DNA of 64,000 bases from Streptomyces sp. R21 (GTDB lineage: Bacteria; Actinomycetota; Actinomycetes; Streptomycetales; Streptomycetaceae). The stretch lies in the NCBI RefSeq assembly GCF_041051975.1, contig NZ_CP163435.1:2046001-2110000 (forward strand), in the 5' to 3' direction. Below the pieces are notes generated by a model that worked only from the letters and a program-made list of their open reading frames with translations, was not told the DNA's origin and did not search any database. How positions within the stretch are numbered: position 1 is the stretch's first letter; each line of letters begins with the position of its first letter. A program made the translations under genes and the position numbers. This document shows, in pieces, positions 1-64,000 of the stretch.

Positions 1-1250
1 ACGCCTTCGCGCGGGCCGAGCGGGCGCAGCTGTGCTGGACGCTCGGCATCACAGAGCACCACAACGGCACCGACAACGTCCGCGCGCTCATCAACCTGTC
101 CCTGCTGACCGGGCACGTGGGCCGCTACGGCTCCGGGCTCCAGCCCCTGCGCGGCCAGAACAACGTGCAGGGCGGCGGCGACATGGGCGCCATCCCCAAC
201 CGGCTCCCCGGCTTTCACGACATCCTCGACCCCGCCGCCCGGCTGAGGTTCGAGTCCGCCTGGGACACCGTCATCCAGCCCCGCTACGGGCTGAACCTGA
301 CCGAGATGTTCGAGTCCATGGAGGAGGGCGCCCTCAAGGCGGTCTACTGCATCGGCGAGAACCCCGCCCAGTCGGAGGCCGACAGCGAGCAGGCGATGCG
401 GCGGCTGCGCAACCTCGACTTCCTCGTCGTCCAGGACATCTTCCTCACGAAGACCGCCGAGTTGGCCGACATCGTGCTGCCCGCGACCGCCGGGTGGGCC
501 GAGACGGAGGGCACGACGACCAACAGCGAACGGCGGGTTCAGCGGGTCCGCCGGGCCGTCACACCGCCCGGCGAGGCGCGTGAGGACATCGACATCATCT
601 GCGACCTGGCCGCGCGCCTCGGGCACGAGTGGAAGTACGCGGACTCCGAGGCCGTCTGGAACGAGCTGCGGTCGGTGTCGCCGGACCACTACGGGATGAC
701 GTACGAGCTCCTTGAGGAGCAGCAGGGCATCCAGTGGCCCTGCCCGGCGACGGACCGGATCGAACCGACCTATCTGCACGGCCGGTTGTGGGAGGCGGAC
801 CCCGCGAAGCGGGGGCTCCTCGCGCCCTTCGGGCTCGTCGAGCACGATCCGCCCGTCGACCTGACGGACGAGGAGTATCCGATCCGGCTCACCACCGGGC
901 GCCGCCTCGACTCGTACAACACCGGTGTGCAGAGCGGCGGTTTCGCCTCTCCGCTGCGGCGCGGCGAGTACGTCGAGCTGTGTCCGGAGGACGCCGAGCG
1001 CTACGGGGTCGTGGTGGGCGAGGAGGTACGGGTCTCGTCGCGGCGCGGGGCCGTGGTGGCGCCGGTGTGGGTCGACACGGCGCTGCGGCCCGGGCTCGCG
1101 TTCATGACCATGCACTTTCCCGACGAGGTGGACACCAACCAGCTGACGATCGAGGCCAACTGCCCGATCGCGGGCACGGCGGAGTTCAAGGCGTCGGCCA
1201 TCCGGATCGAGAAGCTGCCCGCTGCGGCACATGCGACGCAAGTGAGGTGA
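1..1250 (+). CDS. fdhA: Formate dehydrogenase catalytic (molybdopterin) subunit, C-terminal part
   Basis: This is the C-terminal ~415 residues of the Mo/W-bis-MGD subunit that oxidises formate to CO2 in the cytoplasm. The frame is open from the left edge (codon phase starts at base 3), so the start and the catalytic Cys/Sec lie outside the window. Seen directly: the conserved stretch GRYGSG then RGQNNVQGGGDMG about 40-60 residues into the visible part, and the C-terminal MGD-binding barrel from about PIRLTTGRRLDSYNTG to NCPIAGTAEFKASAIRIEK. This pattern is typical of FdhA/FdhF-type MopB enzymes. The stop lies one base before the next start, so it heads an operon with the NuoEF-like subunit, an Fe-S subunit and fdhD. 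Whether the missing N-terminus carries its own Fe4S4 domain cannot be seen; the downstream gene at 3192 appears to supply one. Confidence 0.92.
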   Translation, partial: AFARAERAQLCWTLGITEHHNGTDNVRALINLSLLTGHVGRYGSGLQPLRGQNNVQGGGDMGAIPNRLPGFHDILDPAARLRFESAWDTVIQPRYGLNLTEMFESMEEGALKAVYCIGENPAQSEADSEQAMRRLRNLDFLVVQDIFLTKTAELADIVLPATAGWAETEGTTTNSERRVQRVRRAVTPPGEAREDIDIICDLAARLGHEWKYADSEAVWNELRSVSPDHYGMTYELLEEQQGIQWPCPATDRIEPTYLHGRLWEADPAKRGLLAPFGLVEHDPPVDLTDEEYPIRLTTGRRLDSYNTGVQSGGFASPLRRGEYVELCPEDAERYGVVVGEEVRVSSRRGAVVAPVWVDTALRPGLAFMTMHFPDEVDTNQLTIEANCPIAGTAEFKASAIRIEKLPAAAHATQVR

Positions 1251-1251
1251 T

Positions 1252-3195
1252 GTGGTGGACCTGCGTTTCGGTGACAGCAAGCCGACGGACGAGGAACGGG
1301 CGGCGGTCGACGCGCTGCTCGGTCCTCCGGAGTCTTCCTGGGAGGGGGCGGACCGCTCCGACGCCGACCTGCGGTGGGCGCGGGGCGGGCGTGCGGCCCG
1401 CGAGCGCCGTGATCTGCTGTTGCCGGGGCTGCACGCCGTCAACGACCGCGTCGGCTGGATCAGTGAGGGCGCGCTCGACTATCTGTGCCGGCGGCTCACC
1501 GTGCCGCCCGCCGAGGCGTACGGGGTCGCCACGTTCTACTCGATGTTCTCCGTGAAGCCCCGGCCTGCGACGGTGCTGCACGTGTGCACGGACCTCGCGT
1601 GCGCGGGCGCCGGGGCCGCGGAGCTGTGCACCGGTGCCGAGGCACGCCTCGGGCTCGGCAGCGGTGTTTCCGTCGAGCGGAGCCCGTGCCTGGGGCTGTG
1701 CGAGCGGGCGCCTGCGGCGTTGGTGGTGCGGGCGGGGGCACCCACAGAGCCCTCTCTCGCCCCCTCCGCCCCTACCCGTCCCGTAGACCTGGGGGCTGCG
1801 CCCCCTCTCCCCCTGCATCGGCCTGGACGGCCTCGTCCTCAAACGCCGGACGGGCTGAAAGCCGCCACCGCCGTCGTCGCCCCCGCCACCGTCGACACCG
1901 TCGTCCTCGCCGCCACCGCCCCCGAGACCGCCCCCGCCGAGCCGTCCGCCGCCGCGGCGGTCCCCCAAGCAGGTCACGAGGGCCTGGTCCTGCTGTCCCG
2001 CGTCGGCGTCGTCGATCCCGCCTCCCTCGACGACTATCGCGCCCACGGCGGATACACAGCCCTGCGCCGCGCCTTCGACCTCGGCCCCGCCGGCGTCATC
2101 CGCGAGGTCACCGACGCCGGTCTGGTCGGTCGCGGTGGAGCCGCGTTCCCCACGGGCCGCAAATGGCAGGCGACGGCGTCGCAGCCCGACCACCCGCACT
2201 ATCTCGTGTGCAACGCGGACGAGTCGGAGCCGGGGACCTTCAAGGACCGGGTGGTCATGGAGGGCGATCCGTACGCGCTCGTCGAGGCGATGACCATCGC
2301 GGGGTACGCGGTCGGGGCGCGCAAGGGCTATCTGTACCTGCGCGGCGAGTACCCGCGCGCCCTCGCCCGTCTGACGCACGCGATCGGGCAGGCACGCGCG
2401 CGTGGACTGCTCGGGGACGACGTGCTCGGGCAGGGGTACGCCTTCGACATCGAGGTACGGCGAGGGGCGGGCGCCTACATCTGCGGGGAGGAGACGGCGC
2501 TGTTCAACTCGATCGAGGGCTACCGAGGAGAGCCCCGTTCGAAACCGCCCTTCCCCGTAGAGAAGGGTCTGTTCGGCAAACCCACTGCCGAGAACAATGT
2601 GGAGACGCTCGTCAATGTGCTGCCGATCCTGACGAGGGGCGCGGAGGCCTACGCGGCGATCGGCACCGAGAAATCCACCGGGCCGAAGCTGTTCTGCGTG
2701 TCGGGAAGCGTCGAGCGGCCGGGCGTCTACGAGCTGCCGTTCGGGGCGACGCTCGGTGAGCTGCTCACGCTGGCCGGGGTGCGTAAGCGTTTGCGCGCGG
2801 TTCTGCTCGGAGGCGCGGCCGGCGGTTTCGTACGGCCCGACGAGCTGGACATCCCGCTCACCTTCGAGGGCACGCGGGAGGCGGGCACCACGCTCGGCTC
2901 GGGGGTGGTGATGGCCTTCGACGACACGGTGCCGCTTCCCCGGCTGCTGCTGCGGATCGCGGAGTTCTTCCGTGACGAGTCGTGCGGGCAGTGCGTGCCG
3001 TGCCGGGTCGGGACCGTACGACAGGAGGAGGCGCTGCACCGGATCGCCGAGCGGACGGGCGCGGCGGCAGCCGGCGACATCGCCCTGCTCAGGGAGGTCG
3101 GCCGGGCCATGCGGGACGCCTCGATCTGCGGCCTCGGCCAGACCGCGTGGAACGCCGTGGAATCCGCAATCGACCGCCTGGGGGCGTACGAATGA
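1252..3195 (+). CDS. fdhB: Formate dehydrogenase NAD/FMN subunit, NuoE-NuoF fusion
   Basis: This subunit passes electrons from formate to NAD+. It is 647 aa and fuses a NuoE-like thioredoxin-fold [2Fe-2S] domain (about residues 50-160; C112/C117 in CTDLAC and C146/C150 in CLGLC) to a NuoF-like domain (about 243-647). The NuoF part has an FMN loop GLVGRGGAAFPTG near 290, NADESEPG, GAGAYICGEETAL, and the [4Fe-4S] motif SCGQCVPCR near the C-terminus. An Ala/Pro-rich linker of about 80 residues (161-242) separates them and contains a translated copy of what looks like a Streptomyces intergenic repeat (see the repeat at 1787). A GTG at 1252 or the next GTG at 1255 could start it; GAGG at 1244-1247 is better spaced for 1255. 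The stop overlaps the next ATG. Confidence 0.92.
   Translation: MVDLRFGDSKPTDEERAAVDALLGPPESSWEGADRSDADLRWARGGRAARERRDLLLPGLHAVNDRVGWISEGALDYLCRRLTVPPAEAYGVATFYSMFSVKPRPATVLHVCTDLACAGAGAAELCTGAEARLGLGSGVSVERSPCLGLCERAPAALVVRAGAPTEPSLAPSAPTRPVDLGAAPPLPLHRPGRPRPQTPDGLKAATAVVAPATVDTVVLAATAPETAPAEPSAAAAVPQAGHEGLVLLSRVGVVDPASLDDYRAHGGYTALRRAFDLGPAGVIREVTDAGLVGRGGAAFPTGRKWQATASQPDHPHYLVCNADESEPGTFKDRVVMEGDPYALVEAMTIAGYAVGARKGYLYLRGEYPRALARLTHAIGQARARGLLGDDVLGQGYAFDIEVRRGAGAYICGEETALFNSIEGYRGEPRSKPPFPVEKGLFGKPTAENNVETLVNVLPILTRGAEAYAAIGTEKSTGPKLFCVSGSVERPGVYELPFGATLGELLTLAGVRKRLRAVLLGGAAGGFVRPDELDIPLTFEGTREAGTTLGSGVVMAFDDTVPLPRLLLRIAEFFRDESCGQCVPCRVGTVRQEEALHRIAERTGAAAAGDIALLREVGRAMRDASICGLGQTAWNAVESAIDRLGAYE
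1787..1860 (+). repeat. Streptomyces-type intergenic repeat inside the fdhB linker
   Basis: GGGGGCTGCGCCCCC (1791-1805) is a short hairpin. It is followed by GTCCTCAAACGCCGGACGGG and CTGAAA (1835-1860), a string I recognise from established knowledge as a recurrent intergenic element in many Streptomyces genomes. Here it lies within the open frame and encodes residues ~179-203 of the NuoEF fusion, a Pro/Arg-rich segment with no family conservation. The element has no stop in this frame. Confidence 0.6.
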
Positions 3196-4052
3196 CCGTG
3201 ACACCGCTGGGGATCCCCCGCCGCCTGCTGGAGTTCACGCTCGACGGGGAGCCCGTCCGGGCCCCGGAGGGCTCGACCATCCTCGACGCCTGCCGCTCCG
3301 CCGGAAAGGACGTGCCGACCCTCTGCCAGGGTGACACCCTCACCCCCAAGAACGCCTGCCGTGTCTGTGTCGTCGAGGTCGAGGGGGCCAGGACCCTCGT
3401 CCCCGCCTGTTCCCGCAAGGCGGAGGCGGGCATGGAGGTGCGCACCGACTCCGAGCGTGCCCGGCACAGCCGCAAGGTCGTGCTCGAGCTGCTCGCTTCC
3501 TCGGTCGACTTGTCGGCCACGCCTCAGGTCGCCGAGTGGATCAAGGAATATGAGGCGAAGCCGGACCGGTTCGGCCCGGACGCGGCCCGTGTCGACGAGG
3601 AGCCGAGGGTCGACAACGACCTGTACGTGCGCGACTACGACAAGTGCATCCTCTGCTACAAGTGCGTCGACGCCTGCGGCGACCAGTGGCAGAACACGTT
3701 CGCGATCTCGGTCTCCGGCCGCGGCTTCGACGCCCGGATCGCCGTCGAGCACGACGCCCCGCTGACCGACTCGGCGTGCGTGTACTGCGGGAACTGCATC
3801 GAGGTCTGTCCGACCGGAGCGCTGTCCTTCAAGTCGGAGTTCGACATGCGGGCGGCGGGCACGTGGGACGAGTCGGCGCAGACGGAGACGACGACGGTGT
3901 GCGCGTACTGCGGAGTGGGCTGCAACCTCACTCTGCACGTGCAGGACAATGAGATCGTGAAGGTCACCTCGCCGCACGACAACCCGGTGACCCACGGCAA
4001 CCTCTGCATCAAGGGCCGTTTCGGCTACCAGCACGTACAGAACCGGGGCTGA
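3192..4052 (+). CDS. Formate dehydrogenase Fe-S subunit (NuoG N-terminal plus MopB Fe4S4 domain)
   Basis: This 286-aa electron-transfer subunit carries a [2Fe-2S] ferredoxin domain (C45, C56, C59, C73), two [4Fe-4S] clusters (CILCYKCVDAC at 152-162; CVYCGNCIEVCP at 196-207) and, at the C-terminus, CAYCGVGC (237-244) with C272, which is the Fe4S4 motif that normally opens a molybdopterin oxidoreductase. In FdsA/NuoG-like alpha subunits these modules sit in front of the catalytic domain of one chain; here they are a separate gene behind it. The usual His-Cys3 cluster motif between the ferredoxin domain and the first 4Fe cluster is not seen (LASSVDLSATPQVAEW stands there). The ATG at 3192 overlaps the fdhB stop (ATGA). 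Confidence 0.88.
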   Translation: MTVTPLGIPRRLLEFTLDGEPVRAPEGSTILDACRSAGKDVPTLCQGDTLTPKNACRVCVVEVEGARTLVPACSRKAEAGMEVRTDSERARHSRKVVLELLASSVDLSATPQVAEWIKEYEAKPDRFGPDAARVDEEPRVDNDLYVRDYDKCILCYKCVDACGDQWQNTFAISVSGRGFDARIAVEHDAPLTDSACVYCGNCIEVCPTGALSFKSEFDMRAAGTWDESAQTETTTVCAYCGVGCNLTLHVQDNEIVKVTSPHDNPVTHGNLCIKGRFGYQHVQNRG

Positions 4053-4059
4053 TCAGGAC

Positions 4060-4923
4060 ATGGGACGAGTCACGGAACGACGCAAGGTGATCCGTATCCG
4101 GGACGGGGCGGTCTCCACCCGCCCGGACACGCTCGTCGCCGAGGAACCTCTGGAGATCCGGCTCAACGGCAACGCGCTCGCGATCACCATGCGCACGCCG
4201 GGCGACGACTTCCCGCTCGCCGCGGGCTTCCTGGTCAGCGAGGGCGTGCTGGGCGCGGCGGACGAGCTGCAGAGCATCGTGTACTGCGCGGGCGCCACCG
4301 TGGACGGTTCGAACACGTACAACGTGGTGGACGTGCGGACGGCGCCGGGCGTCGTCATACCGGACATCACGCTGGAGCGGAACGTGTACACCACGTCGTC
4401 CTGCGGGCTGTGCGGCAAGGCGAGCCTGGACGCGGTCCGTACGACGGCCCGCTGGGCGATCGACGACACGCACGGCGGCACCACTCCCCCGGTGCGGCTC
4501 GAACCCGAACTGCTCGCGAGCCTCCCCGACCGGCTGCGGGCGGCCCAGCGGGTCTTCGACCGGACCGGGGGCCTGCACGCGGCGGCTCTGTTCACGGAGG
4601 ACGGCGAGCTCCTCGACATCCGGGAGGACGTGGGCCGGCACAACGCGGTCGACAAGCTCGTCGGCCGGGCCCTGCAGAACGGGCAGCTGCCGCTCTCCCG
4701 CACCGTCCTGCTGGTCTCGGGCCGCGCCTCCTTCGAGCTGGCGCAGAAGGCGGTCATGGCGGGCATCCCGGTCCTGGCGGCGGTCTCGGCGCCGTCGTCC
4801 CTGGCGGTCGACCTGGCCGCGGAGACGGGCCTGACGCTGGTCGGCTTCCTGCGTGGAGCCTCCATGAACGTGTACGCGGGCGAGCACCGTATCGCTCTGC
4901 GGGCCGCGGCCGCCCAGGGCTGA
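4060..4923 (+). CDS. fdhD: Formate dehydrogenase accessory sulfurtransferase FdhD
   Basis: FdhD carries sulfur from a cysteine desulfurase to the Mo/W-bis-MGD cofactor, which formate dehydrogenase needs for activity. The 287-aa protein has the family hallmark CGLCG with C115 and C118, the conserved DRTGGLHAAALF and EDVGRHNAVDKL segments, and the C-terminal LVSGRASFELAQKA and GASMNVYAG blocks. Length matches the family. It starts at an ATG seven bases after the Fe-S subunit stop, so it is the last gene of the fdh operon. A strong hairpin follows the stop. Confidence 0.95.
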   Translation: MGRVTERRKVIRIRDGAVSTRPDTLVAEEPLEIRLNGNALAITMRTPGDDFPLAAGFLVSEGVLGAADELQSIVYCAGATVDGSNTYNVVDVRTAPGVVIPDITLERNVYTTSSCGLCGKASLDAVRTTARWAIDDTHGGTTPPVRLEPELLASLPDRLRAAQRVFDRTGGLHAAALFTEDGELLDIREDVGRHNAVDKLVGRALQNGQLPLSRTVLLVSGRASFELAQKAVMAGIPVLAAVSAPSSLAVDLAAETGLTLVGFLRGASMNVYAGEHRIALRAAAAQG

Positions 4924-4944
4924 CCGGCTCCCCGCGACACGACG

Positions 4945-4993
4945 GCGGGGCCCCGAACGGCGGGGAGCGCCCCCTGCGCCGGAGGGGCCCCGC
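4945..4993 (+). terminator. Hairpin terminator after fdhD
   Basis: GCGGGGCCCC (4945-4954) pairs perfectly with GGGGCCCCGC (4984-4993), and the right arm is followed by TGTTTGCTCTTT. It lies 22 bases after the fdhD stop and fits an end for the formate dehydrogenase transcript. Confidence 0.6.
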
Positions 4994-5024
4994 TGTTTGC
5001 TCTTTCGCCTACGGGGCGCCTCAA

Positions 5025-5092
5025 GCCGGTGTCGAGAGGCCGCCCGTGCTCAACCCTTCGGGCCTCCGCGCGCGCGGCCTCTCGACACCGGC
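5025..5092. terminator. 19-bp perfect inverted repeat between convergent genes
   Basis: The arm GCCGGTGTCGAGAGGCCGC (5025-5043) has its exact reverse complement at 5074-5092, with a 30-base loop. Outside a small bulge, GGGGCGC just upstream can also pair with GCGCCCC just downstream, lengthening the stem. It lies between fdhD (+) and the isochorismatase-like gene (-), so a bidirectional termination role is likely. No T-run is present. Confidence 0.5.
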
Positions 5093-5177
5093 GCGCCCCT
5101 TCGGCTCTTTCGCGGCCGACGCGTTGGGGAATGCGCCCTTGCACGGCCCTTGCCGTTTGCCCGTGTGCGCCCCGCAC

Positions 5178-5720
5178 TCAGCCCTTCGCGAATCTCACGT
5201 CCTGTGCGCGCCCCACCGTCCCCAGCCTCGGGAAGTCCAGCCGCACCGACGCCTCGTGTTCGGCGGCAGTGAAGGCGGCCATCGCGTCCTCGACGAAGAC
5301 CAGGTCGTAGCCGAGGTCCCCGCCGGCGCGGGCGGTGGACTCGACGCCGAGATTGGTGGCGATCCCGCCGAACACGAGGGTGGTGACGCCGCGTTCGCGC
5401 AGCCGCTCGTGCAGGCCGGTGTCCTGGAACCCGCCGATGGTCCGTTTCACGATCTCGATGTCGCCCTCGGCCGCGAGTCCGGCGGCGAGCGAGCTGCCGG
5501 GCGGCTGCTCGGCGATCCCGGGGCGCTCGACGCGGATGAGCACGACGGGTGCTCCCGCGGAGCGGAACGATGTCGCCAACTCCTCGGCCCTGGTGAGGAC
5601 TTCAGTGCCCTTGTGGGGTTCCAGGGGCAGCGCGACGATGCGGTCCATCAGGTCGACGAGGACAAGGGCCGTACGGGCCGGGTCGAGGGCGAGTCTGGGT
5701 TCGGTTCCGGGTGCGGTCAT
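5178..5720 (-). CDS. Isochorismatase-like (cysteine hydrolase superfamily) protein without the usual Cys
   Basis: This 180-aa single-domain protein has the isochorismatase fold: the acid motif LVDLMDR (D23), K92 in VKRTIGGF, and a GIATNLGVESTAR block. At the position where amidohydrolase members carry the nucleophilic Cys (CVxxTAR) it has Gly125. True isochorismatases such as EntB and PhzD also lack that Cys, so a vinyl-ether or other non-thioester hydrolysis is possible, but the substrate is unknown. It is transcribed toward the fdh operon. The MarR regulator directly upstream on the same strand ends 19 bp before its start, so the two are probably co-transcribed. Confidence 0.75.
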   Translation of the reverse strand: MTAPGTEPRLALDPARTALVLVDLMDRIVALPLEPHKGTEVLTRAEELATSFRSAGAPVVLIRVERPGIAEQPPGSSLAAGLAAEGDIEIVKRTIGGFQDTGLHERLRERGVTTLVFGGIATNLGVESTARAGGDLGYDLVFVEDAMAAFTAAEHEASVRLDFPRLGTVGRAQDVRFAKG

Positions 5721-5739
5721 GACGGAACGTTAGCCCGCG

Positions 5740-6228
5740 TCAGCCGTCCGTACCGGAAATCCGGATCAACAGGTCCATGAACTGCTCCCGTTCGGCGGTG
5801 GAGAGGGAGGACAGAAGCGCCTCGTTCGCCGCGCGCGCCGCCTTCTCGCAGCGCTTCAGCAGCCGCCCGCCCTCCTCTGTGAGTGACACCGCGTTCTTCC
5901 GGCGGTCCTTCGGATCCGGTTCGCGGACGACGAGGCCCGCGGTCTGGAGGTCGTTGAGGACACCGACCAGGTCCTTGGGGTCGAGCTGGATGCTGCGGCC
6001 GAGTGCGGCCTGGGCGACGGGTCCGAGGTCGCAGACGGCACTGAGCACCACGTGATGCCACATCTTGATGCCCTCGGCGGCCAGCGCCTCTGCGACCAGA
6101 CCTCGGCCGCGGGCGGCGGCCCGGCCGAGGAGCCAGCTCGGGAGCGTACGGATCGCGCGGGGCGCGGAGAGAGAAGCCTGCGCGGAAGGAGAGGCGGGTT
6201 CGGGACGCGGAGCGGGTGCGGCGGGCAT
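5740..6228 (-). CDS. MarR-family transcriptional regulator
   Basis: This 162-aa winged-helix protein has an N-terminal Pro/Ala-rich stretch, then the MarR core with LGRSIQLDPKDLVGVLNDLQTAGLV (recognition helix region, about residues 78-102; shown here in outline) and the wing REPDPKDRRKNAVSLTEEG. MarR proteins act as dimers on palindromic DNA and usually respond to small phenolic or oxidising ligands. It faces a zinc-free quinone oxidoreductase gene across 84 bp that holds two copies of a palindrome (6251, 6281), so it probably represses both that gene and its own transcript, including the isochorismatase-like gene. Confidence 0.85.
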   Translation of the reverse strand: MPAAPAPRPEPASPSAQASLSAPRAIRTLPSWLLGRAAARGRGLVAEALAAEGIKMWHHVVLSAVCDLGPVAQAALGRSIQLDPKDLVGVLNDLQTAGLVVREPDPKDRRKNAVSLTEEGGRLLKRCEKAARAANEALLSSLSTAEREQFMDLLIRISGTDG

Positions 6229-6250
6229 GCGGCCAGCTTAACGAAGAAAC

Positions 6251-6267
6251 CGTTGGACTTCCCAACG
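6251..6267. promoter_or_regulatory. Probable MarR operator, copy 1
   Basis: CGTTGGACTTCCCAACG is a near-perfect palindrome. The flanks also repeat around the second copy (CCGTTGG...CCCAACGA then TCTT), so the two sites form a direct repeat with a 30-bp period, about three helical turns. It lies in the divergent promoter region of the MarR and oxidoreductase genes. Confidence 0.65.
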
Positions 6268-6280
6268 AATCTTCCGTTAC

Positions 6281-6297
6281 CGTTGGGACTCCCAACG
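6281..6297. promoter_or_regulatory. Probable MarR operator, copy 2
   Basis: CGTTGGGACTCCCAACG is a palindrome with perfect 7-bp arms around ACT. It ends 16 bp before the ATG at 6313 and just before the GGAGGTG ribosome-binding site, so a bound regulator would block transcription of the oxidoreductase gene. Confidence 0.65.
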
Positions 6298-6312
6298 ATT
6301 CTTGGAGGTGCG

Positions 6313-7230
6313 ATGCGTCGCGTCCGGTACGAGCACACGGGTGGCCCGCTGTTCATGGAGGAGGTGCCCGTCCCCGCCGCAGGACCCGGAGAGCTGCTCG
6401 TGCGCACCGAGGCGATCGGTGTGACCCTGCCCGTCGTGCGCAAGGTGACCGAGGCGGCCGAGCCGATCGCGCTCGGGGGCGAGATAGCCGGGGAGGTCGT
6501 CGCCGTGGGCGAGGGCGTCACCCGCTGCAGGGTGGGCGATCGCGTCACCGGCCTCTGCTTCGGGCACGGGTACGCCGACTTCGCGCTGCTCAACGAGGTC
6601 ATGGCTTCACCCGTTCCCTCGGGTGCAAGCGCGGTCGACGCCGTCGCCCTCGTCCGCAGCGGCCTGGTCGCGTTCGGCGCACTGGAGGCCGCGCGCCCCG
6701 CGCCCGGCGAGGCGGCGCTGGTGACCGGGGCGGCGAGCGGCGTCGGACAGCTGGCCGTCCAGCTCGCCCGGCTGCGCGGGGCGTCACGCGTCGTCGGCGC
6801 CGTGTCCGCGCCCGGCAAGGCCGGCTTCGTGCGCGGACTCGGAGCCGACGAGGTGGTCCTGTACGACGCCACGGGCTGGGGCGAGCCCGTCGACTACGTG
6901 CTCGACGCGGTCGGCGGCGACCTGCTCACCCCGGCCGTCGCCGCCCTCGCGCCGGGCGGACGGCTCGTCGCGTACAGCTCGGGCGGCGGGACGATCCAGG
7001 CGTACGACCTGCTGGTGGGCGCCAAGTCGGTGATCGGCTTCCAGATGGCGCTGATCGCCCGCGGCCGGCCGGAGTTGTACGAGCGGTGGCGCCAGGAACT
7101 GTGGCGGCTGTTCGCGGACGGCGCCCTGCGCCCTGCCGTGCACGGGCAGTTCACACTGGAGGATGCCGCGAAGGCCCACGCGGTGATCGAGTCGCGGGGC
7201 AACCTCGGCAAGGTGGTTCTGGTCCCCTGA
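6313..7230 (+). CDS. Zinc-free medium-chain dehydrogenase/quinone oxidoreductase
   Basis: This 305-aa NADPH-dependent reductase of the MDR superfamily (QOR-like) probably reduces quinones or enones. It has the N-terminal GroES-like fold with GGEIAGEVVAVGEGV and VGDRVTG, the Rossmann loop VTGAASGVGQLAVQ near residue 140, and a C-terminal FTLEDAAKAH...GKVVL segment. The structural and catalytic zinc cysteines are absent. The start is the ATG at 6313 behind GGAGGTG; an upstream open extension runs into the regulator and is not used. Control by the divergent MarR protein is likely from the two operators just upstream. Confidence 0.85.
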   Translation: MRRVRYEHTGGPLFMEEVPVPAAGPGELLVRTEAIGVTLPVVRKVTEAAEPIALGGEIAGEVVAVGEGVTRCRVGDRVTGLCFGHGYADFALLNEVMASPVPSGASAVDAVALVRSGLVAFGALEAARPAPGEAALVTGAASGVGQLAVQLARLRGASRVVGAVSAPGKAGFVRGLGADEVVLYDATGWGEPVDYVLDAVGGDLLTPAVAALAPGGRLVAYSSGGGTIQAYDLLVGAKSVIGFQMALIARGRPELYERWRQELWRLFADGALRPAVHGQFTLEDAAKAHAVIESRGNLGKVVLVP

Positions 7231-7349
7231 CGTCCGGCCACCGCCCGCCCGTGGAGCCGTCGCCCGTCCGCAGCGGCGCCCGCACGTGGCCGGTGCACGC
7301 TTCTTGTGGGGTGCCTGAGCGCCCAAGTAGCGTCTGTGGCACACACGTT

Positions 7350-7378
7350 GGACGTCGGACGTGGGATGTCCGGATGTC
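7350..7378 (+). promoter_or_regulatory. Tandem heptamer array upstream of the sialidase
   Basis: Four 7-base units stand almost back to back: GGACGTC (7350), GGACGTG (7357), GGATGTC (7364) and, after one extra C, GGATGTC (7372). ACGTCGGACGT inside it is a palindrome. It lies 66 bp before the sialidase start. It could be an operator array for a sialic-acid-responsive regulator; the regulator is not in the window. Confidence 0.4.
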
Positions 7379-7444
7379 TCCATCGCCCCCACACACGGAC
7401 AAGGTGTCCCCACGTACGCAGACGTATGAAGGGCAGGCCTCACC

Positions 7445-9334
7445 ATGCCGTCAAGCCTCCGCGCACGTCTCAGATCCACGCTCGTAGCAGCCCTGACCGC
7501 CGGGCTCACCACCGCTGCGCTGCTCGCCTCACCGAGCCCGGCGGGCGCCCAACCGGCAGGCGCCACCGGAGAGTTCGAACAGCAGGTGCTCTTCAAGGCC
7601 TCGCAGGATCCCGGCTACGCCTGCTTCCGCATTCCCGCCGTCGTGAAGACCACCGACGGCACCCTGCTCGCCTTCTCCGAAGGCCGGGTCGACAACTGCG
7701 GGGACGCGGGCGACATCGACATCGTCCTCAAGCGGTCGGACGACGGCGGGCGCACCTGGGGCCCGCTCCAGGTCGTCAACGAGGGCGCGGGTGACACGCA
7801 CGGCAACCCCGCCCCCATGGTGGACCGCGAGACCGGCCGGATCGTGCTGGCGGAGACCTACAACACGGGCCGTACGGACAGCGCCAGTTGCTCGACCCCC
7901 TGCGACCGCACCCCGCATCTCCAGTACAGCGACGACGACGGGCTGACCTGGTCGCAGCCGCGCGACCTGAGTGACGAGATCCTCCCGGCGAACTGGAACT
8001 CCTGGTACGCCACCGGACCCGTGCACGGCATCCAGCTCACCCGCGGCCGGCATGCGGGCCGGCTCGTCTTCGGGGTCAACACCGAGACGTGGAACGGCAG
8101 TCGGGTCACCGCCAACAACGCGGCGCTCATCACCAGCGACGACGGCGGCGACCACTGGGAGGTCGGCGCGACGGACTCGTGGCCGATCGCCGACGACGGC
8201 ACCTTCCGCCAGAAGCCGTCCGAGGTGACGATCACCGAGCGCGTCGACGGTTCCGTTCTCATCAGCGGGCGCGAGCAGGACGGCACCGACCTCGGCCACC
8301 GCACCCAGACGGTGAGCCGCGACGGCGGCGACAGTTTCGTCGCGCCCTTCCGCGACATCCCCGACCTCTACGCGCCCCAGGTCCAGGGCTCCACCCTGCG
8401 GCTGGGCGACCGCATCCTGCTGTCCTGCCCCGGCGACCCGGACCGCCGCCGCACGATGATGATCCGCTCCTCCTACGACGGCGGCCGCACCTGGGACAGC
8501 GTGGACCGCGGCACGGTCGTGACCACGGACTGGTCCGGCTACTCGGACATGGTGCGGGTCGACGGCAGCACCGTGGGGCTGATGTACGAGGGCGGCGCCG
8601 TCGACGCCCGCGACGAGATCCGCTTCGCGCGGTTCACCGAGGACTGGCTGAAGCCGCGCCGCGGCCCGGACCCGACGACCGCGGACCTCGCGCCGGGCGC
8701 CCGGCGTGCGGCGGTCCTCGGCGGCGCCACCGAGACGGACGGCGTGTTCGGCGGCGCCCTGTCCTTCGACGGCGCCGACGACGCCGTACGACTGCCGTAT
8801 CGCGACCAACTCCCTCTCGGAGCGAAGGACTTCACGGCATCGCTGTGGTTCCGCTACACCGCCACGACCGGTGAGCAGCCGCTGCTGTGGATGGGCGGGA
8901 TCGGCACCTCGCAGCCGCAGGTGTGGCTGCGAGGTGAGCCCGCGTCGAACCGGATCACCGGGCTGATCACGACCAGGAACGGCGCGGCGGCTCCGGCCTC
9001 GGCCTTCGTGCGCACCGCCGGCGCGTACAACGACGGCCAGTGGCACCAGTTGGTGCTGCGCCGCGGCGGCGGCCTGCTCACGCTGTTCGTGGACGGCACG
9101 GCGATCAGCACGGCGGACGTGCCCGGCTCGGTCAGCCGCAACTCGCCGTTCGGGGTGCACATCGGCCAGCGGATGGACAGCCGGGCGTACTTCACCGGCG
9201 CCATCGACGAAGTACGGGTCTGGGACCGGGCGTTGAGCGACGAGGAGCTGACGGGCGTGCGCACCGGAAAGGTGCCGGCGACGCGGGACACCGTTCTGTG
9301 GCTGCCCATGGACCATGTGAGCGGCAGCCACTAA
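7445..9334 (+). CDS. Secreted exo-alpha-sialidase (GH33) with C-terminal LamG-like domain
   Basis: This enzyme cleaves terminal sialic acid from glycoconjugates outside the cell. The 629-aa protein starts with a Sec signal peptide (about 1-35, ending near PAGAQ), then the six-bladed sialidase propeller with the catalytic-arginine motif FRIP (R62) and several Asp-boxes (SDDGGRTWGP, SDDDGLTWSQ, SDDGGDHWEV, SRDGGDSFVA, SYDGGRTWDS). The last ~200 residues form a concanavalin-like LamG domain (VFGGALSFDGADDAV...GAIDEVRVWDRALSDEEL), which often binds glycans. The ATG at 7445 follows a 214-bp gap with a repeat array. The next gene starts 10 bp after the stop and is probably co-transcribed. Confidence 0.92.
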   Translation: MPSSLRARLRSTLVAALTAGLTTAALLASPSPAGAQPAGATGEFEQQVLFKASQDPGYACFRIPAVVKTTDGTLLAFSEGRVDNCGDAGDIDIVLKRSDDGGRTWGPLQVVNEGAGDTHGNPAPMVDRETGRIVLAETYNTGRTDSASCSTPCDRTPHLQYSDDDGLTWSQPRDLSDEILPANWNSWYATGPVHGIQLTRGRHAGRLVFGVNTETWNGSRVTANNAALITSDDGGDHWEVGATDSWPIADDGTFRQKPSEVTITERVDGSVLISGREQDGTDLGHRTQTVSRDGGDSFVAPFRDIPDLYAPQVQGSTLRLGDRILLSCPGDPDRRRTMMIRSSYDGGRTWDSVDRGTVVTTDWSGYSDMVRVDGSTVGLMYEGGAVDARDEIRFARFTEDWLKPRRGPDPTTADLAPGARRAAVLGGATETDGVFGGALSFDGADDAVRLPYRDQLPLGAKDFTASLWFRYTATTGEQPLLWMGGIGTSQPQVWLRGEPASNRITGLITTRNGAAAPASAFVRTAGAYNDGQWHQLVLRRGGGLLTLFVDGTAISTADVPGSVSRNSPFGVHIGQRMDSRAYFTGAIDEVRVWDRALSDEELTGVRTGKVPATRDTVLWLPMDHVSGSH

Positions 9335-9344
9335 CGTCCCGTCC

Positions 9345-10577
9345 GTGCCCGACGACGCACGAGCACGACGGCAGGCCGGGACCGGGCTGGGGATCATCCT
9401 GGCCCTGGTCTGCGCGGCCGTGCTGCTCACCGCCCTCCCGGACGACCGGGAGGGCGGCGGCACATGCGCCGCGCGTACGGTGCGGTCCTGGTCCGCGGAC
9501 ACGAGGCTGACGGGCGAGTTCGCCCGGTACGGGGACGACGCCACGCGCATGGACGACTGGACCGGCGGCGACGGCACCCACTCGGTGCGGCTGCCGGACG
9601 GGCGGATGCTGTGGCTGTTCTCCGACACCTATCTCGGCCCGGTGCACGCGCCGCCGAACCCGGTCGGCGAGTCGTTCGCCTGGCGCGACACCTCGGCACC
9701 GCTGGTGCGCAACTCGGCGGTGGTGATGTCCGCGTCGGGCCGCCTGGAGAGCACGCTCCCCACGCCCGTGTTCCCCGACCCGGGGCCGCAGCAGTGGCGC
9801 TGGCCGGTGGCCGCGCGGGTCGAACCGCGCTCCCCCGGCTCCTCGGACCAGGTCGTCCGCGTCCTGCTGTGGACCCGTACGACGGGCCAGGCACCGTGGA
9901 TCTACGGCGTGCCCACGGCGACCGAGGTCGCCACGCTCTCACTGCCCGATCTCCGGCTCGAAGGCATCCGGACGATCCTCGACCAGCGCTCCGTCGCGGA
10001 CGCCTCGCAGCGCGTGCTGTACGGCACCTCGGCGGTCGACGCGGGCGAGTGGACGTACGTCTTCGGCGGCGACGATCTCCAGGCGGCCTCCCGTCCGGCT
10101 TCGCAGGCGTACGTGGCCCGCGTGCCGCGCGGCAGGCTCGGCGAGCCGGGCGCCTGGGAGTACTGGGACGGCAAGCAGTGGGCGGTCCGGGCGCGGGCGA
10201 AGCCGGTACTCGGGGACGGGCAGCGCAGGGGCGTGGGCAGCGCCTTCACGGTGGTGCGCGACGGCGGCACGTACGTGCTGTTCACGATGGCCGCCGGCAC
10301 CGAGGGGCTGACGACGATCACCTCGTACTGGGCGTGCTCGCCGACGGGCCCCTGGCAGGGGCCCACCCGCAGCTTCAGCCCGTCGCTGCCCGAGGGCGAG
10401 GTGGCGGCGTACAACCCGCAGGCGCATCCGGCACTGAGCGGCGACGGACGGCTGGTGCTGAGCTACGACGTCAACTGGCTGGACGCGACGGGCGCTTCGG
10501 CGCAGGCCAACCTCAGTCGGAACGTGTCCCTGTACCGACCGCGATTCGTGACGCTGCGGCTGGGGTCGGGTTCGTAG
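9345..10577 (+). CDS. DUF5005/DUF4185-like secreted or anchored propeller protein
   Basis: This 410-aa protein has one N-terminal hydrophobic segment (about 13-33, GIILALVCAAVLLTAL) that can be a signal or membrane anchor. The body resembles DUF5005/DUF4185 proteins, thought to be glycosidase-like beta-propellers: motifs DGRMLWLFSDTYLG, RNSAVVM, and a late SYDVNWLDA segment. The reaction is unknown. It follows the sialidase by 10 bp from a GTG start, which suggests a joint role in host- or biomass-glycan use. Its last 65 bp overlap the opposite-strand transporter gene. Confidence 0.6.
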   Translation: MPDDARARRQAGTGLGIILALVCAAVLLTALPDDREGGGTCAARTVRSWSADTRLTGEFARYGDDATRMDDWTGGDGTHSVRLPDGRMLWLFSDTYLGPVHAPPNPVGESFAWRDTSAPLVRNSAVVMSASGRLESTLPTPVFPDPGPQQWRWPVAARVEPRSPGSSDQVVRVLLWTRTTGQAPWIYGVPTATEVATLSLPDLRLEGIRTILDQRSVADASQRVLYGTSAVDAGEWTYVFGGDDLQAASRPASQAYVARVPRGRLGEPGAWEYWDGKQWAVRARAKPVLGDGQRRGVGSAFTVVRDGGTYVLFTMAAGTEGLTTITSYWACSPTGPWQGPTRSFSPSLPEGEVAAYNPQAHPALSGDGRLVLSYDVNWLDATGASAQANLSRNVSLYRPRFVTLRLGSGS

Positions 10578-11550
10578 CCGCCTCCGGGTCGCGGGCCCGG
10601 CGCTTGGCGATGACCGCGCACACCATCAACTGCATCTGGTGGAAGAGCATCAGCGGCAGCACGGCGAGCGAGGCGTGCGCGCCGAACAGGACGCTCGCCA
10701 TAGGGAGTCCGGAGGCGAGGGACTTCTTCGACCCGGCGAACTGGATGGCGATCCGGTCCTCCCGGTTGAAGCGCAGCGCCTTCCCGCCGTACCAGGTGAG
10801 GGCCAGCATCACGGCGAGGATCACCGCCTCGACGACGAGCAGCCCGGCGAGGCGGACGGCGCTGACCTGGTGCCAGATGCCCTGCACCATGCCCTCGCTG
10901 AACGCGGTGTAGACGACGAGCAGGATCGATCCGCGGTCGACGAGTCCGAGGATCTTCTTGTGCCGGGTGATGAACCCGCCGATCCAACGCCTCAGCAACT
11001 GCCCGGCCAGGAACGGCACGAGGAGTTGCAGCACGATCTTGACGAGGGAGTCCGCGGAGAAGCCGCCGCCGCTGTTGCCGAGCAGCGCCGCCGCCAGCAG
11101 CGGGGTGATGACGATGCCGGCGAGCGAGGAGAAGGAGCCCGCGCAGATCGCGGCCGGCACGTTGCCGCGCGCGATGGAGGTGAAGGCGATCGACGACTGG
11201 ATGGTCGACGGCACGAGGGTGAGGAACAGCAGGCCCTGGTAGAGGGGGTGCGTGAGGAGCACCGGCACCAGGCCGCGGGCGGCGAGGCCGAGCAGCGGGA
11301 AGACGACGAAGGTGCAGGCGAGGACCGTGCCGTGCAGTCGCCAGTGGCGCAGGCCGTCGAGCGCCTCACGGGTCGACAGGCGCGCCCCGTAGAGGAAGAA
11401 GAGGAAGGCGATCGCGGCCGTGGACGCGCCCGAGGCGATGTCGGCACCCGTGCCCCGCGCCGGGAAGAGGGCCGCGAGGCCCACTGTCCCGAGCAACAGC
11501 AGTATGTACGGGTCGATCGGCATCCAACTCGGCCACTGCAGGCGTTTCAC
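10513..11550 (-). CDS. Bile acid:sodium symporter-like membrane transporter (SBF-like, YfeH type)
   Basis: This 345-aa membrane protein has about ten hydrophobic segments. It shows the SBF-like pattern with FLFFLYGARLS, LVPSTIQSSIAFTSIARGN (the conserved Pro-Ser/Thr transport region) and a late FAGSKKSLASGLPMA motif. Members move organic anions across the cytoplasmic membrane; the substrate here is unknown. It faces a LysR regulator across 158 bp, a classic regulator/transporter pair. Its 3' end overlaps the preceding plus-strand gene by 65 bp, and both stops look genuine because both proteins keep family-like ends. Confidence 0.85.
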   Translation of the reverse strand: MKRLQWPSWMPIDPYILLLLGTVGLAALFPARGTGADIASGASTAAIAFLFFLYGARLSTREALDGLRHWRLHGTVLACTFVVFPLLGLAARGLVPVLLTHPLYQGLLFLTLVPSTIQSSIAFTSIARGNVPAAICAGSFSSLAGIVITPLLAAALLGNSGGGFSADSLVKIVLQLLVPFLAGQLLRRWIGGFITRHKKILGLVDRGSILLVVYTAFSEGMVQGIWHQVSAVRLAGLLVVEAVILAVMLALTWYGGKALRFNREDRIAIQFAGSKKSLASGLPMASVLFGAHASLAVLPLMLFHQMQLMVCAVIAKRRARDPEAATNPTPAAASRIAVGTGTRSD

Positions 11551-11682
11551 GGTGCTCCACTGCTCGGTTCGCTATGTGCTCACGGTCATCCCTGGTACGT
11601 CGTCGTCCAGAGGCGGGTCGTGCCCTCTCCATCGTCCTCCTCCACCGCGCGATCGGGAATCCGTCATACCGCTCTGACTGTC

Positions 11683-11697
11683 ATCACGGTTCGCGAT
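11683..11697. promoter_or_regulatory. LysR-type T-N11-A box
   Basis: ATCACGGTTCGCGAT is an interrupted palindrome containing T-N11-A, the LysR consensus geometry. It ends 11 bp before the LysR ATG at 11709. A related CGGTTCGCTAT lies at 11565 close to the transporter start, so the regulator may bridge both promoters. Confidence 0.4.
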
Positions 11698-11708
11698 AAC
11701 GTGGGGGT

Positions 11709-12572
11709 ATGTACGACCCTTCCCAGTTGCGTACGTTTCTGGCGGTGGCCCAGACCCTGAGCTTCACCCGGGCCGCCCGCCGGCTCGGGCTGCGTCAGTC
11801 CACGGTGAGCCAGCATGTGCGCCGCCTGGAGGACGCCACCGGGCGCCAGCTCTTCTCCCGCGACACCCACTCCGTGGAGCTGACGGAGGACGGCGAGGCG
11901 ATGCTCGGCTTCGCCCGGCGGATCCTGGAGGTGCAGGAGCAGGCGGCGGCGTTCTTCACGGGCACCAGGCTGCGCGGGCGGCTGCGCTTCGGCGCCTCCG
12001 AGGACTTCGTGCTGACCCGGCTCCCGGAGATCCTGGAGGGCTTCCGCTCCGACCACCCCGAAGTGGATCTGGAGCTGACGGTCGAGCTCTCCGGCACCCT
12101 GCACGAACAACTGGCCGCCGGGAAGCTGGACCTGGTGCTCGCGAAGCGGCGGCCGCAGGACCCACAGGGCGAACTCGTCTGGCACGACCGGCTGGTGTGG
12201 ATCGGCGCGGAGCGGCTCCGCCTCGACCCCGACCGCCCCGTCCCGCTGATCGTCTACCCGCCGCCGGGCATCACCCGCGCGCTGGCCCTGGAAGCCCTGG
12301 AACGCCAGGGCCGGCCGTGGCGCATCGCCTGCACCAGCGGCAGCCTCAACGGCCTGATCGCGGCGGCCCGAGCGGGCCTCGGTGTGATGGCGCACTCACG
12401 CGGACTCGTCCCGCCGGGGCTGGTCCGCGTCCCCGACCGCGCGGGGCTGCCGGAGCTGGGCGCGGTCGACTTCGTCCTGGTGCACGGCCGGCGCCGCGCC
12501 TCCGCCCAGGACGCCGCGGACGCGCTGGCGACGGCGATCCTGGCGGGCGGGGACCGGTTGCATCGCGGGTGA
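11709..12572 (+). CDS. LysR-family transcriptional regulator
   Basis: This 287-aa regulator has the N-terminal LysR HTH (residues 4-62: LRTFLAVAQTLSFTRAA...STVSQHVRRLE) and a periplasmic-binding-like effector domain from about 88 onward. It is transcribed away from the SBF-like transporter and most likely controls it, with an anion as co-inducer. The ATG at 11709 aligns with the usual LysR N-terminus. The stop lies 54 bp from the end of the convergent Lrp-type gene. Confidence 0.9.
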   Translation: MYDPSQLRTFLAVAQTLSFTRAARRLGLRQSTVSQHVRRLEDATGRQLFSRDTHSVELTEDGEAMLGFARRILEVQEQAAAFFTGTRLRGRLRFGASEDFVLTRLPEILEGFRSDHPEVDLELTVELSGTLHEQLAAGKLDLVLAKRRPQDPQGELVWHDRLVWIGAERLRLDPDRPVPLIVYPPPGITRALALEALERQGRPWRIACTSGSLNGLIAAARAGLGVMAHSRGLVPPGLVRVPDRAGLPELGAVDFVLVHGRRRASAQDAADALATAILAGGDRLHRG

Positions 12573-12626
12573 CCGCCAGAGGGCGTGCATGCCGTCGCGG
12601 GGCAGACGGGAATTGTCAGACAGGCC

Positions 12627-13610
12627 TTAGCGGGACGGCAGCGGGTACGTCAGCTGCTTGACCCTGCGCAGGAACGGTGTCGTCTCCACGTGCTGAACGC
12701 CCTCCAGCCGGCCGAGCGGGCCGCTGAGGTAGGCGTACAGGTCCGCCGTGCTTCGCGCCAGCGCGGTCGCCACGATGTTCGAGGGGCCCGCGGTGGCGGA
12801 GGCGTGCGCGATCTCGTCGTGCGCGGCCAGCGCCTCGCCGACGGAGTGCAGGGCGGCCGGGGCGGCGGTGATCCACAGCACCGCGGCGACACGGCGGTCG
12901 AAGATCGCCGGGTTGTACTCCACATCGATGTAGACGACGCCGGAGGCGAGCAACGCCGCCAGGCGGCGCTTGACCGCGGACTCGGAACGGCCGGTGGCGC
13001 GCTGCAGTTCGGGGTAGGTGGCACGCCCGTCCCGTTCCAGGACGGCGAGCAGGGGTTCGTCCTCCGGGTCGATGGTCACCACGCCGGACTCCGGGCCGCA
13101 CTCCGGATCGGGGCCGAGGGCGGCGATCTGGTCGTCCGTGAGCGCGCCGAGCTTGCGCACCCAGCCGTTGACACCGCCGTAGAACCGGTGGAGCAGCTGG
13201 TGGGCACGGATCTCCACCACGCTGGGGGTGCGCGGCAGCTTGCCGAGCAGCAGGTCGTCGTGGTCGCCCGCGCTGCGCGGCCGGGTCAGGCAGAGGAGCT
13301 CGGTGCCGCCGGAGGCGAGTCCGATCCAGTACGTGTCGGGGCGCTTGGCGAGCGCGTCCCCGATGGCCACGGCGCTGTCCGGCGCGCAGCGCACCCGCAG
13401 CATCCACTGGTCCTGACCGAGCCGGGAGGCGTCCCGCATCGCCACGACCCGCAGCCCGCTCTCGGCGCACAGCCTGCGGTAGCGGCGCGCGACGGTCTGG
13501 TCGGAGACACCGAGCACCGACCCGATCCGACTGAAGGAGGCCCGGCCGTTCACCTCCAGCGCCGACAGCAGCTGGAGGTCGACCTTGTCGACGGCGTGGG
13601 ATTCCGTCAC
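12627..13610 (-). CDS. Lrp/AsnC-family regulator with two HTH regions
   Basis: This 327-aa protein is about twice the size of a classical Lrp. An N-terminal AsnC-type HTH (VDKVDLQLLSALEVNGRASF...VSDQTVARRYRRL) is followed by a sensor-like region, then a second HTH at about residues 185-230 (DEPLLAVLERDGRATYPELQ...SAVKRRLAALLASGVV) and a second RAM-like part. The open frame runs further upstream, but the GTG at 13610 is preferred: GGAAGG lies seven bases before it and the HTH starts a few residues later. It is divergent from a 14-TM exporter across 115 bp and probably regulates it. Confidence 0.85.
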   Translation of the reverse strand: MTESHAVDKVDLQLLSALEVNGRASFSRIGSVLGVSDQTVARRYRRLCAESGLRVVAMRDASRLGQDQWMLRVRCAPDSAVAIGDALAKRPDTYWIGLASGGTELLCLTRPRSAGDHDDLLLGKLPRTPSVVEIRAHQLLHRFYGGVNGWVRKLGALTDDQIAALGPDPECGPESGVVTIDPEDEPLLAVLERDGRATYPELQRATGRSESAVKRRLAALLASGVVYIDVEYNPAIFDRRVAAVLWITAAPAALHSVGEALAAHDEIAHASATAGPSNIVATALARSTADLYAYLSGPLGRLEGVQHVETTPFLRRVKQLTYPLPSR

Positions 13611-13725
13611 CCTCACACCTTCCCGTGTCGGATTCGTTCGGCCCAGCGCCCTACTCCCCTGCGATCGGCCGCGCTCCGCCCATCGTACGGAGGCATACGC
13701 ATTCATCGCACAAGGAGTTGGGGAC

Positions 13726-15219
13726 ATGCGCACATGGGGGCCGCTCACGGCGGTGTGCCTGGGGACGTTCATGTTGTTGCTGGACGTGACGATCGTGGTC
13801 GTCGCGCTGCCGGACATGGCACGGTCGCTGCACGCGTCGCTGAGTGACTTGCAGTGGGTGGTCGACGGGTACGCGCTCGCGCTCGCCGCACTGCTGCTGG
13901 GGATAGGCGCCGCGGCCGACATTCTGGGACGCCGCAAGGTGCATGTGGCGGGCGTGGCGCTGTTCGCGGCGGCGTCGCTGCTGTGCGGGCTGGCGTCGGG
14001 GCCCGGGATGCTGGTGGCCGCGCGCGCACTGCAGGGCGTGGGCGCGGCGGCGATGTTCGCGACGACGCTCCCGCTGCTCGGCTCGGTCTACCACGGGCGG
14101 CAGCGGTCGACGGCGCTCGGCATCTGGGGAGCGGTCAGCGGCGGCGCGGCCGCGGTCGGGCCGGTCCTGGGCGGCCTGCTCACCGAGGGGCCCGGCTGGC
14201 GGTGGATCTTCTTCGTGAACCTGCCGGTGAGCGTGGCGTCGATCTGGCTGACGCTGCGCGTGGTGCCGGAGTCGCGCGGTCCGCGCGGGATGCGGATCGA
14301 CTGGGCGGGGACGGCGACGTTCGCGGGCTTCGCGGGGGCGCTGACGTACGGGGTGGTGCGGGCCGGGTCCGACGGCTGGACGTCGACGGCTCCGACGGCC
14401 TCGTTCGTGCTCGCCGCGCTGGCGCTGGCGGGCTTCGTGCTCGTCGAGCGCCGGGTGGCCCATCCGCTGCTCGACCTGTCGCTGCTGCGCAAGCCCGCGT
14501 TCGTGGGCGTGATGGTCGGCGCGCTCGCCTTCAACGGGGTGGCGTTCGGCGTGATCCCGTACCTCTCGATCTGGATGCAGACGGTCCTCGGCATGAGCCC
14601 GGTGCGCGGCGGACTCACACTGCTTCCGCTGACCGGCGCGTCGGTCGTGGTCGCCATCCTCGCGGGCAAGCTGCTGCACGGGGTTCCGGCCCGGCTGACC
14701 ATCGGCGGCGGACTGCTCCTGATCGGGTCCGGCGCCTTCTGCCAGGCCGTACTGGACGCGGACACGAGCTGGACGATGCTGATCCCCGGCCTGGTCCTGG
14801 TGGGGACCGGCACCGGGTTCGTCTCCCCGTCGATCGCCGGCGCGGCACTGGCCGCCGTACCGCAGGAGCGGTCGGGCATGGCGGGCGGCGCGGTCAACAC
14901 GGTCCGGCAGCTGGGGTACGCGCTCGGGGTCGCCGTCTTCGGCACCGTGCTGACCTCGCGCATGCAGGACACCCTCCCGCACGACGCGGCGCACACCCTC
15001 GCGGGCGGCGGCGCCGGGGCCCTGAGCGGCACGTTCTCCGAGCACACCCTGCGGGCCGCCTTCGCCTCGGGGCTCGACACGGCGTCGGTGGCCGCGGGTG
15101 TGACGGGAATGATCGCCGGCGCGCTGGTACTGATGTTGGTGCGGACACCGCGTCCCGCGACGGGCTCGGCGACCACCGGGGCCGCGTCGGCGGAGAAGGC
15201 GGCGGCAGCTCGCGGATGA
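13726..15219 (+). CDS. MFS drug:H+ exporter, DHA2 family (14 TM)
   Basis: This 497-aa integral membrane protein with about fourteen hydrophobic helices is related to EmrB/QacA-type proton-driven exporters. Motif A-like GAAADILGRRKV lies between TM2 and TM3, and the motif-C-like GPVLGGLLTEG marks an antiporter. The ATG at 13726 has AAGGAG eight bases upstream; a longer upstream open frame is out of family and rejected. The divergent Lrp-type regulator is the likely controller. The substrate cannot be read from the sequence. Confidence 0.9.
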   Translation: MRTWGPLTAVCLGTFMLLLDVTIVVVALPDMARSLHASLSDLQWVVDGYALALAALLLGIGAAADILGRRKVHVAGVALFAAASLLCGLASGPGMLVAARALQGVGAAAMFATTLPLLGSVYHGRQRSTALGIWGAVSGGAAAVGPVLGGLLTEGPGWRWIFFVNLPVSVASIWLTLRVVPESRGPRGMRIDWAGTATFAGFAGALTYGVVRAGSDGWTSTAPTASFVLAALALAGFVLVERRVAHPLLDLSLLRKPAFVGVMVGALAFNGVAFGVIPYLSIWMQTVLGMSPVRGGLTLLPLTGASVVVAILAGKLLHGVPARLTIGGGLLLIGSGAFCQAVLDADTSWTMLIPGLVLVGTGTGFVSPSIAGAALAAVPQERSGMAGGAVNTVRQLGYALGVAVFGTVLTSRMQDTLPHDAAHTLAGGGAGALSGTFSEHTLRAAFASGLDTASVAAGVTGMIAGALVLMLVRTPRPATGSATTGAASAEKAAAARG

Positions 15220-15530
15220 CACGGGCGGATTGACGGCTTGACCGCTTTTACGCCCTGATGGGTCGGCGCCTCGATGGCCGGAAGTGGAACCTCCACGTCC
15301 GGTATTCGGGGCGCCGCGCACCGTAATCGGGTCGCGCAGATTCGGTGGAGATTACGGCAGGGAAACTTACCCAACCGTAAGTAATTCTGTCCGGCCCTTC
15401 CCCATGTGAGCGCATTTTCTCGGTTGACCTGTACCTATTCCGGACCTTCGGGCGTTCCGTCACCCCTCCCGCACTCCAGCTCGTTGGGGTAGCTTTCACG
15501 GCGCTGTGCTGAGCGCCACAAGGAGCGGGT
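15220..15530. other. Gene-free 311-bp stretch before the acyl-CoA ligase
   Basis: It contains a hairpin CCGG-aa-GTGGA-acc-TCCAC-gt-CCGG (15278-15302), which may end the exporter transcript, and an interrupted palindrome ACTTAC-N6-GTAAGT (15365-15382). TTGACC occurs at 15424 but without a clear -10 at the right distance. I see no protein-coding pattern or RNA gene. Confidence 0.5.
15365..15382. promoter_or_regulatory. Interrupted palindrome ACTTAC-N6-GTAAGT
   Basis: Six-base arms are exact and the region is AT-richer than its surroundings. It lies about 150 bp upstream of the acyl-CoA ligase start. It is a candidate binding site for an unidentified dimeric regulator. Confidence 0.3.
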
Positions 15531-17357
15531 TTGCGCGAGTTCACCAACCCTCCACTGGCGTCGCCGCCGCCGGTGGGCGGCCTGGCCGACGTCGTGTTCG
15601 ACCATGCCCTCGAAGACCCCCTGTACGTCGCCCTCGGCCGCAAGGACGAGCAGGGGCAGTGGCGCGATGTCACGTCCGCCGAGTTCCGCGACGAGGTCCT
15701 CGCCCTCGCCAAGGGCCTGCTCGCCCAGGGGATCCGGTTCGGGGACCGGGTCGCGATCATGTGCCGTACGCGCTACGAGTGGACCCTCTTCGACTACGCG
15801 CTCTGGACGATCGGCGTCCAGGTCGTGCCGATCTACCCCACCTCCTCCGCCGAGCAGGTCTTCTGGACGCTGCACGACGCGCAGGTGTCGGCGGTCATGG
15901 TCGAGCACGAGGACCACGCGATGACCATCGCCACGGTCGTCGACCGGCTCCCGCACCTGCACAAGCTGTGGCAGCTCGACGCGGGCGCCGTGCAGGAGCT
16001 GTACGAGGCGGGTGGCGGCATCGACGACGAGGTGGTGCACCGGCACCGGCGCGCCGTCACTCCGGAGTCGATCGCGACGATCATCTACACCTCCGGCACC
16101 ACCGGGCGCCCCAAGGGCTGCATGCTCTCCCACGCGAACTTCATGTTCGAGACGAGCACCGCCATCGACCGCTGGGAACCCGTCTTCCACTCCAAGCGCG
16201 GCGACGAGGCGGCCACCTTGCTGTTCCTGCCGCTCGCGCACGTCTTCGGGCGGATGGTGCAGGTCGCGGCGATCCGCGGCAGGGTCAAATTCGGCCACCA
16301 GCCGCAGCTCAACGCGGCGGCCCTGCTGCCCGACCTCGCCGCGTTCCGGCCGACGTTCATCCTCGCCGTGCCGTACATCTTCGAGAAGGTCTTCAACGCC
16401 GCGCGCCGCAAGGCCGAGAAGGAGGGCCGCTCGGGCCCCTTCGAGAAGGCCGTCGAGGTCGCGGTGCGCTACGCCGACGCCATGGAGTCGAAGGCCTGGG
16501 GCATCGGCCCCGGCCCCTCGGCGGGCCTCAGGATGCAGCACCAGTTCTTCGACAAGGTCGTCTACTCCAAGGTGCGCGCCGCACTGGGCGGCCGGATGAA
16601 GCACGCCATGTCCGGCGGCTCGGCCATGGACCGGCGGCTCGGCCTCTTCTTCGCGGGCGCCGGCGTCACCATCTTCGAGGGGTACGGCCTCACGGAGTCC
16701 ACGGCCGCCGCGACCGCCAACCCTCCCGAGCGCACCCGGTTCGGCACGGTCGGCCAGGCGCTGCCCGGCACCACCGTGCACATCGCGGACGACGGCGAGA
16801 TCTGGCTGCACGGCGACAACGTGTTCCAGGGCTACCTCAACAACGTCAAGGCCACCGACGCCACCCTGCACGACGGCTGGCTCGCCACCGGTGACCTGGG
16901 CTCGCTCGACGAGGACGGCTACCTCACCATCACCGGGCGCAAGAAGGAGATCCTGGTGACCTCCGGCGGCAAGAGCGTCTCGCCGGGAATCCTGGAGGAA
17001 CGGGTGCGCGACCATCCCCTGGTCGCCCAGTGCATCGTCGTCGGCAACGACCGGCCCTACATCGCGGCGCTCGTCACCCTGGACTCGGAGGCCGTCGAGC
17101 ACTGGCTGCAGATGCGCGGCAAGCCGCAGCTGTCCGCGGCGGAGCTGGTGCGCGACCCCGACCTGGAGACCGAGGTGCGGCGCGCCGTCGTCGCCGCGAA
17201 CACGCTGGTCTCGAAGGCCGAGTCGATCCGTACGTTCCGGATACTGGCCCATCAGTTCACGGAGGAGCACGGGTTGCTCACGCCTTCGCTGAAGCTGAAG
17301 CGGAAGGCCATCGAGAAGGCCTACTCCTCCGAGGTGGAAGCCTTGTACCAGGCATAG
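15531..17357 (+). CDS. Long-chain fatty acid--CoA ligase (AMP-forming)
   Basis: This enzyme activates fatty acids to acyl-CoA with ATP. The 608-aa protein has the AMP-binding P-loop TIIYTSGTTGRPKGC (near residue 182), the acyl-binding/ATP motif FEGYGLTEST and the C-terminal hinge DGWLATGDLGSLDEDGYL...GRKKEIL. It uses a TTG start at 15531, with AAGGAG five bases upstream; no ATG or GTG fits as well. An ABC transporter of the branched-chain amino acid type follows after 128 bp, so the pair may handle uptake and activation of carboxylic acids, but they probably have separate promoters. Confidence 0.9.
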   Translation: MREFTNPPLASPPPVGGLADVVFDHALEDPLYVALGRKDEQGQWRDVTSAEFRDEVLALAKGLLAQGIRFGDRVAIMCRTRYEWTLFDYALWTIGVQVVPIYPTSSAEQVFWTLHDAQVSAVMVEHEDHAMTIATVVDRLPHLHKLWQLDAGAVQELYEAGGGIDDEVVHRHRRAVTPESIATIIYTSGTTGRPKGCMLSHANFMFETSTAIDRWEPVFHSKRGDEAATLLFLPLAHVFGRMVQVAAIRGRVKFGHQPQLNAAALLPDLAAFRPTFILAVPYIFEKVFNAARRKAEKEGRSGPFEKAVEVAVRYADAMESKAWGIGPGPSAGLRMQHQFFDKVVYSKVRAALGGRMKHAMSGGSAMDRRLGLFFAGAGVTIFEGYGLTESTAAATANPPERTRFGTVGQALPGTTVHIADDGEIWLHGDNVFQGYLNNVKATDATLHDGWLATGDLGSLDEDGYLTITGRKKEILVTSGGKSVSPGILEERVRDHPLVAQCIVVGNDRPYIAALVTLDSEAVEHWLQMRGKPQLSAAELVRDPDLETEVRRAVVAANTLVSKAESIRTFRILAHQFTEEHGLLTPSLKLKRKAIEKAYSSEVEALYQA

Positions 17358-17395
17358 AGATGTGACCTCGCAACGGGGCTCGCCGAGCGAGTCCC

Positions 17396-17433
17396 TGACG
17401 GTCCGTCATGTAATGGTGCGTCAGATATTGACG
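17396..17433. promoter_or_regulatory. TGACG/CGTCA palindrome pair upstream of the ABC transporter
   Basis: TGACGGTCCGTCA (17396-17408) is a perfect 13-bp palindrome. Eleven bases later CGTCA-gatat-TGACG (17419-17433) repeats the same half-sites in inverted order. Both lie 50-90 bp upstream of the substrate-binding protein start, so they look like an operator for a dimeric repressor or activator. Confidence 0.45.
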
Positions 17434-17485
17434 ATCCATCAGTTCCAACCGACACTTTCGGTCACCCGACGGAGGGGGACCGACC

Positions 17486-18742
17486 GTGTCGCGACCGATC
17501 CGCACCATCGCCGGCGTCGTGGCCGCGCTGCTGCTCGCCACCGCCTGCAACTCCGCTGCCAGTAACGGGAGTTCGGACAAGGGAGCCGGGGGCTCCGTGC
17601 GTGGGGTCACCGGTGACTCCATCAAGGTCGGGGGCATCGTCTCGATGACGACGGCCACCGGGTACTCGAAGAAGGACACCGATCTCGGGGCGAAGGCGCG
17701 GTTCGACCGGGCCAATGCCGAAGGCGGGGTCAACGGCCGGAAGATCGACTACCTGGGGGCGGAGGACGACGGGCAGGACCCGGCGAGGAACCTGGCCGCC
17801 GCGCGCAAACTCGTGCAGCAGGACAAGGTGTTCGCGATCGCACCGATGAGCTCGACGACCTTCTCCGGGGCGGACTTCCTCCAGCAGCAGAAGGTGCCGA
17901 CGTTCGGCTGGGGAACCCTGCCGTCCTTCTGCGGGCCGACGTACATCTACGGATTCGGCGGCTGCATGGTGCCGATGCCGGGCGGCACGATCTCACAGAC
18001 CTGGCCCGAGGGGCTCAAGCGGGTCACCGGCGGCGCGCAGGGCAAGTCCGTGGCGATCCTCGCCAACGACAGCGACGCGGGAACCTTCGCCATCCGCACG
18101 TACAAGCAGAGCTTCGCGACGGCGGGCTACAAGGTGACGTACGCGAAGCCATCCGTGCCCGGGACGTCGATGCCGAGCGACTGGTCGGCGTACACGAAGG
18201 AGATTCTTCGCAGCAACGGCGGAAAGGCACCCGATGCGGTGGTCTCGGTGATGCAGACGCCGTACAACATCGGTCTGTTCACGGCGCTCAAGCGCAGCGG
18301 CTACAAGGGAGTGCTGACCGATCCGACGGACTACGACCCCTCGCTGCTCGCCAAGAGCGCGACGAAGCAGGCGCTCGACGGGGTGCACGTCCTGCTGTCC
18401 TTCCAGCCGTTCGAGCAGGACAACGCGGCGATGAAGCAGTTCAGGGCGGACATCAGGAAGGCGGCCGGGAAGGAGGTGCCGTTGAACATGCACATGATGA
18501 CCGGGTACATGTCGGCCGACCTTTTCCTCGCCATCGCCGAGAAGGCGGGCAAGGACCTGACCGTGGCCTCCTTCCAGAAGGCGGCGAAGGGATTCTCCGA
18601 CACGGGCACGATGGTGGGCGACCGCGCCGAGCCCAAGGGGCAGAAGGAGTCGTTCGGCTGCGGAGCCCTGGTGCAGCTCAAAGCCGGCAAGTACGTCGTC
18701 TCGGCGCCCTTCACCTGCTATCCGCCGATCCCCTTCAAGTAG
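17486..18742 (+). CDS. ABC transporter substrate-binding lipoprotein, branched-chain amino acid (LivK) type
   Basis: This 418-aa protein is exported and lipid-anchored: a short basic/hydrophobic leader ends in LLLATAC with the lipid-attachable Cys at 21. The mature part is a periplasmic-binding-protein-like I fold (IKVGGIVSMT...RFDRANAEGGVNGRKIDYLGAEDDGQDP), typical of LivK-like receptors for branched-chain amino acids, amides or aromatic acids. It starts at a GTG behind GGAGGGGG. It heads the transporter operon with the fused permease/ATPase and the second ATPase. Confidence 0.9.
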   Translation: MSRPIRTIAGVVAALLLATACNSAASNGSSDKGAGGSVRGVTGDSIKVGGIVSMTTATGYSKKDTDLGAKARFDRANAEGGVNGRKIDYLGAEDDGQDPARNLAAARKLVQQDKVFAIAPMSSTTFSGADFLQQQKVPTFGWGTLPSFCGPTYIYGFGGCMVPMPGGTISQTWPEGLKRVTGGAQGKSVAILANDSDAGTFAIRTYKQSFATAGYKVTYAKPSVPGTSMPSDWSAYTKEILRSNGGKAPDAVVSVMQTPYNIGLFTALKRSGYKGVLTDPTDYDPSLLAKSATKQALDGVHVLLSFQPFEQDNAAMKQFRADIRKAAGKEVPLNMHMMTGYMSADLFLAIAEKAGKDLTVASFQKAAKGFSDTGTMVGDRAEPKGQKESFGCGALVQLKAGKYVVSAPFTCYPPIPFK

Positions 18743-18764
18743 CCCGACCGCAAAGGGACTTGGC

Positions 18765-21440
18765 ATGTCGGACCTGCTGGGATTCGTGCTGAGCGGACTC
18801 GTCTCGGGTGCGTTGTACGCGCTGTTGGCGACCGGCCTTGTGCTCTCCTACTCGGCCTCGGGCCTGTTCAACTTCGCGCACGGCGCCACCGCTTACCTGT
18901 GCGCGCTCGCCTTCTACGAGCTGCACTCCGGCCTCGGCTGGCCCGCCGTGCCGACGGCCGTGCTGCTCGTGTGCGGGGCGGCGCCCGCGCTGGGATGGGG
19001 CCTGGACCGGCTGATGTTCCGCAAGCTGGCGCGGGTCGGCGAGACCGCCCAGATCGTCGCCACCATCGGCCTGTTGGTCGCGCTGCCCGCACTCGGCCTG
19101 TGGGTGGTGGAGCTGCTGGAGGACGCGGGCGTGTCCGTCCGGCCCGCCGAGAACCAGTTCGGGCTGCCAGGTGTCGGGCCGAGTCCGGCGAAGTCCTGGC
19201 AGCTCATGGACGGCGTGGGCGTCGACTCCGACCAGCTGATCACCTGGGTGGCCACGGCGGTGGTGGCCGTCGGGCTGTGGATCCTGATGCGGCACACCCG
19301 GCTGGGCCTCAAGCTCCGCGCCGCGGTGGACAATCGGTCGCTCGTGGAGCTGCGCGGCATGAGCGCGGACCGGCTGTCGTCGATCGCCTGGATGCTCTCG
19401 TCGGGGCTCGCAGGACTCGCGGGCGTACTGGCCACCCCGCTGCTCGGTCTGTCGGCCCACGACTTCACCCTCTTCCTCTTCGTCTCGGCGACGGCCGCCG
19501 TGCTCGGCCGCTTCGCGTCGGTCCCGCTCGCCTTCGCGGGCGGGCTGGCACTCGGAGTGCTGCAGAACCTGGTCGCCGGGTACGCCTCGTTCGCCGACCG
19601 CGTCACGGGATTCCGTACGGCGGTTCCGTTCCTGATCCTCTTCGCCGGGCTGCTCGTCCTGACGCGGCGGCAGCGGACGGCCGGGACGGCGGCCACGGAC
19701 GCGCCGCCGGCCGACTATCTGGCGGGCCGTTCGTGGGTACGGCGCTGGGGCCCCTGGACGGCCGCCGCACTGCTCCTCGCTCTCGCCCTCTACACGGTCA
19801 CGACCCCGTTCTGGAGCGGCCTGATCGCCCAAGGCCTGGCCCTTTCCCTGGTGTTCGTGTCCTTCACGGTGGTGACGGGGCTCGGGGCGATGGTGTCGCT
19901 GGCCCAGGCGACGTTCGTGACAGGTGCGGCGCTGGTGGCCGGGTTGCTGATGAGCCACGGCTGGCCGTTCGTGGCGGCCGCGGCGGTCGGAACGTGCGCG
20001 GCCGCGGTGCTCGGCGCCCTGGTCGCGCTCCCGGCGCTGCGGCTCGGCGGCCGCTCGCTGGCGCTCGCCACCCTCGCACTGGCCTTCCTCGCCGACCAAG
20101 TCCTGTTCCAAATGGGCTGGTTGAGGAACGGCGACACGGGCTGGGCGATCCCGCGTCCCGTCTTCGGCCCGGTGGACCTGAACGACGACCGGGCGATGGG
20201 CGTGGCGATGATCGTGCTGGCCGCACTGGCGGTCGCGTCGCTCAGCGCCTTGCGGAACTCGCCGTCCGGACGGGCGATGCTGGCCGTCCGTTCGGCGCCC
20301 GCCGCGGCGATGGCCTCGGGTGTCTCCGTCGTCCGCACCAAGCTGACCCTGTTCACGCTCTCCGCCGGGATCGCGGGCTTCGGCGGCGTCATGTACGCCT
20401 CCTACAGCACCCGCATCACGGCGACGGACTTCACCGCGATGACCGGCCTGGTATGGCTCGCGGTGGTGGTGGCGGCGGGCGTACGGCGCCCCCAGTTCGC
20501 CGTGGTCGCCGGGCTCGTCTACGCCGTCGTACCGCACCTGGTCTCCGACTACGTGACCGGCTCCGTCCATCTCCCGGTGATCCTCTTCGGCCTGGCGGGA
20601 CTGGCCCTGGCGAACGACCCGGACGGGTACTGCGCCGCCGTACCCACGCGCCGGCACCGCAGGCGGGCGACGACCGCACCGCGTACGACGCAGACACCCG
20701 CCGTTGTCCGGCCGTCCCCCGATGCCGCCCTCCAACTCCTCGGCGTCTGTGCCGGTTACGACGGCGCCCCCGTCCTGCACGGCGTCGACCTCACCGTGCG
20801 CCCCGGCGAGATCCTCGCCCTCCTCGGTCCCAACGGGGCGGGCAAGTCCACCACTTGCAGGGTCGCCGGCGGGCTGCTGCGCCCGCTCGACGGCCGGGTC
20901 CACGTCGCCGGACGCGATGCCACCCGCGAACGCGCCGTCGGCCGGTCCCGCAGCGGAGTGGTGCTGGCGCCCGAGGGCCGGGGCATCTTCCCCGCGCTCA
21001 CGATCGACGAGAACCTCGCGCTGTATCTGCGAGAGCGGGCCTCGCACGAGGCCGTGTACGAGCGCTTCCCCGGGCTCGCCGCGCGGCGCACCGTCGCCGC
21101 CGGGTCGCTCTCCGGCGGGGAGCAGCAGATGCTCGCGCTCGCACCGCTCCTCCAGCGCCCGCCGCGGGTCCTCGTCGTCGACGAACCGTCCCTCGGGCTC
21201 GCTCCGCGCGTGGTCGAAGAGGTGTTCCGGCTGCTGGTCGAGCTCAAGGAGGCCGGGACGGCACTCCTCCTGGTCGAGGAGAAGGCGACGGAGGTCCTCG
21301 GGGTCGCGGACACCGTCGCGTATCTCGCGCAGGGCCGGGTGACCTGGTGCGGCCCGCGCGCCGAGGTGGACGCCGACCGGCTGACGGAGGCGTACTTGGG
21401 GATCGCGGGCGGGCCGACGCAGCGGACGGGGCGGCCATGA
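18765..21440 (+). CDS. Fused branched-chain-type ABC permeases and ATPase (LivH-LivM-LivF)
   Basis: Three transporter subunits that are normally separate are in one 891-aa chain. A LivH-like permease covers about residues 1-305, a LivM-like permease about 320-620 (starting after a soluble linker near 300-325), and a LivF-like ATPase about 645-885. The ATPase has Walker A LGPNGAGKST near 686, the signature LSGGEQQ near 782 and Walker B VLVVDEPS near 802. Both membrane domains and one nucleotide-binding domain are thus produced at 1:1:1. The ATG at 18765 is 22 bp after the receptor stop. Its stop overlaps the start of the LivG-like gene. Confidence 0.9.
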   Translation: MSDLLGFVLSGLVSGALYALLATGLVLSYSASGLFNFAHGATAYLCALAFYELHSGLGWPAVPTAVLLVCGAAPALGWGLDRLMFRKLARVGETAQIVATIGLLVALPALGLWVVELLEDAGVSVRPAENQFGLPGVGPSPAKSWQLMDGVGVDSDQLITWVATAVVAVGLWILMRHTRLGLKLRAAVDNRSLVELRGMSADRLSSIAWMLSSGLAGLAGVLATPLLGLSAHDFTLFLFVSATAAVLGRFASVPLAFAGGLALGVLQNLVAGYASFADRVTGFRTAVPFLILFAGLLVLTRRQRTAGTAATDAPPADYLAGRSWVRRWGPWTAAALLLALALYTVTTPFWSGLIAQGLALSLVFVSFTVVTGLGAMVSLAQATFVTGAALVAGLLMSHGWPFVAAAAVGTCAAAVLGALVALPALRLGGRSLALATLALAFLADQVLFQMGWLRNGDTGWAIPRPVFGPVDLNDDRAMGVAMIVLAALAVASLSALRNSPSGRAMLAVRSAPAAAMASGVSVVRTKLTLFTLSAGIAGFGGVMYASYSTRITATDFTAMTGLVWLAVVVAAGVRRPQFAVVAGLVYAVVPHLVSDYVTGSVHLPVILFGLAGLALANDPDGYCAAVPTRRHRRRATTAPRTTQTPAVVRPSPDAALQLLGVCAGYDGAPVLHGVDLTVRPGEILALLGPNGAGKSTTCRVAGGLLRPLDGRVHVAGRDATRERAVGRSRSGVVLAPEGRGIFPALTIDENLALYLRERASHEAVYERFPGLAARRTVAAGSLSGGEQQMLALAPLLQRPPRVLVVDEPSLGLAPRVVEEVFRLLVELKEAGTALLLVEEKATEVLGVADTVAYLAQGRVTWCGPRAEVDADRLTEAYLGIAGGPTQRTGRP

Positions 21441-22243
21441 GCTCACCCACGAGTGGTTCTTCCACGAGCGGCTCACCCGTGCTGGAGGCCGTCGGTGTCG
21501 GCGTCCGCTTCGGCGGCATCCGCGCCCTCGACGGAGTCGGTCTCACCCTGCGCCCCGGCGAGGTCTGCGGACTCATCGGCCCCAACGGGGCAGGAAAGAC
21601 CACCCTGTTCGATGTCCTCTCGGGCATCCGCCGCCCCGACGAGGGCCGGGTGCTGCTCGACGGTACGGACATCACGCGCCGCTCCCCCGTCTGGCGTGCC
21701 CGGCACGGAATGCGCCGCACCTTCCAACGGCAGCAGCTGTTCGGCCAGCTCACCGTGGCCGAACAGCTGGTGGTCGCCCAGGAGTGGCGCGGCGGCGGTG
21801 GCGGGCTCGCCGGTGACCTGCTGGCGGCGCCCACCCGACGCCCGTACGAGAAGAAACGGCGTGAACGCGCTGAGGCCGTGCTGCACGACTGCGGCCTCGA
21901 CGGGTTCACCGACGCGTACGCCGGAACGCTTCCCATCGGCCGGGCGCGGATGGTGGAACTGGCCCGCGCGGTGGCCGACCCGCCCAGGGTGCTGCTCCTG
22001 GACGAGCCCACCTCCGGAATGACGGAGGACGAGAGTCGCTGTCTGTCATCCGTGGTCCGCCGGCTGGTGGACGAAGAGGGCTGCGCCGTCCTCCTCGTCG
22101 AGCACAACGTCGCCTTCGTCATGCAGTTGTGCACCCGCGTCGTCGTCCTCGACCTCGGCCGGATCCTCGCCGAGGGGACGGCCGCCGTGGTGCACGCCGA
22201 CCCGCGGGTACGCGAGGCGTATCTCGGCACGACAGCCACCTGA
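21437..22243 (+). CDS. ABC transporter ATPase, LivG type
   Basis: This 268-aa ATPase powers the transporter with the fused LivF domain. Walker A IGPNGAGKTT is near residue 46, Walker B VLLLDEPTSGM near 185, and the H-loop EHNVAFVM near 222. The ABC signature is degenerate: TLPIGRARMVELARAV occupies the place of the usual LSGGQ, a divergence also seen in other LivG proteins. The ATG at 21437 overlaps the previous stop (ATGA), so translation is coupled. Confidence 0.9.
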   Translation: MSSPTSGSSTSGSPVLEAVGVGVRFGGIRALDGVGLTLRPGEVCGLIGPNGAGKTTLFDVLSGIRRPDEGRVLLDGTDITRRSPVWRARHGMRRTFQRQQLFGQLTVAEQLVVAQEWRGGGGGLAGDLLAAPTRRPYEKKRRERAEAVLHDCGLDGFTDAYAGTLPIGRARMVELARAVADPPRVLLLDEPTSGMTEDESRCLSSVVRRLVDEEGCAVLLVEHNVAFVMQLCTRVVVLDLGRILAEGTAAVVHADPRVREAYLGTTAT

Positions 22244-22342
22244 ACAGGGGTGGCACGCACCCAAGTCGGCTGTGTGGCAGGCGAGTTGTCCGAGAAGCGG
22301 TCGCACCGCCGGAGCCGCGCGGCTAGGCTCTCGCCCGAGATC

Positions 22343-22373
22343 ACGTACCACCGACACACACGTACCACCGACA
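22343..22373 (+). promoter_or_regulatory. Direct repeat ACGTACCACCGACA x2 before the Trypco operon
   Basis: Two exact 14-bp copies (22343-22356 and 22360-22373) have a 17-bp period. A TAGGCT -10-like hexamer lies just upstream at 22324, so the repeat would be near the transcript start. SARP activators bind direct repeats, though usually with 11- or 22-bp periods, and the third gene of this operon is a SARP. Autoregulation is therefore possible but unproven. Confidence 0.45.
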
Positions 22374-22404
22374 AAGATGCCGGGCACACGGGGGAAGTAC
22401 GGTC

Positions 22405-22716
22405 ATGGCGGATGTCAGGGTCGAGACGGTCGCGCTCGACGGAGCGGGGAACCGGCAGATCGCCACGAGAACGCGGGCGACGTCGTCCCTCGGTGAACGG
22501 GCCGCCGAGATCGAGGAGGCCATCGTCCAGGCCTCCTCCCTCGCCCAGCAGTCCCTGGCGCAGGTCCCCGAGCGCGACGGCTGGCAGATCACCAGCCTGG
22601 ACGTCACCTTCGGTCTGACCCTCGCGGCCGAGGCCGGGGTCATCCTCTCCAAGGCCTCGGCGGAGGCCTCGTTCGAGGTCACCCTCACGGTGGAGCGGAC
22701 CCCGGGGACTCCGTGA
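22405..22716 (+). CDS. Trypsin-co-occurring domain protein (Trypco1, CU044_2847 type)
   Basis: This 103-aa small protein has the Trypco1 pattern: a short N-terminal beta part, the helix GERAAEIEEAIVQASSLAQQ, and the hallmark C-terminal strand pair SLDVTFGLTLAAEAGVI and ASFEVTLTVER. From published comparative genomics, this family is found next to trypsin-like proteases and sensor/effector modules in bacterial conflict-type gene sets, where it is thought to partner or restrain the protease. Here the GTGA junction with the protease gene makes co-translation likely. No signal peptide, so it acts in the cytoplasm. Confidence 0.82.
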   Translation: MADVRVETVALDGAGNRQIATRTRATSSLGERAAEIEEAIVQASSLAQQSLAQVPERDGWQITSLDVTFGLTLAAEAGVILSKASAEASFEVTLTVERTPGTP

Positions 22717-23555
22717 CGGGCACGGGCTACTGGGTCGACCTCTACCAAGCCGAGCAGCGCCTGGGCGGCGGCTTCCTGCTCACCCGGCGGTTCGTGCTCA
22801 CCGCCCTGCACTGTCTGCGCGGGCTGTCGCTCGACGAGCACGTCGGCATCCAACTCGCCGACGGGGCAAGGGTCGAGGGCCGCGTCTGCCGCCAGGACAA
22901 GGAAGCGGACCTCGCCCTCGTCGAGATCGGCGCCGGGCACCAGGTGACGCTGCCGATCCCCGCGGCCGACGTCGCCCGCGACGGGGACCGCTGGCGCGGC
23001 CCCTACCGGCCCGCGGCACACGACGTGCACCTCAGCGGTCGGGTCAGCGCGGGGGCCGCGCAGCACCTGTGCGTCGGGGGCGCGACCATCGAGGCCCTGC
23101 AGCTCACGGCGGACCAGCATCTGGGCGACTACTCCGGCTACTCGGGAGGACCGGTCGAGGGAGTCGGGGACGACGGCACCCGAGGGCCCTCGGTCGTCGG
23201 CATCCTGATCGAGCAGGCCCCGGACCGGGCCTCGGAGGCCCGCGCCGCCAACGTCCTCTTCGCCGCCACCATCCGGGAGGCGATGCGCCGCTTCGACCAC
23301 CTGGATGTCGTCCACCTCATCGATGTACTGCGACCGCCGGGTCCGGACCTCGCACCGGCCACGGCTGCCCCGGGAGACGGGCCCACCGCCCCGGACGGCG
23401 GCACACCGGCACGTTTCGCGGGCACCGAGGAACTCCTCGTCCAGCTCGACGCGTGGGCGCAGCGCGACCTCATCGACCCTTCGCAGATCGCCGAGTTGAA
23501 GTTCATCGCCGTGAAGAGGCTCATCGACGGCCAGGCCGGCGGGGGCGGCCCATGA
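22713..23555 (+). CDS. Cytoplasmic trypsin-like serine protease
   Basis: This 280-aa protease of the trypsin/HtrA fold has an intact triad by motif: H33 in TALHCL, D66 in ADLALVE and S144 in GYSGGPV. It has no signal peptide and no PDZ domain. After the catalytic domain (about 1-195) there is a Pro/Ala/Gly linker (about 203-230) and a helical tail of about 45 residues (FAGTEELLVQLDAWAQRDLI...ELKFIAVKRLI), which may be an adaptor. The GTG at 22713 overlaps the Trypco1 stop. The next gene overlaps its own stop by ATGA. The natural substrate is unknown; the linker of the downstream TPR-SARP protein is an obvious candidate. Confidence 0.85.
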   Translation: MTGTGYWVDLYQAEQRLGGGFLLTRRFVLTALHCLRGLSLDEHVGIQLADGARVEGRVCRQDKEADLALVEIGAGHQVTLPIPAADVARDGDRWRGPYRPAAHDVHLSGRVSAGAAQHLCVGGATIEALQLTADQHLGDYSGYSGGPVEGVGDDGTRGPSVVGILIEQAPDRASEARAANVLFAATIREAMRRFDHLDVVHLIDVLRPPGPDLAPATAAPGDGPTAPDGGTPARFAGTEELLVQLDAWAQRDLIDPSQIAELKFIAVKRLIDGQAGGGGP

Positions 23556-25402
23556 CCGACGCCTGGCAGGACGCGATCTCCCACGCCGAGCGGGCGCTGC
23601 GAGGTGGCAGCACGGCGCGCCTGCGTACCACCCAAGCCGTCGAGCTGCTGTGCGCCGACGAGCATGTACTGCAGGACCGGGCCCTCAGCCGCGATCTGGC
23701 GCGTCTCACGTCGCTGCTCGACAGCCTCGGTCTGCAGCGTCTGTCGCACACGCTCCTCCGACATGTGGCATCCCGCCTCGCCTGGGACACGGGCGCGCTG
23801 AACCTCGACAGCTCCGCCCGCAACCGACTGGCGGTGACGCTGGCCGACCGCTGGCATCTGGCCGCCGCCGCGAACGTACTGTCCACCGCCCTGCACTTCG
23901 ACCCGGACGGCGGAGCGTCGGCCGCGCGGACGCTGGCCAATCTCGCGGCACTCAAACTGCGGCTGGGCGACGTCACAGGGGCCGAGGAATCGGCGGGCCA
24001 GGCACGGGAGCGGCTGACCGAGGACGCCGCGGAAGACCTGGATGTACACCTCCTGGTGACCACCGTCCTGACCACGGCGGCGCGCCGCCGTGGGCTCCAT
24101 GAAGACGCTGACCGGTTGCTGGCCGACCTGGAAGGCGCCGTCCGCCGCCTGGTGGGTGTTCTCGGCGGCGAGCATCCGCAGTCCCTGTCGGCGCTGGTGG
24201 CCCTCGCCACCGCGGAGTTCGAGTCCGCGCGGGCCGCCGGTGCCCTCGACCGGATGGAACGCGCCGTGGACGTGCTGGCCGTCGCCTCCCAGAAGGCCGC
24301 CGCGACGGTGGGCACCCAGCATCCGCAGACGGTCGCCGCGCTGCTGAGCCTTGCCGCCGCGGAGGGGGAGGCGGCCCTGGACGAGCCGGACGGCCGCCGC
24401 CTGGACGGCGTCAGGGCCCTGGTCACGGCGACCGCGCGACGTGCGGATGTGATGCGGCACGGTGCGGCCCGGGTACCCCGAGGTCCGGCCTCCGCGCCCG
24501 AACCCAGGAGTTCGCGCGCTCGCCACGCCATGGCGGCTCAGCCCGCGCCACGGCCTGGTCCCGCCGCGTCCCGCCGGGACAGCCCACGAGACGGGACCGA
24601 CGAGGACACGCCGACGCTGCGCTTCAGTGTGCTCGGTCCGGTCCAGGTCTGGCAGGAGGGCGAACCCCTGGACATCGGGCCTTCGACGTCAGCGGCCCTG
24701 CTCGCCGCTCTCCTGCTGCGAGAGGGAGCCACTGTCAGCCCCGGCGAACTGGCAGACATGATCTGGAACACGTTGCCGGCGTCCGGTCCCAGGGCGCTCA
24801 GTGTGTACGTGTACCGGCTGCGCAGAGTACTCGGCCCCGAAGCACTCCTCAGAGAGCCCCACGGCTACGCTCTGCGCCTCGCCCCGGGATCCCTCGACCT
24901 GACCATCGCCGAGAAGCATGCGGCGGAGGCCGAGCGGTTCCGTGCGGCCGGTGACCCGGAGCAGGCGCGCACCGCGCTCAGCCAGGCCCTGGCACTCTGG
25001 CACGGTGAGTCCCTGGAAAATGCCCGGGGCCCGTACGCCGCCGAACAGCGCCGGAGGCTGGAGGAGTGGCGGCTTCAACTGACCGAAGCCCGACTGGATC
25101 TGGACGTGCAACTGGGCCGTCACTACGAGGTCATCCCGGAGCTGAACGCGCTGACCCGCACCCATCCCCTGGACGAGCGCCTGCGCGAACTCCTCATGCG
25201 CGCCCTGTACCGGAGCGGGCGCCGGGCACAGGCACTGGCGGAGTACGACCGCATCCGGGGCCTGCTCCTCCAGCATCTCGGAGTTGAACCGAGTCCCGGC
25301 CTGCAGGAGTTGTGGCGGCGCATCCATACGTCCGACCCGGTTCTGGACAGCTCGGCCTCGGTCCGCCGCGAAGCCAGGCCGATCGCCGTTCGGCCCTCAT
25401 GA
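23552..25402 (+). CDS. TPR-like region fused to a C-terminal SARP (OmpR-like HTH plus BTAD) activator
   Basis: This 616-aa protein begins with an all-helical region (1-302) with TPR-like repeats, including GEHPQSLSALVALA (207-220) and GTQHPQTVAALLSLA (254-268). A disordered linker rich in Pro, Ala and Arg follows (about 303-354). The C-terminus is a SARP: OmpR-type winged helix (355-445; LRFSVLGPVQVW, LADMIWNTLP, YVYRLRRVLG) and a BTAD domain (450-600). SARPs normally carry the DNA-binding part at the N-terminus with NB-ARC or TPR behind it; this order is reversed, and no NB-ARC Walker motif is seen. The ATG at 23552 overlaps the protease stop. A strong hairpin follows. Confidence 0.82.
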   Translation: MTDAWQDAISHAERALRGGSTARLRTTQAVELLCADEHVLQDRALSRDLARLTSLLDSLGLQRLSHTLLRHVASRLAWDTGALNLDSSARNRLAVTLADRWHLAAAANVLSTALHFDPDGGASAARTLANLAALKLRLGDVTGAEESAGQARERLTEDAAEDLDVHLLVTTVLTTAARRRGLHEDADRLLADLEGAVRRLVGVLGGEHPQSLSALVALATAEFESARAAGALDRMERAVDVLAVASQKAAATVGTQHPQTVAALLSLAAAEGEAALDEPDGRRLDGVRALVTATARRADVMRHGAARVPRGPASAPEPRSSRARHAMAAQPAPRPGPAASRRDSPRDGTDEDTPTLRFSVLGPVQVWQEGEPLDIGPSTSAALLAALLLREGATVSPGELADMIWNTLPASGPRALSVYVYRLRRVLGPEALLREPHGYALRLAPGSLDLTIAEKHAAEAERFRAAGDPEQARTALSQALALWHGESLENARGPYAAEQRRRLEEWRLQLTEARLDLDVQLGRHYEVIPELNALTRTHPLDERLRELLMRALYRSGRRAQALAEYDRIRGLLLQHLGVEPSPGLQELWRRIHTSDPVLDSSASVRREARPIAVRPS

Positions 25403-25420
25403 CGCTCGGCACCCGCGGGC

Positions 25421-25450
25421 GCGGGCCGGGCGTCCCACCGCCCGGCCCGC
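25421..25450. terminator. 12-bp perfect hairpin between convergent operons
   Basis: GCGGGCCGGGCG (25421-25432) and CGCCCGGCCCGC (25439-25450) are exact reverse complements with a 6-base loop. It lies in the 68-bp gap between the TPR-SARP gene and the dehydrogenase gene, so it probably ends both transcripts. Confidence 0.65.
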
Positions 25451-25470
25451 CGCCCTCCACCAGTCGATGC

Positions 25471-27915
25471 TCAGCTGATGCTCAGCTTGAAGATCTTGTC
25501 CGAACCGTCCGCCGCACCCCCGTTGTTGTCGCAGTTGGTCGTCGACAGCCAGAGCTGGTCGGCGCCGGGGACCTTGGTGACCGTGCGCAGGCGGCCGTAC
25601 GTGCCGACGTAGTACGCCGTCGGTGTGCCGACGTTCTCCGTGTCGCCGGTGATCGGGATGCGCCACAGGCGTTCGCCGCGCAGGGATGCCATATAGATGA
25701 CGTTGCGGACGATGGCGATGCCGCTGGGTGAGGCCTCGGAGACGTTCCAGGTCTTCTTGGGGTTGGTCATCCCGGCGACGCTGCAGGTGCCTTCGCAGGT
25801 CGGCCAGCCGTAGTTGGCGCCGGGCTTGATGAGGTTGAGTTCGTCCTTGGAGCTGTTGCCGAACTCGGCTTCCCACAGGCGGCCGTTGCGGTCGAAGGCG
25901 AGGCCCTGCGGGTTGCGGTGGCCGTAGCTGTAGACGTAGTTGCCGAACGGGTTGCCCGGGGCGGCCTTTCCGTCGGTGGTCATGCGAAGGATCTTGCCGT
26001 TGAGAGAGTTCTTGTCCTGGGCCAGATCGGGCGTCTGGGCCTCGCCGGTGGAGACGTACAGGTAGCCGTCGGGGCCGAAGGCGAGGCGCCCGCCGTTGTG
26101 GTAGCGGTTCTTCTTGATGCCCTGGAGGAGGACGGTGTAGCCGCTGAGGGAGGTGCCGTTGTAGGTCATGCGGACGACGCGGTTGCCCTCGGCGGCGGTG
26201 TGCATGAAGTAGACGTAGTGGTTCGTCGACCAGTTGGGGTCGACGGCCACGCCCAGCAGGCCGCCCTCGCCGTCGGTCGTGACGGCGTTGGGCACGGTTC
26301 CGACCTGCGTCTTCGTGCCGTCCTTGGCGACCTTCCACACGCGGAAGTCGTCCCGCTCGGTGACCAGGGCGGTCTGGCCGTCGGGCATCCAGTAGGTGCC
26401 CCACGGAATGGTCCAGCCGGAGGAGACGGTGCTGATGGACGACGGGACGCCACCGTCGGTGGAGCAGGTCTGCGTGGTGAAGGTGACCGTGTTGGTCTCC
26501 GGGGAGACGTTGCCGGCGGCGTCGCGCGCCACCACGTTCAGGGTGTACGGGCTGTTGCAGGCGAGGCCGGTCAGCGTGGTCGACGTGCCGGTGACGGACT
26601 TGTAGACGGTGGTGCCGCTGCGCACGTCGTAGCCGACGACCGCCTTGTCGTCCGTCGAGGCACCCCAGCTGAGGTCGGCGCTGGTGGCGGTGACGTTGGA
26701 GGCGGTCAGTGTGCCGGGCTTGGTGGGCGGGGTGGTGTCGGAGCTGGGCTTGGTCGTGCAGTCGACGGCGGGGCTGGCCGGTGAGGTGTTGCCGGACGCG
26801 TCCCGGGCGATGACGGTGAGGTTGTAGGTGGTGTTCGGCGTCAGACCGGTGAGGTTCTTCGAGGTCGCGTCTCCCGCGGCCTCGCCGATCTTGTTGCCGT
26901 GCTCGTAGAGGTCGTACGCCGTCACGCCGACGTTGTCCGTCGAGGCGCCCCATGCCAGGGTGAGCGTGTCCTCGCCGATGTCCGAGCAGCTGGGCTGGCC
27001 GGGACGGGTCGGCGCCTGGGTGTCGGCCGCCGCGCCGACGCTCAGTTTGTCGAGGTTGGGGCCGCCGGCCGCGGTCGTGGCGGTGGCACGGATCTTGTTG
27101 GAGCCCGCGGTGAGCGAGGCGTTGAGGGTCTTGGTAGCCCAGGTGTCCCAGTCGGTGGTGGCCGGGAAGGAGACGCCCGAGGCGACGACCGTGCCGTTCA
27201 CGGAGATGTCCATCGGGCGGTCCGTCGTGGTGCCGTTGGCGTACCGCAGGGCGAGCGAGGCGCTGCCCGCCGAGGCGGCGCTCACCGTGAACTCCACATA
27301 CGAACCGGTGATGTTGGTGTAGTCGACGAACCCGGTGCCCGTGTAACCGGTGTGGTTGGTGGCCACCGTGCCCTGGGAGATCGTGGCGTCCTCGGCCTGG
27401 TGGTCGGTGGCTGCCGCGGCGAGCTCGAAGTCGAGGTAGTCGGTGTTGGCGAGGCCGCCCGAACCCGTGGCGGTGAGGCGGATCTTGTTGCTGCCCGCGT
27501 TCACCGGGACGGTCAGCGTCGAGGTGGTCCAGGCGTCCCAGGTGCTGGTGGACGGGAACGAGTACCCGGCCTTCACCACCGTGCCGTTGACCGCGATGTC
27601 CGCCGGGCGGTCGGCGGTGGTGCCGTTCGCGTAGCGCAGGGCCACGGTGGCCGTTCCCGCGGACGCGGCGTTTACGGTGAACTCGACGTAACTGCCCGCC
27701 GCGTTGGGGGTGTTGAGGAAGCCGCTGCCGGAGTATCCGGCGTAGTTGCTGTCCACGGTGGAGCCGGACGTGTAGGCGGCGCTCTCCGCTTCATAGCGGG
27801 TGGGCGCCGCCGAGGCCGACTGCGGTACGACCTGGACGAGTCCGGCACACAGGAGCACGACCGCACCGATGGCGATCCTCCTCAGCCGGCCTCTGGATGG
27901 GGTGGTGCTACGCAT
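25471..27915 (-). CDS. Secreted PQQ-type sugar dehydrogenase with two CBM35 and two FN3 domains
   Basis: This 814-aa secreted protein has, in order, a Sec signal (about 1-36, ending SASAA), two CBM35 modules (about 38-165 and 168-295; start motifs YEAESAAYTSG and HQAEDATISQG), two fibronectin III domains (about 300-480) and a soluble glucose/sorbosone dehydrogenase-like propeller (about 495-814; GGLLGVAVDPNW, NHYVYFMHT, YHNGGRLAFGPDGYLYVSTGE, YSYGHRNPQGLAFD). Such propellers oxidise sugars with PQQ and are known as partners of polysaccharide oxidation. It is the last gene of the GH18-GH8 unit. The ATG at 27915 has GGAGG five bases upstream. PQQ genes lie 11 kb upstream on the same strand. Confidence 0.85.
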   Translation of the reverse strand: MRSTTPSRGRLRRIAIGAVVLLCAGLVQVVPQSASAAPTRYEAESAAYTSGSTVDSNYAGYSGSGFLNTPNAAGSYVEFTVNAASAGTATVALRYANGTTADRPADIAVNGTVVKAGYSFPSTSTWDAWTTSTLTVPVNAGSNKIRLTATGSGGLANTDYLDFELAAAATDHQAEDATISQGTVATNHTGYTGTGFVDYTNITGSYVEFTVSAASAGSASLALRYANGTTTDRPMDISVNGTVVASGVSFPATTDWDTWATKTLNASLTAGSNKIRATATTAAGGPNLDKLSVGAAADTQAPTRPGQPSCSDIGEDTLTLAWGASTDNVGVTAYDLYEHGNKIGEAAGDATSKNLTGLTPNTTYNLTVIARDASGNTSPASPAVDCTTKPSSDTTPPTKPGTLTASNVTATSADLSWGASTDDKAVVGYDVRSGTTVYKSVTGTSTTLTGLACNSPYTLNVVARDAAGNVSPETNTVTFTTQTCSTDGGVPSSISTVSSGWTIPWGTYWMPDGQTALVTERDDFRVWKVAKDGTKTQVGTVPNAVTTDGEGGLLGVAVDPNWSTNHYVYFMHTAAEGNRVVRMTYNGTSLSGYTVLLQGIKKNRYHNGGRLAFGPDGYLYVSTGEAQTPDLAQDKNSLNGKILRMTTDGKAAPGNPFGNYVYSYGHRNPQGLAFDRNGRLWEAEFGNSSKDELNLIKPGANYGWPTCEGTCSVAGMTNPKKTWNVSEASPSGIAIVRNVIYMASLRGERLWRIPITGDTENVGTPTAYYVGTYGRLRTVTKVPGADQLWLSTTNCDNNGGAADGSDKIFKLSIS

Positions 27916-27967
27916 CTGAACCTCCGTCAGATCCGAAGGAGAAGGGGGACACACGTGCAGTGGGACA

Positions 27968-29611
27968 TCAGGGCACCCAGTAGTTGCCGGACGCCACGAT
28001 CATCGACTGGAGCTGGACGCTGCCGCCGTAGTAGAGCGAGGAGTTGATCGCCGTGCCGGTGAGCTTGTTCCAGAGGGCGTCCAGCCAGACTTGCGAACCG
28101 GAGTCGGTCATGGCCGTGACGACGAAGGGCGCCGTGAACGCCATGTCGTGCCCGCTGTCGAACGCCGAGCCGTTCAGGTGGTAGCCGGTGACGATGCTGT
28201 CGGGGTTGCCGCCGGTCTTCGCCTTGATCCAGGAGTTGAGCTTGTGCGCCGAGGCGAGGGAGGCCGCGTCGCCGCTGGTGACGGCGTCGACGCCGATCCG
28301 CCAAGGGTCACGGCAGGCGTTCCAGCCGTAGTCGCCGTCGTTGGGGCTCTCCAGGACCTCGCCGCTCGCAGGCTTCGGGGTGCCGTTGGTGTTCACGACG
28401 AAGTCCGCCAACAGACCCGTGCCGGAGGCGTAGTTGGCCTGCTGCGAGGCGATCAGGTTCTGGTGAGCGGTGCGGATGGTGTCCCAGGCGGTGTCGCCGG
28501 TGGCGCGGCGGAAGGCCCGGAAGTGGTCGACCATCCAGTCGGAGGACCGCGTGATGTAGTAGTACTGATCGCCGGACGAGGACCAGTCGCCGAGCTTCAT
28601 CAGATGCGTGCTCGGGTTGACCTCGCTCGCCTTGATGGCGTTGATGTGCTGGGTCGCGAGGTCCTTGTAGTTGTACGTTCCCGCGCTCCCCCACTGCTTG
28701 TCGGCGAGCAGCAGCCCGTACGCCACGTCGAGGTCGCCGTCGGTCGCCGAGTCCGAGCCGTCGACGGACTTGCAGGAGGAGTCCTGCTCGGCAGCGAGCA
28801 GGTGCGAGTTGTGCACCGAGGGGTGCGCCAGCATGTACTTGACCATGCCGTCGAAGATCTTCTTCGCGTCGGGGTCGGCGCCCGCCATGAACGCGGTGAC
28901 GACCATGCCGTATCCCTGGCCCTCGGCGACGTAGGGGTGGTCGGCGTCGGGCGAGATGACCTCGTACCAGCCGTTGCCGCAGTTCTGCCGTACGAAGGCG
29001 GACTTCCAGGCGGTGTACTTGCTGACGACGGCCTGGTCGAGGGCCGTCTGACTGCCGGACGGCTTCAACGTGCCTGTGGTGTACGGGAATTGATGGCTGC
29101 CGAACGGGACGGCGGGCCCGCTCGTGCTGGGCGCACCGACGGTGGTCCTGTCGAGGTTGGGTCCGCCGTTGGCGGTGGTCGCGGTGGCGCGGACCTTGTT
29201 GGCGCCCGCGGCCAGCGAGACAGTGACCGACTTGGTGGCCCAGGTGTCCCAGTTGCCGGTCGGCGCGAAGGACACGTTCGAGGCGACGACCGTGCCGTTG
29301 ACGGAGATGTCCATCGGGCGGTCGGTCGTCGTGCCGTTGGCGTACCGCAGGTCGATCGCGGTACTGCCCGCCGAGGCGGCGTTCACCGTGAACTCCACAT
29401 ACGAACCGGCGATGTTGGTGTAGTCGACGAAGCCTGTGCCCGTGAAGCCGGTGTGGTTGGTGGCCACCGCACCCTGCGAGATCGTGGCGTCCTCGGCCTG
29501 GTAGTCGGTGGCCGCCGCTGCCGTCCCGGCCGCCGTCAGGCCGAGCAGGGGCAGCGCGAGGGCCAGGGCGGTACCCCAGGTCAGGGCGCGTCTGCGATGA
29601 GTCAGTTTCAT
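27968..29611 (-). CDS. Secreted GH8 glycosidase with N-terminal CBM35
   Basis: This 547-aa secreted endo-glycosidase has a signal peptide (about 1-34), a CBM35 module (about 35-160) and a GH8 (alpha/alpha)6 catalytic domain (about 165-547). E230 in YVAEGQGYGMV is the expected general acid and SATDGDLDVAYGLLLADKQWG (289-309; quoted in outline) is the GH8 signature with D291/D293. GH8 covers cellulases, licheninases, xylanases and chitosanases. The neighbours (GH18, and a shared operator with a GH75 chitosanase) make chitosan a reasonable guess. It starts 12 bp after the GH18 stop. Confidence 0.88.
   Translation of the reverse strand: MKLTHRRRALTWGTALALALPLLGLTAAGTAAAATDYQAEDATISQGAVATNHTGFTGTGFVDYTNIAGSYVEFTVNAASAGSTAIDLRYANGTTTDRPMDISVNGTVVASNVSFAPTGNWDTWATKSVTVSLAAGANKVRATATTANGGPNLDRTTVGAPSTSGPAVPFGSHQFPYTTGTLKPSGSQTALDQAVVSKYTAWKSAFVRQNCGNGWYEVISPDADHPYVAEGQGYGMVVTAFMAGADPDAKKIFDGMVKYMLAHPSVHNSHLLAAEQDSSCKSVDGSDSATDGDLDVAYGLLLADKQWGSAGTYNYKDLATQHINAIKASEVNPSTHLMKLGDWSSSGDQYYYITRSSDWMVDHFRAFRRATGDTAWDTIRTAHQNLIASQQANYASGTGLLADFVVNTNGTPKPASGEVLESPNDGDYGWNACRDPWRIGVDAVTSGDAASLASAHKLNSWIKAKTGGNPDSIVTGYHLNGSAFDSGHDMAFTAPFVVTAMTDSGSQVWLDALWNKLTGTAINSSLYYGGSVQLQSMIVASGNYWVP
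29149..29221 (+). repeat. 73-bp direct repeat in CBM35 coding region, copy A (GH8)
   Basis: By reading both stretches, 29149-29221 is identical to 30541-30613 over 73 bp. They encode the last strands of the CBM35 domain (region AGANKVRATATTANGGPNLD). Identity at wobble positions over this length points to recent duplication or gene conversion rather than selection on protein alone. Confidence 0.8.
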
Positions 29612-29623
29612 GATCGCCCTTTC

Positions 29624-31015
29624 TCAGCCCGTGTACTGGGCGAAGACTTTGAGGTAGTCGTACGGCTGCTGCGAGACGCCGCTGCACGCGTCGCCGTCGG
29701 AGCCGGAGCCGCAGGCCCGGTCTCGGTTGACGGCCCAGTAGGTGAGGCGTGCGATGTGGTGCTGTTGGGCGTAGACGAGCATGGTCTGGAAGTCGGAGAT
29801 GCGGACGAGCTCGCCGGAGTCGTCGGTCTTGCCGTTCATCGACGAGAGCCCGATGTGCGCGTACGCCGTCGTGTCGCTGTAGCCGTACGCGGACTTGACG
29901 CGCCCCTTCAGGCCTTCCATGGCCTGGGTGGTCAGCGTGCCCATGTTGGTGGTGCCGCCGCCGAAGTCGAACGGCATGATGCACCAGATGTCGTTGGCCA
30001 GACCGGAGTTGGCGCCACGGTTGATCATGTCGACGCCGGTGGAGTCGGGGCCGCTGGTCGTGGTGCCGAAGGTGATGACGGTCTTCAGGCCGGAGTTGTT
30101 GGCCTTCACGATCTTCAGCGCGTCGATCACACGCTGGCGGACGGTGGCGTTGCCCCACTCGGTGTTCTCGATGTCGATGTCGATGACCTTGAGGCCGTAG
30201 GCGTTGATGACCTTCTGGTAGGCGCCCGCGAGCGAAGAGGCACTGCTGCACTTCTCGCCGAGCTTCGCGCCGCTCCAGCCGCCGAAGGAGACGATCACGT
30301 CACCGCCGGCCGACCGGATCGAGTTGATCTTCGACTGGTCGTCGCCGCCGGTCAGCGGGCGCGAGCCGTCCCAGGCAGGGTTGCAGGAGCCGTCGGACAG
30401 GATGAAGGCGAGGGTGAACCACTTGACGCCGGTCGCCGACATCACGGAGGTCGGGCTCTGCGGGTTGCCCCAGCCGAAGTACTCGTACGGCGCGACCGCC
30501 AGGCCCGGGGTGCCGACGGGGGCGCTGCCGAGCGTCAGTCTGTCGAGGTTGGGTCCGCCGTTGGCGGTGGTCGCGGTGGCGCGGACCTTGTTGGCGCCCG
30601 CGGCCAGCGAGACGGTGACCGACCTGGTGGCCCAGGTGTCCCAGTTCGCGGTGGGCGCGAAGGACACGCTCGAGGCGACGACCGTGCCGTTCACGGAGAT
30701 GTTCATGGGGCGGTCGGCGGTCGTGCCGTTGGCGTAACGGAAGGTCAGGGTCGTCTGACCGGCAGCCGCCGCGTCCGCCGTGAACTCGACGTACGAGCCG
30801 GTGATGTTGGTGTAGTCGACGAAGCCCGTGCCCGTGAAGCCCGTGTGGTTGGTGGCCACCGCGCCCTGGGAGATGGTGGCGCTCTCGGCCTGGTAGTCGG
30901 TGGCCGCGGCCTCCGCGCGGGCCGATGGGGGCGAGGCGAACAGCAGGGAGAGCAGCAGCCCGAACAGGGCGGCGAGGACCACGCCGAGACGGCGTGGGGG
31001 TACGAGGGGGTGCAC
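29624..31015 (-). CDS. Secreted GH18 chitinase-like enzyme with N-terminal CBM35
   Basis: This 463-aa secreted protein has a signal peptide (about 1-37), a CBM35 module (38-165) and a GH18 TIM barrel (about 172-463). The catalytic signature is VIDIDIENTEW with D279, D281 and E283, matching the end of DxxDxDxE. FGGWSG earlier in the barrel is the conserved beta-3 motif (SxGG). It hydrolyses beta-1,4-GlcNAc polymers or related chains; the exact substrate is not known. It is the first gene of a three-gene unit and lies just downstream of a 19-bp palindrome at 31084. Confidence 0.87.
   Translation of the reverse strand: MHPLVPPRRLGVVLAALFGLLLSLLFASPPSARAEAAATDYQAESATISQGAVATNHTGFTGTGFVDYTNITGSYVEFTADAAAAGQTTLTFRYANGTTADRPMNISVNGTVVASSVSFAPTANWDTWATRSVTVSLAAGANKVRATATTANGGPNLDRLTLGSAPVGTPGLAVAPYEYFGWGNPQSPTSVMSATGVKWFTLAFILSDGSCNPAWDGSRPLTGGDDQSKINSIRSAGGDVIVSFGGWSGAKLGEKCSSASSLAGAYQKVINAYGLKVIDIDIENTEWGNATVRQRVIDALKIVKANNSGLKTVITFGTTTSGPDSTGVDMINRGANSGLANDIWCIMPFDFGGGTTNMGTLTTQAMEGLKGRVKSAYGYSDTTAYAHIGLSSMNGKTDDSGELVRISDFQTMLVYAQQHHIARLTYWAVNRDRACGSGSDGDACSGVSQQPYDYLKVFAQYTG
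30541..30613 (+). repeat. 73-bp direct repeat in CBM35 coding region, copy B (GH18)
   Basis: Exact partner of 29149-29221. Beyond it the two CBM35 coding regions remain very similar over about 350 bp. Confidence 0.8.
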
Positions 31016-31083
31016 GTGGATCTACCTCCAGGAGCGGTGAGAGGGACGGGGAAGCGGTGCGATGGGGTGGGGTGGGGTGGGGT

Positions 31084-31102
31084 GTTAGGAAGGGTTCCTA
31101 AC
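31084..31102. promoter_or_regulatory. 19-bp palindrome, probable CsnR-like (ROK) operator of the GH18 unit
   Basis: GTTAGGAAGGGTTCCTAAC has perfect 8-bp arms around GGG. It lies 69 bp upstream of the GH18 start. The only other match I found, GTAAGGAAAGTTTCCTAAC (42534), is upstream of the GH75 chitosanase. Chitosanase genes of Streptomyces are known to be repressed by the ROK protein CsnR at a palindrome of this type. Confidence 0.65.
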
Positions 31103-31172
31103 TTTTGGTGGGCACACGTCCCCGCCTGCGAGAGCGCGGGCGGGGACGTGCGGGGGATGTCGGTGGCGGGCC

Positions 31173-32900
31173 TCAACTCCGGTCGAGCGCGTCCACGTTG
31201 GGCGCGCCGTTCGCGGTCGTGGCCGTCACCCGGATCGTGTTCGCGCCCGCCTTGAGCGGCACCGTGAGCGTCGAGGCCGCCCAGGTGTCCCAGCTCCCCG
31301 TGCCGTTGAAGGCGCGGTTCGCGGAGACGACGGTGCCGTTCACGGTGACGTCCATCGGGCGGCCCACGGTGGACCCGTTGGCGTACCTGATGGCCACCGA
31401 GGCGTTGCGGGCGGCGGCCGAGTCCACGGTCCACTCGACGTACGCGCCCGCCGCGTTGGCCGTGTTCACGAAGCCGGTGCCCGTGAAGCCGGGGTGGTCG
31501 GTGTCGACGGTCGAGCCGGACGTGATGCCCGCCTGCTCCGCCTGGTAGCGCACGGTCCTGGTGCCGAGCGGGGCCACCCTGATCAGCCGGGCCTCGCCCG
31601 GCCGCAGGGTGGCGCTGTAGGTGTCGGCGACCGTGCCCTTGTCGGCCCCCGACCAGAGGTCCGTGACCTGACCGGAGCCGGTGAAGCCGACCTGGGACCA
31701 GTCCACGGTGGCCGTCGAGGAGCCCGTCGTACCGGTGTTGAAGAGCGCCACCACGTAGTCGCCGCTGTCCTCGCGCTTGCTCCAGACCTGGTTGACGCCG
31801 CTGGAGACGATGCGCTTCGCCGCGTATCCGTCCTGGTCGACGGCGATCAGCCGGTCGTTGGTGAGCATCGCCGCGTCGACCGGGTCGAGCTGGGTCAGGT
31901 CGGTACCGAGCAGCAGGGGCGCGCCGGCCATCGACCAGAGGGTGAACTGCGAGCGCCGCTGGTCGGCGGTGAGTCCGGCCTGGTCGCCGTTGCCGATCTC
32001 CAGCGAGTCCAGGTCGTTCCAGCCGCCGGGTCCCGCGTACTGCTGCCAGTTGGCGGCCGACGTGAAGCGGGTCGTGACGTGCGACCAGTCGGTGAGCGGA
32101 TAGCCGCTGCCGTTGGGGCCCGACCCGCAGTAGCACTCGACGTCGCCCTGGGTGCGCCAACTGTTCGCCAGGGAACGCCAGGTGGGGGCGTCGGCGATGG
32201 CGAGGTTGTTGGAGAGGGCGTAGTTGATCGGGCGGCCCGTGGCCCGCAGCGCCTTGTCCCAGGCCCGTACGTCGGGGATGTCCTGGCTGCCGACGCCGTC
32301 GATCTTGAGGTAGTCGACGCCCCACGAAGCGAACTGCCTGGCCCAGGAGTTGACGAATTCCTGGGCGCCCGGCTTCGTGTAGTCGATGTAGTACATGTTC
32401 TTGCAGTTGTAGTTCTTCTCCAGGGTCGAGGTGTCCGCGATGTCCGCCGCGTGGTACGACGTGCCCTCGATCGGGGTGTTCTTCAGGACGGCGTTCTTGG
32501 CGATGCCCGGGGTGACGTAGAAGCCGAACTTCAGGCCCTTGGAGTGGACGTAGTCCGCCAACGCCTTGATTCCGGAGGGGAATTTGGCGGAGTCGACGGT
32601 CCAGCGGCCGTAGGAGTCGACGACGAAGCCGTTCGAGTCGCACTTCTGGTAGAAGTCGTCGAGGTTGACGTACACGAAGCCGTGCCGGTCGAGGCCGCTG
32701 GACACCAGGGCGTCCGCCTGCGCCTTGATCTTGTCCTCGGTCGGCCAGCGCCGCACGAAGCTCCAGCTGCTCCAGCCCATCGCGGGCCGGATGGACTGAC
32801 CGTTGCCGGACGCGGCGGCGGGCGGGGCGGTCAGCAGCGGGATGGCTCCGGCGATCAACACGCCCGCGAGGGCGAGGAGTACGGCTCTGAGGTGTCTCAT
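31173..32900 (-). CDS. Secreted alpha-galactosidase (GH27) with C-terminal CBM35
   Basis: This 575-aa secreted enzyme has a signal peptide (about 1-31), a GH27 catalytic barrel (PAMGWSSWSF, YVNLDDFYQ, nucleophile Asp in YLKIDGVGS, acid Asp in GGWNDLDSLEIGN), a C-terminal beta domain and a CBM35 module (about 445-575). It would release terminal alpha-galactose from side chains of plant polysaccharides. The ATG at 32900 or GTG at 32903 could start it; GGAGG is seven bases from the GTG. It overlaps the GH29-like stop (GTGATG). It is the last gene of the pqq/pectin unit. Confidence 0.88.
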   Translation of the reverse strand: MRHLRAVLLALAGVLIAGAIPLLTAPPAAASGNGQSIRPAMGWSSWSFVRRWPTEDKIKAQADALVSSGLDRHGFVYVNLDDFYQKCDSNGFVVDSYGRWTVDSAKFPSGIKALADYVHSKGLKFGFYVTPGIAKNAVLKNTPIEGTSYHAADIADTSTLEKNYNCKNMYYIDYTKPGAQEFVNSWARQFASWGVDYLKIDGVGSQDIPDVRAWDKALRATGRPINYALSNNLAIADAPTWRSLANSWRTQGDVECYCGSGPNGSGYPLTDWSHVTTRFTSAANWQQYAGPGGWNDLDSLEIGNGDQAGLTADQRRSQFTLWSMAGAPLLLGTDLTQLDPVDAAMLTNDRLIAVDQDGYAAKRIVSSGVNQVWSKREDSGDYVVALFNTGTTGSSTATVDWSQVGFTGSGQVTDLWSGADKGTVADTYSATLRPGEARLIRVAPLGTRTVRYQAEQAGITSGSTVDTDHPGFTGTGFVNTANAAGAYVEWTVDSAAARNASVAIRYANGSTVGRPMDVTVNGTVVSANRAFNGTGSWDTWAASTLTVPLKAGANTIRVTATTANGAPNVDALDRS

Positions 32901-34714
32901 CACGGCGCCACCTCCGGAGCCGGTGTCGCGTACGACGTGCCGATCCACGCCTCGTCGATCCGCAGCCGCTTGTAGCGGGTGGTGTCGGTGGACGCCGCCC
33001 AGGTCGAGTCGACTTCGAGACGTACGTAGCGGGCGTTCGCCGCGGTGATGTCGATGCCCTTCATGCCGCGGGCACTGGGGAGCTGACCGGTCTTGACCGC
33101 ACTCCCCCAGTTGGATCCGTCGTTGCTGAGGAACACCTTGTAGTCCTTGATACGGGCGGACTGCTCGGTGTCGGAGCGGGCGTAGGCGACCGAGTCCTCA
33201 CGCTGGTTGAGGCCGATGTACTGCACTCGCTTCGAGCCGCCGAGGTCGAAGGTGAGCGTGACCGGCAGCGTCTTGTTGCTGTCCCAGTAGCTGAGGTAGC
33301 TGCCGTCCGCGGCGGCCGACGCGCCATGCCCGCTTGCCGACGCGCTCGCACTCATCGTGTACGAGGAGGCGGGCAGGATTCCCTGGCGTCCGGCCGTGGT
33401 CACCTTGAAGACGGTGTCGTACGGGTCCCAGCCGCCCAGCCCGTTCAGAGTGAGGACGCCGCCGGACTGGGACCACGAAATGGCCGCCCCTGTACGCAAG
33501 TTGGCCACGGACGTGATCCGGTAGCCGTTGTCGCGGATGCGCAGGGTGCTGGTGGACGGCGGGGTCAGGACATGGACGTACTGCCGGTCGGCGTCGGTCT
33601 TGCTGATCGTGGTGACCCCGTGGGCGCCGTCGTTCCAGAAGCCGGGCTTGAGGCCGCCGTACATGTAGCCGCCGCCCTCGACTCCGTGCAGGGACTCCCA
33701 GATGGGGCCGAGGTAGGAGTTCGCGAAGTTGTTGAAGGACTCCTGGTTGGCCGGGAACTTCCCGTTGACCTGGGCGGTTTCGGCCATCAGCGCCTTCACG
33801 GACGAGCCCGCGTTGGTGACGAGCCGGCCGAGGGTGAGCATGCGGTCGACGCTCGGGTTCGAGCCGTCGTACCACCAGGCGCCAGTGGACGGCAGTTTGA
33901 AGTCGGCCTCGGTGAGCCGGGGCCCGGCCGTGTAGACCGCTTGGGGGTAGTCGTACGACGGGGTCATTCCCGTCTTCTGCTCATTGCTGATCATGTCCAT
34001 GATCGGCGTGTCTTCGTTGTTGTTGCTGATCGTGTAGTTGGGTCGCTTCTGGTAGATCTGCGCGTAGAGGTCGTGGCTCTCCCAGTACGCGTTGTCGTTG
34101 TCGATCCAGAAGCCGCCGAGCGTCGGATAGCGGTCCATCACCTCGAAGAAGTTGTCGTACGAGAACCGGCCGAAGCCGTCGCGGGTGGTGAGGTCGACGT
34201 TCGTGCCCTCGTAGGCGGAGTACGCGGCGGAGTCCAGCCACTCGTGGCCGCCCTCGGCGTGCCACTGGGGGTCGTCGGTCATGTAGAGGATGACCTTCAG
34301 ACCCTTGGCGGAGGCCGCGGTGATGAGTTCGCCGAGGAAGTCGCGCTTGGTCGCGCAACTGCCGGGGATCGCTGAGGGCCAGGGGCGGGCGTAGCCGAGG
34401 CGGCTGTGGAAGGTGGCGAGAACGAGGTACTGGACGTGCAGTTTCTGGGCCTCCTGCACCCAGTAGTCGGGGGTCCAGCCGCCGTTGGTGACGTCGTTCT
34501 CCCAGGCGGAGCAGCTGGTGTGCTGGGGTGCGGTGCGCTCTCCCCAGTGCAGGAAGAGGCCGCCGGTCGAGGCGCGCAGGAAGTCCTGGCGCGGGTTCTG
34601 CAGGTCCGCGTGTGCGGGCGAGGGAAGCAGCAGCGCGCCGAGGAGGAGCGCCACCACCGCGATCAGGCGGGCGGTCGGTCGTCTGCCGGACAGTCGTCTG
34701 CCGGTTCTGGTCAT
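32900..34714 (-). CDS. Secreted GH29-like alpha-L-fucosidase-type enzyme with discoidin (CBM32-like) domain
   Basis: This 604-aa secreted protein has a signal peptide (about 1-36), a GH29-like barrel (GLFLHWGERTAP, the LVLATFHSRLGYARPW segment, GGFWIDNDNAYW with the presumptive catalytic Asp near 195), a beta region and an F5/8 type C domain (about 455-600). GH29 enzymes release alpha-L-fucose; divergence here is enough that another deoxy-sugar is possible. The upstream open extension is ignored: the ATG at 34714 has GGAGG seven bases away and overlaps the GH28 stop. Confidence 0.75.
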   Translation of the reverse strand: MTRTGRRLSGRRPTARLIAVVALLLGALLLPSPAHADLQNPRQDFLRASTGGLFLHWGERTAPQHTSCSAWENDVTNGGWTPDYWVQEAQKLHVQYLVLATFHSRLGYARPWPSAIPGSCATKRDFLGELITAASAKGLKVILYMTDDPQWHAEGGHEWLDSAAYSAYEGTNVDLTTRDGFGRFSYDNFFEVMDRYPTLGGFWIDNDNAYWESHDLYAQIYQKRPNYTISNNNEDTPIMDMISNEQKTGMTPSYDYPQAVYTAGPRLTEADFKLPSTGAWWYDGSNPSVDRMLTLGRLVTNAGSSVKALMAETAQVNGKFPANQESFNNFANSYLGPIWESLHGVEGGGYMYGGLKPGFWNDGAHGVTTISKTDADRQYVHVLTPPSTSTLRIRDNGYRITSVANLRTGAAISWSQSGGVLTLNGLGGWDPYDTVFKVTTAGRQGILPASSYTMSASASASGHGASAAADGSYLSYWDSNKTLPVTLTFDLGGSKRVQYIGLNQREDSVAYARSDTEQSARIKDYKVFLSNDGSNWGSAVKTGQLPSARGMKGIDITAANARYVRLEVDSTWAASTDTTRYKRLRIDEAWIGTSYATPAPEVAP

Positions 34715-36633
34715 GCCGGCACCTCCAGATAGTCGAGGTTGGGGCAGCCGTTCGCGGAGGTCGCCGTCGCGCGTACGGTGTTCGCGCCGGCCGTGAGCGG
34801 GACGGCGACGCCGATCGTGCGCCAGGTCGTCCAGTCGGGCGTCGGCGGGAAGGAGACGCCGGATGCCACGACCTGGCCATTGACCGTGATGTCCATCGGC
34901 CGGTCCGCGGTGGTGCCGTTGGCGTAGGCGATCGCGACGGTCTTCGTTCCCGCGCTCGCCGCGTTCACGTTCCACTCCACGTATGCGCCGGCCGCGTTGG
35001 CGGTGTTCACGAAGCCGGTGCCGGAGTAGCCCGCGTGGTCGGTGTCGACGGTGCTGCCCGTCGAGTACATGGCGCTCTCGGCCTCGTACCGCGTACCGGG
35101 CGGCGGTGTGGTGCCGCAGTCCTGGCTCGACCCCGACGCGGACAGCCGCAGGGCTCCGCCGGTCGTGTTGTGGCTGTCGGCGACGCAGTAGCCCGACACG
35201 GTCTGGAAGCCGATGTCGAAGGGGCTCGCGCTGCCCTTCTGCGCGGTGAACCGGGTGAACTTCACCGAGCTGCCCGCGCCCGCGATGACCGCCGGGCGGC
35301 CGTCGTTCGCCGCGAACCGCACCGAGCTGTCGGTGAAGGTGACGTGGTCGGCGTTGTGCAGGTACCAGCCGTACGCGGGCCGGGTGCCGATGCTGTTCGG
35401 GTTGTAGTTGGTGGGGTCGTTGCTCGGCACGGCGGTGGACATGGTGCCGTTGCCGCCGGGGACGGTGAGGTTGACGTTGGTGAAGGTGACGCCACTGATG
35501 TGGTTCGGGCTCGACTCGCCCCACAGGGTCGGGCTGAAGGAGGGGCTGGAGCCGGTGGCGGTGATGTCGTCGTAGGTGACGTTGCTGATGGAGCCGACGC
35601 CCGGGTTGTTGCCGCAGCGTTTGCGGGTGCCGATCTTCTGCATGATCGGCGAGTGGACGTCTTTCATCGTGATGTCGCGGTAGTGGACGTCGGAGATCTT
35701 GGCGCCGTCCATGGAGACCATGCCCAGCCCCGACTTGTCGGAGCCCTCGATCCTGATGTGCTCGAACCGGTAGTCCGTGAAGTCGCCGCAGGTCTCCGAG
35801 CCGAACATGAGCGCGTTGCAGCACACCGCCGAGAGGTACGAGTCACTCACCCGGCCGGGGCCGTTGGGCAGTTTGGCGCCCAGCGCGTAGTCGCTCTTGA
35901 AGACCAGTGCGTCGTCGTTGGCCTTGATGTTCGCGTTGGTGACGGTGACGTTGGTCGTGCTGATGATGTTCCAGCCGTCGCGGTCGGATGCGGTGTCGAT
36001 GCTCAGGTGGTCCGAAGTGACGTTCGAACAGCCGTTGATGAGGGCCGCGAAGTGGCCGCCACGGCGCAGGGTCAGGCCGTCGCCGATGCGCAGGCCGTTG
36101 CAGCGGGTCAGCGAGATGATCTTGTCGGCCTCGCCGGAGGACGGGTTCCCGGTGATCAGGTTGCCCTGGCCGTCGATGACGCCGCCGCCCACGAAGGCGA
36201 TGTTGGTCAGCCGGTCGCCGTAGATCATCGCGTTGTGGAAGTGGCTGTGCCCGTAGTCCTGGTACTGGTCGTAGGGGTTGGACTCGGGCGGGTCGTACGT
36301 GTCCGCGCTTGACCCCTGGAGCGTGGCGCCCGTGTCGACCTGGAGCGTCACGTTGCTCTTCATGTGCAGCGTGTTCTTGGACTTGTACGTCCCGGGTGAG
36401 GGGAGTTGGACGGTGCCGCCGCCGGCCGCGTTCGCTGCGTCGACCGCCTTCTGGACGGCGGGGGTGTCATTGGTGGAACCGTCGCCCTTGGCGCCGTAGT
36501 CGCGCACGTCGAAGACGGCCGCCACGCCCGCGGGGGTCTGGGTACGGGCGACGGCCGGGGGCTGGGACAGGCCCAGAACGACGAGGAATCCGAGAAGGGT
36601 CAGGGAGAGTGCTCTGCGTGCCGTGCGTCTCAT
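34711..36633 (-). CDS. Secreted GH28 polygalacturonase-like enzyme with C-terminal CBM35
   Basis: This 640-aa secreted beta-helix enzyme has a signal peptide (about 1-30), the pectate-lyase-like start FDVRDYGAKGDGSTNDTPAVQKAV, parallel beta-helix repeats, and GH28-type catalytic motifs (TASDRDGWNI, KANDDALVFKSDYALG). A CBM35 module fills about 515-640 after a TTPPPG linker. It probably hydrolyses galacturonan or rhamnogalacturonan. The gene lies 12 bp after the lyase-like gene and overlaps the GH29-like start by ATGA. Confidence 0.85.
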   Translation of the reverse strand: MRRTARRALSLTLLGFLVVLGLSQPPAVARTQTPAGVAAVFDVRDYGAKGDGSTNDTPAVQKAVDAANAAGGGTVQLPSPGTYKSKNTLHMKSNVTLQVDTGATLQGSSADTYDPPESNPYDQYQDYGHSHFHNAMIYGDRLTNIAFVGGGVIDGQGNLITGNPSSGEADKIISLTRCNGLRIGDGLTLRRGGHFAALINGCSNVTSDHLSIDTASDRDGWNIISTTNVTVTNANIKANDDALVFKSDYALGAKLPNGPGRVSDSYLSAVCCNALMFGSETCGDFTDYRFEHIRIEGSDKSGLGMVSMDGAKISDVHYRDITMKDVHSPIMQKIGTRKRCGNNPGVGSISNVTYDDITATGSSPSFSPTLWGESSPNHISGVTFTNVNLTVPGGNGTMSTAVPSNDPTNYNPNSIGTRPAYGWYLHNADHVTFTDSSVRFAANDGRPAVIAGAGSSVKFTRFTAQKGSASPFDIGFQTVSGYCVADSHNTTGGALRLSASGSSQDCGTTPPPGTRYEAESAMYSTGSTVDTDHAGYSGTGFVNTANAAGAYVEWNVNAASAGTKTVAIAYANGTTADRPMDITVNGQVVASGVSFPPTPDWTTWRTIGVAVPLTAGANTVRATATSANGCPNLDYLEVPA

Positions 36634-36645
36634 GTCGGCCTCGTC

Positions 36646-37467
36646 TCACACCAGTTGGTAGCCACGGAGGTTGGTGAGGAGCAGATAGCAGTTCTGCAGG
36701 GAGCCCGAGGTGTCGCCGAGGGAGCGGTAGATGCCCCACTTGGGCCGCACCCGGTCGTCGAGGAAGGTGTCCACGCCGGACTTCGACTTGTCGATCACGG
36801 TCGTGCCGCCGCTCTTGAGGATCCAGCGCACGGAACCCGACGTGCCGTCGCCGACCTTGATCTGGAAGTCGACGTCGGTCCATTTGTCGTGCAGCGGGTC
36901 CAGACTGGTGCGGCCGATCAGGGTGTCGGTGAGGGCGAGCTTCAACTCGATGGTCTGGGCGCCGTTCACGCGGCGCAGCGACTGGACGACGATCGGCGAA
37001 CTGCCGGTGCCCGGCTGCTTCATCTGCATGATGTGGGTGAAACTGGTGGTCGCCTTGAGCGAGCTGGGGATGTACATCGAGTACGTCACCCGCCAGGTCT
37101 GGCCCGGCAGCCACTTCAGGTAGTTAGAGCTGCTCGTGCGCAGGCCGGTGACCTCCTGGCGTTGCCGGTCGGTCATGGTGTCGCGGTCCACCGTGTGCAT
37201 GTTGAACCGCCAGTTGTCGCCCTCGGGGTAGATGTGCGGATGCCCGGCGGGGTGCGAGTCGGCGCGGTCGTCCTCGATCGTCTCGAAGGCGCCGAGCCCG
37301 TTGCCGCTCGCGGTCGGCGACCACTTCAGCTGCCAGCTCGCCGCGCTCGCGGGGCTCTGCAGCCCGGCGGCGACAGCGGCTGAGCCGAGGGCGGCTCCGA
37401 TCACCTTCCGGCGGGAGGGCTTTCCGTTCGGCCCGTGGATGTCGTACGGCTCGTGCGGTGCGGCCAT
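36646..37467 (-). CDS. Tat-exported concanavalin-fold polysaccharide lyase-like protein
   Basis: This 273-aa exported protein has a Tat leader (SRRKVIGAALGSAAVAAG; about 18-44). The mature part, about 230 residues, looks like a beta-jellyroll polysaccharide lyase: HPHIYPEGDNWRF, TYSMYIPSSLKATTSFTHIMQMKQ, KWGIYRSLGD near the end. The exact lyase family is uncertain, so the substrate is not assigned, but it sits between GH105 and GH28 in a pectin-related gene row. It starts 6 bp after the GH105 stop. Unlike its neighbours it has no CBM35. Confidence 0.6.
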   Translation of the reverse strand: MAAPHEPYDIHGPNGKPSRRKVIGAALGSAAVAAGLQSPASAASWQLKWSPTASGNGLGAFETIEDDRADSHPAGHPHIYPEGDNWRFNMHTVDRDTMTDRQRQEVTGLRTSSSNYLKWLPGQTWRVTYSMYIPSSLKATTSFTHIMQMKQPGTGSSPIVVQSLRRVNGAQTIELKLALTDTLIGRTSLDPLHDKWTDVDFQIKVGDGTSGSVRWILKSGGTTVIDKSKSGVDTFLDDRVRPKWGIYRSLGDTSGSLQNCYLLLTNLRGYQLV

Positions 37468-37473
37468 CTTCCT

Positions 37474-39027
37474 TCACCTCGACCGGAGTTGTTCGTTCAT
37501 GATCAGGAAGGCGCCGAGACCGTGGAAGTCGTTGGTCGCCCGGGTGCGGCCCACGTAGTAGGCGTAGTCGCCGACGTTGGTGCCGATGGAGATGTCGGTG
37601 AGGTTGGTCCGGCCGTCGGAACCGAGGGAGACCTTGGCGAGGACGCCCTGGTAGCCGCGCTGGGCGACGGTCGCGTAGTGCGCGTCCAGGTAGCCCTTCT
37701 GGGCCCCGCGCGAGAGGGCGTACGTGAACATGCTGGAGCACGACGTCTCGGTCCAGTTGTCGCTGCGGTCGCCCTTGTCCATGACCTGGAACCAGCGTCC
37801 GGTGGTCGGATCCTGGTAGTGCTCCAGGCCCGCGGCCAGCTTCTGGAGGATGGTCAGCAGGGCGGCCCGGCGCGGGTGCGAACTCGGGATCGCGTCAAGG
37901 ACGTTGACGATCGCCATGGAGTACCAGCCGACGGCCCGGCACCAGTGCTCGGGGGCCAGGCCCGTGCCGGCATCGGACCAGCTCGCGGTCCGCGACTCGT
38001 CGTAGGCGTGCTTCAACAGGCCGCCCGTCACCTGGAGATGACTGCCGTAGACGTAGAGCTGCTTGGCGGCCTCGTTGTTCGTGTACGCCGAGTCATTGAA
38101 CTCCTTGCCGTACTCGACGAGGAACGGGTTCACCATGTAGACGCCGTCCGCCCAGAGTTGATGGGCGCGGCTGTCGGAGTCGGCGTGCCAGAAGCCGCCG
38201 TCCGAGGTGCGCGGGTAGGTGTCGAGGCGGTCGCGGATCTTCTTGGCGGCGATGCGGTAGCGGTCCTGTCCGGTCTCGTGGTGCAGGATCGTCAGCAGCC
38301 GTCCGGCCTGCATGCTGTCCAGGTTGTTGAAGCTCTGGCCGATCGATCCGTCGCTCGCCACGAAGCGGTCGACATAGCTCTTGATGTACGAGAGATAGCG
38401 CGGCTCATGGGTGCGCTGGTATGTGAGGTACTGGCCGTAGAGATACAGGCCGACCGGGTACGACCAGCCGCCGATCGTGGTCGGTGAGTAGCGCGCCATC
38501 GTCGACTCGACCATCGACACCGACCAGTCCTCGGTGGCCGCAGGCTGCCCCACGGTGAGCGAGTCGAGGTTGGGTCCGCCGTTGGTGGTGACGGCGGTGG
38601 CCCGGACGGTGTTGGCGCCCTGCCGGAGCGCGGCATCGACGGTTCGCGTCTGCCAGCCGGTCCAGGAGCCGTTGCCCGCGAAGGAGAGGTGTTCTCCGAC
38701 CGGGACGCCGTTGACGGTGATGTCCATCGGGCGGTCGGTGGTGGTGCCGTTGGCGAACCGGAGGGCCAGGGGCTGGGTGCCCTGCTGGTCCGCGGTGACC
38801 GTGAACTCGACGTAGCTGCCGGGGGTGTTGTCGTAGTCGACGAAGCCGGTGCCGGTGAAGCCGGGGTGGTCCGCGGCGACCGTGCCGTGGCTGATCGTGG
38901 CGTTCTCGGCCTCGTACGAGGCGGTGGCGAGGTGAGGGGTGACCGCAGCAGTGGCGGCCGTGGGGACGGCGGTCAGGCTGCCGGCGGCGAGCGCGCCCGC
39001 CGTCAGCAGGACACGTAGACGTCTCAT
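37474..39027 (-). CDS. Secreted GH105 unsaturated uronyl hydrolase with N-terminal CBM35
   Basis: This 517-aa protein has a signal peptide (about 1-28), a CBM35 module (about 36-160) and a GH105 (alpha/alpha)6 domain (SFNNLDSMQAGR, LWADGVYMVNPFLVEYGKEF, EHWCRAVGWYSMAIVNVLD). GH105 enzymes remove the unsaturated uronic acid left by pectin or rhamnogalacturonan lyases. Secretion is notable because well-studied GH105 enzymes (YteR, YesR) act inside the cell. The ATG at 39027 has GGAGGA upstream and overlaps the pqqE stop (ATGA), so it is translationally coupled to PQQ biosynthesis. Confidence 0.87.
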   Translation of the reverse strand: MRRLRVLLTAGALAAGSLTAVPTAATAAVTPHLATASYEAENATISHGTVAADHPGFTGTGFVDYDNTPGSYVEFTVTADQQGTQPLALRFANGTTTDRPMDITVNGVPVGEHLSFAGNGSWTGWQTRTVDAALRQGANTVRATAVTTNGGPNLDSLTVGQPAATEDWSVSMVESTMARYSPTTIGGWSYPVGLYLYGQYLTYQRTHEPRYLSYIKSYVDRFVASDGSIGQSFNNLDSMQAGRLLTILHHETGQDRYRIAAKKIRDRLDTYPRTSDGGFWHADSDSRAHQLWADGVYMVNPFLVEYGKEFNDSAYTNNEAAKQLYVYGSHLQVTGGLLKHAYDESRTASWSDAGTGLAPEHWCRAVGWYSMAIVNVLDAIPSSHPRRAALLTILQKLAAGLEHYQDPTTGRWFQVMDKGDRSDNWTETSCSSMFTYALSRGAQKGYLDAHYATVAQRGYQGVLAKVSLGSDGRTNLTDISIGTNVGDYAYYVGRTRATNDFHGLGAFLIMNEQLRSR

Positions 39028-40130
39028 GTTTCTCCTCCGCGGTATTCGCGATAGGCGTAGGCAGGGGCGGGGCCGGGAGTGCTGGCCGGCGTGCCGGGCG
39101 CATCCACGAGCGCTCGGACCAGCGGGTGGTCGGGGGCGTGGCGGCAGGCCGGGTCGGGGCGGGTCGCGTCGCCGGTGAGCGCGTGCGCCTGGCAGCGGCA
39201 GCCGCCGAAGTCGGTGGTGCGCAGGGCGCAGGTGCGGCAGGGGTCGTGCATCCAGGCCTCGCCGCGGTAGGCGTTGAAGGCGCCCGAGGTGTGCCAGATC
39301 CAGGCCAGCGGGTGATCGCGTACGTTCGGTGCGTCGAGGCCGGGCAGGGAGGCCGCGGCCGGGCACGGCAGGACCGTGCCGTCCGGGGCGACCGTGAGAG
39401 AGACTGCGCCCCAGCCGCCCATGCACGGTTTCGCGGTGCCGTCGAGGTAGTCGGGGGCGACCCAGACCAACTCCAGCTCTCCGGCGAGGCGTTCACGCCA
39501 CCGGGCGAGTGAGGAGCGGGCCCGTTCGGTCTGGTCGCGGGTCGGGAGCAGGGCGGCGCGGTTGCGCAGCGCCCAGCCGTAGAACTGGGTGTTGGCGAGC
39601 TCGATGCGGTCGGCGCCCCAGGCGAGGGCGAGGACGATCAGGTCGTCGAGCGCGTCGATGTTGGCGCGGTGCAGCACGGCGTTCAGCCCGAGCGGGAGCC
39701 CCGCCTCGCGCACCAGCCGGGCGGCGCGCTCCTTCGCCCGGAACGAGCGGGCGCCCGCGATGAGTTCGGCGGCCGCCGGGTCGGCGTGCTGCACGGAGAG
39801 CTGGACGCTGCGCAGTCCTGCGTCGACGAGGCCGCCCAGCCGCCGTTCGTGCAGGCCGACGCCGCTGGTGACCAGCTGGGTGTAGAGGCCGGCCGAGTCG
39901 GCGGCCGTGACGATGTCGGCGAGGTCACGTCTGAGAAGCGGCTCGCCGCCGGAGACATGGGTCTGCACGACGCCCAGGTCAGCGGCCTGACGGAGAACGT
40001 CGACCCATTGTTCAGTGTTCAACTCTTCTGACCGACCGACCAGTTCGACGGGGTTGGAGCAGTACGCGCAGCGCAGCGGACAGCCGTGGGTGAGTTCGGC
40101 GAGCAGTGCCCAGGGAGGATCGACGTTCAC
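39024..40130 (-). CDS. pqqE: PqqE, radical SAM enzyme of PQQ biosynthesis
   Basis: PqqE links the conserved Glu and Tyr side chains of the PqqA peptide, the first step to pyrroloquinoline quinone. The 368-aa protein has the radical SAM cluster motif CPLRCAYC (C17, C21, C24), HVSGGEPLLRRDL, and a SPASM-like C-terminal Cys set (DPCRTCAL, GGCRCQ, DPACRH) for auxiliary clusters. It uses a GTG start at 40130 that overlaps the pqqD stop. Its own stop overlaps the GH105 start. Confidence 0.95.
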   Translation of the reverse strand: MNVDPPWALLAELTHGCPLRCAYCSNPVELVGRSEELNTEQWVDVLRQAADLGVVQTHVSGGEPLLRRDLADIVTAADSAGLYTQLVTSGVGLHERRLGGLVDAGLRSVQLSVQHADPAAAELIAGARSFRAKERAARLVREAGLPLGLNAVLHRANIDALDDLIVLALAWGADRIELANTQFYGWALRNRAALLPTRDQTERARSSLARWRERLAGELELVWVAPDYLDGTAKPCMGGWGAVSLTVAPDGTVLPCPAAASLPGLDAPNVRDHPLAWIWHTSGAFNAYRGEAWMHDPCRTCALRTTDFGGCRCQAHALTGDATRPDPACRHAPDHPLVRALVDAPGTPASTPGPAPAYAYREYRGGET

Positions 40131-40381
40131 CGGAGCCAGCCCTCCTTTCGCAACGCCGTGAGAAACGCGGGGACTTCGCGGGCGACCGGAGCCCCGGGGA
40201 ATCGTTCACCCAGCTCCGTGACGATCTCGGGCACCTCGTGACGGCCGTCGCAGAGCCGGAGCACACTGCCCGCGTTGCCCCGCAGGACGACGACCCGCTC
40301 GGGCAGAAGCAGCAAGTCGGCGCCACGGACCCGGTCGTGACGGAGCATCACGGATCGGGCGAGGGCAGGCCGCCAGGTCAT
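40127..40381 (-). CDS. pqqD: PqqD, PqqA-binding chaperone
   Basis: This 84-aa protein presents the PqqA peptide to PqqE (an RRE-type peptide-binding fold). Family features are LARSVMLRHDRVRGADLLLLPERVVVL near the start and LRLCDGRHEVPEIVTELG in the middle. The start is the ATG at 40381, which overlaps the pqqC stop (ATGA); the frame is open further upstream, but that part belongs to the pqqC region. The gene order C-D-E is the usual one. Confidence 0.92.
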   Translation of the reverse strand: MTWRPALARSVMLRHDRVRGADLLLLPERVVVLRGNAGSVLRLCDGRHEVPEIVTELGERFPGAPVAREVPAFLTALRKEGWLR

Positions 40382-41121
40382 GACGCGCCCTGCCCCACCG
40401 CGCGCGGCGCACCTCGCTCCACCGCGTCCAGCAGGGACCAGAGCACGTCGCACTTGAAGGTGAGTGCCGCCACCGCTCGCTCCTGCTGCTCGCGGGTGCG
40501 GGCCCAGCTCCGTACGAGCGCGAGGGCTTCCTCGCTGTCGCGGCCTCCCTGCCCGATCCGGGTCCGGAAGTAGGCGAGCCCCTCGGCCTCGATCCACGGG
40601 TAGTGGTGTTCGAAGGCGGCGATGCGGGTGCGCATCAGGCCCGGCGCCGACAGCTCGGTCAGGGATGCGGCGACGGCGTCGAGCGCCGGGCGCAGGCGGC
40701 AGAAGTTGACGTAGCCCTCGACGGCGAGCCGCACCCCGGGCAGCACCCGGGAGGCGTCCCGCAGTTCGGCACGGCCGAGGCCGGCCGCCTCACCGAGCCG
40801 CAGCCAGCGTTCGATGCCACCCTCCCCCTCCCGCGTTCCGTCGTGGTCCCGGATGCGCCGCAACCAGGCCCTGCGCAGCGCGGGGTCGTCGAACTTGGCG
40901 AGGATCAGGGCGTCCTTGACGGGGATGTGGCGCTGGTAGTGGAAGCGGTTGGCGATCCAGCGGCGCAGCTCGCCGGGCGTCAACTCGCCCTGGTGCATAC
41001 GGATGTTGAAGGGATGTCGGTCGTGGTAGCGCTCCTCGGCGACGGCGCGCAGCCGCTCGGTGAACTCGTCGGTTCCCCAAGGGGCCGCGGTACCGCCGCC
41101 GTGCACGGATGTCACGGTCAC
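40378..41121 (-). CDS. pqqC: PqqC, final oxidase of PQQ biosynthesis
   Basis: PqqC closes the ring and performs the last oxidation to PQQ without a metal. The 247-aa protein matches the family in length and motifs (ERYHDRHPFNIRMHQGEL, WIANRFHYQRHIPVKDA, GGIERWLRLGEAAG, HHYPWIEAEGLAYFR, TFKCDVLWSLLDA). The GTG at 41121 starts it; two later GTGs are also possible because no clear ribosome-binding site stands out. It begins 18 bp after pqqA, leaving no room for pqqB. Confidence 0.93.
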   Translation of the reverse strand: MTVTSVHGGGTAAPWGTDEFTERLRAVAEERYHDRHPFNIRMHQGELTPGELRRWIANRFHYQRHIPVKDALILAKFDDPALRRAWLRRIRDHDGTREGEGGIERWLRLGEAAGLGRAELRDASRVLPGVRLAVEGYVNFCRLRPALDAVAASLTELSAPGLMRTRIAAFEHHYPWIEAEGLAYFRTRIGQGGRDSEEALALVRSWARTREQQERAVAALTFKCDVLWSLLDAVERGAPRAVGQGAS

Positions 41122-41139
41122 GGTTCGTGCCCGGAGGGG

Positions 41140-41283
41140 CTAGGTGCGGTCGCCGAGGGCGTAGGCGGTGACCTCCAGGGCGGTCTCGATGACGAGATAC
41201 CCCGGGGTCTCCCAGACCCTTTCCTCCGATGTTTCCCGAATGGGCCGTTCCATGTAGGGGGCCTCGGGGGTCTTTTCGTTCAT
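41140..41283 (-). CDS. pqqA: PqqA, PQQ precursor peptide
   Basis: This 47-aa peptide has the family hallmark E-x3-Y: EVTAY (E37, Y41) inside ETALEVTAYALGDRT. E37 and Y41 supply the PQQ carbon skeleton. The leader with VWETPGYLVIET resembles other PqqA sequences. The ATG at 41283 is chosen; an inner ATG at 41253 or an upstream one at 41352 is possible. It heads the minus-strand pqq/pectin unit. Confidence 0.85.
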   Translation of the reverse strand: MNEKTPEAPYMERPIRETSEERVWETPGYLVIETALEVTAYALGDRT

Positions 41284-41565
41284 GTGTGCGTACCCGCTTT
41301 CCTGAGGGGTGGGGGTTGAGAAGCCCAGGCAGGCGCCGGTGTTCACATGCATGCATCGAGTTCAGTGACACGTTCGATGCCGCGATACAGAGTCGCTGCA
41401 TGACGGGAGCCGGTCAATGGTCCGGACCGAATAAGGTCGGATCCATTTCTGGCCAACCTGTGAGGGTGCTGTGATTCCGTCGCCGAAAGCCATGCCAGGA
41501 ATGCATCACGGCCCGTGATCGTTGACGATGGGAGTACCACCCGACGACTGAAGGATCGAGAGCTC

Positions 41566-42399
41566 GTGAGCAAGGTCCCCCCGATCATCCTGAACAACGG
41601 CGTCGAGATGCCCCAGCTGGGCTTCGGTGTCTGGCAGGTGCCGGACAACGAGGCGGAGCGGGCCGTCGCCACCGCACTGGAGGCCGGGTACCGCAGTATC
41701 GACACTGCGGCGATCTACGGCAACGAAGAGGGCACCGGAAAGGCGATCGCCGCCTCCGGCGTGGCCCGCGAGGATCTCTTCGTCACCACCAAGCTCTGGA
41801 ACGGCGACCAGGGGTACGACACCACACTGCGCGCCTTCGACACATCGCTGGAGAAGCTCGGCCTGGACTACGTGGATCTGTATCTGATCCACTGGCCGCT
41901 GCCCTCGCGTGGCACGTTCGTCGACTCGTACAAGGCCTTCGAGAAGCTGTACGCGGACGGTCGCGCCAAGGCCATCGGTGTCTCCAACTTCCTTCCGGAG
42001 CACCTGCGGACGCTGCTCGACGCGACGTCCGTCATCCCGGCGGTGAACCAGATCGAGCTGCACCCGCACCTCCAGCAGCACGCCGCGCGGGAGTTCCACG
42101 CGGAGCGGGGCATCGCCACCGAGGCCTGGTCCCCGCTCGGCTCGGGCAAGGGCCTCCTGGAGGTCCCGGCGATCGTCGCCATCGCCCAGAAGCACGGCCG
42201 TACGCCGGCCCAGATCGTGCTGCGCTGGCACCTCCAGCTCGGCAACGTGGTGATCCCCAAGTCCGTGACCCCGTCGCGGATCAAGGAGAACATCGACGTC
42301 TTCGACTTCAGCCTGGACGCCGAGGACATCGCGGCGATCAGCGCTCTGAACGAGGACCGCCGCCTGGGTCCCGACCCGGCGACCTTCGACATGGGCTGA
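41566..42399 (+). CDS. Aldo/keto reductase
   Basis: This 277-aa cytosolic NADPH-dependent carbonyl reductase has the catalytic tetrad by motif: Asp in SIDTAAIYGNE, Tyr in the same block, Lys in TTKLWNGD, His in LIHWPLPS. VIPKSVTPSRIKEN is the C-terminal NADPH-binding block. The GTG at 41566 (VSKVPP) fits the family start; an ATG 51 bp upstream would add a nonhomologous leader. It faces pqqA across about 280 bp with no evident shared site. A very strong terminator follows. Confidence 0.9.
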   Translation: MSKVPPIILNNGVEMPQLGFGVWQVPDNEAERAVATALEAGYRSIDTAAIYGNEEGTGKAIAASGVAREDLFVTTKLWNGDQGYDTTLRAFDTSLEKLGLDYVDLYLIHWPLPSRGTFVDSYKAFEKLYADGRAKAIGVSNFLPEHLRTLLDATSVIPAVNQIELHPHLQQHAAREFHAERGIATEAWSPLGSGKGLLEVPAIVAIAQKHGRTPAQIVLRWHLQLGNVVIPKSVTPSRIKENIDVFDFSLDAEDIAAISALNEDRRLGPDPATFDMG

Positions 42400-42405
42400 C
42401 CCGCA

Positions 42406-42458
42406 CAAACGCCCGCCGGGGCCCGGACACCCACGAGGTGTCCGGGCCCCGGCGTTTG
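42406..42458 (+). terminator. Long hairpin terminator after the aldo/keto reductase
   Basis: The inner stem GCCCGGACACC / GGTGTCCGGGC (closing at about 42421-42447) continues outward through CGGGG/CCCCG to CAAACGCC / GGCGTTTG at the ends, with a 5-base loop CACGA and a small internal bulge. It begins six bases after the stop codon. Confidence 0.85.
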
Positions 42459-42533
42459 CATGTCCGGTCCGGACCAAGGCCCTTGAGGGGTTGACGCGGC
42501 CATGCAAGGAGGGCCACATTATGCGGCAACCCG

Positions 42534-42552
42534 GTAAGGAAAGTTTCCTAAC
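42534..42552. promoter_or_regulatory. Probable CsnR-like (ROK) operator of the chitosanase
   Basis: GTAAGGAAAGTTTCCTAAC is a 19-bp palindrome with one mismatch, ending 16 bp before the GTG at 42569. The site is nearly the same as GTTAGGAAGGGTTCCTAAC upstream of the GH18 unit. Position so close to the start favours repression. Confidence 0.7.
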
Positions 42553-42568
42553 AGAAGGGTCCCCCACA

Positions 42569-43276
42569 GTGCGCACTCGAACACTGACCCTCGCGGCGGC
42601 CGCCGGAGCCGCCCTCCTCGCCACCGCGGCGCTCCCGGCCAGCGCGTCGGGCACGGCTTCGGGCACGGCCGATCCTCGTTCCGCACAGGAGGGTTCGGTC
42701 AGCGCGGCCGACCTGCTCGCCAAGGTGACGTCCTGTTCGCAGATATCGAACGGCAAGTACAAGACCGATGACGAGACCTCGGCCACCATCCCCGTGTGCG
42801 GCAAGAACGGCGCGGTGTTCTGGAAGGCCGACATGGATGTCGACTGCGACGGCCAGGTCACAGCCAAGTGCAACGGCGACACCGACCCCTGGTTCCAGGA
42901 CGACACCGCCTTCCACCAGTCCGACGGCAAGCCACTGCGCGCCGACTCGCTGCCGTACGTCGTCGTGCCCAGCTCCAGCAGCATCTGGAAGTACTCGAGC
43001 TCCGGCATCAAGGGCGGCGGCGTGGTCGCCGTCATCTACAACAACAAGGTCGAGTACGCGGTCGTCGGCGACACCGGCCCCACGAAGATCATCGGCGAGG
43101 CCTCGTACGCCACCGCCAACGCCCTCGGCATCAATCCCGACCCGGAGAACGGCGGCGCGGACTCCGGAGTGACGTACATCCTGTTCAAGAACTCGCAGGC
43201 GTCGCCGATCGAGAGCCACAGCAAGGCCGTGTCGCTGGGCGACTCGCTGGCCAAGCAGTTCCTGCAGAACAACTGA
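42569..43276 (+). CDS. Secreted GH75 chitosanase
   Basis: This enzyme hydrolyses chitosan outside the cell. The 235-aa precursor has a Sec signal (about 1-28, ALPASASG) and a compact GH75 domain with SCSQISNGKYKTDDE, VFWKADMDVDCDGQ (conserved Asp residues), DPWFQDDTAF and GVVAVIYNNKVEYAVVGDTGPTK (in outline). The GTG at 42569 gives a proper signal peptide; the longer open frame from 42491 would add an unlikely 26-residue leader and would include the operator. It stands alone between a strong terminator and a gene remnant. Confidence 0.9.
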   Translation: MRTRTLTLAAAAGAALLATAALPASASGTASGTADPRSAQEGSVSAADLLAKVTSCSQISNGKYKTDDETSATIPVCGKNGAVFWKADMDVDCDGQVTAKCNGDTDPWFQDDTAFHQSDGKPLRADSLPYVVVPSSSSIWKYSSSGIKGGGVVAVIYNNKVEYAVVGDTGPTKIIGEASYATANALGINPDPENGGADSGVTYILFKNSQASPIESHSKAVSLGDSLAKQFLQNN

Positions 43277-43339
43277 GCGCGGGCGGGAGTCCGGCGCGAC
43301 ACTCGCCCGACGGCGCACCGAACTCCGCGGCCGGTCAGG

Positions 43340-43441
43340 TCAGTTGGGCTGTCCGATCGGCCGTACGGTCACGCTGTTGATGCCGACGCCGGCCGGCTGG
43401 CGGATCGCCCAGACGATGGACTTCGCGAGCCGGTCGGCGCC
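43340..43441 (-). pseudogene. C-terminal remnant of a short-chain dehydrogenase/reductase
   Basis: Reading the minus strand leftward to the TGA at 43340-43342 gives about 34 residues, ADRLAKSIVWAIRQPAGVGI then NSVTVRPIGQPN, the familiar C-terminal end of SDR-family oxidoreductases. No Rossmann domain or active-site YxxxK is present upstream; the neighbouring methyltransferase stop lies at 43477. This looks like the tail of a deleted gene. Confidence 0.65.
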
Positions 43442-43476
43442 GTGTTCGCGCGACCCGCTCGCTGCTGAGCAGCCGG

Positions 43477-44382
43477 TCAGGCCGGCTTCTCCGCCGCGTA
43501 CACCGTGTCCGCCGTGAGGACGAACACGTCGGGGCGGTGGTGCAGGCTCGCCTTGTCGTCGGGGTCGAGCAGCCGGTCGAGGGTGGCGACGTCGTCGGCG
43601 TCGAGGGCGTCGGCGAGGGACTCGCGGCGGCGGCCGAGGTACGACACCAGGTAGGCGCGGGCCTCGTCCGACAGGGGCGCCGGCAGGTCGAGCAGGAAGG
43701 AGCGGGTCCCGGTGTGGCGCAGGCCCGCCGCAGTCAGCAGCGCCGGCCAGTCCTCGATCTCCGTGACCGCCCCGGGCAGCCCGGCCCGCATCCCGGAGAA
43801 CCAGGAGTCCTCCACGGCGTCGATACGGGACTGGAGCCCCGGGCGCCCGATGCCGATGTCACGCGGGAGGAAGCGCGTGGGCAGGCCGCCCTCCAGCAGG
43901 GCGAGCGTTCCGCCCGGGGCGAGCCGCTCCGCGAAGGCGATGAGGGCCGCTCGCTGGTCGCCGATGTGGTGCAGGCTCTTACTCGCCCAGAGCAGGTCGA
44001 CGGGGTAGTCCAAGTCGGCCAGCCCACCGGGGAGTTCGGCCTCCAGGGTGCTGAAGCGGTCGGCCACCCCGAGCCGGTCCGCGCGCTCGCGGGCACGCTC
44101 CAGGAGGGGCCCCGAGGCGTCGGCGGCGACGACCCGTGCGCCGGGGAACGCGTCGGCGAGGACGCAGGACACGACGCCGGGGCCGCTGCCGGCGTCGACG
44201 ATGAGGCCCGGCTCCGACTGGTGCGTCCCCAGCCAGGCGGCAACCTGCGCGTGCATCGGCGCGAACAGCTCCGCCTGCGCCTCCAGGAGGGGAGCCATCT
44301 CGGCCCAGTCCAGATCGGCGTGATCATGACCGTGCCGGTGGCTGTGCTGGTCGTTGTGCTGCTGATCGTGATGATGTGCCAT
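43477..44382 (-). CDS. Class I SAM-dependent methyltransferase with His-rich N-terminus
   Basis: This 301-aa protein has the SAM-binding motif LIVDAGSGPGVVSCVLA (about residues 60-76), then VVAADASGPLLERA and LLWASKSLHHIGD, as in methyltransferase-25 type enzymes. The first 21 residues contain nine His, which can bind metal. The substrate is unknown. The ATG at 44382 is the only start near the domain; the frame is open further upstream but without homology. It is divergent from the PhyH gene across about 200 bp. Confidence 0.8.
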   Translation of the reverse strand: MAHHHDQQHNDQHSHRHGHDHADLDWAEMAPLLEAQAELFAPMHAQVAAWLGTHQSEPGLIVDAGSGPGVVSCVLADAFPGARVVAADASGPLLERARERADRLGVADRFSTLEAELPGGLADLDYPVDLLWASKSLHHIGDQRAALIAFAERLAPGGTLALLEGGLPTRFLPRDIGIGRPGLQSRIDAVEDSWFSGMRAGLPGAVTEIEDWPALLTAAGLRHTGTRSFLLDLPAPLSDEARAYLVSYLGRRRESLADALDADDVATLDRLLDPDDKASLHHRPDVFVLTADTVYAAEKPA

Positions 44383-44471
44383 GTCTACGAGCCTCTCGTC
44401 CGGGTCGCTGACAGAGTGCGCCGCCGCACCGGCCGACGGCCACTTCTCTTGCCAGGACAGCAAAACGGACG

Positions 44472-44540
44472 CCGAACCGGGCGGCAAACCGGGCGCGAAC
44501 CGGGCGGCGATCCCGGCCGCAGCAAGCGGCAGCAAGCGGC
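44472..44540. repeat. Short tandem repeats in the divergent intergenic region
   Basis: GAACCGGGCGGC, AAACCGGGCGC and GAACCGGGCGGC follow each other at 44473-44508, then AGCAAGCGGC occurs twice in tandem (44521-44540). They lie between the methyltransferase and PhyH genes and may be replication-slippage repeats or binding sites. Confidence 0.5.
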
Positions 44541-44586
44541 AGGAAATTGAGATGCGCCCCGGCAGGGCGTGTCCCACGATGGCCCG

Positions 44587-45381
44587 ATGGATGTCTCCCA
44601 CAGCGACTCGACGCACGACGAGATGGTGGAGCGGTTCCTGGAGGACGGCTTCGTGAAGATCGAGGGCGCCTTCCCGCCGCGCGTCGCCCAGGACTGCGCC
44701 CGGCTGCTGTGGAAGGAGACGGGGTACGACCCCGAGGACCCCGGCACCTGGAAGGACCCGGTGCACTGGGTGTCCGGCATGGCGCAGGGCCCGTTCGCCG
44801 CGGCCGTCAACTCCCCTGTGCTGCATGAGGCGTTCGACCTGCTGGTCGGCGAGGGCCGCTGGGAGCCGCGCTATTCGCTCGGCAGCTTTCCGCTGCGCTT
44901 CCCGCACGAGGAGGAGCCGGACGACGCGGGCTGGCACATCGAGGGAAGCTATCTCCCCGAGGGCGCGAACTGGTACTTCACGAACCTCCGGTCACGGGAC
45001 CGCGCGCTGCTGATGCTCTTCCTCTTCAGTGAGGTGGGCCCCGAGGACGCCCCGACCCGCATCCGGGTGGGCTCGCATCTGGACGTGCCGCCGCTGCTGG
45101 AGCCGTACGGCGAGGAAGGCGTCTCGGGGCTGGACATCGCCCCGAAGCTGGTCGAGGCCTCGGCCCACCGCCCGCTCGCGTACGCCACCGGCCGCCCCGG
45201 CGACGTGTACCTGTGCCATCCGTTCCTGGTGCACGCGGCCCAGCCGCACCACGGGACGCGCCCGCGTTTCATGGCGCAGCCGCCGCTGGGTCCGGCCGCG
45301 CCCTACGAGCTGGAGCGGCCGGACGGGGACTACTCGGCGGTGGAGTTCGCGATCCGCCGGGGTCTGGCCGGGGAGGCCTGA
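44587..45381 (+). CDS. Phytanoyl-CoA dioxygenase (PhyH)-family oxygenase
   Basis: This 264-aa Fe(II)/2-oxoglutarate-type oxygenase has the double-stranded beta-helix fold. The metal motif is GWHIEGSY (H117, E119), an HxE variant of the usual HxD; the distal His lies in LCHPFLVHAAQPHHG and an Arg follows in GTRPRF. The substrate is unknown. The ATG at 44587 is chosen; a GTG at 44569 is possible, but neither has a strong ribosome-binding site. It converges on the GH6 gene with a 22-bp gap. Confidence 0.75.
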   Translation: MDVSHSDSTHDEMVERFLEDGFVKIEGAFPPRVAQDCARLLWKETGYDPEDPGTWKDPVHWVSGMAQGPFAAAVNSPVLHEAFDLLVGEGRWEPRYSLGSFPLRFPHEEEPDDAGWHIEGSYLPEGANWYFTNLRSRDRALLMLFLFSEVGPEDAPTRIRVGSHLDVPPLLEPYGEEGVSGLDIAPKLVEASAHRPLAYATGRPGDVYLCHPFLVHAAQPHHGTRPRFMAQPPLGPAAPYELERPDGDYSAVEFAIRRGLAGEA

Positions 45382-45403
45382 CCCCGACGGGCGGGTCAGC
45401 GCA

Positions 45404-47113
45404 CTACAGCGCCGGGTAGGCGTTCTTCATGAGCTCCTGGAACTGGGCGGAGAACCAGTGCCCGGACAGCGGTGCATTGGGCAGCGCGCCGGACATGCTG
45501 TTGCCGTTGCGGGCGTTGCCGGTGTACGTCGGGTCGCACATCCGGTCGAAGCCCTTGCCCTCGTCGTTCGCGATCGCCGAGCTGGAGCCGTCGGACTCGC
45601 CCGGAGGCTTCATCCACACGTAGGCGTCGATCCCGGCCGCGGGCGCTGCCTGCGGACGCTCGCCGAGGCCCGCCCCGGACTGGTTGCACCAGTTGCCGAC
45701 GTGGATACGGCGGTCGTAGCGGCCGCCGTTGACGTAGGTGTCCACGCTGGTCGTGGCGCCGGGGCCGGTGGGCCGGGCGGTGCCGCCCCAGCCGTTGCGG
45801 GAGGTGTCGATCAGCATGCCGATGCCGGAGTTGAAGCCGACCGAGACGAGCTGGTTGCGGAAGGCCTGGGCGTACGACAGCTCATCGACATAGCGGTTCC
45901 AGTCGACCCACTTGGACTGGCGGACGGAGACACCGTTCACCGAGTCGTTGATGGTGAAGTTGTTCTCCTTCAGGGCGCTGTAGTTGGCCGTGTTGGTGAT
46001 GAACCCGTGCACGTCGTTCACGGTCGCGCCCTCGGCGGTGGCCGCCTGCTTGAACAGGGTGGCGGAGGGGCCGAAGTTGTCGTCCCAGCCGAGCCAGCCG
46101 TGGTGTCCGGCGTCGATGTAGTTGTAGACGTTGGGGATCGCGCCGAGCTTGTGCAGCGCGTAGCCGACGCCCTTCACGTAGTTGCCGTTGGCGAGCATGG
46201 TGTCGCACGCGGGGGTGGCGGTTGCCTTGCCGCCGGTGTTGGTCACGAGGTTCGGCAGCGAGTCGATCTCGATGGTGGTGACGATGCGCAGGCTCGCGTA
46301 CTTGGAGTCGGCGAGGATCGCCGCGATCGGGTCGATGAACTGCGTCTTGTACTTGTCGATCTCCGTCGGGCCGAGTTCACCGTTGGAGGCGAGGGCCGCG
46401 CAGTCGCGTCCGGGCAGGTCGTAGACGACGAGTTGGACGACTTCTTCGTTGGCGCCCTTCTGGGCGAGCGCCGCGTCCAAGTGCGCACGCAGGCCCATGC
46501 TGCCGTTCGCGCCGTTGATGGCGGCGATGCGGTCGAGCCAGACACCGGTGGGCTGGTTGGAGATGCGGCTGCCGCCGGTCTCGGCGTCGGCCTTCGCCTT
46601 CCACTCGGGGTTCACGTACACCTTGGCACCGGCGTACGGGTTGTCGACCTTGGTGCCGGCGGGCGGATCCGTGGTCGGAGGGTCGGTGGGACCGCTGTCG
46701 CCGTTACAGCTCACGCCGTCCAGCGTGAAGGACGTCGGCACCGCGTTGGTGCCGCTGTAGGAGCCGTTGAAGCCGAAGCTGACCGAACCCCCGCTCGCCA
46801 GCGTGCCGTTGTAGCTCTCGTTGGCGGCGGTGACGGCCGCGCCGCTCTGGGTGATCTTCGCGTTCCAGCCCTGGGTGACCTTCTGGTTTCCGGCGTAGGA
46901 CCATTTCACCGCCCAACTGCTCTTGGCGGCGCTGTTGTTGGTGACGGTGACGGCGGCCGTGAAGCCGGTGTCCCACTGGTTCTGCACCTTGTAGTCCACG
47001 GTACAGGCGGCCGCGGCGGCGACATTGGAGGGTGCGACGACGGCGAATGCCGTCCCGGAGGCCCCGGCGACCAGCGCCAAGGAGGCGAGTAACGCTGTTC
47101 TGGTACGACTCAT
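45404..47113 (-). CDS. Secreted GH6 cellobiohydrolase with N-terminal CBM2
   Basis: This enzyme releases cellobiose from the non-reducing end of cellulose. The 569-aa protein has a signal peptide (about 1-35), a CBM2 domain (about 36-135; CTVDYKVQNQWDTGFTAAV) and a Pro/Thr linker (TDPPTTDPPAG). The GH6 domain carries VVYDLPGRDCAAL with the catalytic Asp and NVYNYIDAGHHGWLGW. Loop insertions fit an exo-acting cellobiohydrolase rather than a short endoglucanase. It follows the GH5 gene by 46 bp on the same strand and probably shares its transcript. Confidence 0.93.
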   Translation of the reverse strand: MSRTRTALLASLALVAGASGTAFAVVAPSNVAAAAACTVDYKVQNQWDTGFTAAVTVTNNSAAKSSWAVKWSYAGNQKVTQGWNAKITQSGAAVTAANESYNGTLASGGSVSFGFNGSYSGTNAVPTSFTLDGVSCNGDSGPTDPPTTDPPAGTKVDNPYAGAKVYVNPEWKAKADAETGGSRISNQPTGVWLDRIAAINGANGSMGLRAHLDAALAQKGANEEVVQLVVYDLPGRDCAALASNGELGPTEIDKYKTQFIDPIAAILADSKYASLRIVTTIEIDSLPNLVTNTGGKATATPACDTMLANGNYVKGVGYALHKLGAIPNVYNYIDAGHHGWLGWDDNFGPSATLFKQAATAEGATVNDVHGFITNTANYSALKENNFTINDSVNGVSVRQSKWVDWNRYVDELSYAQAFRNQLVSVGFNSGIGMLIDTSRNGWGGTARPTGPGATTSVDTYVNGGRYDRRIHVGNWCNQSGAGLGERPQAAPAAGIDAYVWMKPPGESDGSSSAIANDEGKGFDRMCDPTYTGNARNGNSMSGALPNAPLSGHWFSAQFQELMKNAYPAL

Positions 47114-47159
47114 GAGTGCGGGTTCCCTTGTCCGTTGCGGGTGTTGTCCGTTGCTGGCG

Positions 47160-48638
47160 CTATCCGTTCAGGGCGCGCAGATGGTCACGCAGCCCGATGC
47201 CGTACGACGTGGGAGTGCCGTCGTAGTTGGAGATCAGGGACGGCCCGGTGGAGCAGTCCCAGGTGTTCCACGTCCAGCCGAGGTAGGAGAGGCCCCGGTC
47301 GTCGAACCACTTCATGACGGTGTCGACGAAGGCGTGGGAGCAGGTGTTCTCCCCGATCTCCCCGGCCACGAGCGGTACTTGAGCGGCCACCGGGGAAAGC
47401 GTCGAGTTCCAGCAGCTCGCGCTGGAGCAGGTGTTGAAGTTGTAGACGTGGTAGGCGGCGACGAGATTGCCCGTGGGATCACTGGGCTTGTACGTCAGCC
47501 ACTGGCTCAGGTCGTTGGAGTACGCGAGCCCGCCGGCCAGGACCACGTTCTTGGCACCGGCGCCGCGCACCGCGTCGACCAGGTCCTGCATTCCAGCGAC
47601 CTCGTAGGAGATGCCGGGGCAGTTGCCACCGTCCCGCCAGCACTGCCACGCCTGGGTGGTCGTGGAGGTCGCGCGGTCCGGGTAGGGCTCGTTGAACAGG
47701 TCGAAGGCGACGGACGGGTCGCTCTTGAAGGTGCTCGCGACCGAGGACCAGAACGCCGGGCTGTACTGCGCGTCCGGCATCGGCTTCTGGCAGGTGGCGT
47801 GCACGTCGGAGCAGCCCGCCGAGTTGCCGGTGTACTGGCCGTACGTCCAGTGGAGTTCGACGATCGGCGTCATGCCGTGCGCCTCGACCTTCGTCACCAG
47901 GTCCTTGACGGCGGCGATGTAGTTGGCGCCCGCGTACTCGGGCTTGATGTCGGTCAGGCCGAGCCAGCACTCCTCGTTCAGCGGGATGCGGACCGTGTTG
48001 GCCTTCCAGTCGGCGATCGCCTTGATGGCCGCGTCGTCGACCGGACCGTCCCAGATGCCCCGGCCCTGGACGCACATGAACTCGCCGCCGGAGCGGTTGA
48101 CGCCGAGCAGGCGCCGGCCCGCCCCGTTCGCGTCCACCAGCTTGTTCCCGGAGACATGGAGGGCGGGTGCCTTGCCGTCCGCGGGTGGAACGGTCGGCGG
48201 AGGTGTCGGCGACGGGTCCGCGTCCACGTTGCAGGTCGTGCCGTTGAGCTTGAAGGCGGTCGGTGCCGCGTTGCCGCCCGACCAGGAGGCGACGAATCCG
48301 GCACTGACACTTGAGCCCGTGCCGAGCGAGCCGTTCCAGCTCTCGTTGGTCGCGGTCACGGTCGTAGCGGACTGGGACCATTTGGCGTTCCAGCCCTGGT
48401 TGACCTTCTGCCCACCGGCGAAGTCGAAGGTGAGGCTCCAACTGCTCACCGCTGCCGTGTTGTTGACGATCTTCACGGCGCCCTGGAAGCCGGCGTCCCA
48501 CTGGCTGGTGACGGAGTACTCCACCGTGCACGCGGGGGCGGCCCCTGAAGCCGTGACAACCGGCGCGACCGCGGTGCCCACCAGGGCGGTCGCGGCAGCG
48601 CCGACAGTTAAGAAAAGTAAACGCGGGGGGTGTCGCAT
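47160..48638 (-). CDS. Secreted GH5 endoglucanase with N-terminal CBM2
   Basis: This 492-aa enzyme has a signal peptide (about 1-35), a CBM2 domain (about 36-135), a PSPTPPPTVPP linker and a GH5 barrel with acid/base Glu in FDLFNEPYPD and nucleophile Glu in VAGEIGENT. It cuts beta-1,4-glucan internally and complements GH6 and GH48. The ATG at 48638 has GAGGAG upstream. An imperfect CebR-type box lies about 50 bp upstream (48687). Confidence 0.93.
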   Translation of the reverse strand: MRHPPRLLFLTVGAAATALVGTAVAPVVTASGAAPACTVEYSVTSQWDAGFQGAVKIVNNTAAVSSWSLTFDFAGGQKVNQGWNAKWSQSATTVTATNESWNGSLGTGSSVSAGFVASWSGGNAAPTAFKLNGTTCNVDADPSPTPPPTVPPADGKAPALHVSGNKLVDANGAGRRLLGVNRSGGEFMCVQGRGIWDGPVDDAAIKAIADWKANTVRIPLNEECWLGLTDIKPEYAGANYIAAVKDLVTKVEAHGMTPIVELHWTYGQYTGNSAGCSDVHATCQKPMPDAQYSPAFWSSVASTFKSDPSVAFDLFNEPYPDRATSTTTQAWQCWRDGGNCPGISYEVAGMQDLVDAVRGAGAKNVVLAGGLAYSNDLSQWLTYKPSDPTGNLVAAYHVYNFNTCSSASCWNSTLSPVAAQVPLVAGEIGENTCSHAFVDTVMKWFDDRGLSYLGWTWNTWDCSTGPSLISNYDGTPTSYGIGLRDHLRALNG

Positions 48639-48686
48639 GAGCGACTCCTCACAGATCTGGCGCGTCGTGACGGACGCGTCGACTGA

Positions 48687-48700
48687 TGGAATCGCTCCCA
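48687..48700. promoter_or_regulatory. Imperfect CebR-type box upstream of GH5
   Basis: TGGAATCGCTCCCA differs at two positions from the palindrome TGGGAGCGCTCCCA. Both sites are followed by CTGGT in the same orientation, suggesting a common origin. Confidence 0.6.
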
Positions 48701-48829
48701 CTGGTGCGAAGGAAGGTAGCGCCAAGTGACGACAAAGGACAGAGGAGTCACTGACTTTTCCTCAACGCTCCTTGTCGAATCTTTTCGACTCTTCAAGCAC
48801 CTTGACCCCCTGCACCCCTCTCCTCAATA

Positions 48830-48843
48830 TGGGAGCGCTCCCA
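48830..48843. promoter_or_regulatory. CebR operator upstream of GH48
   Basis: TGGGAGCGCTCCCA is the perfect 14-bp palindrome bound by CebR, the cellobiose/cellotriose-responsive LacI-type repressor of cellulolytic streptomycetes. It lies 58 bp before the GH48 start. The cebR gene is not in the window. Confidence 0.88.
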
Positions 48844-48901
48844 CTGGTTCAAGGCTTGTTGCTCCTCCCCCATTCTCCGAGCCGCAAGGAGGAACCAGCA
48901 C

Positions 48902-51817
48902 ATGCACTCCAGACGGAGACGCCGCACGGTGCGACGGCTGTGGACCGCCGTGGTGGCGGCCCTCGCCCTTCCGCTGACAACCCTGGCCACCGGATCGACT
49001 CCCGCTCAGGCAGCGGCAGTTCAGTGCAGCGTCGACTACAAGACCAACGACTGGGGATCCGGCTTCACCGCCGACCTGACCATCACCAACCGCGGTACGG
49101 ACGCCATCAACGGCTGGACCCTGACGTACGCCTACGCGGGCAACCAGACCCTCACCAACGGCTGGAACGGCACCTGGTCCCAGTCGGGCAAGACGGTCAC
49201 GGTGAACAACGCCGGCTGGAACGGGACGATCGCCGCCGGGGCCAACGTCACCACCGGCGCACAGTTCACGTACAGCGGCAGCAACGCCGCCCCCACGTCC
49301 TTCGCGATCAACGGCACCACCTGCGCGGGCGCGCACCAGCCGCCGGTCACGGTGCTGACCAGCCCCACCGCGGGCGCCATCTACACACAAGGGACCGCGG
49401 TGCCGCTCGCCGCGACCGCCGCCGCGGCCGACAACGCGACCATCAGCAAGGTCGAGTTCTACGACGACACCACGCTGCTGGGCACCGACACCAGCTCGCC
49501 GTACACGTTCTCGGCCTCCGCTCTGGCCGTGGGCAGTCACTCGCTGGTCGCCAAGGCGTACGACAGCCTGGGCGCCTCGGCGAACTCCACACCGGTCGGC
49601 ATCACGGTCGCCTCCGGTCCCGCCGTGGTCGCCACACCGACCCAACTGGGCGTCCAGCAGGGCAAGTCGGGCACGTACACCGTGAAGCTGTCGACGCAGC
49701 CGAGCGCGAACGTCACCGTCGCCACCGCGCGTACGGACGGCAATACGGGCCTGTCCGTCAGCGGCGGCTCCTCGCTGACCTTCACCCCGTCCAACTGGAA
49801 CACGGCGCAGACGGTGACCGTCACCGCCGACGCCTCGGGCACCGGTGCGGCCACCTTCACCTCCTCGGCCACCGGCTACACCAAAGCCGCCGTCACCGTG
49901 ACCGAACTGGCCGCGTCGAAGGCGTACGACGCCCGTTTCCTGGACCTCTACGGCAAGATCACCAACCCGGCGAACGGTTACTTCTCCCCCGAGGGCATTC
50001 CCTATCACTCGGTGGAGACGCTGATCGTCGAGGCGCCGGACCAGGGCCATGAGACGACGTCGGAGGCGTACAGCTATCTGATCTGGCTGCAGGCGATGTA
50101 CGGGAAGGTCACCGGCGACTGGTCGAAGTTCAACGCCGCGTGGACGACCATGGAGACGTACATGATCCCCACGCACGCGGATCAGCCGACGAACTCCTTC
50201 TACAACGCCTCGAAACCGGCGACATACGCGCCCGAACTCGACACTCCGAACGAGTATCCGGCGAAGCTCGATTCCTCGGTCCCGGTCGGCTCGGACCCGA
50301 TCGCCTCCGAGTTGAAGAGCGCGTACGGCACCGACGACGTGTACGGCATGCACTGGCTCCAGGACGTGGACAACGTCTACGGCTACGGCAACGAGCCGGG
50401 CAAGTGCGAGGCGGGACCGACCGCCACCGGACCGTCGTACATCAACACCTTCCAGCGCGGCGCCCAGGAGTCCGTCTGGGAGACGGTCCCGCAGCCCACC
50501 TGTGACGCCTTCAAGTACGGCGGCACGAACGGCTACTTGGACCTCTTCACCGGCGACTCCTCGTACTCCAAGCAGTGGAAGTACACCGACGCGCCGGACG
50601 CCGACGCGCGTGCCGTACAGGCCGCTTACTGGGCCGATCTGTGGGCCAAGGCGCAGGGCAAGGGCAGTGACGTCTCCACGACCGTCGGCAAGGCCGCGAA
50701 GATGGGCGACTACCTGCGCTACGCGATGTACGACAAGTACTTCAAGAAGATCGGCAACTGCGTCGGACCGTCGACCTGCGCGGCCGGCACCGGCAAGAAC
50801 TCCTCGTCGTACCTGCTGTCCTGGTACTACGCGTGGGGCGGCGCCAACGACACCTCGGCGGGCTGGGCCTGGCGCATCGGATCCAGCCATGTGCACGGCG
50901 GCTACCAGAACCCCCTGGCGGCCTACGCGCTCAGCACGAACGCCGATCTGAAGCCCAAGTCCTCGACCGGGGCGGCGGATTGGGGCACCTCGCTCACCCG
51001 GCAGCTGGAGTTCTACCGCTGGCTGCAGTCGAACGAGGGCGCCATCGCGGGCGGTGCGACCAACAGCTGGGCAGGACGGTACGCGACCCCGCCCACGGGG
51101 ACGCCGACCTTCTACGGCATGTACTACGACCAGCAGCCCGTGTACCACGACCCGCCGTCCAACCAGTGGTTCGGCTTCCAGGCGTGGTCCATGGAACGCG
51201 TCGCCGAGTACTACCAGCAGACGGGGAACGCAGCTGCCAAGGCGGTCCTCGACAAGTGGGTCTCCTGGGCGCTGTCCAAGACGACCATCAACCCGGACGG
51301 CACCTACCAGATTCCGTCCACCCTCCAGTGGTCGGGCCAGCCCGACACCTGGAACGCGTCAAGTCCCGGCGCCAACAGTGGACTTCACGTGACCGTCGCC
51401 GACTACACGAACGACGTCGGCGTGGCGGCCGCGTACGCCAAGACCCTGTCGTACTACGCCGCCAAGTCCGGCAACACCCAGGCGAAGACGACGGCGAAGG
51501 CACTGCTCGACGGCATGTGGAGCAACTACCAGGACGGCCTGGGCATCGCCGTCCCGGAGACCCGCGCCGACTACAACCGCTTCGACGACAGTGTGTACGT
51601 GCCGAGCGGCTGGAGCGGCAAGATGCCGAACGGCGACACGATCAACTCCTCCTCGACCTTCACCTCGCTCAGGTCGTTCTACAAGAACGACCCGGCCTGG
51701 TCGAAGATCGAGAGCTATCTCGCGGGCGGCGCCGCGCCCTCGTTCACGTACCACCGGTTCTGGGCCCAGGCGGACATCGCCCTCGCCATGGGCTCGTACG
51801 CGGAGCTACTCGAATAA
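48902..51817 (+). CDS. Secreted GH48 reducing-end cellobiohydrolase with CBM2 and Ig-like domains
   Basis: This 971-aa processive cellulase acts from the reducing end of the chain. It has a signal peptide with an Arg-rich start (about 1-38), CBM2 (about 39-140), one or two Ig-like domains (about 145-335) and a large GH48 (alpha/alpha)6 domain (about 340-971; [21 protein letters not shown], the [16 protein letters not shown] region, [28 protein letters not shown]). The ATG at 48902 has AAGGAGG upstream. It is divergent from GH5 and is under a perfect CebR box. Confidence 0.94.
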
Positions 51818-51950
51818 GTCCCCGCTAAGGCTCCGTGTACCTGGCCCTGTCGCCCTCGTGGCGGCAGGGCTCGGGCCGGTCGGTCCCCACCCGCACGGGG
51901 GACCGCCCGGCCGTCGTGCCTTTCCACCCCCCTTCAGGAGAGGACCCCCC

Positions 51951-54611
51951 GTGCGAAGAACCCGCATCCTCACGGCCGTGCTCGCACTCGCGGCCGGACT
52001 GCTGGCCGGCAGCCCGCCCGCGCTGGCCGCGAACACCCCGAAGACGACGCTCGCCGCCGACACGTACACATGGAAGAACGCGCGTGTCGACGGCGGTGGC
52101 TTCGTCCCCGGCATCGTCTTCAACCGGTCCGAGAAGAACCTCGCCTACGCCCGCACCGACATCGGCGGCGCCTACCGCTGGCAGGAGTCGACCAAGACCT
52201 GGACACCGCTGCTCGACTCGGTCGGCTGGGACGACTGGGGGCACACCGGCGTCGTCAGCCTCGCCTCCGACTCCGTCGACCCGAACAAGGTGTACGCGGC
52301 GGTCGGCACGTACACCAACAGCTGGGACCCGGGCAACGGCGCCGTGCTGCGCTCCGCCGACCGGGGCGCCAGCTGGCAGAAGGCCGACCTGCCGTTCAAG
52401 CTGGGCGGGAACATGCCCGGCCGCGGTATGGGCGAGCGGCTCGCGGTCGACCCGAACAAGAACAGCGTGCTGTATCTCGGCGCGCCGAGCGGCAAGGGCC
52501 TGTGGCGGTCGACGGACTCGGGGGCCGGCTGGTCCCAGGTCACGAACTTCCCCAACGTCGGCAACTACGTGCAGGATGCGACCGACACGAGCGGCTACGC
52601 CTCCGACAACCAGGGCATCGTCTGGGTCACCTTCGACGAGTCGACGGGCTCGTCCGGCAGCGCCACGAAGACGGTCTACGTCGGGGTCGCCGACAAGGAC
52701 AACTCGGTCTACCGTTCGACGGACGCGGGCGCGACCTGGACCCGGCTGGCCGGGCAGCCGACCGGCTACCTGGCCCACAAGGGCGTGCTGGACGCCAAGA
52801 ACGGCTACCTGTATCTCGCCTACAGCGACAAGGGCGGCCCGTACGACGGCGGCAAGGGACAGCTGTGGCGGTACGCGACGGCGACCGGCACCTGGACGAA
52901 CATCAGCCCGGTCGCGGAGGCCGACACCTACTACGGTTTCAGCGGGCTGACGATCGACCGGCAGCATCCGGGCACGGTGATGGCGACGGCGTACAGCTCC
53001 TGGTGGCCGGACACGCAGATCTTCCGCACGACGGACAGCGGTGCCACCTGGACGAAGGCCTGGGACTACACCTCGTATCCGACCCGCGCGGACCGCTACA
53101 CCATGGACGTGTCGTCCTCGCCGTGGCTGACCTGGGGCGCGAACCCCTCGCCGCCCGAGGAGACTCCCAAACTCGGCTGGATGACCGAGGCGTTGGAGAT
53201 CGATCCGTTCAACTCCGCGCGGATGATGTACGGGACGGGCGCGACACTCTACGGCACCGAGAACCTCACCAACTGGGACAGCGGGAGCAAGTTCACCATC
53301 AAGCCGATGGTGCAGGGCCTGGAGGAGACGGCCGTGCAGGACCTGGCCGCTCCCCCGTCCGGCGGCGCGACGCTCTTCAGCGCGCTCGGTGACGTCGGCG
53401 GCTTCCGCCACACGGACCTCACCAAGGTCCCCTCGATGATGTTCACTTCACCAAACTTCACGACGACCACGAGCCTGGACTTCGCCGAGACGAACCCGAA
53501 CACGGTGGTACGGGTCGGCAACCTCGACTCCGGCCCGCACATCGCGTTCTCGACGGACAACGGCGCCAACTGGTTCGCGGGCACGGACCCTTCGGGTGTC
53601 AGCGGTGGCGGTACGGTCGCGGCGGCGTCCGACGGCAGCCGCTTCGTGTGGAGCCCGGCAGGCGCGGGCGTGCAGTACGCGACCGGGTTCGGGACGTCGT
53701 GGTCGGCGTCGAGCGGGATCCCGACCGGGGCGATCGTCGAGTCGGACCGGGTCGACCCGAAGACCTTCTACGGCTTCAAGTCCGGGAAGTTCTACGTCAG
53801 TTCGGACGGCGGGGCCACCTTCGCGGCGTCCGCGGCGACCGGTCTGCCGAGCGGCGACAAGGTGCGCTTCAAGGCGTTGTCCGGCGCGAAGGGGGACGTC
53901 TGGCTGGCCGGTGGAGCCACCGACGGGGCGTACGGGCTGTGGCACTCGACGGACGGCGGCGCGACCTTCACCAAGCTGTCCAACGTCGAGCAGGCCGACA
54001 CCATCGGCTTCGGCAAGGCGGCGACCGGCGCGTCGTACCAGACGCTCTACACCAGCGCGAAGATCGGCGGCGTCCGCGGCATCTTCCGCTCCACCGACAA
54101 GGGCACGAGCTGGACCCGCATCAACGACGACGCCCACCAGTGGGGTTTCACCGGCGAAGCGATCACCGGTGACCCCCGGGTCTACGGGCGGGTGTACGTC
54201 TCGACGAACGGGCGCGGGATCATCTACGGCGACTCGTCCGACACCGGCGGCGGGGGCGGGGGCGGCGGGGACCCGACGCCCACACCGACGGGTGCCTGCG
54301 CGGTGACGTACAAGATCACCAACCAGTGGTCCGGCGGCTTCCAGGCGGACGTGTCCCTCGCCAACACGGGCACGAGCGCCTGGTCCGGCTGGTCGCTGGG
54401 CTGGTCCTTCGCGGACGGCCAGAAGATCACCCAACTCTGGAACGCCGACTACACACAATCCGGTGCGGCGGTGACGGCGAAGAACGTGACCTGGAACGCC
54501 AACGTCGCAGCGGGCTCCTCGGTGAGCTTCGGCTTCACGGGCAGCTGGACGGGCTCGAACACGAAACCGACGTCGTTCAAGCTGGGGGACCAGACCTGCA
54601 CGGTGAGCTGA
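51951..54611 (+). CDS. Secreted GH74 xyloglucanase with C-terminal CBM2
   Basis: This 886-aa enzyme hydrolyses the xyloglucan backbone. It has a signal peptide (about 1-27), two seven-bladed propeller halves of the GH74 fold with many Asp-box-like turns (SADRGASW, STDSGAGW, STDAGATW, TTDSGATW, STDGGATF), a poly-Gly/PTPTPT linker and a C-terminal CBM2 (about 785-886). Conserved entry ARVDGGGFVPGIVF fits GH74. The GTG at 51951 has CAGGAGAGGA upstream. It lies 133 bp after GH48 with no obvious terminator, so read-through is possible. Confidence 0.92.
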   Translation: MRRTRILTAVLALAAGLLAGSPPALAANTPKTTLAADTYTWKNARVDGGGFVPGIVFNRSEKNLAYARTDIGGAYRWQESTKTWTPLLDSVGWDDWGHTGVVSLASDSVDPNKVYAAVGTYTNSWDPGNGAVLRSADRGASWQKADLPFKLGGNMPGRGMGERLAVDPNKNSVLYLGAPSGKGLWRSTDSGAGWSQVTNFPNVGNYVQDATDTSGYASDNQGIVWVTFDESTGSSGSATKTVYVGVADKDNSVYRSTDAGATWTRLAGQPTGYLAHKGVLDAKNGYLYLAYSDKGGPYDGGKGQLWRYATATGTWTNISPVAEADTYYGFSGLTIDRQHPGTVMATAYSSWWPDTQIFRTTDSGATWTKAWDYTSYPTRADRYTMDVSSSPWLTWGANPSPPEETPKLGWMTEALEIDPFNSARMMYGTGATLYGTENLTNWDSGSKFTIKPMVQGLEETAVQDLAAPPSGGATLFSALGDVGGFRHTDLTKVPSMMFTSPNFTTTTSLDFAETNPNTVVRVGNLDSGPHIAFSTDNGANWFAGTDPSGVSGGGTVAAASDGSRFVWSPAGAGVQYATGFGTSWSASSGIPTGAIVESDRVDPKTFYGFKSGKFYVSSDGGATFAASAATGLPSGDKVRFKALSGAKGDVWLAGGATDGAYGLWHSTDGGATFTKLSNVEQADTIGFGKAATGASYQTLYTSAKIGGVRGIFRSTDKGTSWTRINDDAHQWGFTGEAITGDPRVYGRVYVSTNGRGIIYGDSSDTGGGGGGGGDPTPTPTGACAVTYKITNQWSGGFQADVSLANTGTSAWSGWSLGWSFADGQKITQLWNADYTQSGAAVTAKNVTWNANVAAGSSVSFGFTGSWTGSNTKPTSFKLGDQTCTVS

Positions 54612-54636
54612 CCACCTCCCCCTGAGGGGCCAAGCG

Positions 54637-54668
54637 CCGGGCGTATGTCGTTCTCGACATACGCCCGG
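54637..54668. promoter_or_regulatory. 14-bp-stem palindrome with PadR-type ATGT-N8-ACAT core
   Basis: CCGGGCGTATGTCG (54637-54650) and CGACATACGCCCGG (54655-54668) pair perfectly with a TTCT loop. The core ATGT-N8-ACAT (54645-54660) is the known PadR operator pattern. It lies 20 bp before the PadR start and 26 bp after the GH74 stop, so it may both terminate GH74 and act as the PadR operator. Confidence 0.6.
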
Positions 54669-54688
54669 TGCGCTGCGACACTGCCGAT

Positions 54689-55006
54689 ATGGCTTCAATT
54701 CGCTTGACCAGCACGACACTTGACGTGATCAAGGTGCTGCTCGCGTCCACGCCCGACAACCCGGCCTGGGGCCTGCGCATCTGCCAGGAAGCGGGGCTCG
54801 GCTCGGGAACCGTCTACCCCATCCTCGAACGGCTCCTCAAGGCCGGCTGGATCACCAGCCGACGCGAGGACGGCGAACACCCGGGCCGCCCCGCCCGCAC
54901 CTACTACGACCTCACCGGAGCGGGCCGGAGCCAGGCCAACTCCGCGGTGGCGGAACGCGCCGCGCGGCACAGCAGGATCTTCGGCGTCGCTCCACAGGGG
55001 GGCTGA
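54689..55006 (+). CDS. PadR-family transcriptional regulator
   Basis: This 105-aa winged-helix protein has the PadR core with GLRICQEAGLGSGTVYPILE then RLLKAGWITSRRED and a wing with RPARTYYDLTGAG. The ATG at 54689 is preferred over an upstream start that would overlap the hairpin. It lies 2 bp before the membrane protein gene, a typical PadR/target operon. It probably represses its own transcript at the ATGT-N8-ACAT site. Confidence 0.85.
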   Translation: MASIRLTSTTLDVIKVLLASTPDNPAWGLRICQEAGLGSGTVYPILERLLKAGWITSRREDGEHPGRPARTYYDLTGAGRSQANSAVAERAARHSRIFGVAPQGG

Positions 55007-55008
55007 TC

Positions 55009-55599
55009 ATGCCTGTATTGGCCCTGCTGTCGGCCGTGTTCGTCGTCGGATTCGAGCAGCTCGTGCAGTGGCAGTACGGTCTCACCGGGATCATCGGTCT
55101 CCTGCTCCTGACAATCGGGATCAAGGCAAAGGAACCCACAAGTCTCCTGGAAGCGCTGCGCGCCCCCTCCCGTACGGCCGGCCTCGCCGGCAGGATCGCC
55201 GGCCGGCGGCGCACCCACTACATCGAGGAGTGGGCCTCCGTCCTCGCCGGGGACCCGGAACACGGCGTGACGCTCTCCCCGCTGAGGCGGCAGTACTACG
55301 CACTGGGGTTCGTGTGCGCGGCCGTACGGATGCGCCTCCATGACCTCCTCGGCGGATTCTGGACACCGGTCGACTGGACCATCTCGACCAGGCAGCGGTC
55401 CAACTTCTTCATCGCCTCCGGTGTCGGCGTTCAGGTCGTCATGATCCAGCTGCACGACGGTCTGTACGTGCTGTGCACCGACGGACTCGGATGGGCCGCG
55501 GGCTGCGGCATCGCGCTGCGTCTGCTGGTCGGCTGGCTGCGTCAGGTGCGGGGCATCGAGCTCGCGGCGGTGGACCGGCCGGACGCGGACGACGAGTAG
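55009..55599 (+). CDS. Membrane protein of unknown function
   Basis: This 196-aa protein has hydrophobic segments at about 3-37 (two helices), and near 130-175 (two more), with a cytoplasmic-looking basic middle part containing VTLSPLRRQYYALGFVCAAVRMRLHDL. I do not recognise a named family; similar proteins are common in Streptomyces. It is co-transcribed with the PadR regulator and is its most likely target. Confidence 0.6.
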   Translation: MPVLALLSAVFVVGFEQLVQWQYGLTGIIGLLLLTIGIKAKEPTSLLEALRAPSRTAGLAGRIAGRRRTHYIEEWASVLAGDPEHGVTLSPLRRQYYALGFVCAAVRMRLHDLLGGFWTPVDWTISTRQRSNFFIASGVGVQVVMIQLHDGLYVLCTDGLGWAAGCGIALRLLVGWLRQVRGIELAAVDRPDADDE

Positions 55600-55679
55600 T
55601 CGCTCTCTGCGGCCCCCTCGGGATGGGGAGCGGCCTCACCTGGCCGCTCCCCATGCCCTTCAGGACGCCGGAGCGCGGC

Positions 55680-57560
55680 CTACGGCGTGTACACCGCCGG
55701 TCGCGGCGCGGTCGCCATCCCGTCGCCGATGAAGAAGCTCGGGTGCGGGGGCTGGTTGTACGCCGTGTTCTGCCAGGCCAGGGCCGTGCGGTACTGGGTG
55801 TCGTGGAGCAGGGTGGTGATCTTCGTGCTCGTCTCGTACGGCGTGGAGTAGATCCTCAGCGCCGTGTTGTCGGTCGTCGGCCAGACGACCTCCTCGCGCC
55901 AGTCGCCGAGGATGTCGCCGGACAGGGACGGGGTGGCCTTGGTGCTGTTGTTGGAGTGGACCGAGGAGCCCGTCAGCAGGCGGGTGTCGCCGGAGGTGCC
56001 GTACTTGTCGATGTGGGTGTCGTCGAGGAGTTCGCGGACCGGGTCGCCGTCCCACCAGGAAAGGAAGTTGATGCTGCCCGGCTTGCGGCTCGCGACCACG
56101 GTGCCCTGCGGATTGCGGACGCCGTCCGCGTGCGAGGACCAGGATTCGGCGCCGGCGCTGCCGGCCCAGACGTCCCCGGACACGCCCCGGCCGTTGTCGC
56201 CGTTGGCGGCGGTCGACCACAGGATCTGACCGGTCTTCGCGTCCGCCATCCAGGACGCCGGCTTCGAGGAGTCCTCGTCGACCTTGAACTCCTCGAGGCC
56301 CGGACGGGACGGGTCGAGATCGCCGACGTGCATGGCGTCGCCGTGCCCGTTCTTCGTGGTCCACAGCCCGGAGCCGTTGTCGTCCACGGCCATCGAGCCG
56401 TACACGATCTCGTCCTTGCCGTCCCCGTCGACGTCGGCCACCGACAGCTGGTGGTTGCCCTGGCTGTCGTATCCCTTGCCGCTGTTGGTCGAGGAGTTGG
56501 TGTCGAAGGTCCAGCGCCGGGTGAAGGCGCCGCCCCGCCAGTCCCAGGCGGCGATCACCGTGCGGGTGTAGTAGCCGCGCGCCATGATCAGCGAGGGCCG
56601 CGCGCCGTCCAGGTAGGCGGTTCCGGCGAGGAAGCGGTCCACGCGGTTGCCGTACGAGTCGCCCCAGGACGAGACCGTGCCACGGGCCGGGACATAGTCG
56701 ACGGTGCCCATCGCCTTGCCCGTCTGGCCGTTGAACATGGTCAGGTATTCGGGTCCGGAGAGGACGTACCCGCTTGAATTGCGGTAGTCGGCCGAGGAGT
56801 TGCCGATCACCGTGCCCTGGCCGTCCGTCGTGCCGTCGGCGGTCTTCATGGCGACCTCGGCCTTGCCGTCGCCGTCGTAGTCGTACACCTGGAACTGGGT
56901 GTAGTGCGCGCCCGAGCGGATGTTGCGGCCGAGGTCGATGCGCCACAGCCGGGTGCCGTCGAGCTTCACGCCGTCGATGATCGTGTTCCCGGTGTACCCG
57001 GACTGGGAGTTGTCCTTGGCGTTGGTGGGCTGCCACTTGAGGACGAAGTCGAGCTGTCCGTCGCCGTCGAGGTCGCCGACCGAGGCGTCGTTGGCCGCGT
57101 AGGTGTACGCGACGCCGTCGGGGGTCGTGCCGCCGGCGGGCGGGGTGATCGGCACGTCCTTGTAGCCGCTGCGGAACTGGATCGCGTGCACCGAGTCGCC
57201 CTGCTCGGTGCCGTTCACGATCGCCCGGACCGTGTAGTCGGCCGAGTTCGGCGCACCGGAGTGGAAGTAGTTGGTGGAGCCGGTGATCGGGGCCGAGTTG
57301 ACCTTCGTACCGGCGCGGTAGACGTTGAAGGACACGTCGCTGGGATCGGTGCCGAGCCAGCGCCAGCTGATCAGGTTGCCGCTGTCGGTGTGGACGCTGA
57401 CGACGCCCCGGTCGAGCTTCTCGACCTGCCGGGCGGTCGCGGCCTCGGCCGTGCCGGTGCTGAGCGCGGTGAGTCCGGCGGCGACGAGAGCGGCCGCGGC
57501 GGTCACCGCCGAGAGGACGGCCCGGCGTCTGCGGCGCTTGTGCGGATGCGGGTGCTGCAC
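55680..57560 (-). CDS. Secreted PL11 rhamnogalacturonan lyase
   Basis: This enzyme cleaves the rhamnogalacturonan-I backbone by beta-elimination. The 626-aa protein has a basic signal peptide (about 1-40), an N-terminal beta domain (RQVEKLDRGVVSVHT, NLISWRWLGTDP) and the eight-bladed PL11 propeller with calcium sites of the DGDG type (VGDLDGDGQLDFVLKWQP, YDYDGDGKAEVAMKTADG, VADVDGDGKDEIVYGS). It uses a GTG start at 57560 with AGGAGG eight bases upstream. It follows the WYL regulator by 39 bp on the same strand. Confidence 0.93.
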   Translation of the reverse strand: MQHPHPHKRRRRRAVLSAVTAAAALVAAGLTALSTGTAEAATARQVEKLDRGVVSVHTDSGNLISWRWLGTDPSDVSFNVYRAGTKVNSAPITGSTNYFHSGAPNSADYTVRAIVNGTEQGDSVHAIQFRSGYKDVPITPPAGGTTPDGVAYTYAANDASVGDLDGDGQLDFVLKWQPTNAKDNSQSGYTGNTIIDGVKLDGTRLWRIDLGRNIRSGAHYTQFQVYDYDGDGKAEVAMKTADGTTDGQGTVIGNSSADYRNSSGYVLSGPEYLTMFNGQTGKAMGTVDYVPARGTVSSWGDSYGNRVDRFLAGTAYLDGARPSLIMARGYYTRTVIAAWDWRGGAFTRRWTFDTNSSTNSGKGYDSQGNHQLSVADVDGDGKDEIVYGSMAVDDNGSGLWTTKNGHGDAMHVGDLDPSRPGLEEFKVDEDSSKPASWMADAKTGQILWSTAANGDNGRGVSGDVWAGSAGAESWSSHADGVRNPQGTVVASRKPGSINFLSWWDGDPVRELLDDTHIDKYGTSGDTRLLTGSSVHSNNSTKATPSLSGDILGDWREEVVWPTTDNTALRIYSTPYETSTKITTLLHDTQYRTALAWQNTAYNQPPHPSFFIGDGMATAPRPAVYTP

Positions 57561-57599
57561 GTGACGTACCTCCTGGGAGGACGGACGGGTTCCGCTCCC

Positions 57600-58556
57600 T
57601 CAGTCGCCGCCGCTCGCACGGGAGTTGCCGTACCTTTCGGCCAGTTCCGCCACCGTCCGCGCCAGACGGTCCCGCAGCTCGGCCGGTTCGAGGACCTCGA
57701 TCGCCGTGCCCAGACCGAGGAACTCGCCGTGGGCGCGCTCGACGGACTCGATGGGAACCCTGGCGAGGGTCCACCCCTCCTCGTCCGGGGGTCCGTCGGC
57801 CGGCGCCGCCCTGGGGACCGTCGTCCCGGGCGCCAGCCGGATCAGCGCCTCCGCGCGGTGGAGCCGGTCGTGGAAGTCGCGCTGGTAGCCGGTCCAGTAC
57901 GCGGCCAGGTCGAAGTCGTCGGGCCGGGTGAACTCCTCGTCGGTGGCGGCGAGTTCGAGGATCTGGTCGACGCGGAACGTGCGCGGTCCGGGGCCCGCGA
58001 CGACGTACCAGCGGCCCGCCTTCAGCACCAGTCCGTACGGTTCCAGGCGGCGCTCCACATCAGTGGGTACGGCCCAGCGGCGGTACAGGATGTTCAGCAC
58101 CCGGCTGTTCCAGACCGCGTCGGCCACCGCAGGGAGGTACGGCGCCTCGTCGGCGTCCGCGTACCAGCCGGGCGTGTCCAGGTGGAAGCGACCGCTGATC
58201 CGGTCGGCGTGGGCGCGCAGCTCGGCCGGGAGTGCGGCACGGACCTTGAGCTGGGCGGCGGCGAGGACGGAACCGAGACCGAGCTCGGCGGCGGGGCCGG
58301 GGGCGCCGGCCAGGAAGAGGGCCTCGGCCTCGTCGGCGGTGAGCCCGGTGAGGCGGGTGCGGTAGCCGTCGAGCAGCCGGTAGCCGCCGGCGTGCCCCGC
58401 GTCGCCGTACAGCGGGACGCCCGCCGCGCCCAGCGCCTCGACGTCCCGGTAGACCGTGCGGACCGACACCTCCAGCTCCTCGGCGAGCTGGGCGGCGGTC
58501 ATCCGGCCCCGGGTCTGGAGCAGGAGCAGGATCGAGACGAGCCGGGCTGATTTCAC
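57600..58556 (-). CDS. WYL-domain (YafY-type) transcriptional regulator
   Basis: This 318-aa regulator has an N-terminal DeoR-like HTH (ARLVSILLLLQTRG, AAQLAEELEVSVRTVYRDVEA) and a WYL sensor domain (about 140-220; GLVLKAGRWYVVAGPGPRTFRVDQILE). It uses a GTG start at 58556. It faces a two-gene unit across 71 bp that holds a 25-bp palindrome. It may also reach the downstream PL11 gene by co-transcription. Confidence 0.88.
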   Translation of the reverse strand: MKSARLVSILLLLQTRGRMTAAQLAEELEVSVRTVYRDVEALGAAGVPLYGDAGHAGGYRLLDGYRTRLTGLTADEAEALFLAGAPGPAAELGLGSVLAAAQLKVRAALPAELRAHADRISGRFHLDTPGWYADADEAPYLPAVADAVWNSRVLNILYRRWAVPTDVERRLEPYGLVLKAGRWYVVAGPGPRTFRVDQILELAATDEEFTRPDDFDLAAYWTGYQRDFHDRLHRAEALIRLAPGTTVPRAAPADGPPDEEGWTLARVPIESVERAHGEFLGLGTAIEVLEPAELRDRLARTVAELAERYGNSRASGGD

Positions 58557-58583
58557 CGCTCAAGAATCCCAGACTTCCGCGAC

Positions 58584-58608
58584 TTCACTGACAGAAGGTG
58601 TCAGTGAA
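58584..58608. promoter_or_regulatory. Probable WYL-regulator operator, TTCACTGACA-N5-TGTCAGTGAA
   Basis: Ten-base arms are exact reverse complements around GAAGG. It is centred between the divergent starts (58556 and 58628), the expected place for an autoregulatory site of the WYL protein. Confidence 0.7.
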
Positions 58609-58627
58609 GCGGGCCTAGCTTCCTCCC

Positions 58628-59107
58628 ATGGCCTTCACCGAGAAACTGCTGACGGTGCCACCACCCATCGAGGTGGCCGGCCGGCGCATCAAGCGGTACC
58701 ACGTCACCGCCGACCCGGCGGGCATCGCGCCCGACGTGGAGAAGGCGGCGTACGCGATGCTGCCCCAGCTGCTCCCGGAGCCGGACAGCACCCCGCCGGC
58801 GACCTTCGTCGTACTGCACCGGGGCGGCGACGACGGCGCCTATCTGAACGCGTACAGCTGGGTGTGGGACAACGTCCTGCACTTCCGGGGCGCCTCGGCG
58901 GGCCAGCCGGTGCTGGGCTGCCCGGACCGCGACCCCACCCACTTCATCGCCCCCGACCTGCCCTGGATCGGCTGCGTCTGGGAGCTGCCGCCGATCCTGC
59001 ACGAACGCGACGCCTGGGTACGGCACATGCTCGCGCCCGACGTCCCCGACCTCGACGCCTACCTCGCCGACTCCCTCCCCGAGGGCACGACTGGAGACCG
59101 CACATGA
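58628..59107 (+). CDS. Conserved hypothetical protein
   Basis: This 159-aa soluble protein has no signal peptide or recognised motif. It contains AAYAMLPQLLPEPD, VVLHRGGDDGAYLNAYSW and the segment DPTHFIAPDLPWIGCVWELPP. The ATG at 58628 is near GCTTCCTCCC without a clear ribosome-binding site. It overlaps the next gene by ATGA and is divergent from the WYL regulator, its likely controller. Confidence 0.65.
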   Translation: MAFTEKLLTVPPPIEVAGRRIKRYHVTADPAGIAPDVEKAAYAMLPQLLPEPDSTPPATFVVLHRGGDDGAYLNAYSWVWDNVLHFRGASAGQPVLGCPDRDPTHFIAPDLPWIGCVWELPPILHERDAWVRHMLAPDVPDLDAYLADSLPEGTTGDRT

Positions 59108-59586
59108 GCACCGCGCACGACTTCGACTTCTTCCACGGCGAGTGGGACGTCGCCCACCGCCGTCGCACCGACTTCCTGGACGCCGACAGCGGCTGGGAGG
59201 AGTTCGGGGCCACCAGCCGCTGCTGGAGCCTGTTCGACGGGGCCGCGAACATCGACGAGATGCCCGTGAACGTGCAGGGCTGGACGGGGCTGACGCTGCG
59301 GCTCTTCGACCGGGAGAGCGAACTGTGGTCGCTGAACTGGTCGTCCAGCCGCAGCGGGAAGCTGTTCCCCCCGGTGATCGGCCGATTCGCGGGCGAGCGG
59401 GGCGAGTTCTACGGCGATGACACTCACGACGGCAAGGACGTGCGCGTGCGCTTCGTGTGGTCCGGGATCTCCGCCACCACGGCCCGCTGGGAGCAGGCGT
59501 TCTCGGTGGACGGGGAGAGGACGTGGCTGACCAACTGGGTCATGGACTTCACCCGGCGACCGGCTTCCGGAACGCCCTCAGCGTGA
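59104..59586 (+). CDS. Conserved hypothetical protein (lipocalin/DUF1579-like)
   Basis: This 160-aa protein resembles small lipocalin-like or DUF1579-type proteins: HDFDFFHGEWDVAHRRRTDF at the start, then repeated strands ending in TTARWEQAFSVDGERTW. Function is unknown. The ATG at 59104 overlaps the previous stop. The last 38 bp overlap the opposite-strand methyltransferase gene. Confidence 0.6.
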   Translation: MSTAHDFDFFHGEWDVAHRRRTDFLDADSGWEEFGATSRCWSLFDGAANIDEMPVNVQGWTGLTLRLFDRESELWSLNWSSSRSGKLFPPVIGRFAGERGEFYGDDTHDGKDVRVRFVWSGISATTARWEQAFSVDGERTWLTNWVMDFTRRPASGTPSA

Positions 59587-60298
59587 ACTCCGGGTCGGGG
59601 CGCGGGACTTCCTGATCGGGCAGCTCTTCGAGGCGCACCGCGAAGTGCTCGGTCAGGGGCTCGCCCGGGGGGAGCTGGGTGTACCAGCCACGGCGCAGGT
59701 CCGCCGCCGTGCCACGGGGGCTGCGGCCCTGGCCGTACCCCCGGAACCGGGCCTGCCCCGCCGGGCTCAGTCCGTGCTCGACGGCATACGTCTCGACACG
59801 GTCGGCCCGGTCCTGGGCCGGGCGGCGCGGGCGTGGCACGAGGACGGCGTCGATGTCGCTGCCGACGTCGTGGGCGGCGGCCTTGTCGACGGTGGTCACG
59901 TACACCCCGCCGGGGCGCAGCACCCGCGCGCACTCGGCGACGACGGCCCGGACGTCGTCGGGCCCGTCCACGAGATGGAGCAGCCACACGCTGGTGACGG
60001 CGTCGAACTCCCCGTCGGCGAACGGCAGTCGGCGGCTATCGGCGAGGAGCACGGCACCCGGTATCCGGGCCGCGGCCCGGCGCGCCATGCCGTATGCGGC
60101 GTCGGCGCCCACCACGCGCAGTCCGGGCCGTCCCGCCGCGAGCCGACGGGTGACGATCCCCGTGCCGCACGCCACGTCGAGCAGACTTTGTGTCTCCTGG
60201 GGCACCAGGCTCAGCACCGCGTCCGCGGCCGCGGCGGCCCGGGGCTCACCGCCGCGCGTCACGTCGTAGGCGTCGGCTTCCTTGTCGTAGTCGAGCAT
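59549..60298 (-). CDS. Class I SAM-dependent methyltransferase
   Basis: This 249-aa protein has motif I SLLDVACGTGIVTRRLA near residue 38, GADAAYGMARRAA, and post-motif FDAVTSVWLLHLVD, as in methyltransferase-11 family enzymes. The substrate is unknown. The ATG at 60298 fits the domain start (MLDYDKEADAYD). The pterin dehydratase ends 5 bp upstream on the same strand, so the two form a unit. Confidence 0.85.
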   Translation of the reverse strand: MLDYDKEADAYDVTRGGEPRAAAAADAVLSLVPQETQSLLDVACGTGIVTRRLAAGRPGLRVVGADAAYGMARRAAARIPGAVLLADSRRLPFADGEFDAVTSVWLLHLVDGPDDVRAVVAECARVLRPGGVYVTTVDKAAAHDVGSDIDAVLVPRPRRPAQDRADRVETYAVEHGLSPAGQARFRGYGQGRSPRGTAADLRRGWYTQLPPGEPLTEHFAVRLEELPDQEVPRPDPEFTLRAFRKPVAG

Positions 60299-60303
60299 GC
60301 GGC

Positions 60304-60606
60304 TCAGCCGGCGCCGTGCCCTGGTGCCAGTTCCTCCACCCGGCGGGCCAGCTCGAAGTCGCGCTCGGTGATGCCGCCGACGGTGTGAGTGTTCACCGTC
60401 AGGGCGATCGTGTTGTAGCCGAGGGTGAGGTCGGAGTGGTGGTCGAGCTCTTCCTGCACCTGGGCGATGTGCACGACCATCGCGGTCGCCGCGAAGTGGG
60501 AGTCGAGGCGGTAGGAACGGGCGATCCGATCCCCGTCCATCGACCAGCCCGGCAGCTCCGCCAGCCGGTCCTCGATCTCCTTCTGCGACAGTGGTTGCAG
60601 CGGCAT
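60304..60606 (-). CDS. 4a-hydroxytetrahydrobiopterin dehydratase
   Basis: This 100-aa protein is a pterin-4a-carbinolamine dehydratase that recycles the cofactor of aromatic amino acid hydroxylases. It has the signature HIAQVQEELDHHSDLTLGYN with the conserved His pair and a TVGGIT segment. The ATG at 60606 with GAGG upstream is chosen; a GTG at 60624 would add six residues. Confidence 0.88.
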   Translation of the reverse strand: MPLQPLSQKEIEDRLAELPGWSMDGDRIARSYRLDSHFAATAMVVHIAQVQEELDHHSDLTLGYNTIALTVNTHTVGGITERDFELARRVEELAPGHGAG

Positions 60607-60767
60607 GACCTCGTCCTCTCCCACGGTTCACACGGCTCACACAACGGGGACGCGTCTCACACTGCCACAATCCCCCGATGTCGGCGCTGTACGCCCTCGG
60701 GGGCCGGTCACTCCTGGAAGAACCCGTTGCCCGGCTGCCGTCCGCGCCGAGCGACTACGGTCGTCGT

Positions 60768-61601
60768 ATGAGCACTGTCGCTTCCGAGGCCGCCACGCTC
60801 CCAACAGCCCCTCCCGGCAAGGGGGTCGGCCCGCTGCTGCGCGGCTGGCGCGAGCAGCGTCGGGTCAGCCAGCTGGAGCTGGCCCTGCGCGCCGGTTCGT
60901 CCGCCCGTCACATCAGCTTCGTCGAGACGGGCCGCTCCCGCCCGAGCGAGGAGATGGTGCTGCGCCTGGCCGAGCACCTCGACGTGCCGGTCCGCGAACG
61001 CAACGCGCTGCTCCTGGCGGCCGGTTACGCGCCGCACTACCCGGAGACCCCGCTCGACGACCCGGCGATGGACGCGCTCCGCCAGGGCATGGAGCGCCTG
61101 ATCCAGGGCTACGAGCCCTATCCGGCGCTCGTGGTGGACGCCATGTACAACGTGCTCGCCGCCAACCGGGGCATCACCATGCTGCTGGAGGGCGTTCCCG
61201 AGTCCCTGCTCGTACCGCCGCTGAACGCGATGCGTCTCACGCTGCACCCGCAGGGCATGGCTCCGCGGATCCGCAACCACCGCGAGTGGCGCCACCATCT
61301 GCTCGCCCAGATGGAACGGCAGATCGCCCTCCACCGGTCCGAGCCGCTGCGCGCGCTGTACGAGGAGGTGGCGGCCTATCCCTTCCCGGAGCAGGACCCG
61401 GACGACGGGGATCTCGGCGAGCCGGTGCCGTACTTCGCGCTGCCGATGCAGGTCGAGCACGACGGACGGGTGCTGTCCTTCATCTCGTCGATCTCCACGT
61501 TCAACACACCCATGGACGTGACGGTCGCCGAGCTGGCCATCGAGACGTTCCTCCCGGCCGACCCGGCGACGGTCAAGTACCTTCAGGGGCTGGTTTCCTG
61601 A
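60768..61601 (+). CDS. XRE-family regulator with MmyB-like ligand-binding domain
   Basis: This 277-aa protein has a Cro/CI-type HTH (about 20-80; GPLLRGWREQRRVSQLELAL, SARHISFVETGRSRPSEEMV) and a MmyB-like C-terminal domain (GYEPYPALVVDAMYNVLAANRG). Such regulators often control a neighbouring oxidoreductase, but the divergent neighbour here is the pterin dehydratase. The ATG at 60768 gives the family N-terminus; the open frame extends 30 codons upstream without homology. Confidence 0.85.
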   Translation: MSTVASEAATLPTAPPGKGVGPLLRGWREQRRVSQLELALRAGSSARHISFVETGRSRPSEEMVLRLAEHLDVPVRERNALLLAAGYAPHYPETPLDDPAMDALRQGMERLIQGYEPYPALVVDAMYNVLAANRGITMLLEGVPESLLVPPLNAMRLTLHPQGMAPRIRNHREWRHHLLAQMERQIALHRSEPLRALYEEVAAYPFPEQDPDDGDLGEPVPYFALPMQVEHDGRVLSFISSISTFNTPMDVTVAELAIETFLPADPATVKYLQGLVS

Positions 61602-61691
61602 TTCCCCTCGGTCACTCGCCCTCGACCCCCTGAGCGTTTCGCCGGAACATGTCACACTGCTCGGGGACTTCGGCGCGTGGGGAGGCGTGGC

Positions 61692-62561
61692 GTGAGTGAG
61701 CGGCGTGCCGCGCCCACCGTGGGGCAGGTGGTGCTCGGGAAGCGGCTGCAGGAGTTGCGGGAGGCCGCCGGGCTGAGCCGGGACGAGGCGGCACGGGTGC
61801 TGCGCGTGGCCTCGGCGACCGTGCGGCGGATGGAGACGGCCGAGGTCGCGCTCAAGATCCCGTACGTGCAGGTGCTGTTGACGACGTACGGCGTATGCGA
61901 CGACGACGCGTCGGCGTTCGTGGCGCTGGCCGAGGAGGCGAACCGGCCCGGCTGGTGGCAGCGCTTCCACGAGGTGCTGCCGGACTGGTTCAGCATGCAC
62001 GTCAGCCTGGAGGGTGCGGCCCGGATGATCCGGTCGTACGAGCCGCACTTCGTGCCCGGGCTGCTGCAGACCGAGGAGTACGCGCGGGCGGTCCTGGAGG
62101 CCGGGACGGTCGGGCAGTCGGGCCCCGAGGCCATCGAGGGGCATGTGTCGCTGCGGTTGGCCCGGCAGAAGCTGCTCTCGCGCGAGCATCCGCCGCATCT
62201 GTGGGTGGTGATGGACGAGACGGTGCTCAGACGTCCGGTGAGCATCCGCGGCGAGGTCATGCGCGACCAGCTGGACCGGCTGCTGGAGGCCGCCGAGAGC
62301 GACCATGTCACGCTCCAGGTCGCCGAGTACGCGCAGGGCCCGCACCCGGGGACGTACGCGCCCTTCTGTCTCTTCCGCTTCGCGGAGCCCGAGCTGCCCG
62401 ACATGGTCGTCAGCGAGTACCTGACCGGCGCGCTCTACCTCGACTCGCGTGCCGAGGTGGCCATGCACCTGGAGGTGCTCGACCACATGACGGCCCGTGC
62501 GGCGTCCGCGCAGGAAACGAAGAAGATCCTCCGGAAGTACCGCGAGGACTGCCACGTCTAG
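61692..62561 (+). CDS. Scr1-type XRE regulator with DUF5753 domain
   Basis: This 289-aa protein has an N-terminal HTH (LGKRLQELREAAGLSRDEAA...SATVRRMETAEVALK) and the DUF5753 ligand-binding-like region (MIRSYEPHFVPGLLQTEEYA, LARQKLLSREHPPHLWVVMDE). This type is abundant in Streptomyces and usually paired with a small DUF397 protein, which I do not find here. The GTG at 61692 has GGAGG seven bases upstream. Confidence 0.88.
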   Translation: MSERRAAPTVGQVVLGKRLQELREAAGLSRDEAARVLRVASATVRRMETAEVALKIPYVQVLLTTYGVCDDDASAFVALAEEANRPGWWQRFHEVLPDWFSMHVSLEGAARMIRSYEPHFVPGLLQTEEYARAVLEAGTVGQSGPEAIEGHVSLRLARQKLLSREHPPHLWVVMDETVLRRPVSIRGEVMRDQLDRLLEAAESDHVTLQVAEYAQGPHPGTYAPFCLFRFAEPELPDMVVSEYLTGALYLDSRAEVAMHLEVLDHMTARAASAQETKKILRKYREDCHV

Positions 62562-62571
62562 GAGCATGTGC

Positions 62572-63369
62572 ATGACCGAACGGGAAGCAGCGCCCAGCAT
62601 CGACACCAGTCGGCCCCACCCTGCCCGGGTCTACGACTGGTGGCTGGGCGGCAAGGACAACTATCCGATCGACGAGGAGCTCGCCCGGAAGATCCTCGCC
62701 GTGGACGGCAGCGTGCTGCGCGGGGCGCGCGCCAACCGCCGGTTCATGCACCGGTCCGTGCGCGCGGTCGCCGAGGCCGGGATCCGCCAGTTCCTGGACA
62801 TCGGCACGGGCATCCCCACCGAGCCCAACCTGCACCAGGTGGCGCAGGACGTCGCGCCCGAGTCCAAGGTCGTGTACGCGGACAACGACCCGATCGTCCT
62901 GCGGCACGCCCAGGCGCTGCTGCAGGGCTCCGCCGAGGGCCGCACCGACTATGTGCACGCCGACGTCCGCGACCCCGACACCATCCTGCGGCTGGCCGGC
63001 GAGTCCCTGGACTTCGCCGAGCCGGTCGCCCTGTCGCTGGTGGCGCTGACCCACTACCTCGACGACAGCGCGTACGACCTGCTGCGGAAGTACGTCGAGG
63101 TGCTCGCGCCGGGCAGCTACCTGATCCTGTCGCAGGTCACCGCGGACCTCAGCCCAGAGGCCATCGAGAAGGCGGCCGAGAACTTCCGGCGCAGCGGTAC
63201 GCCCTTCTACCCCCGGTCGATCACGGAGTTCACACACTTCTTCGACGGCCTGGAGCTGCTCGGTCCCGGCGTCATCCCCGTCTTCGGCTGGCGGCCGGAG
63301 CCGGAGGACGTGGCGGCCCAGCTGGAGGGCATCGTGCCCGTGTACGCGGGCGTGGCCCGCAAGGCCTGA
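62572..63369 (+). CDS. DUF574-type SAM-dependent methyltransferase
   Basis: This 265-aa protein matches the actinobacterial SAM methyltransferase family PF04672: RPHPARVYDWWLGGKDNYPID at the start, FLDIGTGIPTEPNLHQVAQ as SAM motif, ALTHYLDDS in the middle. Targets are unknown. GGAG ending 7 bases before the ATG at 62572 favours it over the ATG at 62566. It begins 10 bp after the Scr1-type gene and is probably co-transcribed. Confidence 0.88.
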   Translation: MTEREAAPSIDTSRPHPARVYDWWLGGKDNYPIDEELARKILAVDGSVLRGARANRRFMHRSVRAVAEAGIRQFLDIGTGIPTEPNLHQVAQDVAPESKVVYADNDPIVLRHAQALLQGSAEGRTDYVHADVRDPDTILRLAGESLDFAEPVALSLVALTHYLDDSAYDLLRKYVEVLAPGSYLILSQVTADLSPEAIEKAAENFRRSGTPFYPRSITEFTHFFDGLELLGPGVIPVFGWRPEPEDVAAQLEGIVPVYAGVARKA

Positions 63370-63447
63370 CCCGGACGGGTGCCGTGAACGGGTGCGCTCC
63401 CGCGCCCGCCCCTAGGTTCGATCTACGGGCAAGCAAGGGAGCGCACC

Positions 63448-64000
63448 GTGGCCGACACCCCGGCACCCCCCACCGAGCCGGGCGCGGCGCTGCTGCGTGC
63501 CGGGAGGTTCTTCCGGCCCGGCACGCCGGCGTCCGACCTGCACAGCATCGGCCTGACCGGCGGCCGCGAGGCGGACGCGTTCTACCGGGACCGCTGGAGT
63601 CACGACAAGGTCGTGAACTCCACGCACGGCGTGAACTGCACGGGCTCGTGCCGCTGGAAGGTGTACGTCAAGGACGGCATCATCACCTGGGAGACGCAAG
63701 CGACGGACTACCCGTCGGTGGGCCCCGACCGCCCCGAGTACGAGCCGCGCGGCTGCCCGCGCGGGGCGGCCTTCTCCTGGTACACGTACTCGCCGACGCG
63801 GGTGCGCTACCCGTACATCAGGGGCGTGCTCCTGGAGATGTACCGGGAGGCCCGGGGCCGGCTGGGCGACCCGGTGCTCGCCTGGGCCGACCTGCAGGGC
63901 GACCCCGAACGGCGCCGCCGTTACCAGCAGGCGCGCGGCAAGGGCGGCCTGGTGCGCGCGACCTGGGACGAGGCGGTCGAGATCGTCGCGGCGGCGCACG
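63448..64000 (+). CDS. narG: Respiratory nitrate reductase alpha subunit, N-terminal part
   Basis: This is the catalytic subunit of membrane-bound nitrate reductase, facing the cytoplasm. The first 184 residues are in the window. The [4Fe-4S] FS0 motif with a His ligand is visible in STHGVNCTGSCRWKVYVKDG (about residues 57-76), followed by GIITWETQATDYP and EPRGCPRGAAFSWY. The GTG at 63448 with AAGGGAG upstream fits the family start. The frame stays open to the right edge, so narHJI would lie beyond it. Its presence suggests anaerobic or micro-aerobic nitrate respiration. Confidence 0.95.
   Translation, partial: MADTPAPPTEPGAALLRAGRFFRPGTPASDLHSIGLTGGREADAFYRDRWSHDKVVNSTHGVNCTGSCRWKVYVKDGIITWETQATDYPSVGPDRPEYEPRGCPRGAAFSWYTYSPTRVRYPYIRGVLLEMYREARGRLGDPVLAWADLQGDPERRRRYQQARGKGGLVRATWDEAVEIVAAAH

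Follow-up and report, generated by a model that had tools for sequence, protein, structure and literature searches.

A putative Streptomyces pectin-degradation operon with a promoter-proximal PQQ biosynthesis cassette

The window analysed here is a 64,000-nt stretch of the Streptomyces sp. R21 genome (assembly GCF_041051975.1, contig NZ_CP163435.1, positions 2,046,001-2,110,000); coordinates below are window-based, and all features given are on its minus strand. Within it, pqqA, pqqC, pqqD, and pqqE are followed in the same direction by genes for GH105, lyase-like, GH28, GH29-like, and GH27 proteins, with no intergenic gap above 18 bp. This run had been pointed out in an earlier note on the window, and all of its genes are at the positions described there. 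Gap by gap, pqqA and pqqC are separated by 18 bp, the GH105 and lyase-like genes by 6 bp, and the lyase-like and GH28 genes by 12 bp; the remaining neighbors overlap, by ATGA (pqqC/pqqD, pqqE/GH105, and GH28/GH29-like), GTGA (pqqD/pqqE), or GTGATG (GH29-like/GH27), as the note had reported for the pqqE/GH105 junction and the further ATGA and GTGATG joins.

The PqqA, PqqC, PqqD, and PqqE proteins are intact, and each scores above its curated PQQ-family cut-off. pqqA (41140-41283; TIGR02107, 20.8 bits, cut-off 20) encodes a 47-aa precursor with the Glu/Tyr motif (...VIETALEVTAYALGDRT), EVTAY in the window protein; this core motif is retained across all 24 operons described below. The pyrroloquinoline-quinone synthase PqqC (40378-41121; TIGR02111, 285.6 bits, cut-off 240) aligns over its full length with the PqqC structures 1otw/1otv. 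The PqqA chaperone PqqD (40127-40381; TIGR03859, 70.6 bits, cut-off 46) is the only PqqD-family match in the genome, and the radical SAM and SPASM cysteines of PqqE (39024-40130; TIGR02109, 485.7 bits, cut-off 381) align with those of PqqE 6c8v. No pqqB was found in this cluster, an absence that the earlier note did not point out.

The GH105 protein (37474-39027; PF07470, 299.8 bits) is predicted to be a YteR-like unsaturated rhamnogalacturonyl hydrolase with an N-terminal CBM35. It is the sole GH88/105 match in the genome, and its best PDB match is Bacillus subtilis YteR (1nc5, E = 4.6e-81). The next gene encodes a jelly-roll polysaccharide-lyase-like protein (36646-37467) with a weak family match (PF14099, 31.0 bits, cut-off 29.9); its structural model (pLDDT 73) resembles PL7/PL13/PL20-type lyases in fold (TM about 0.5-0.6), pointing to a uronate-lyase-like fold but to no particular family. 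GH28 (34711-36633; PF00295, 76.8 bits) has a C-terminal CBM35 and appears rhamnogalacturonidase-like, scoring 286 bits against NF049898, under the cut-off of 500. The GH29-like protein (32900-34714), with an F5/8C domain (PF00754, 51.2 bits), is weakly assigned as fucosidase-related (PF01120, 38.7 bits). GH27 (31173-32903; PF16499, 138 bits), which also has a CBM35, is of the alpha-galactosidase/beta-L-arabinopyranosidase type, with PDB matches to 6f4c and 4nx0. CBM35 domains of the CsxA type bind GlcA and unsaturated GalA. About 17 kb from GH105 is a PL11 rhamnogalacturonan I lyase (55680-57560; PF21348, 816 bits; PF18370, 104 bits), a plausible source of the GH105 substrate; together with GH105 and GH28, it makes up a predicted set of enzymes acting on rhamnogalacturonan I chain ends.

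Beyond GH27, the earlier note had described a second unit ending in a secreted PQQ-type sugar dehydrogenase, and such a unit is present. Following GH27 is a secreted CBM35 protein (29624-31015) with CBM35/CBM6 matches only, whose catalytic domain is unnamed in Pfam and looks GH18-like by eye; its homologues sit between GH27 and the dehydrogenase at many loci. A GH8 protein with CBM35 (27968-29611; PF01270, 84 bits) is next, and then the dehydrogenase (GSDH; 25471-27954; PF07995, 235 bits), with two CBM35 domains, two FN3 domains, and a six-bladed propeller. The best PDB match of the GSDH is the PQQ aldose sugar dehydrogenase of S. coelicolor (3das_A, E = 8.7e-94), and its CBM35 matches 2vzp (E = 3e-43). 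Its HNGGR, GHRNPQG, and GRLRTV segments (the conserved His, Arg-Asn, and C-terminal Arg positions) align with 3das, and the first two with sGDH as well. As a member of a structurally characterized PQQ-binding family it would be expected, by comparison with 3DAS, to bind PQQ (judged from aligned motifs rather than a bound structure) and to oxidize sugars. Among solved structures it is nearest to the bacterial Asd/Adh proteins 3das, 2ism, and 3a9g, and its PDB sequence matches include none from AA12. The genome holds two further GSDH-family genes, either of which could use PQQ.

Upstream of pqqA is a putative promoter region (41389-41429) reading CGGTCCGGACCA-TTGACC-17 nt-GACTCT, with a GGTCCGGACC palindrome adjoining the -35-like box. 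Of 44 loci compared, with and without pqq genes, 41 have the CATTGACC box in their upstream region, most of them together with the palindrome. The exact promoter 18-mer occurs once in the genome, and 3-mismatch matches are no more frequent than those to a control pattern; a regulon sharing this motif was therefore rejected. At the other end, a strong hairpin 3′ of GH27 (31113-31152; -44.1 kcal/mol over a 116-nt region, z = -6.0) is likely to be the terminator of the first unit. A promoter and a terminator between pqqE and GH105 were among the things that the earlier note named as evidence against coupling, as was a dehydrogenase unable to bind PQQ; the junction has no terminator-like site on the minus strand and no consensus promoter, and the GSDH is of the PQQ-binding family described above. 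Since the GSDH belongs to a second unit behind the strong hairpin in this genome, a single transcript including it would need read-through.

The note also proposed a search for pqqE-GH105 adjacency in other genomes. Among 393 Streptomyces genomes with 103 pqqE loci (related genomes, so that these counts are not independent), GH105 lies less than 1 kb downstream of pqqE on the same strand at 24, a recurrence that excludes a chance arrangement. The exact 4-bp overlap is found in 18 of these 24, mostly with an SD-like GGAGG within pqqE, and at six further pqqE loci GH105 is 4-8 kb upstream. The conserved order is pqqA-(B)-C-D-E-GH105-PL-GH28-GH29-GH27-(GH18)-(GH8)-GSDH. A GSDH is found no more than 20 kb from 48 of the 51 strong GH105 genes of this type, and from 64 of the 103 pqqE loci; the other 39 have no GSDH of the types searched for within that distance, so that PQQ may serve other enzymes there. 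In an early-branching group the GSDH comes immediately after the lyase gene in a single run, at intervals of -4 to +48 bp, and in Streptomyces sp. WAC 01529 the GSDH begins 80 bp after pqqE.

These features are likely to represent a conserved Streptomyces pectin operon, probably directed at rhamnogalacturonan I, with a PQQ biosynthesis cassette in the promoter-proximal position. A single promoter would drive pqqACDE and the CBM35-bearing pectin enzymes together; the PQQ produced, with PqqB supplied from elsewhere, would activate the secreted CBM35-tagged, six-bladed GSDH, whose gene lies furthest downstream in the locus; this enzyme might then oxidize, outside the cell, sugars released at the pectin surface. 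The earlier note had suggested that a polysaccharide-degradation programme has its own cofactor supply built in. The conservation of order, overlap, and promoter across species, and the GSDH-GH105 association, support this part well as far as genome organization goes; the PQQ cluster itself, however, is incomplete, with pqqB in trans. If the link holds, production of a diffusible redox cofactor would be tied to breakdown of a defined plant polymer, suggesting when and why soil Streptomyces make PQQ.

One alternative is that the pqq genes serve PQQ enzymes generally (such as the widespread Adh-type dehydrogenase of S. coelicolor), and that their position ahead of pectin genes is an inherited linkage with no functional meaning. 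Consistent with this, 79 of the 103 pqqE loci have no GH105 directly downstream, and a GSDH at the ~52% level occurs in most Streptomyces, with pqq genes or not. The overlap and gene order are nonetheless conserved across deep branches, the linked GSDH accompanies GH105 almost throughout and stays with it after pqq loss, and some pqq loci adjoin the same GSDH type even where GH105 is lacking, making a general role an unlikely explanation for the arrangement.

The missing pqqB raises the question of what the cassette makes. The only PqqB match in this genome, above the family cut-off, is at G000:C1:9269527 and is of a different lineage from operon PqqB. pqqB is missing from 17 of the 24 pqqE-GH105 operons, which might suggest a product other than PQQ (such as the substrate of PqqC or a crosslinked peptide of another kind), as might the presence of pqqB in 18 genomes without pqqE. 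All 17 pqqB-less operon genomes, however, carry a pqqB elsewhere, mostly of another lineage. The main orphan type forms a separate clade, only ~41% identical to operon PqqB (a divergence that could itself be read as favoring another product), and for this reason plain relocation of the operon gene was rejected for it, although the pqqB of genome G315 may be a diverged but true relocation. Phylogenetically, this clade falls among PqqB proteins encoded in operons of Pseudonocardiales and Nocardia. It is present in 14 of the 17 pqqB-less operon genomes vs. 1 of 7 with pqqB in the operon (Fisher p = 0.004, relatedness ignored). With PqqC also scoring as an equivalog, a different product seems improbable, even more so than a general role. 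Under the pectin-operon interpretation, the distant orphan PqqB would be predicted to complete PQQ synthesis.

The cassette also appears to be detachable. At 17 loci the pectin and dehydrogenase genes are present without pqqACDE, between unchanged flanks and often with deletion scars; 15 of the genomes with such loci have no pqqE anywhere. The scars include an in-frame pqqA-GH105 fusion (G011), a stop codon in pqqA (G084), a pqqA Tyr-to-Cys change with a pqqE fragment (G275), and a truncated pqqA (G068/G183), and at several loci the end of pqqE survives and provides the ribosome-binding site of GH105; the breakpoints differ. The tree requires at least eight changes of pqq state, and all early branches have the genes; it cannot by itself separate gain from loss, but these remnants make a pqq-less ancestor with several insertions of pqqACDE ahead of GH105 highly improbable. 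GSDH dN/dS is 0.09-0.20 between pqq-less pairs vs. 0.08-0.24 between pairs with pqq, indicating that purifying selection persists, and the propeller motifs are retained. On balance, we favor repeated losses by internal deletion, with the promoter, pectin genes, and constrained GSDH kept and PQQ probably taken from the surroundings, and replacement in trans of pqqB in most of the lineages still making PQQ. Repeated loss of the cassette with a constrained PQQ enzyme kept would divide close relatives into PQQ makers and scavengers at one locus. Together with closely related loci that still have the synthesis genes, the scarred loci offer a natural experiment in how the cofactor is shared, both kinds encoding the same dependent enzyme, and the CBM35-tagged GSDH should be reconstitutable extracellularly by PQQ from neighbors.

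As to the fate of the electrons, the earlier note envisaged transfer to oxidative polysaccharide enzymes. No LPMO or AA8-type cytochrome was found in the operon or among the window genes scanned, and the nearest of four LPMO genes in the genome is ~500 kb away; this hand-over is therefore without local evidence, and was dropped. CcPDH, a fungal pyranose dehydrogenase of family AA12, includes an AA8 cytochrome b domain and a CBM1 (PMC6881789). It and the window GSDH are both secreted sugar dehydrogenases of the PQQ type that carry a carbohydrate-binding module, but neither AA8 nor CBM1 was seen in the GSDH, so that its electron route may differ.

An earlier description of pqq genes in Streptomyces pectin or CAZyme operons was not found in the open-access literature, which does not prove that there is none. 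In Mycobacterium smegmatis, a PQQ biosynthesis cassette has a neighboring PQQ dehydrogenase, MSMEG_3726 (PMC3023750). The Streptomyces locus similarly combines PQQ genes with a PQQ-dependent enzyme, but this enzyme, a six-bladed dehydrogenase of the aldose type, is secreted and CBM35-tagged, and the cassette runs by gene overlap into pectin hydrolases, with pqqB in trans. The best structural relative of the window catalytic domain, and a member of the same propeller family, is the PQQ aldose sugar dehydrogenase of S. coelicolor (PDB 3DAS; PMC6881789); CBM35 and FN3 domains, two of each, and the linkage to pectin enzymes set the window GSDH apart from it. Finally, the window GH105 resembles the YteR-type enzymes of B. 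subtilis rhamnogalacturonan I use, its closest solved structure, and has a PL11 lyase nearby; it differs in that its N-terminus resembles a signal peptide, in carrying a CBM35, and in following pqqE.

The 10 Mb Streptomyces chromosome that contains the window (G000:C1:2046001-2110000; G000 is the source genome and C1 its contig) carries on the minus strand a gene run that begins with pqqA (41140-41283), continues through pqqC, pqqD, pqqE, GH105, lyase-like, GH28, GH29-like, and GH27 genes, and ends at 31173. Inspection of reading frames and junctions bore out the unidirectional run described in the earlier note, with gaps of at most 18 bp: ATGA overlaps join pqqC/pqqD, pqqE/GH105, and GH28/GH29, with GTGA at pqqD/pqqE and GTGATG at GH29/GH27. 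The gene names are upheld by family models, weakly for two (the lyase and GH29). A terminator between pqqE and GH105 would speak against the proposed coupling; no terminator-like site was found on the minus strand anywhere within the run. A very stable hairpin (z = -6.0) lies 3′ of GH27, and beyond it a second minus-strand unit encodes a CBM35 protein, a GH8 protein, and a secreted dehydrogenase of the PQQ-type sugar dehydrogenase family (GSDH; 25471-27954). Because of this hairpin, a single transcript spanning pqq and GSDH is doubtful in the Streptomyces sp. R21 genome. The pqqA frame also stays open 5′ of its ATG at 41283, with an in-frame ATG at 41352; a CATGTGAAC sequence recurs within this leader (41284-41352) in relatives, and the leader may be a piece of the 5′ UTR or encode a longer PqqA.

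CAZyme clusters are common. PQQ genes are already known to cluster with a dependent dehydrogenase (PMC3023750); in the open-access literature, we found no description of a pectin operon headed by a pqq cassette. Among 393 Streptomyces genomes, PqqE is encoded in 88, at 103 loci, and the pqqE-GH105 adjacency proposed for checking recurs: GH105 directly follows pqqE on the same strand at 24 of the 103, and lies 4-8 kb upstream at six more. The order pqq-GH105-PL-GH28-GH29-GH27-GSDH is kept in the 24, some genes being absent in certain species; the exact 4-bp pqqE/GH105 overlap is found in 18, the script making no exact 4-bp call for the other six. GH105 is commoner in genomes with pqqE (36/88, vs. 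31/305 without; Fisher p = 4e-10, uncorrected for relatedness), and among GH105 genes of the type seen here, 48 of 51 have a GSDH within 20 kb. In an early-branching group the lyase gene is immediately followed by GSDH, at gaps of -4, 28, and 48 bp; the GSDH of Streptomyces sp. WAC 01529 begins 80 bp past pqqE. Outside Streptomyces, pectin enzymes lie close to pqq genes in Catelliglobosispora and Amycolatopsis saalfeldensis, and GSDH does so in several Pseudonocardiales. Other Streptomyces (L038, L039, L041, and L050) have GH105, GH29, and GSDH upstream, not downstream, of pqqABCDE, which suggests that the same partners were assembled repeatedly.

PqqA, PqqC, PqqD, and PqqE all pass curated equivalog cut-offs; PqqC and PqqE align full-length with their solved counterparts, and PqqA and its relatives retain the EVTAY core (EVTGY in one). 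The operon lacks pqqB, the one gene above the PqqB cut-off being 7.2 Mb away (G000:C1:9269527-9270402; L113:9525-10409), between a channel-like gene and marR and glyoxalase genes. This arrangement repeats in other Streptomyces, many of which have a stand-alone PqqB lineage with conserved synteny (also loci L137-L156 and L180-L196). Of the 24 pqqE-GH105 operons, 17 are without pqqB, and each of these genomes carries it elsewhere; at the remaining pqq loci it almost always lies ~1 kb ahead of pqqE. The trans copies form mostly one clade, apart from Streptomyces operon PqqB (~41% identity) and nested among operon proteins of Pseudonocardiales and Nocardia. Of the 17 genomes with pqqB-less operons, 14 have a member of this clade, vs. 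one of seven with pqqB-containing ones (p = 0.004, uncorrected for relatedness); the three exceptions have a second complete operon (G128, G193) or a diverged stand-alone pqqB (G315). No report of a trans PqqB from another lineage was found in the open-access literature. Eighteen genomes of the sample have pqqB without pqqE, where it may therefore be a relic or have another role.

The catalytic domain of the window GSDH has as its nearest structure 3das (E = 8.7e-94), an S. coelicolor aldose sugar dehydrogenase counted among PQQ dehydrogenases (PMC6881789), and its catalytic His region and GHRN-Q segment match soluble glucose dehydrogenase and Adh in alignment. It has two CBM35 domains akin to that of exo-beta-D-glucosaminidase (2vzp), with related domains on GH105, GH28, and GH27. 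CBM35 domains of this kind bind uronic acids, including unsaturated ones. Together with the resemblance of GH105 to B. subtilis YteR and a PL11 rhamnogalacturonan I lyase in the window, they make rhamnogalacturonan I the most likely target of the pectin enzymes. The suggestion that the dehydrogenase feeds electrons to oxidative polysaccharide enzymes (LPMOs) is unsupported, a search of the locus having found no LPMO or cytochrome genes. The genome has two more GSDH-family genes, one ~16 kb ahead of the window start (G000:C1:2029685-2030512; L116) and one with the top family-model score (G000:C1:3235507-3236409; L114).

Fifteen genomes have linked GH105 and GSDH but pqqE nowhere, and further genomes have pqqE solely at another locus. 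Loci without the cassette mostly share with pqq-containing ones both the divergent AKR/GH75 flank and the conserved box that lies upstream of pqqA, a putative promoter; alignments between the two match up to or into pqqA and pick up again where pqqE ends or GH105 begins, the breakpoints differing between loci. Remnants include an in-frame pqqA-GH105 fusion (G011), a pqqA carrying a stop (G084), a pqqA in which Cys replaces Tyr, accompanied by a fragment of pqqE (G275), and truncated pqqA (G068, G183); G261, whose contig starts at GH105, was left out of the classification. The tree requires at least eight state changes, the starred branches alone forcing four, and every early branch has pqq. 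We found no report of such scarred loss with the enzyme retained (open-access literature). GSDH dN/dS in pairs lacking pqq (0.09-0.20) is similar to that in pairs with it, and the propeller motifs are retained in nearly all cases, so the enzyme seems to be still in use after loss of PQQ synthesis; most simply, it would obtain PQQ from outside.

The palindrome TTAGGAA-NNN-TTCCTAA occurs before the CBM35/GH8/GSDH unit (31085-31101) and again ahead of a GH75 chitosanase gene (42535-42551); none would be expected in the window by chance. It is possibly an operator for a shared carbohydrate regulator. A divergent cellulase island (45404-51817) adjoins the pqq/pectin locus, with CBM2-GH6 and CBM2-GH5 genes on the minus strand and CBM2-GH48 on the plus strand.
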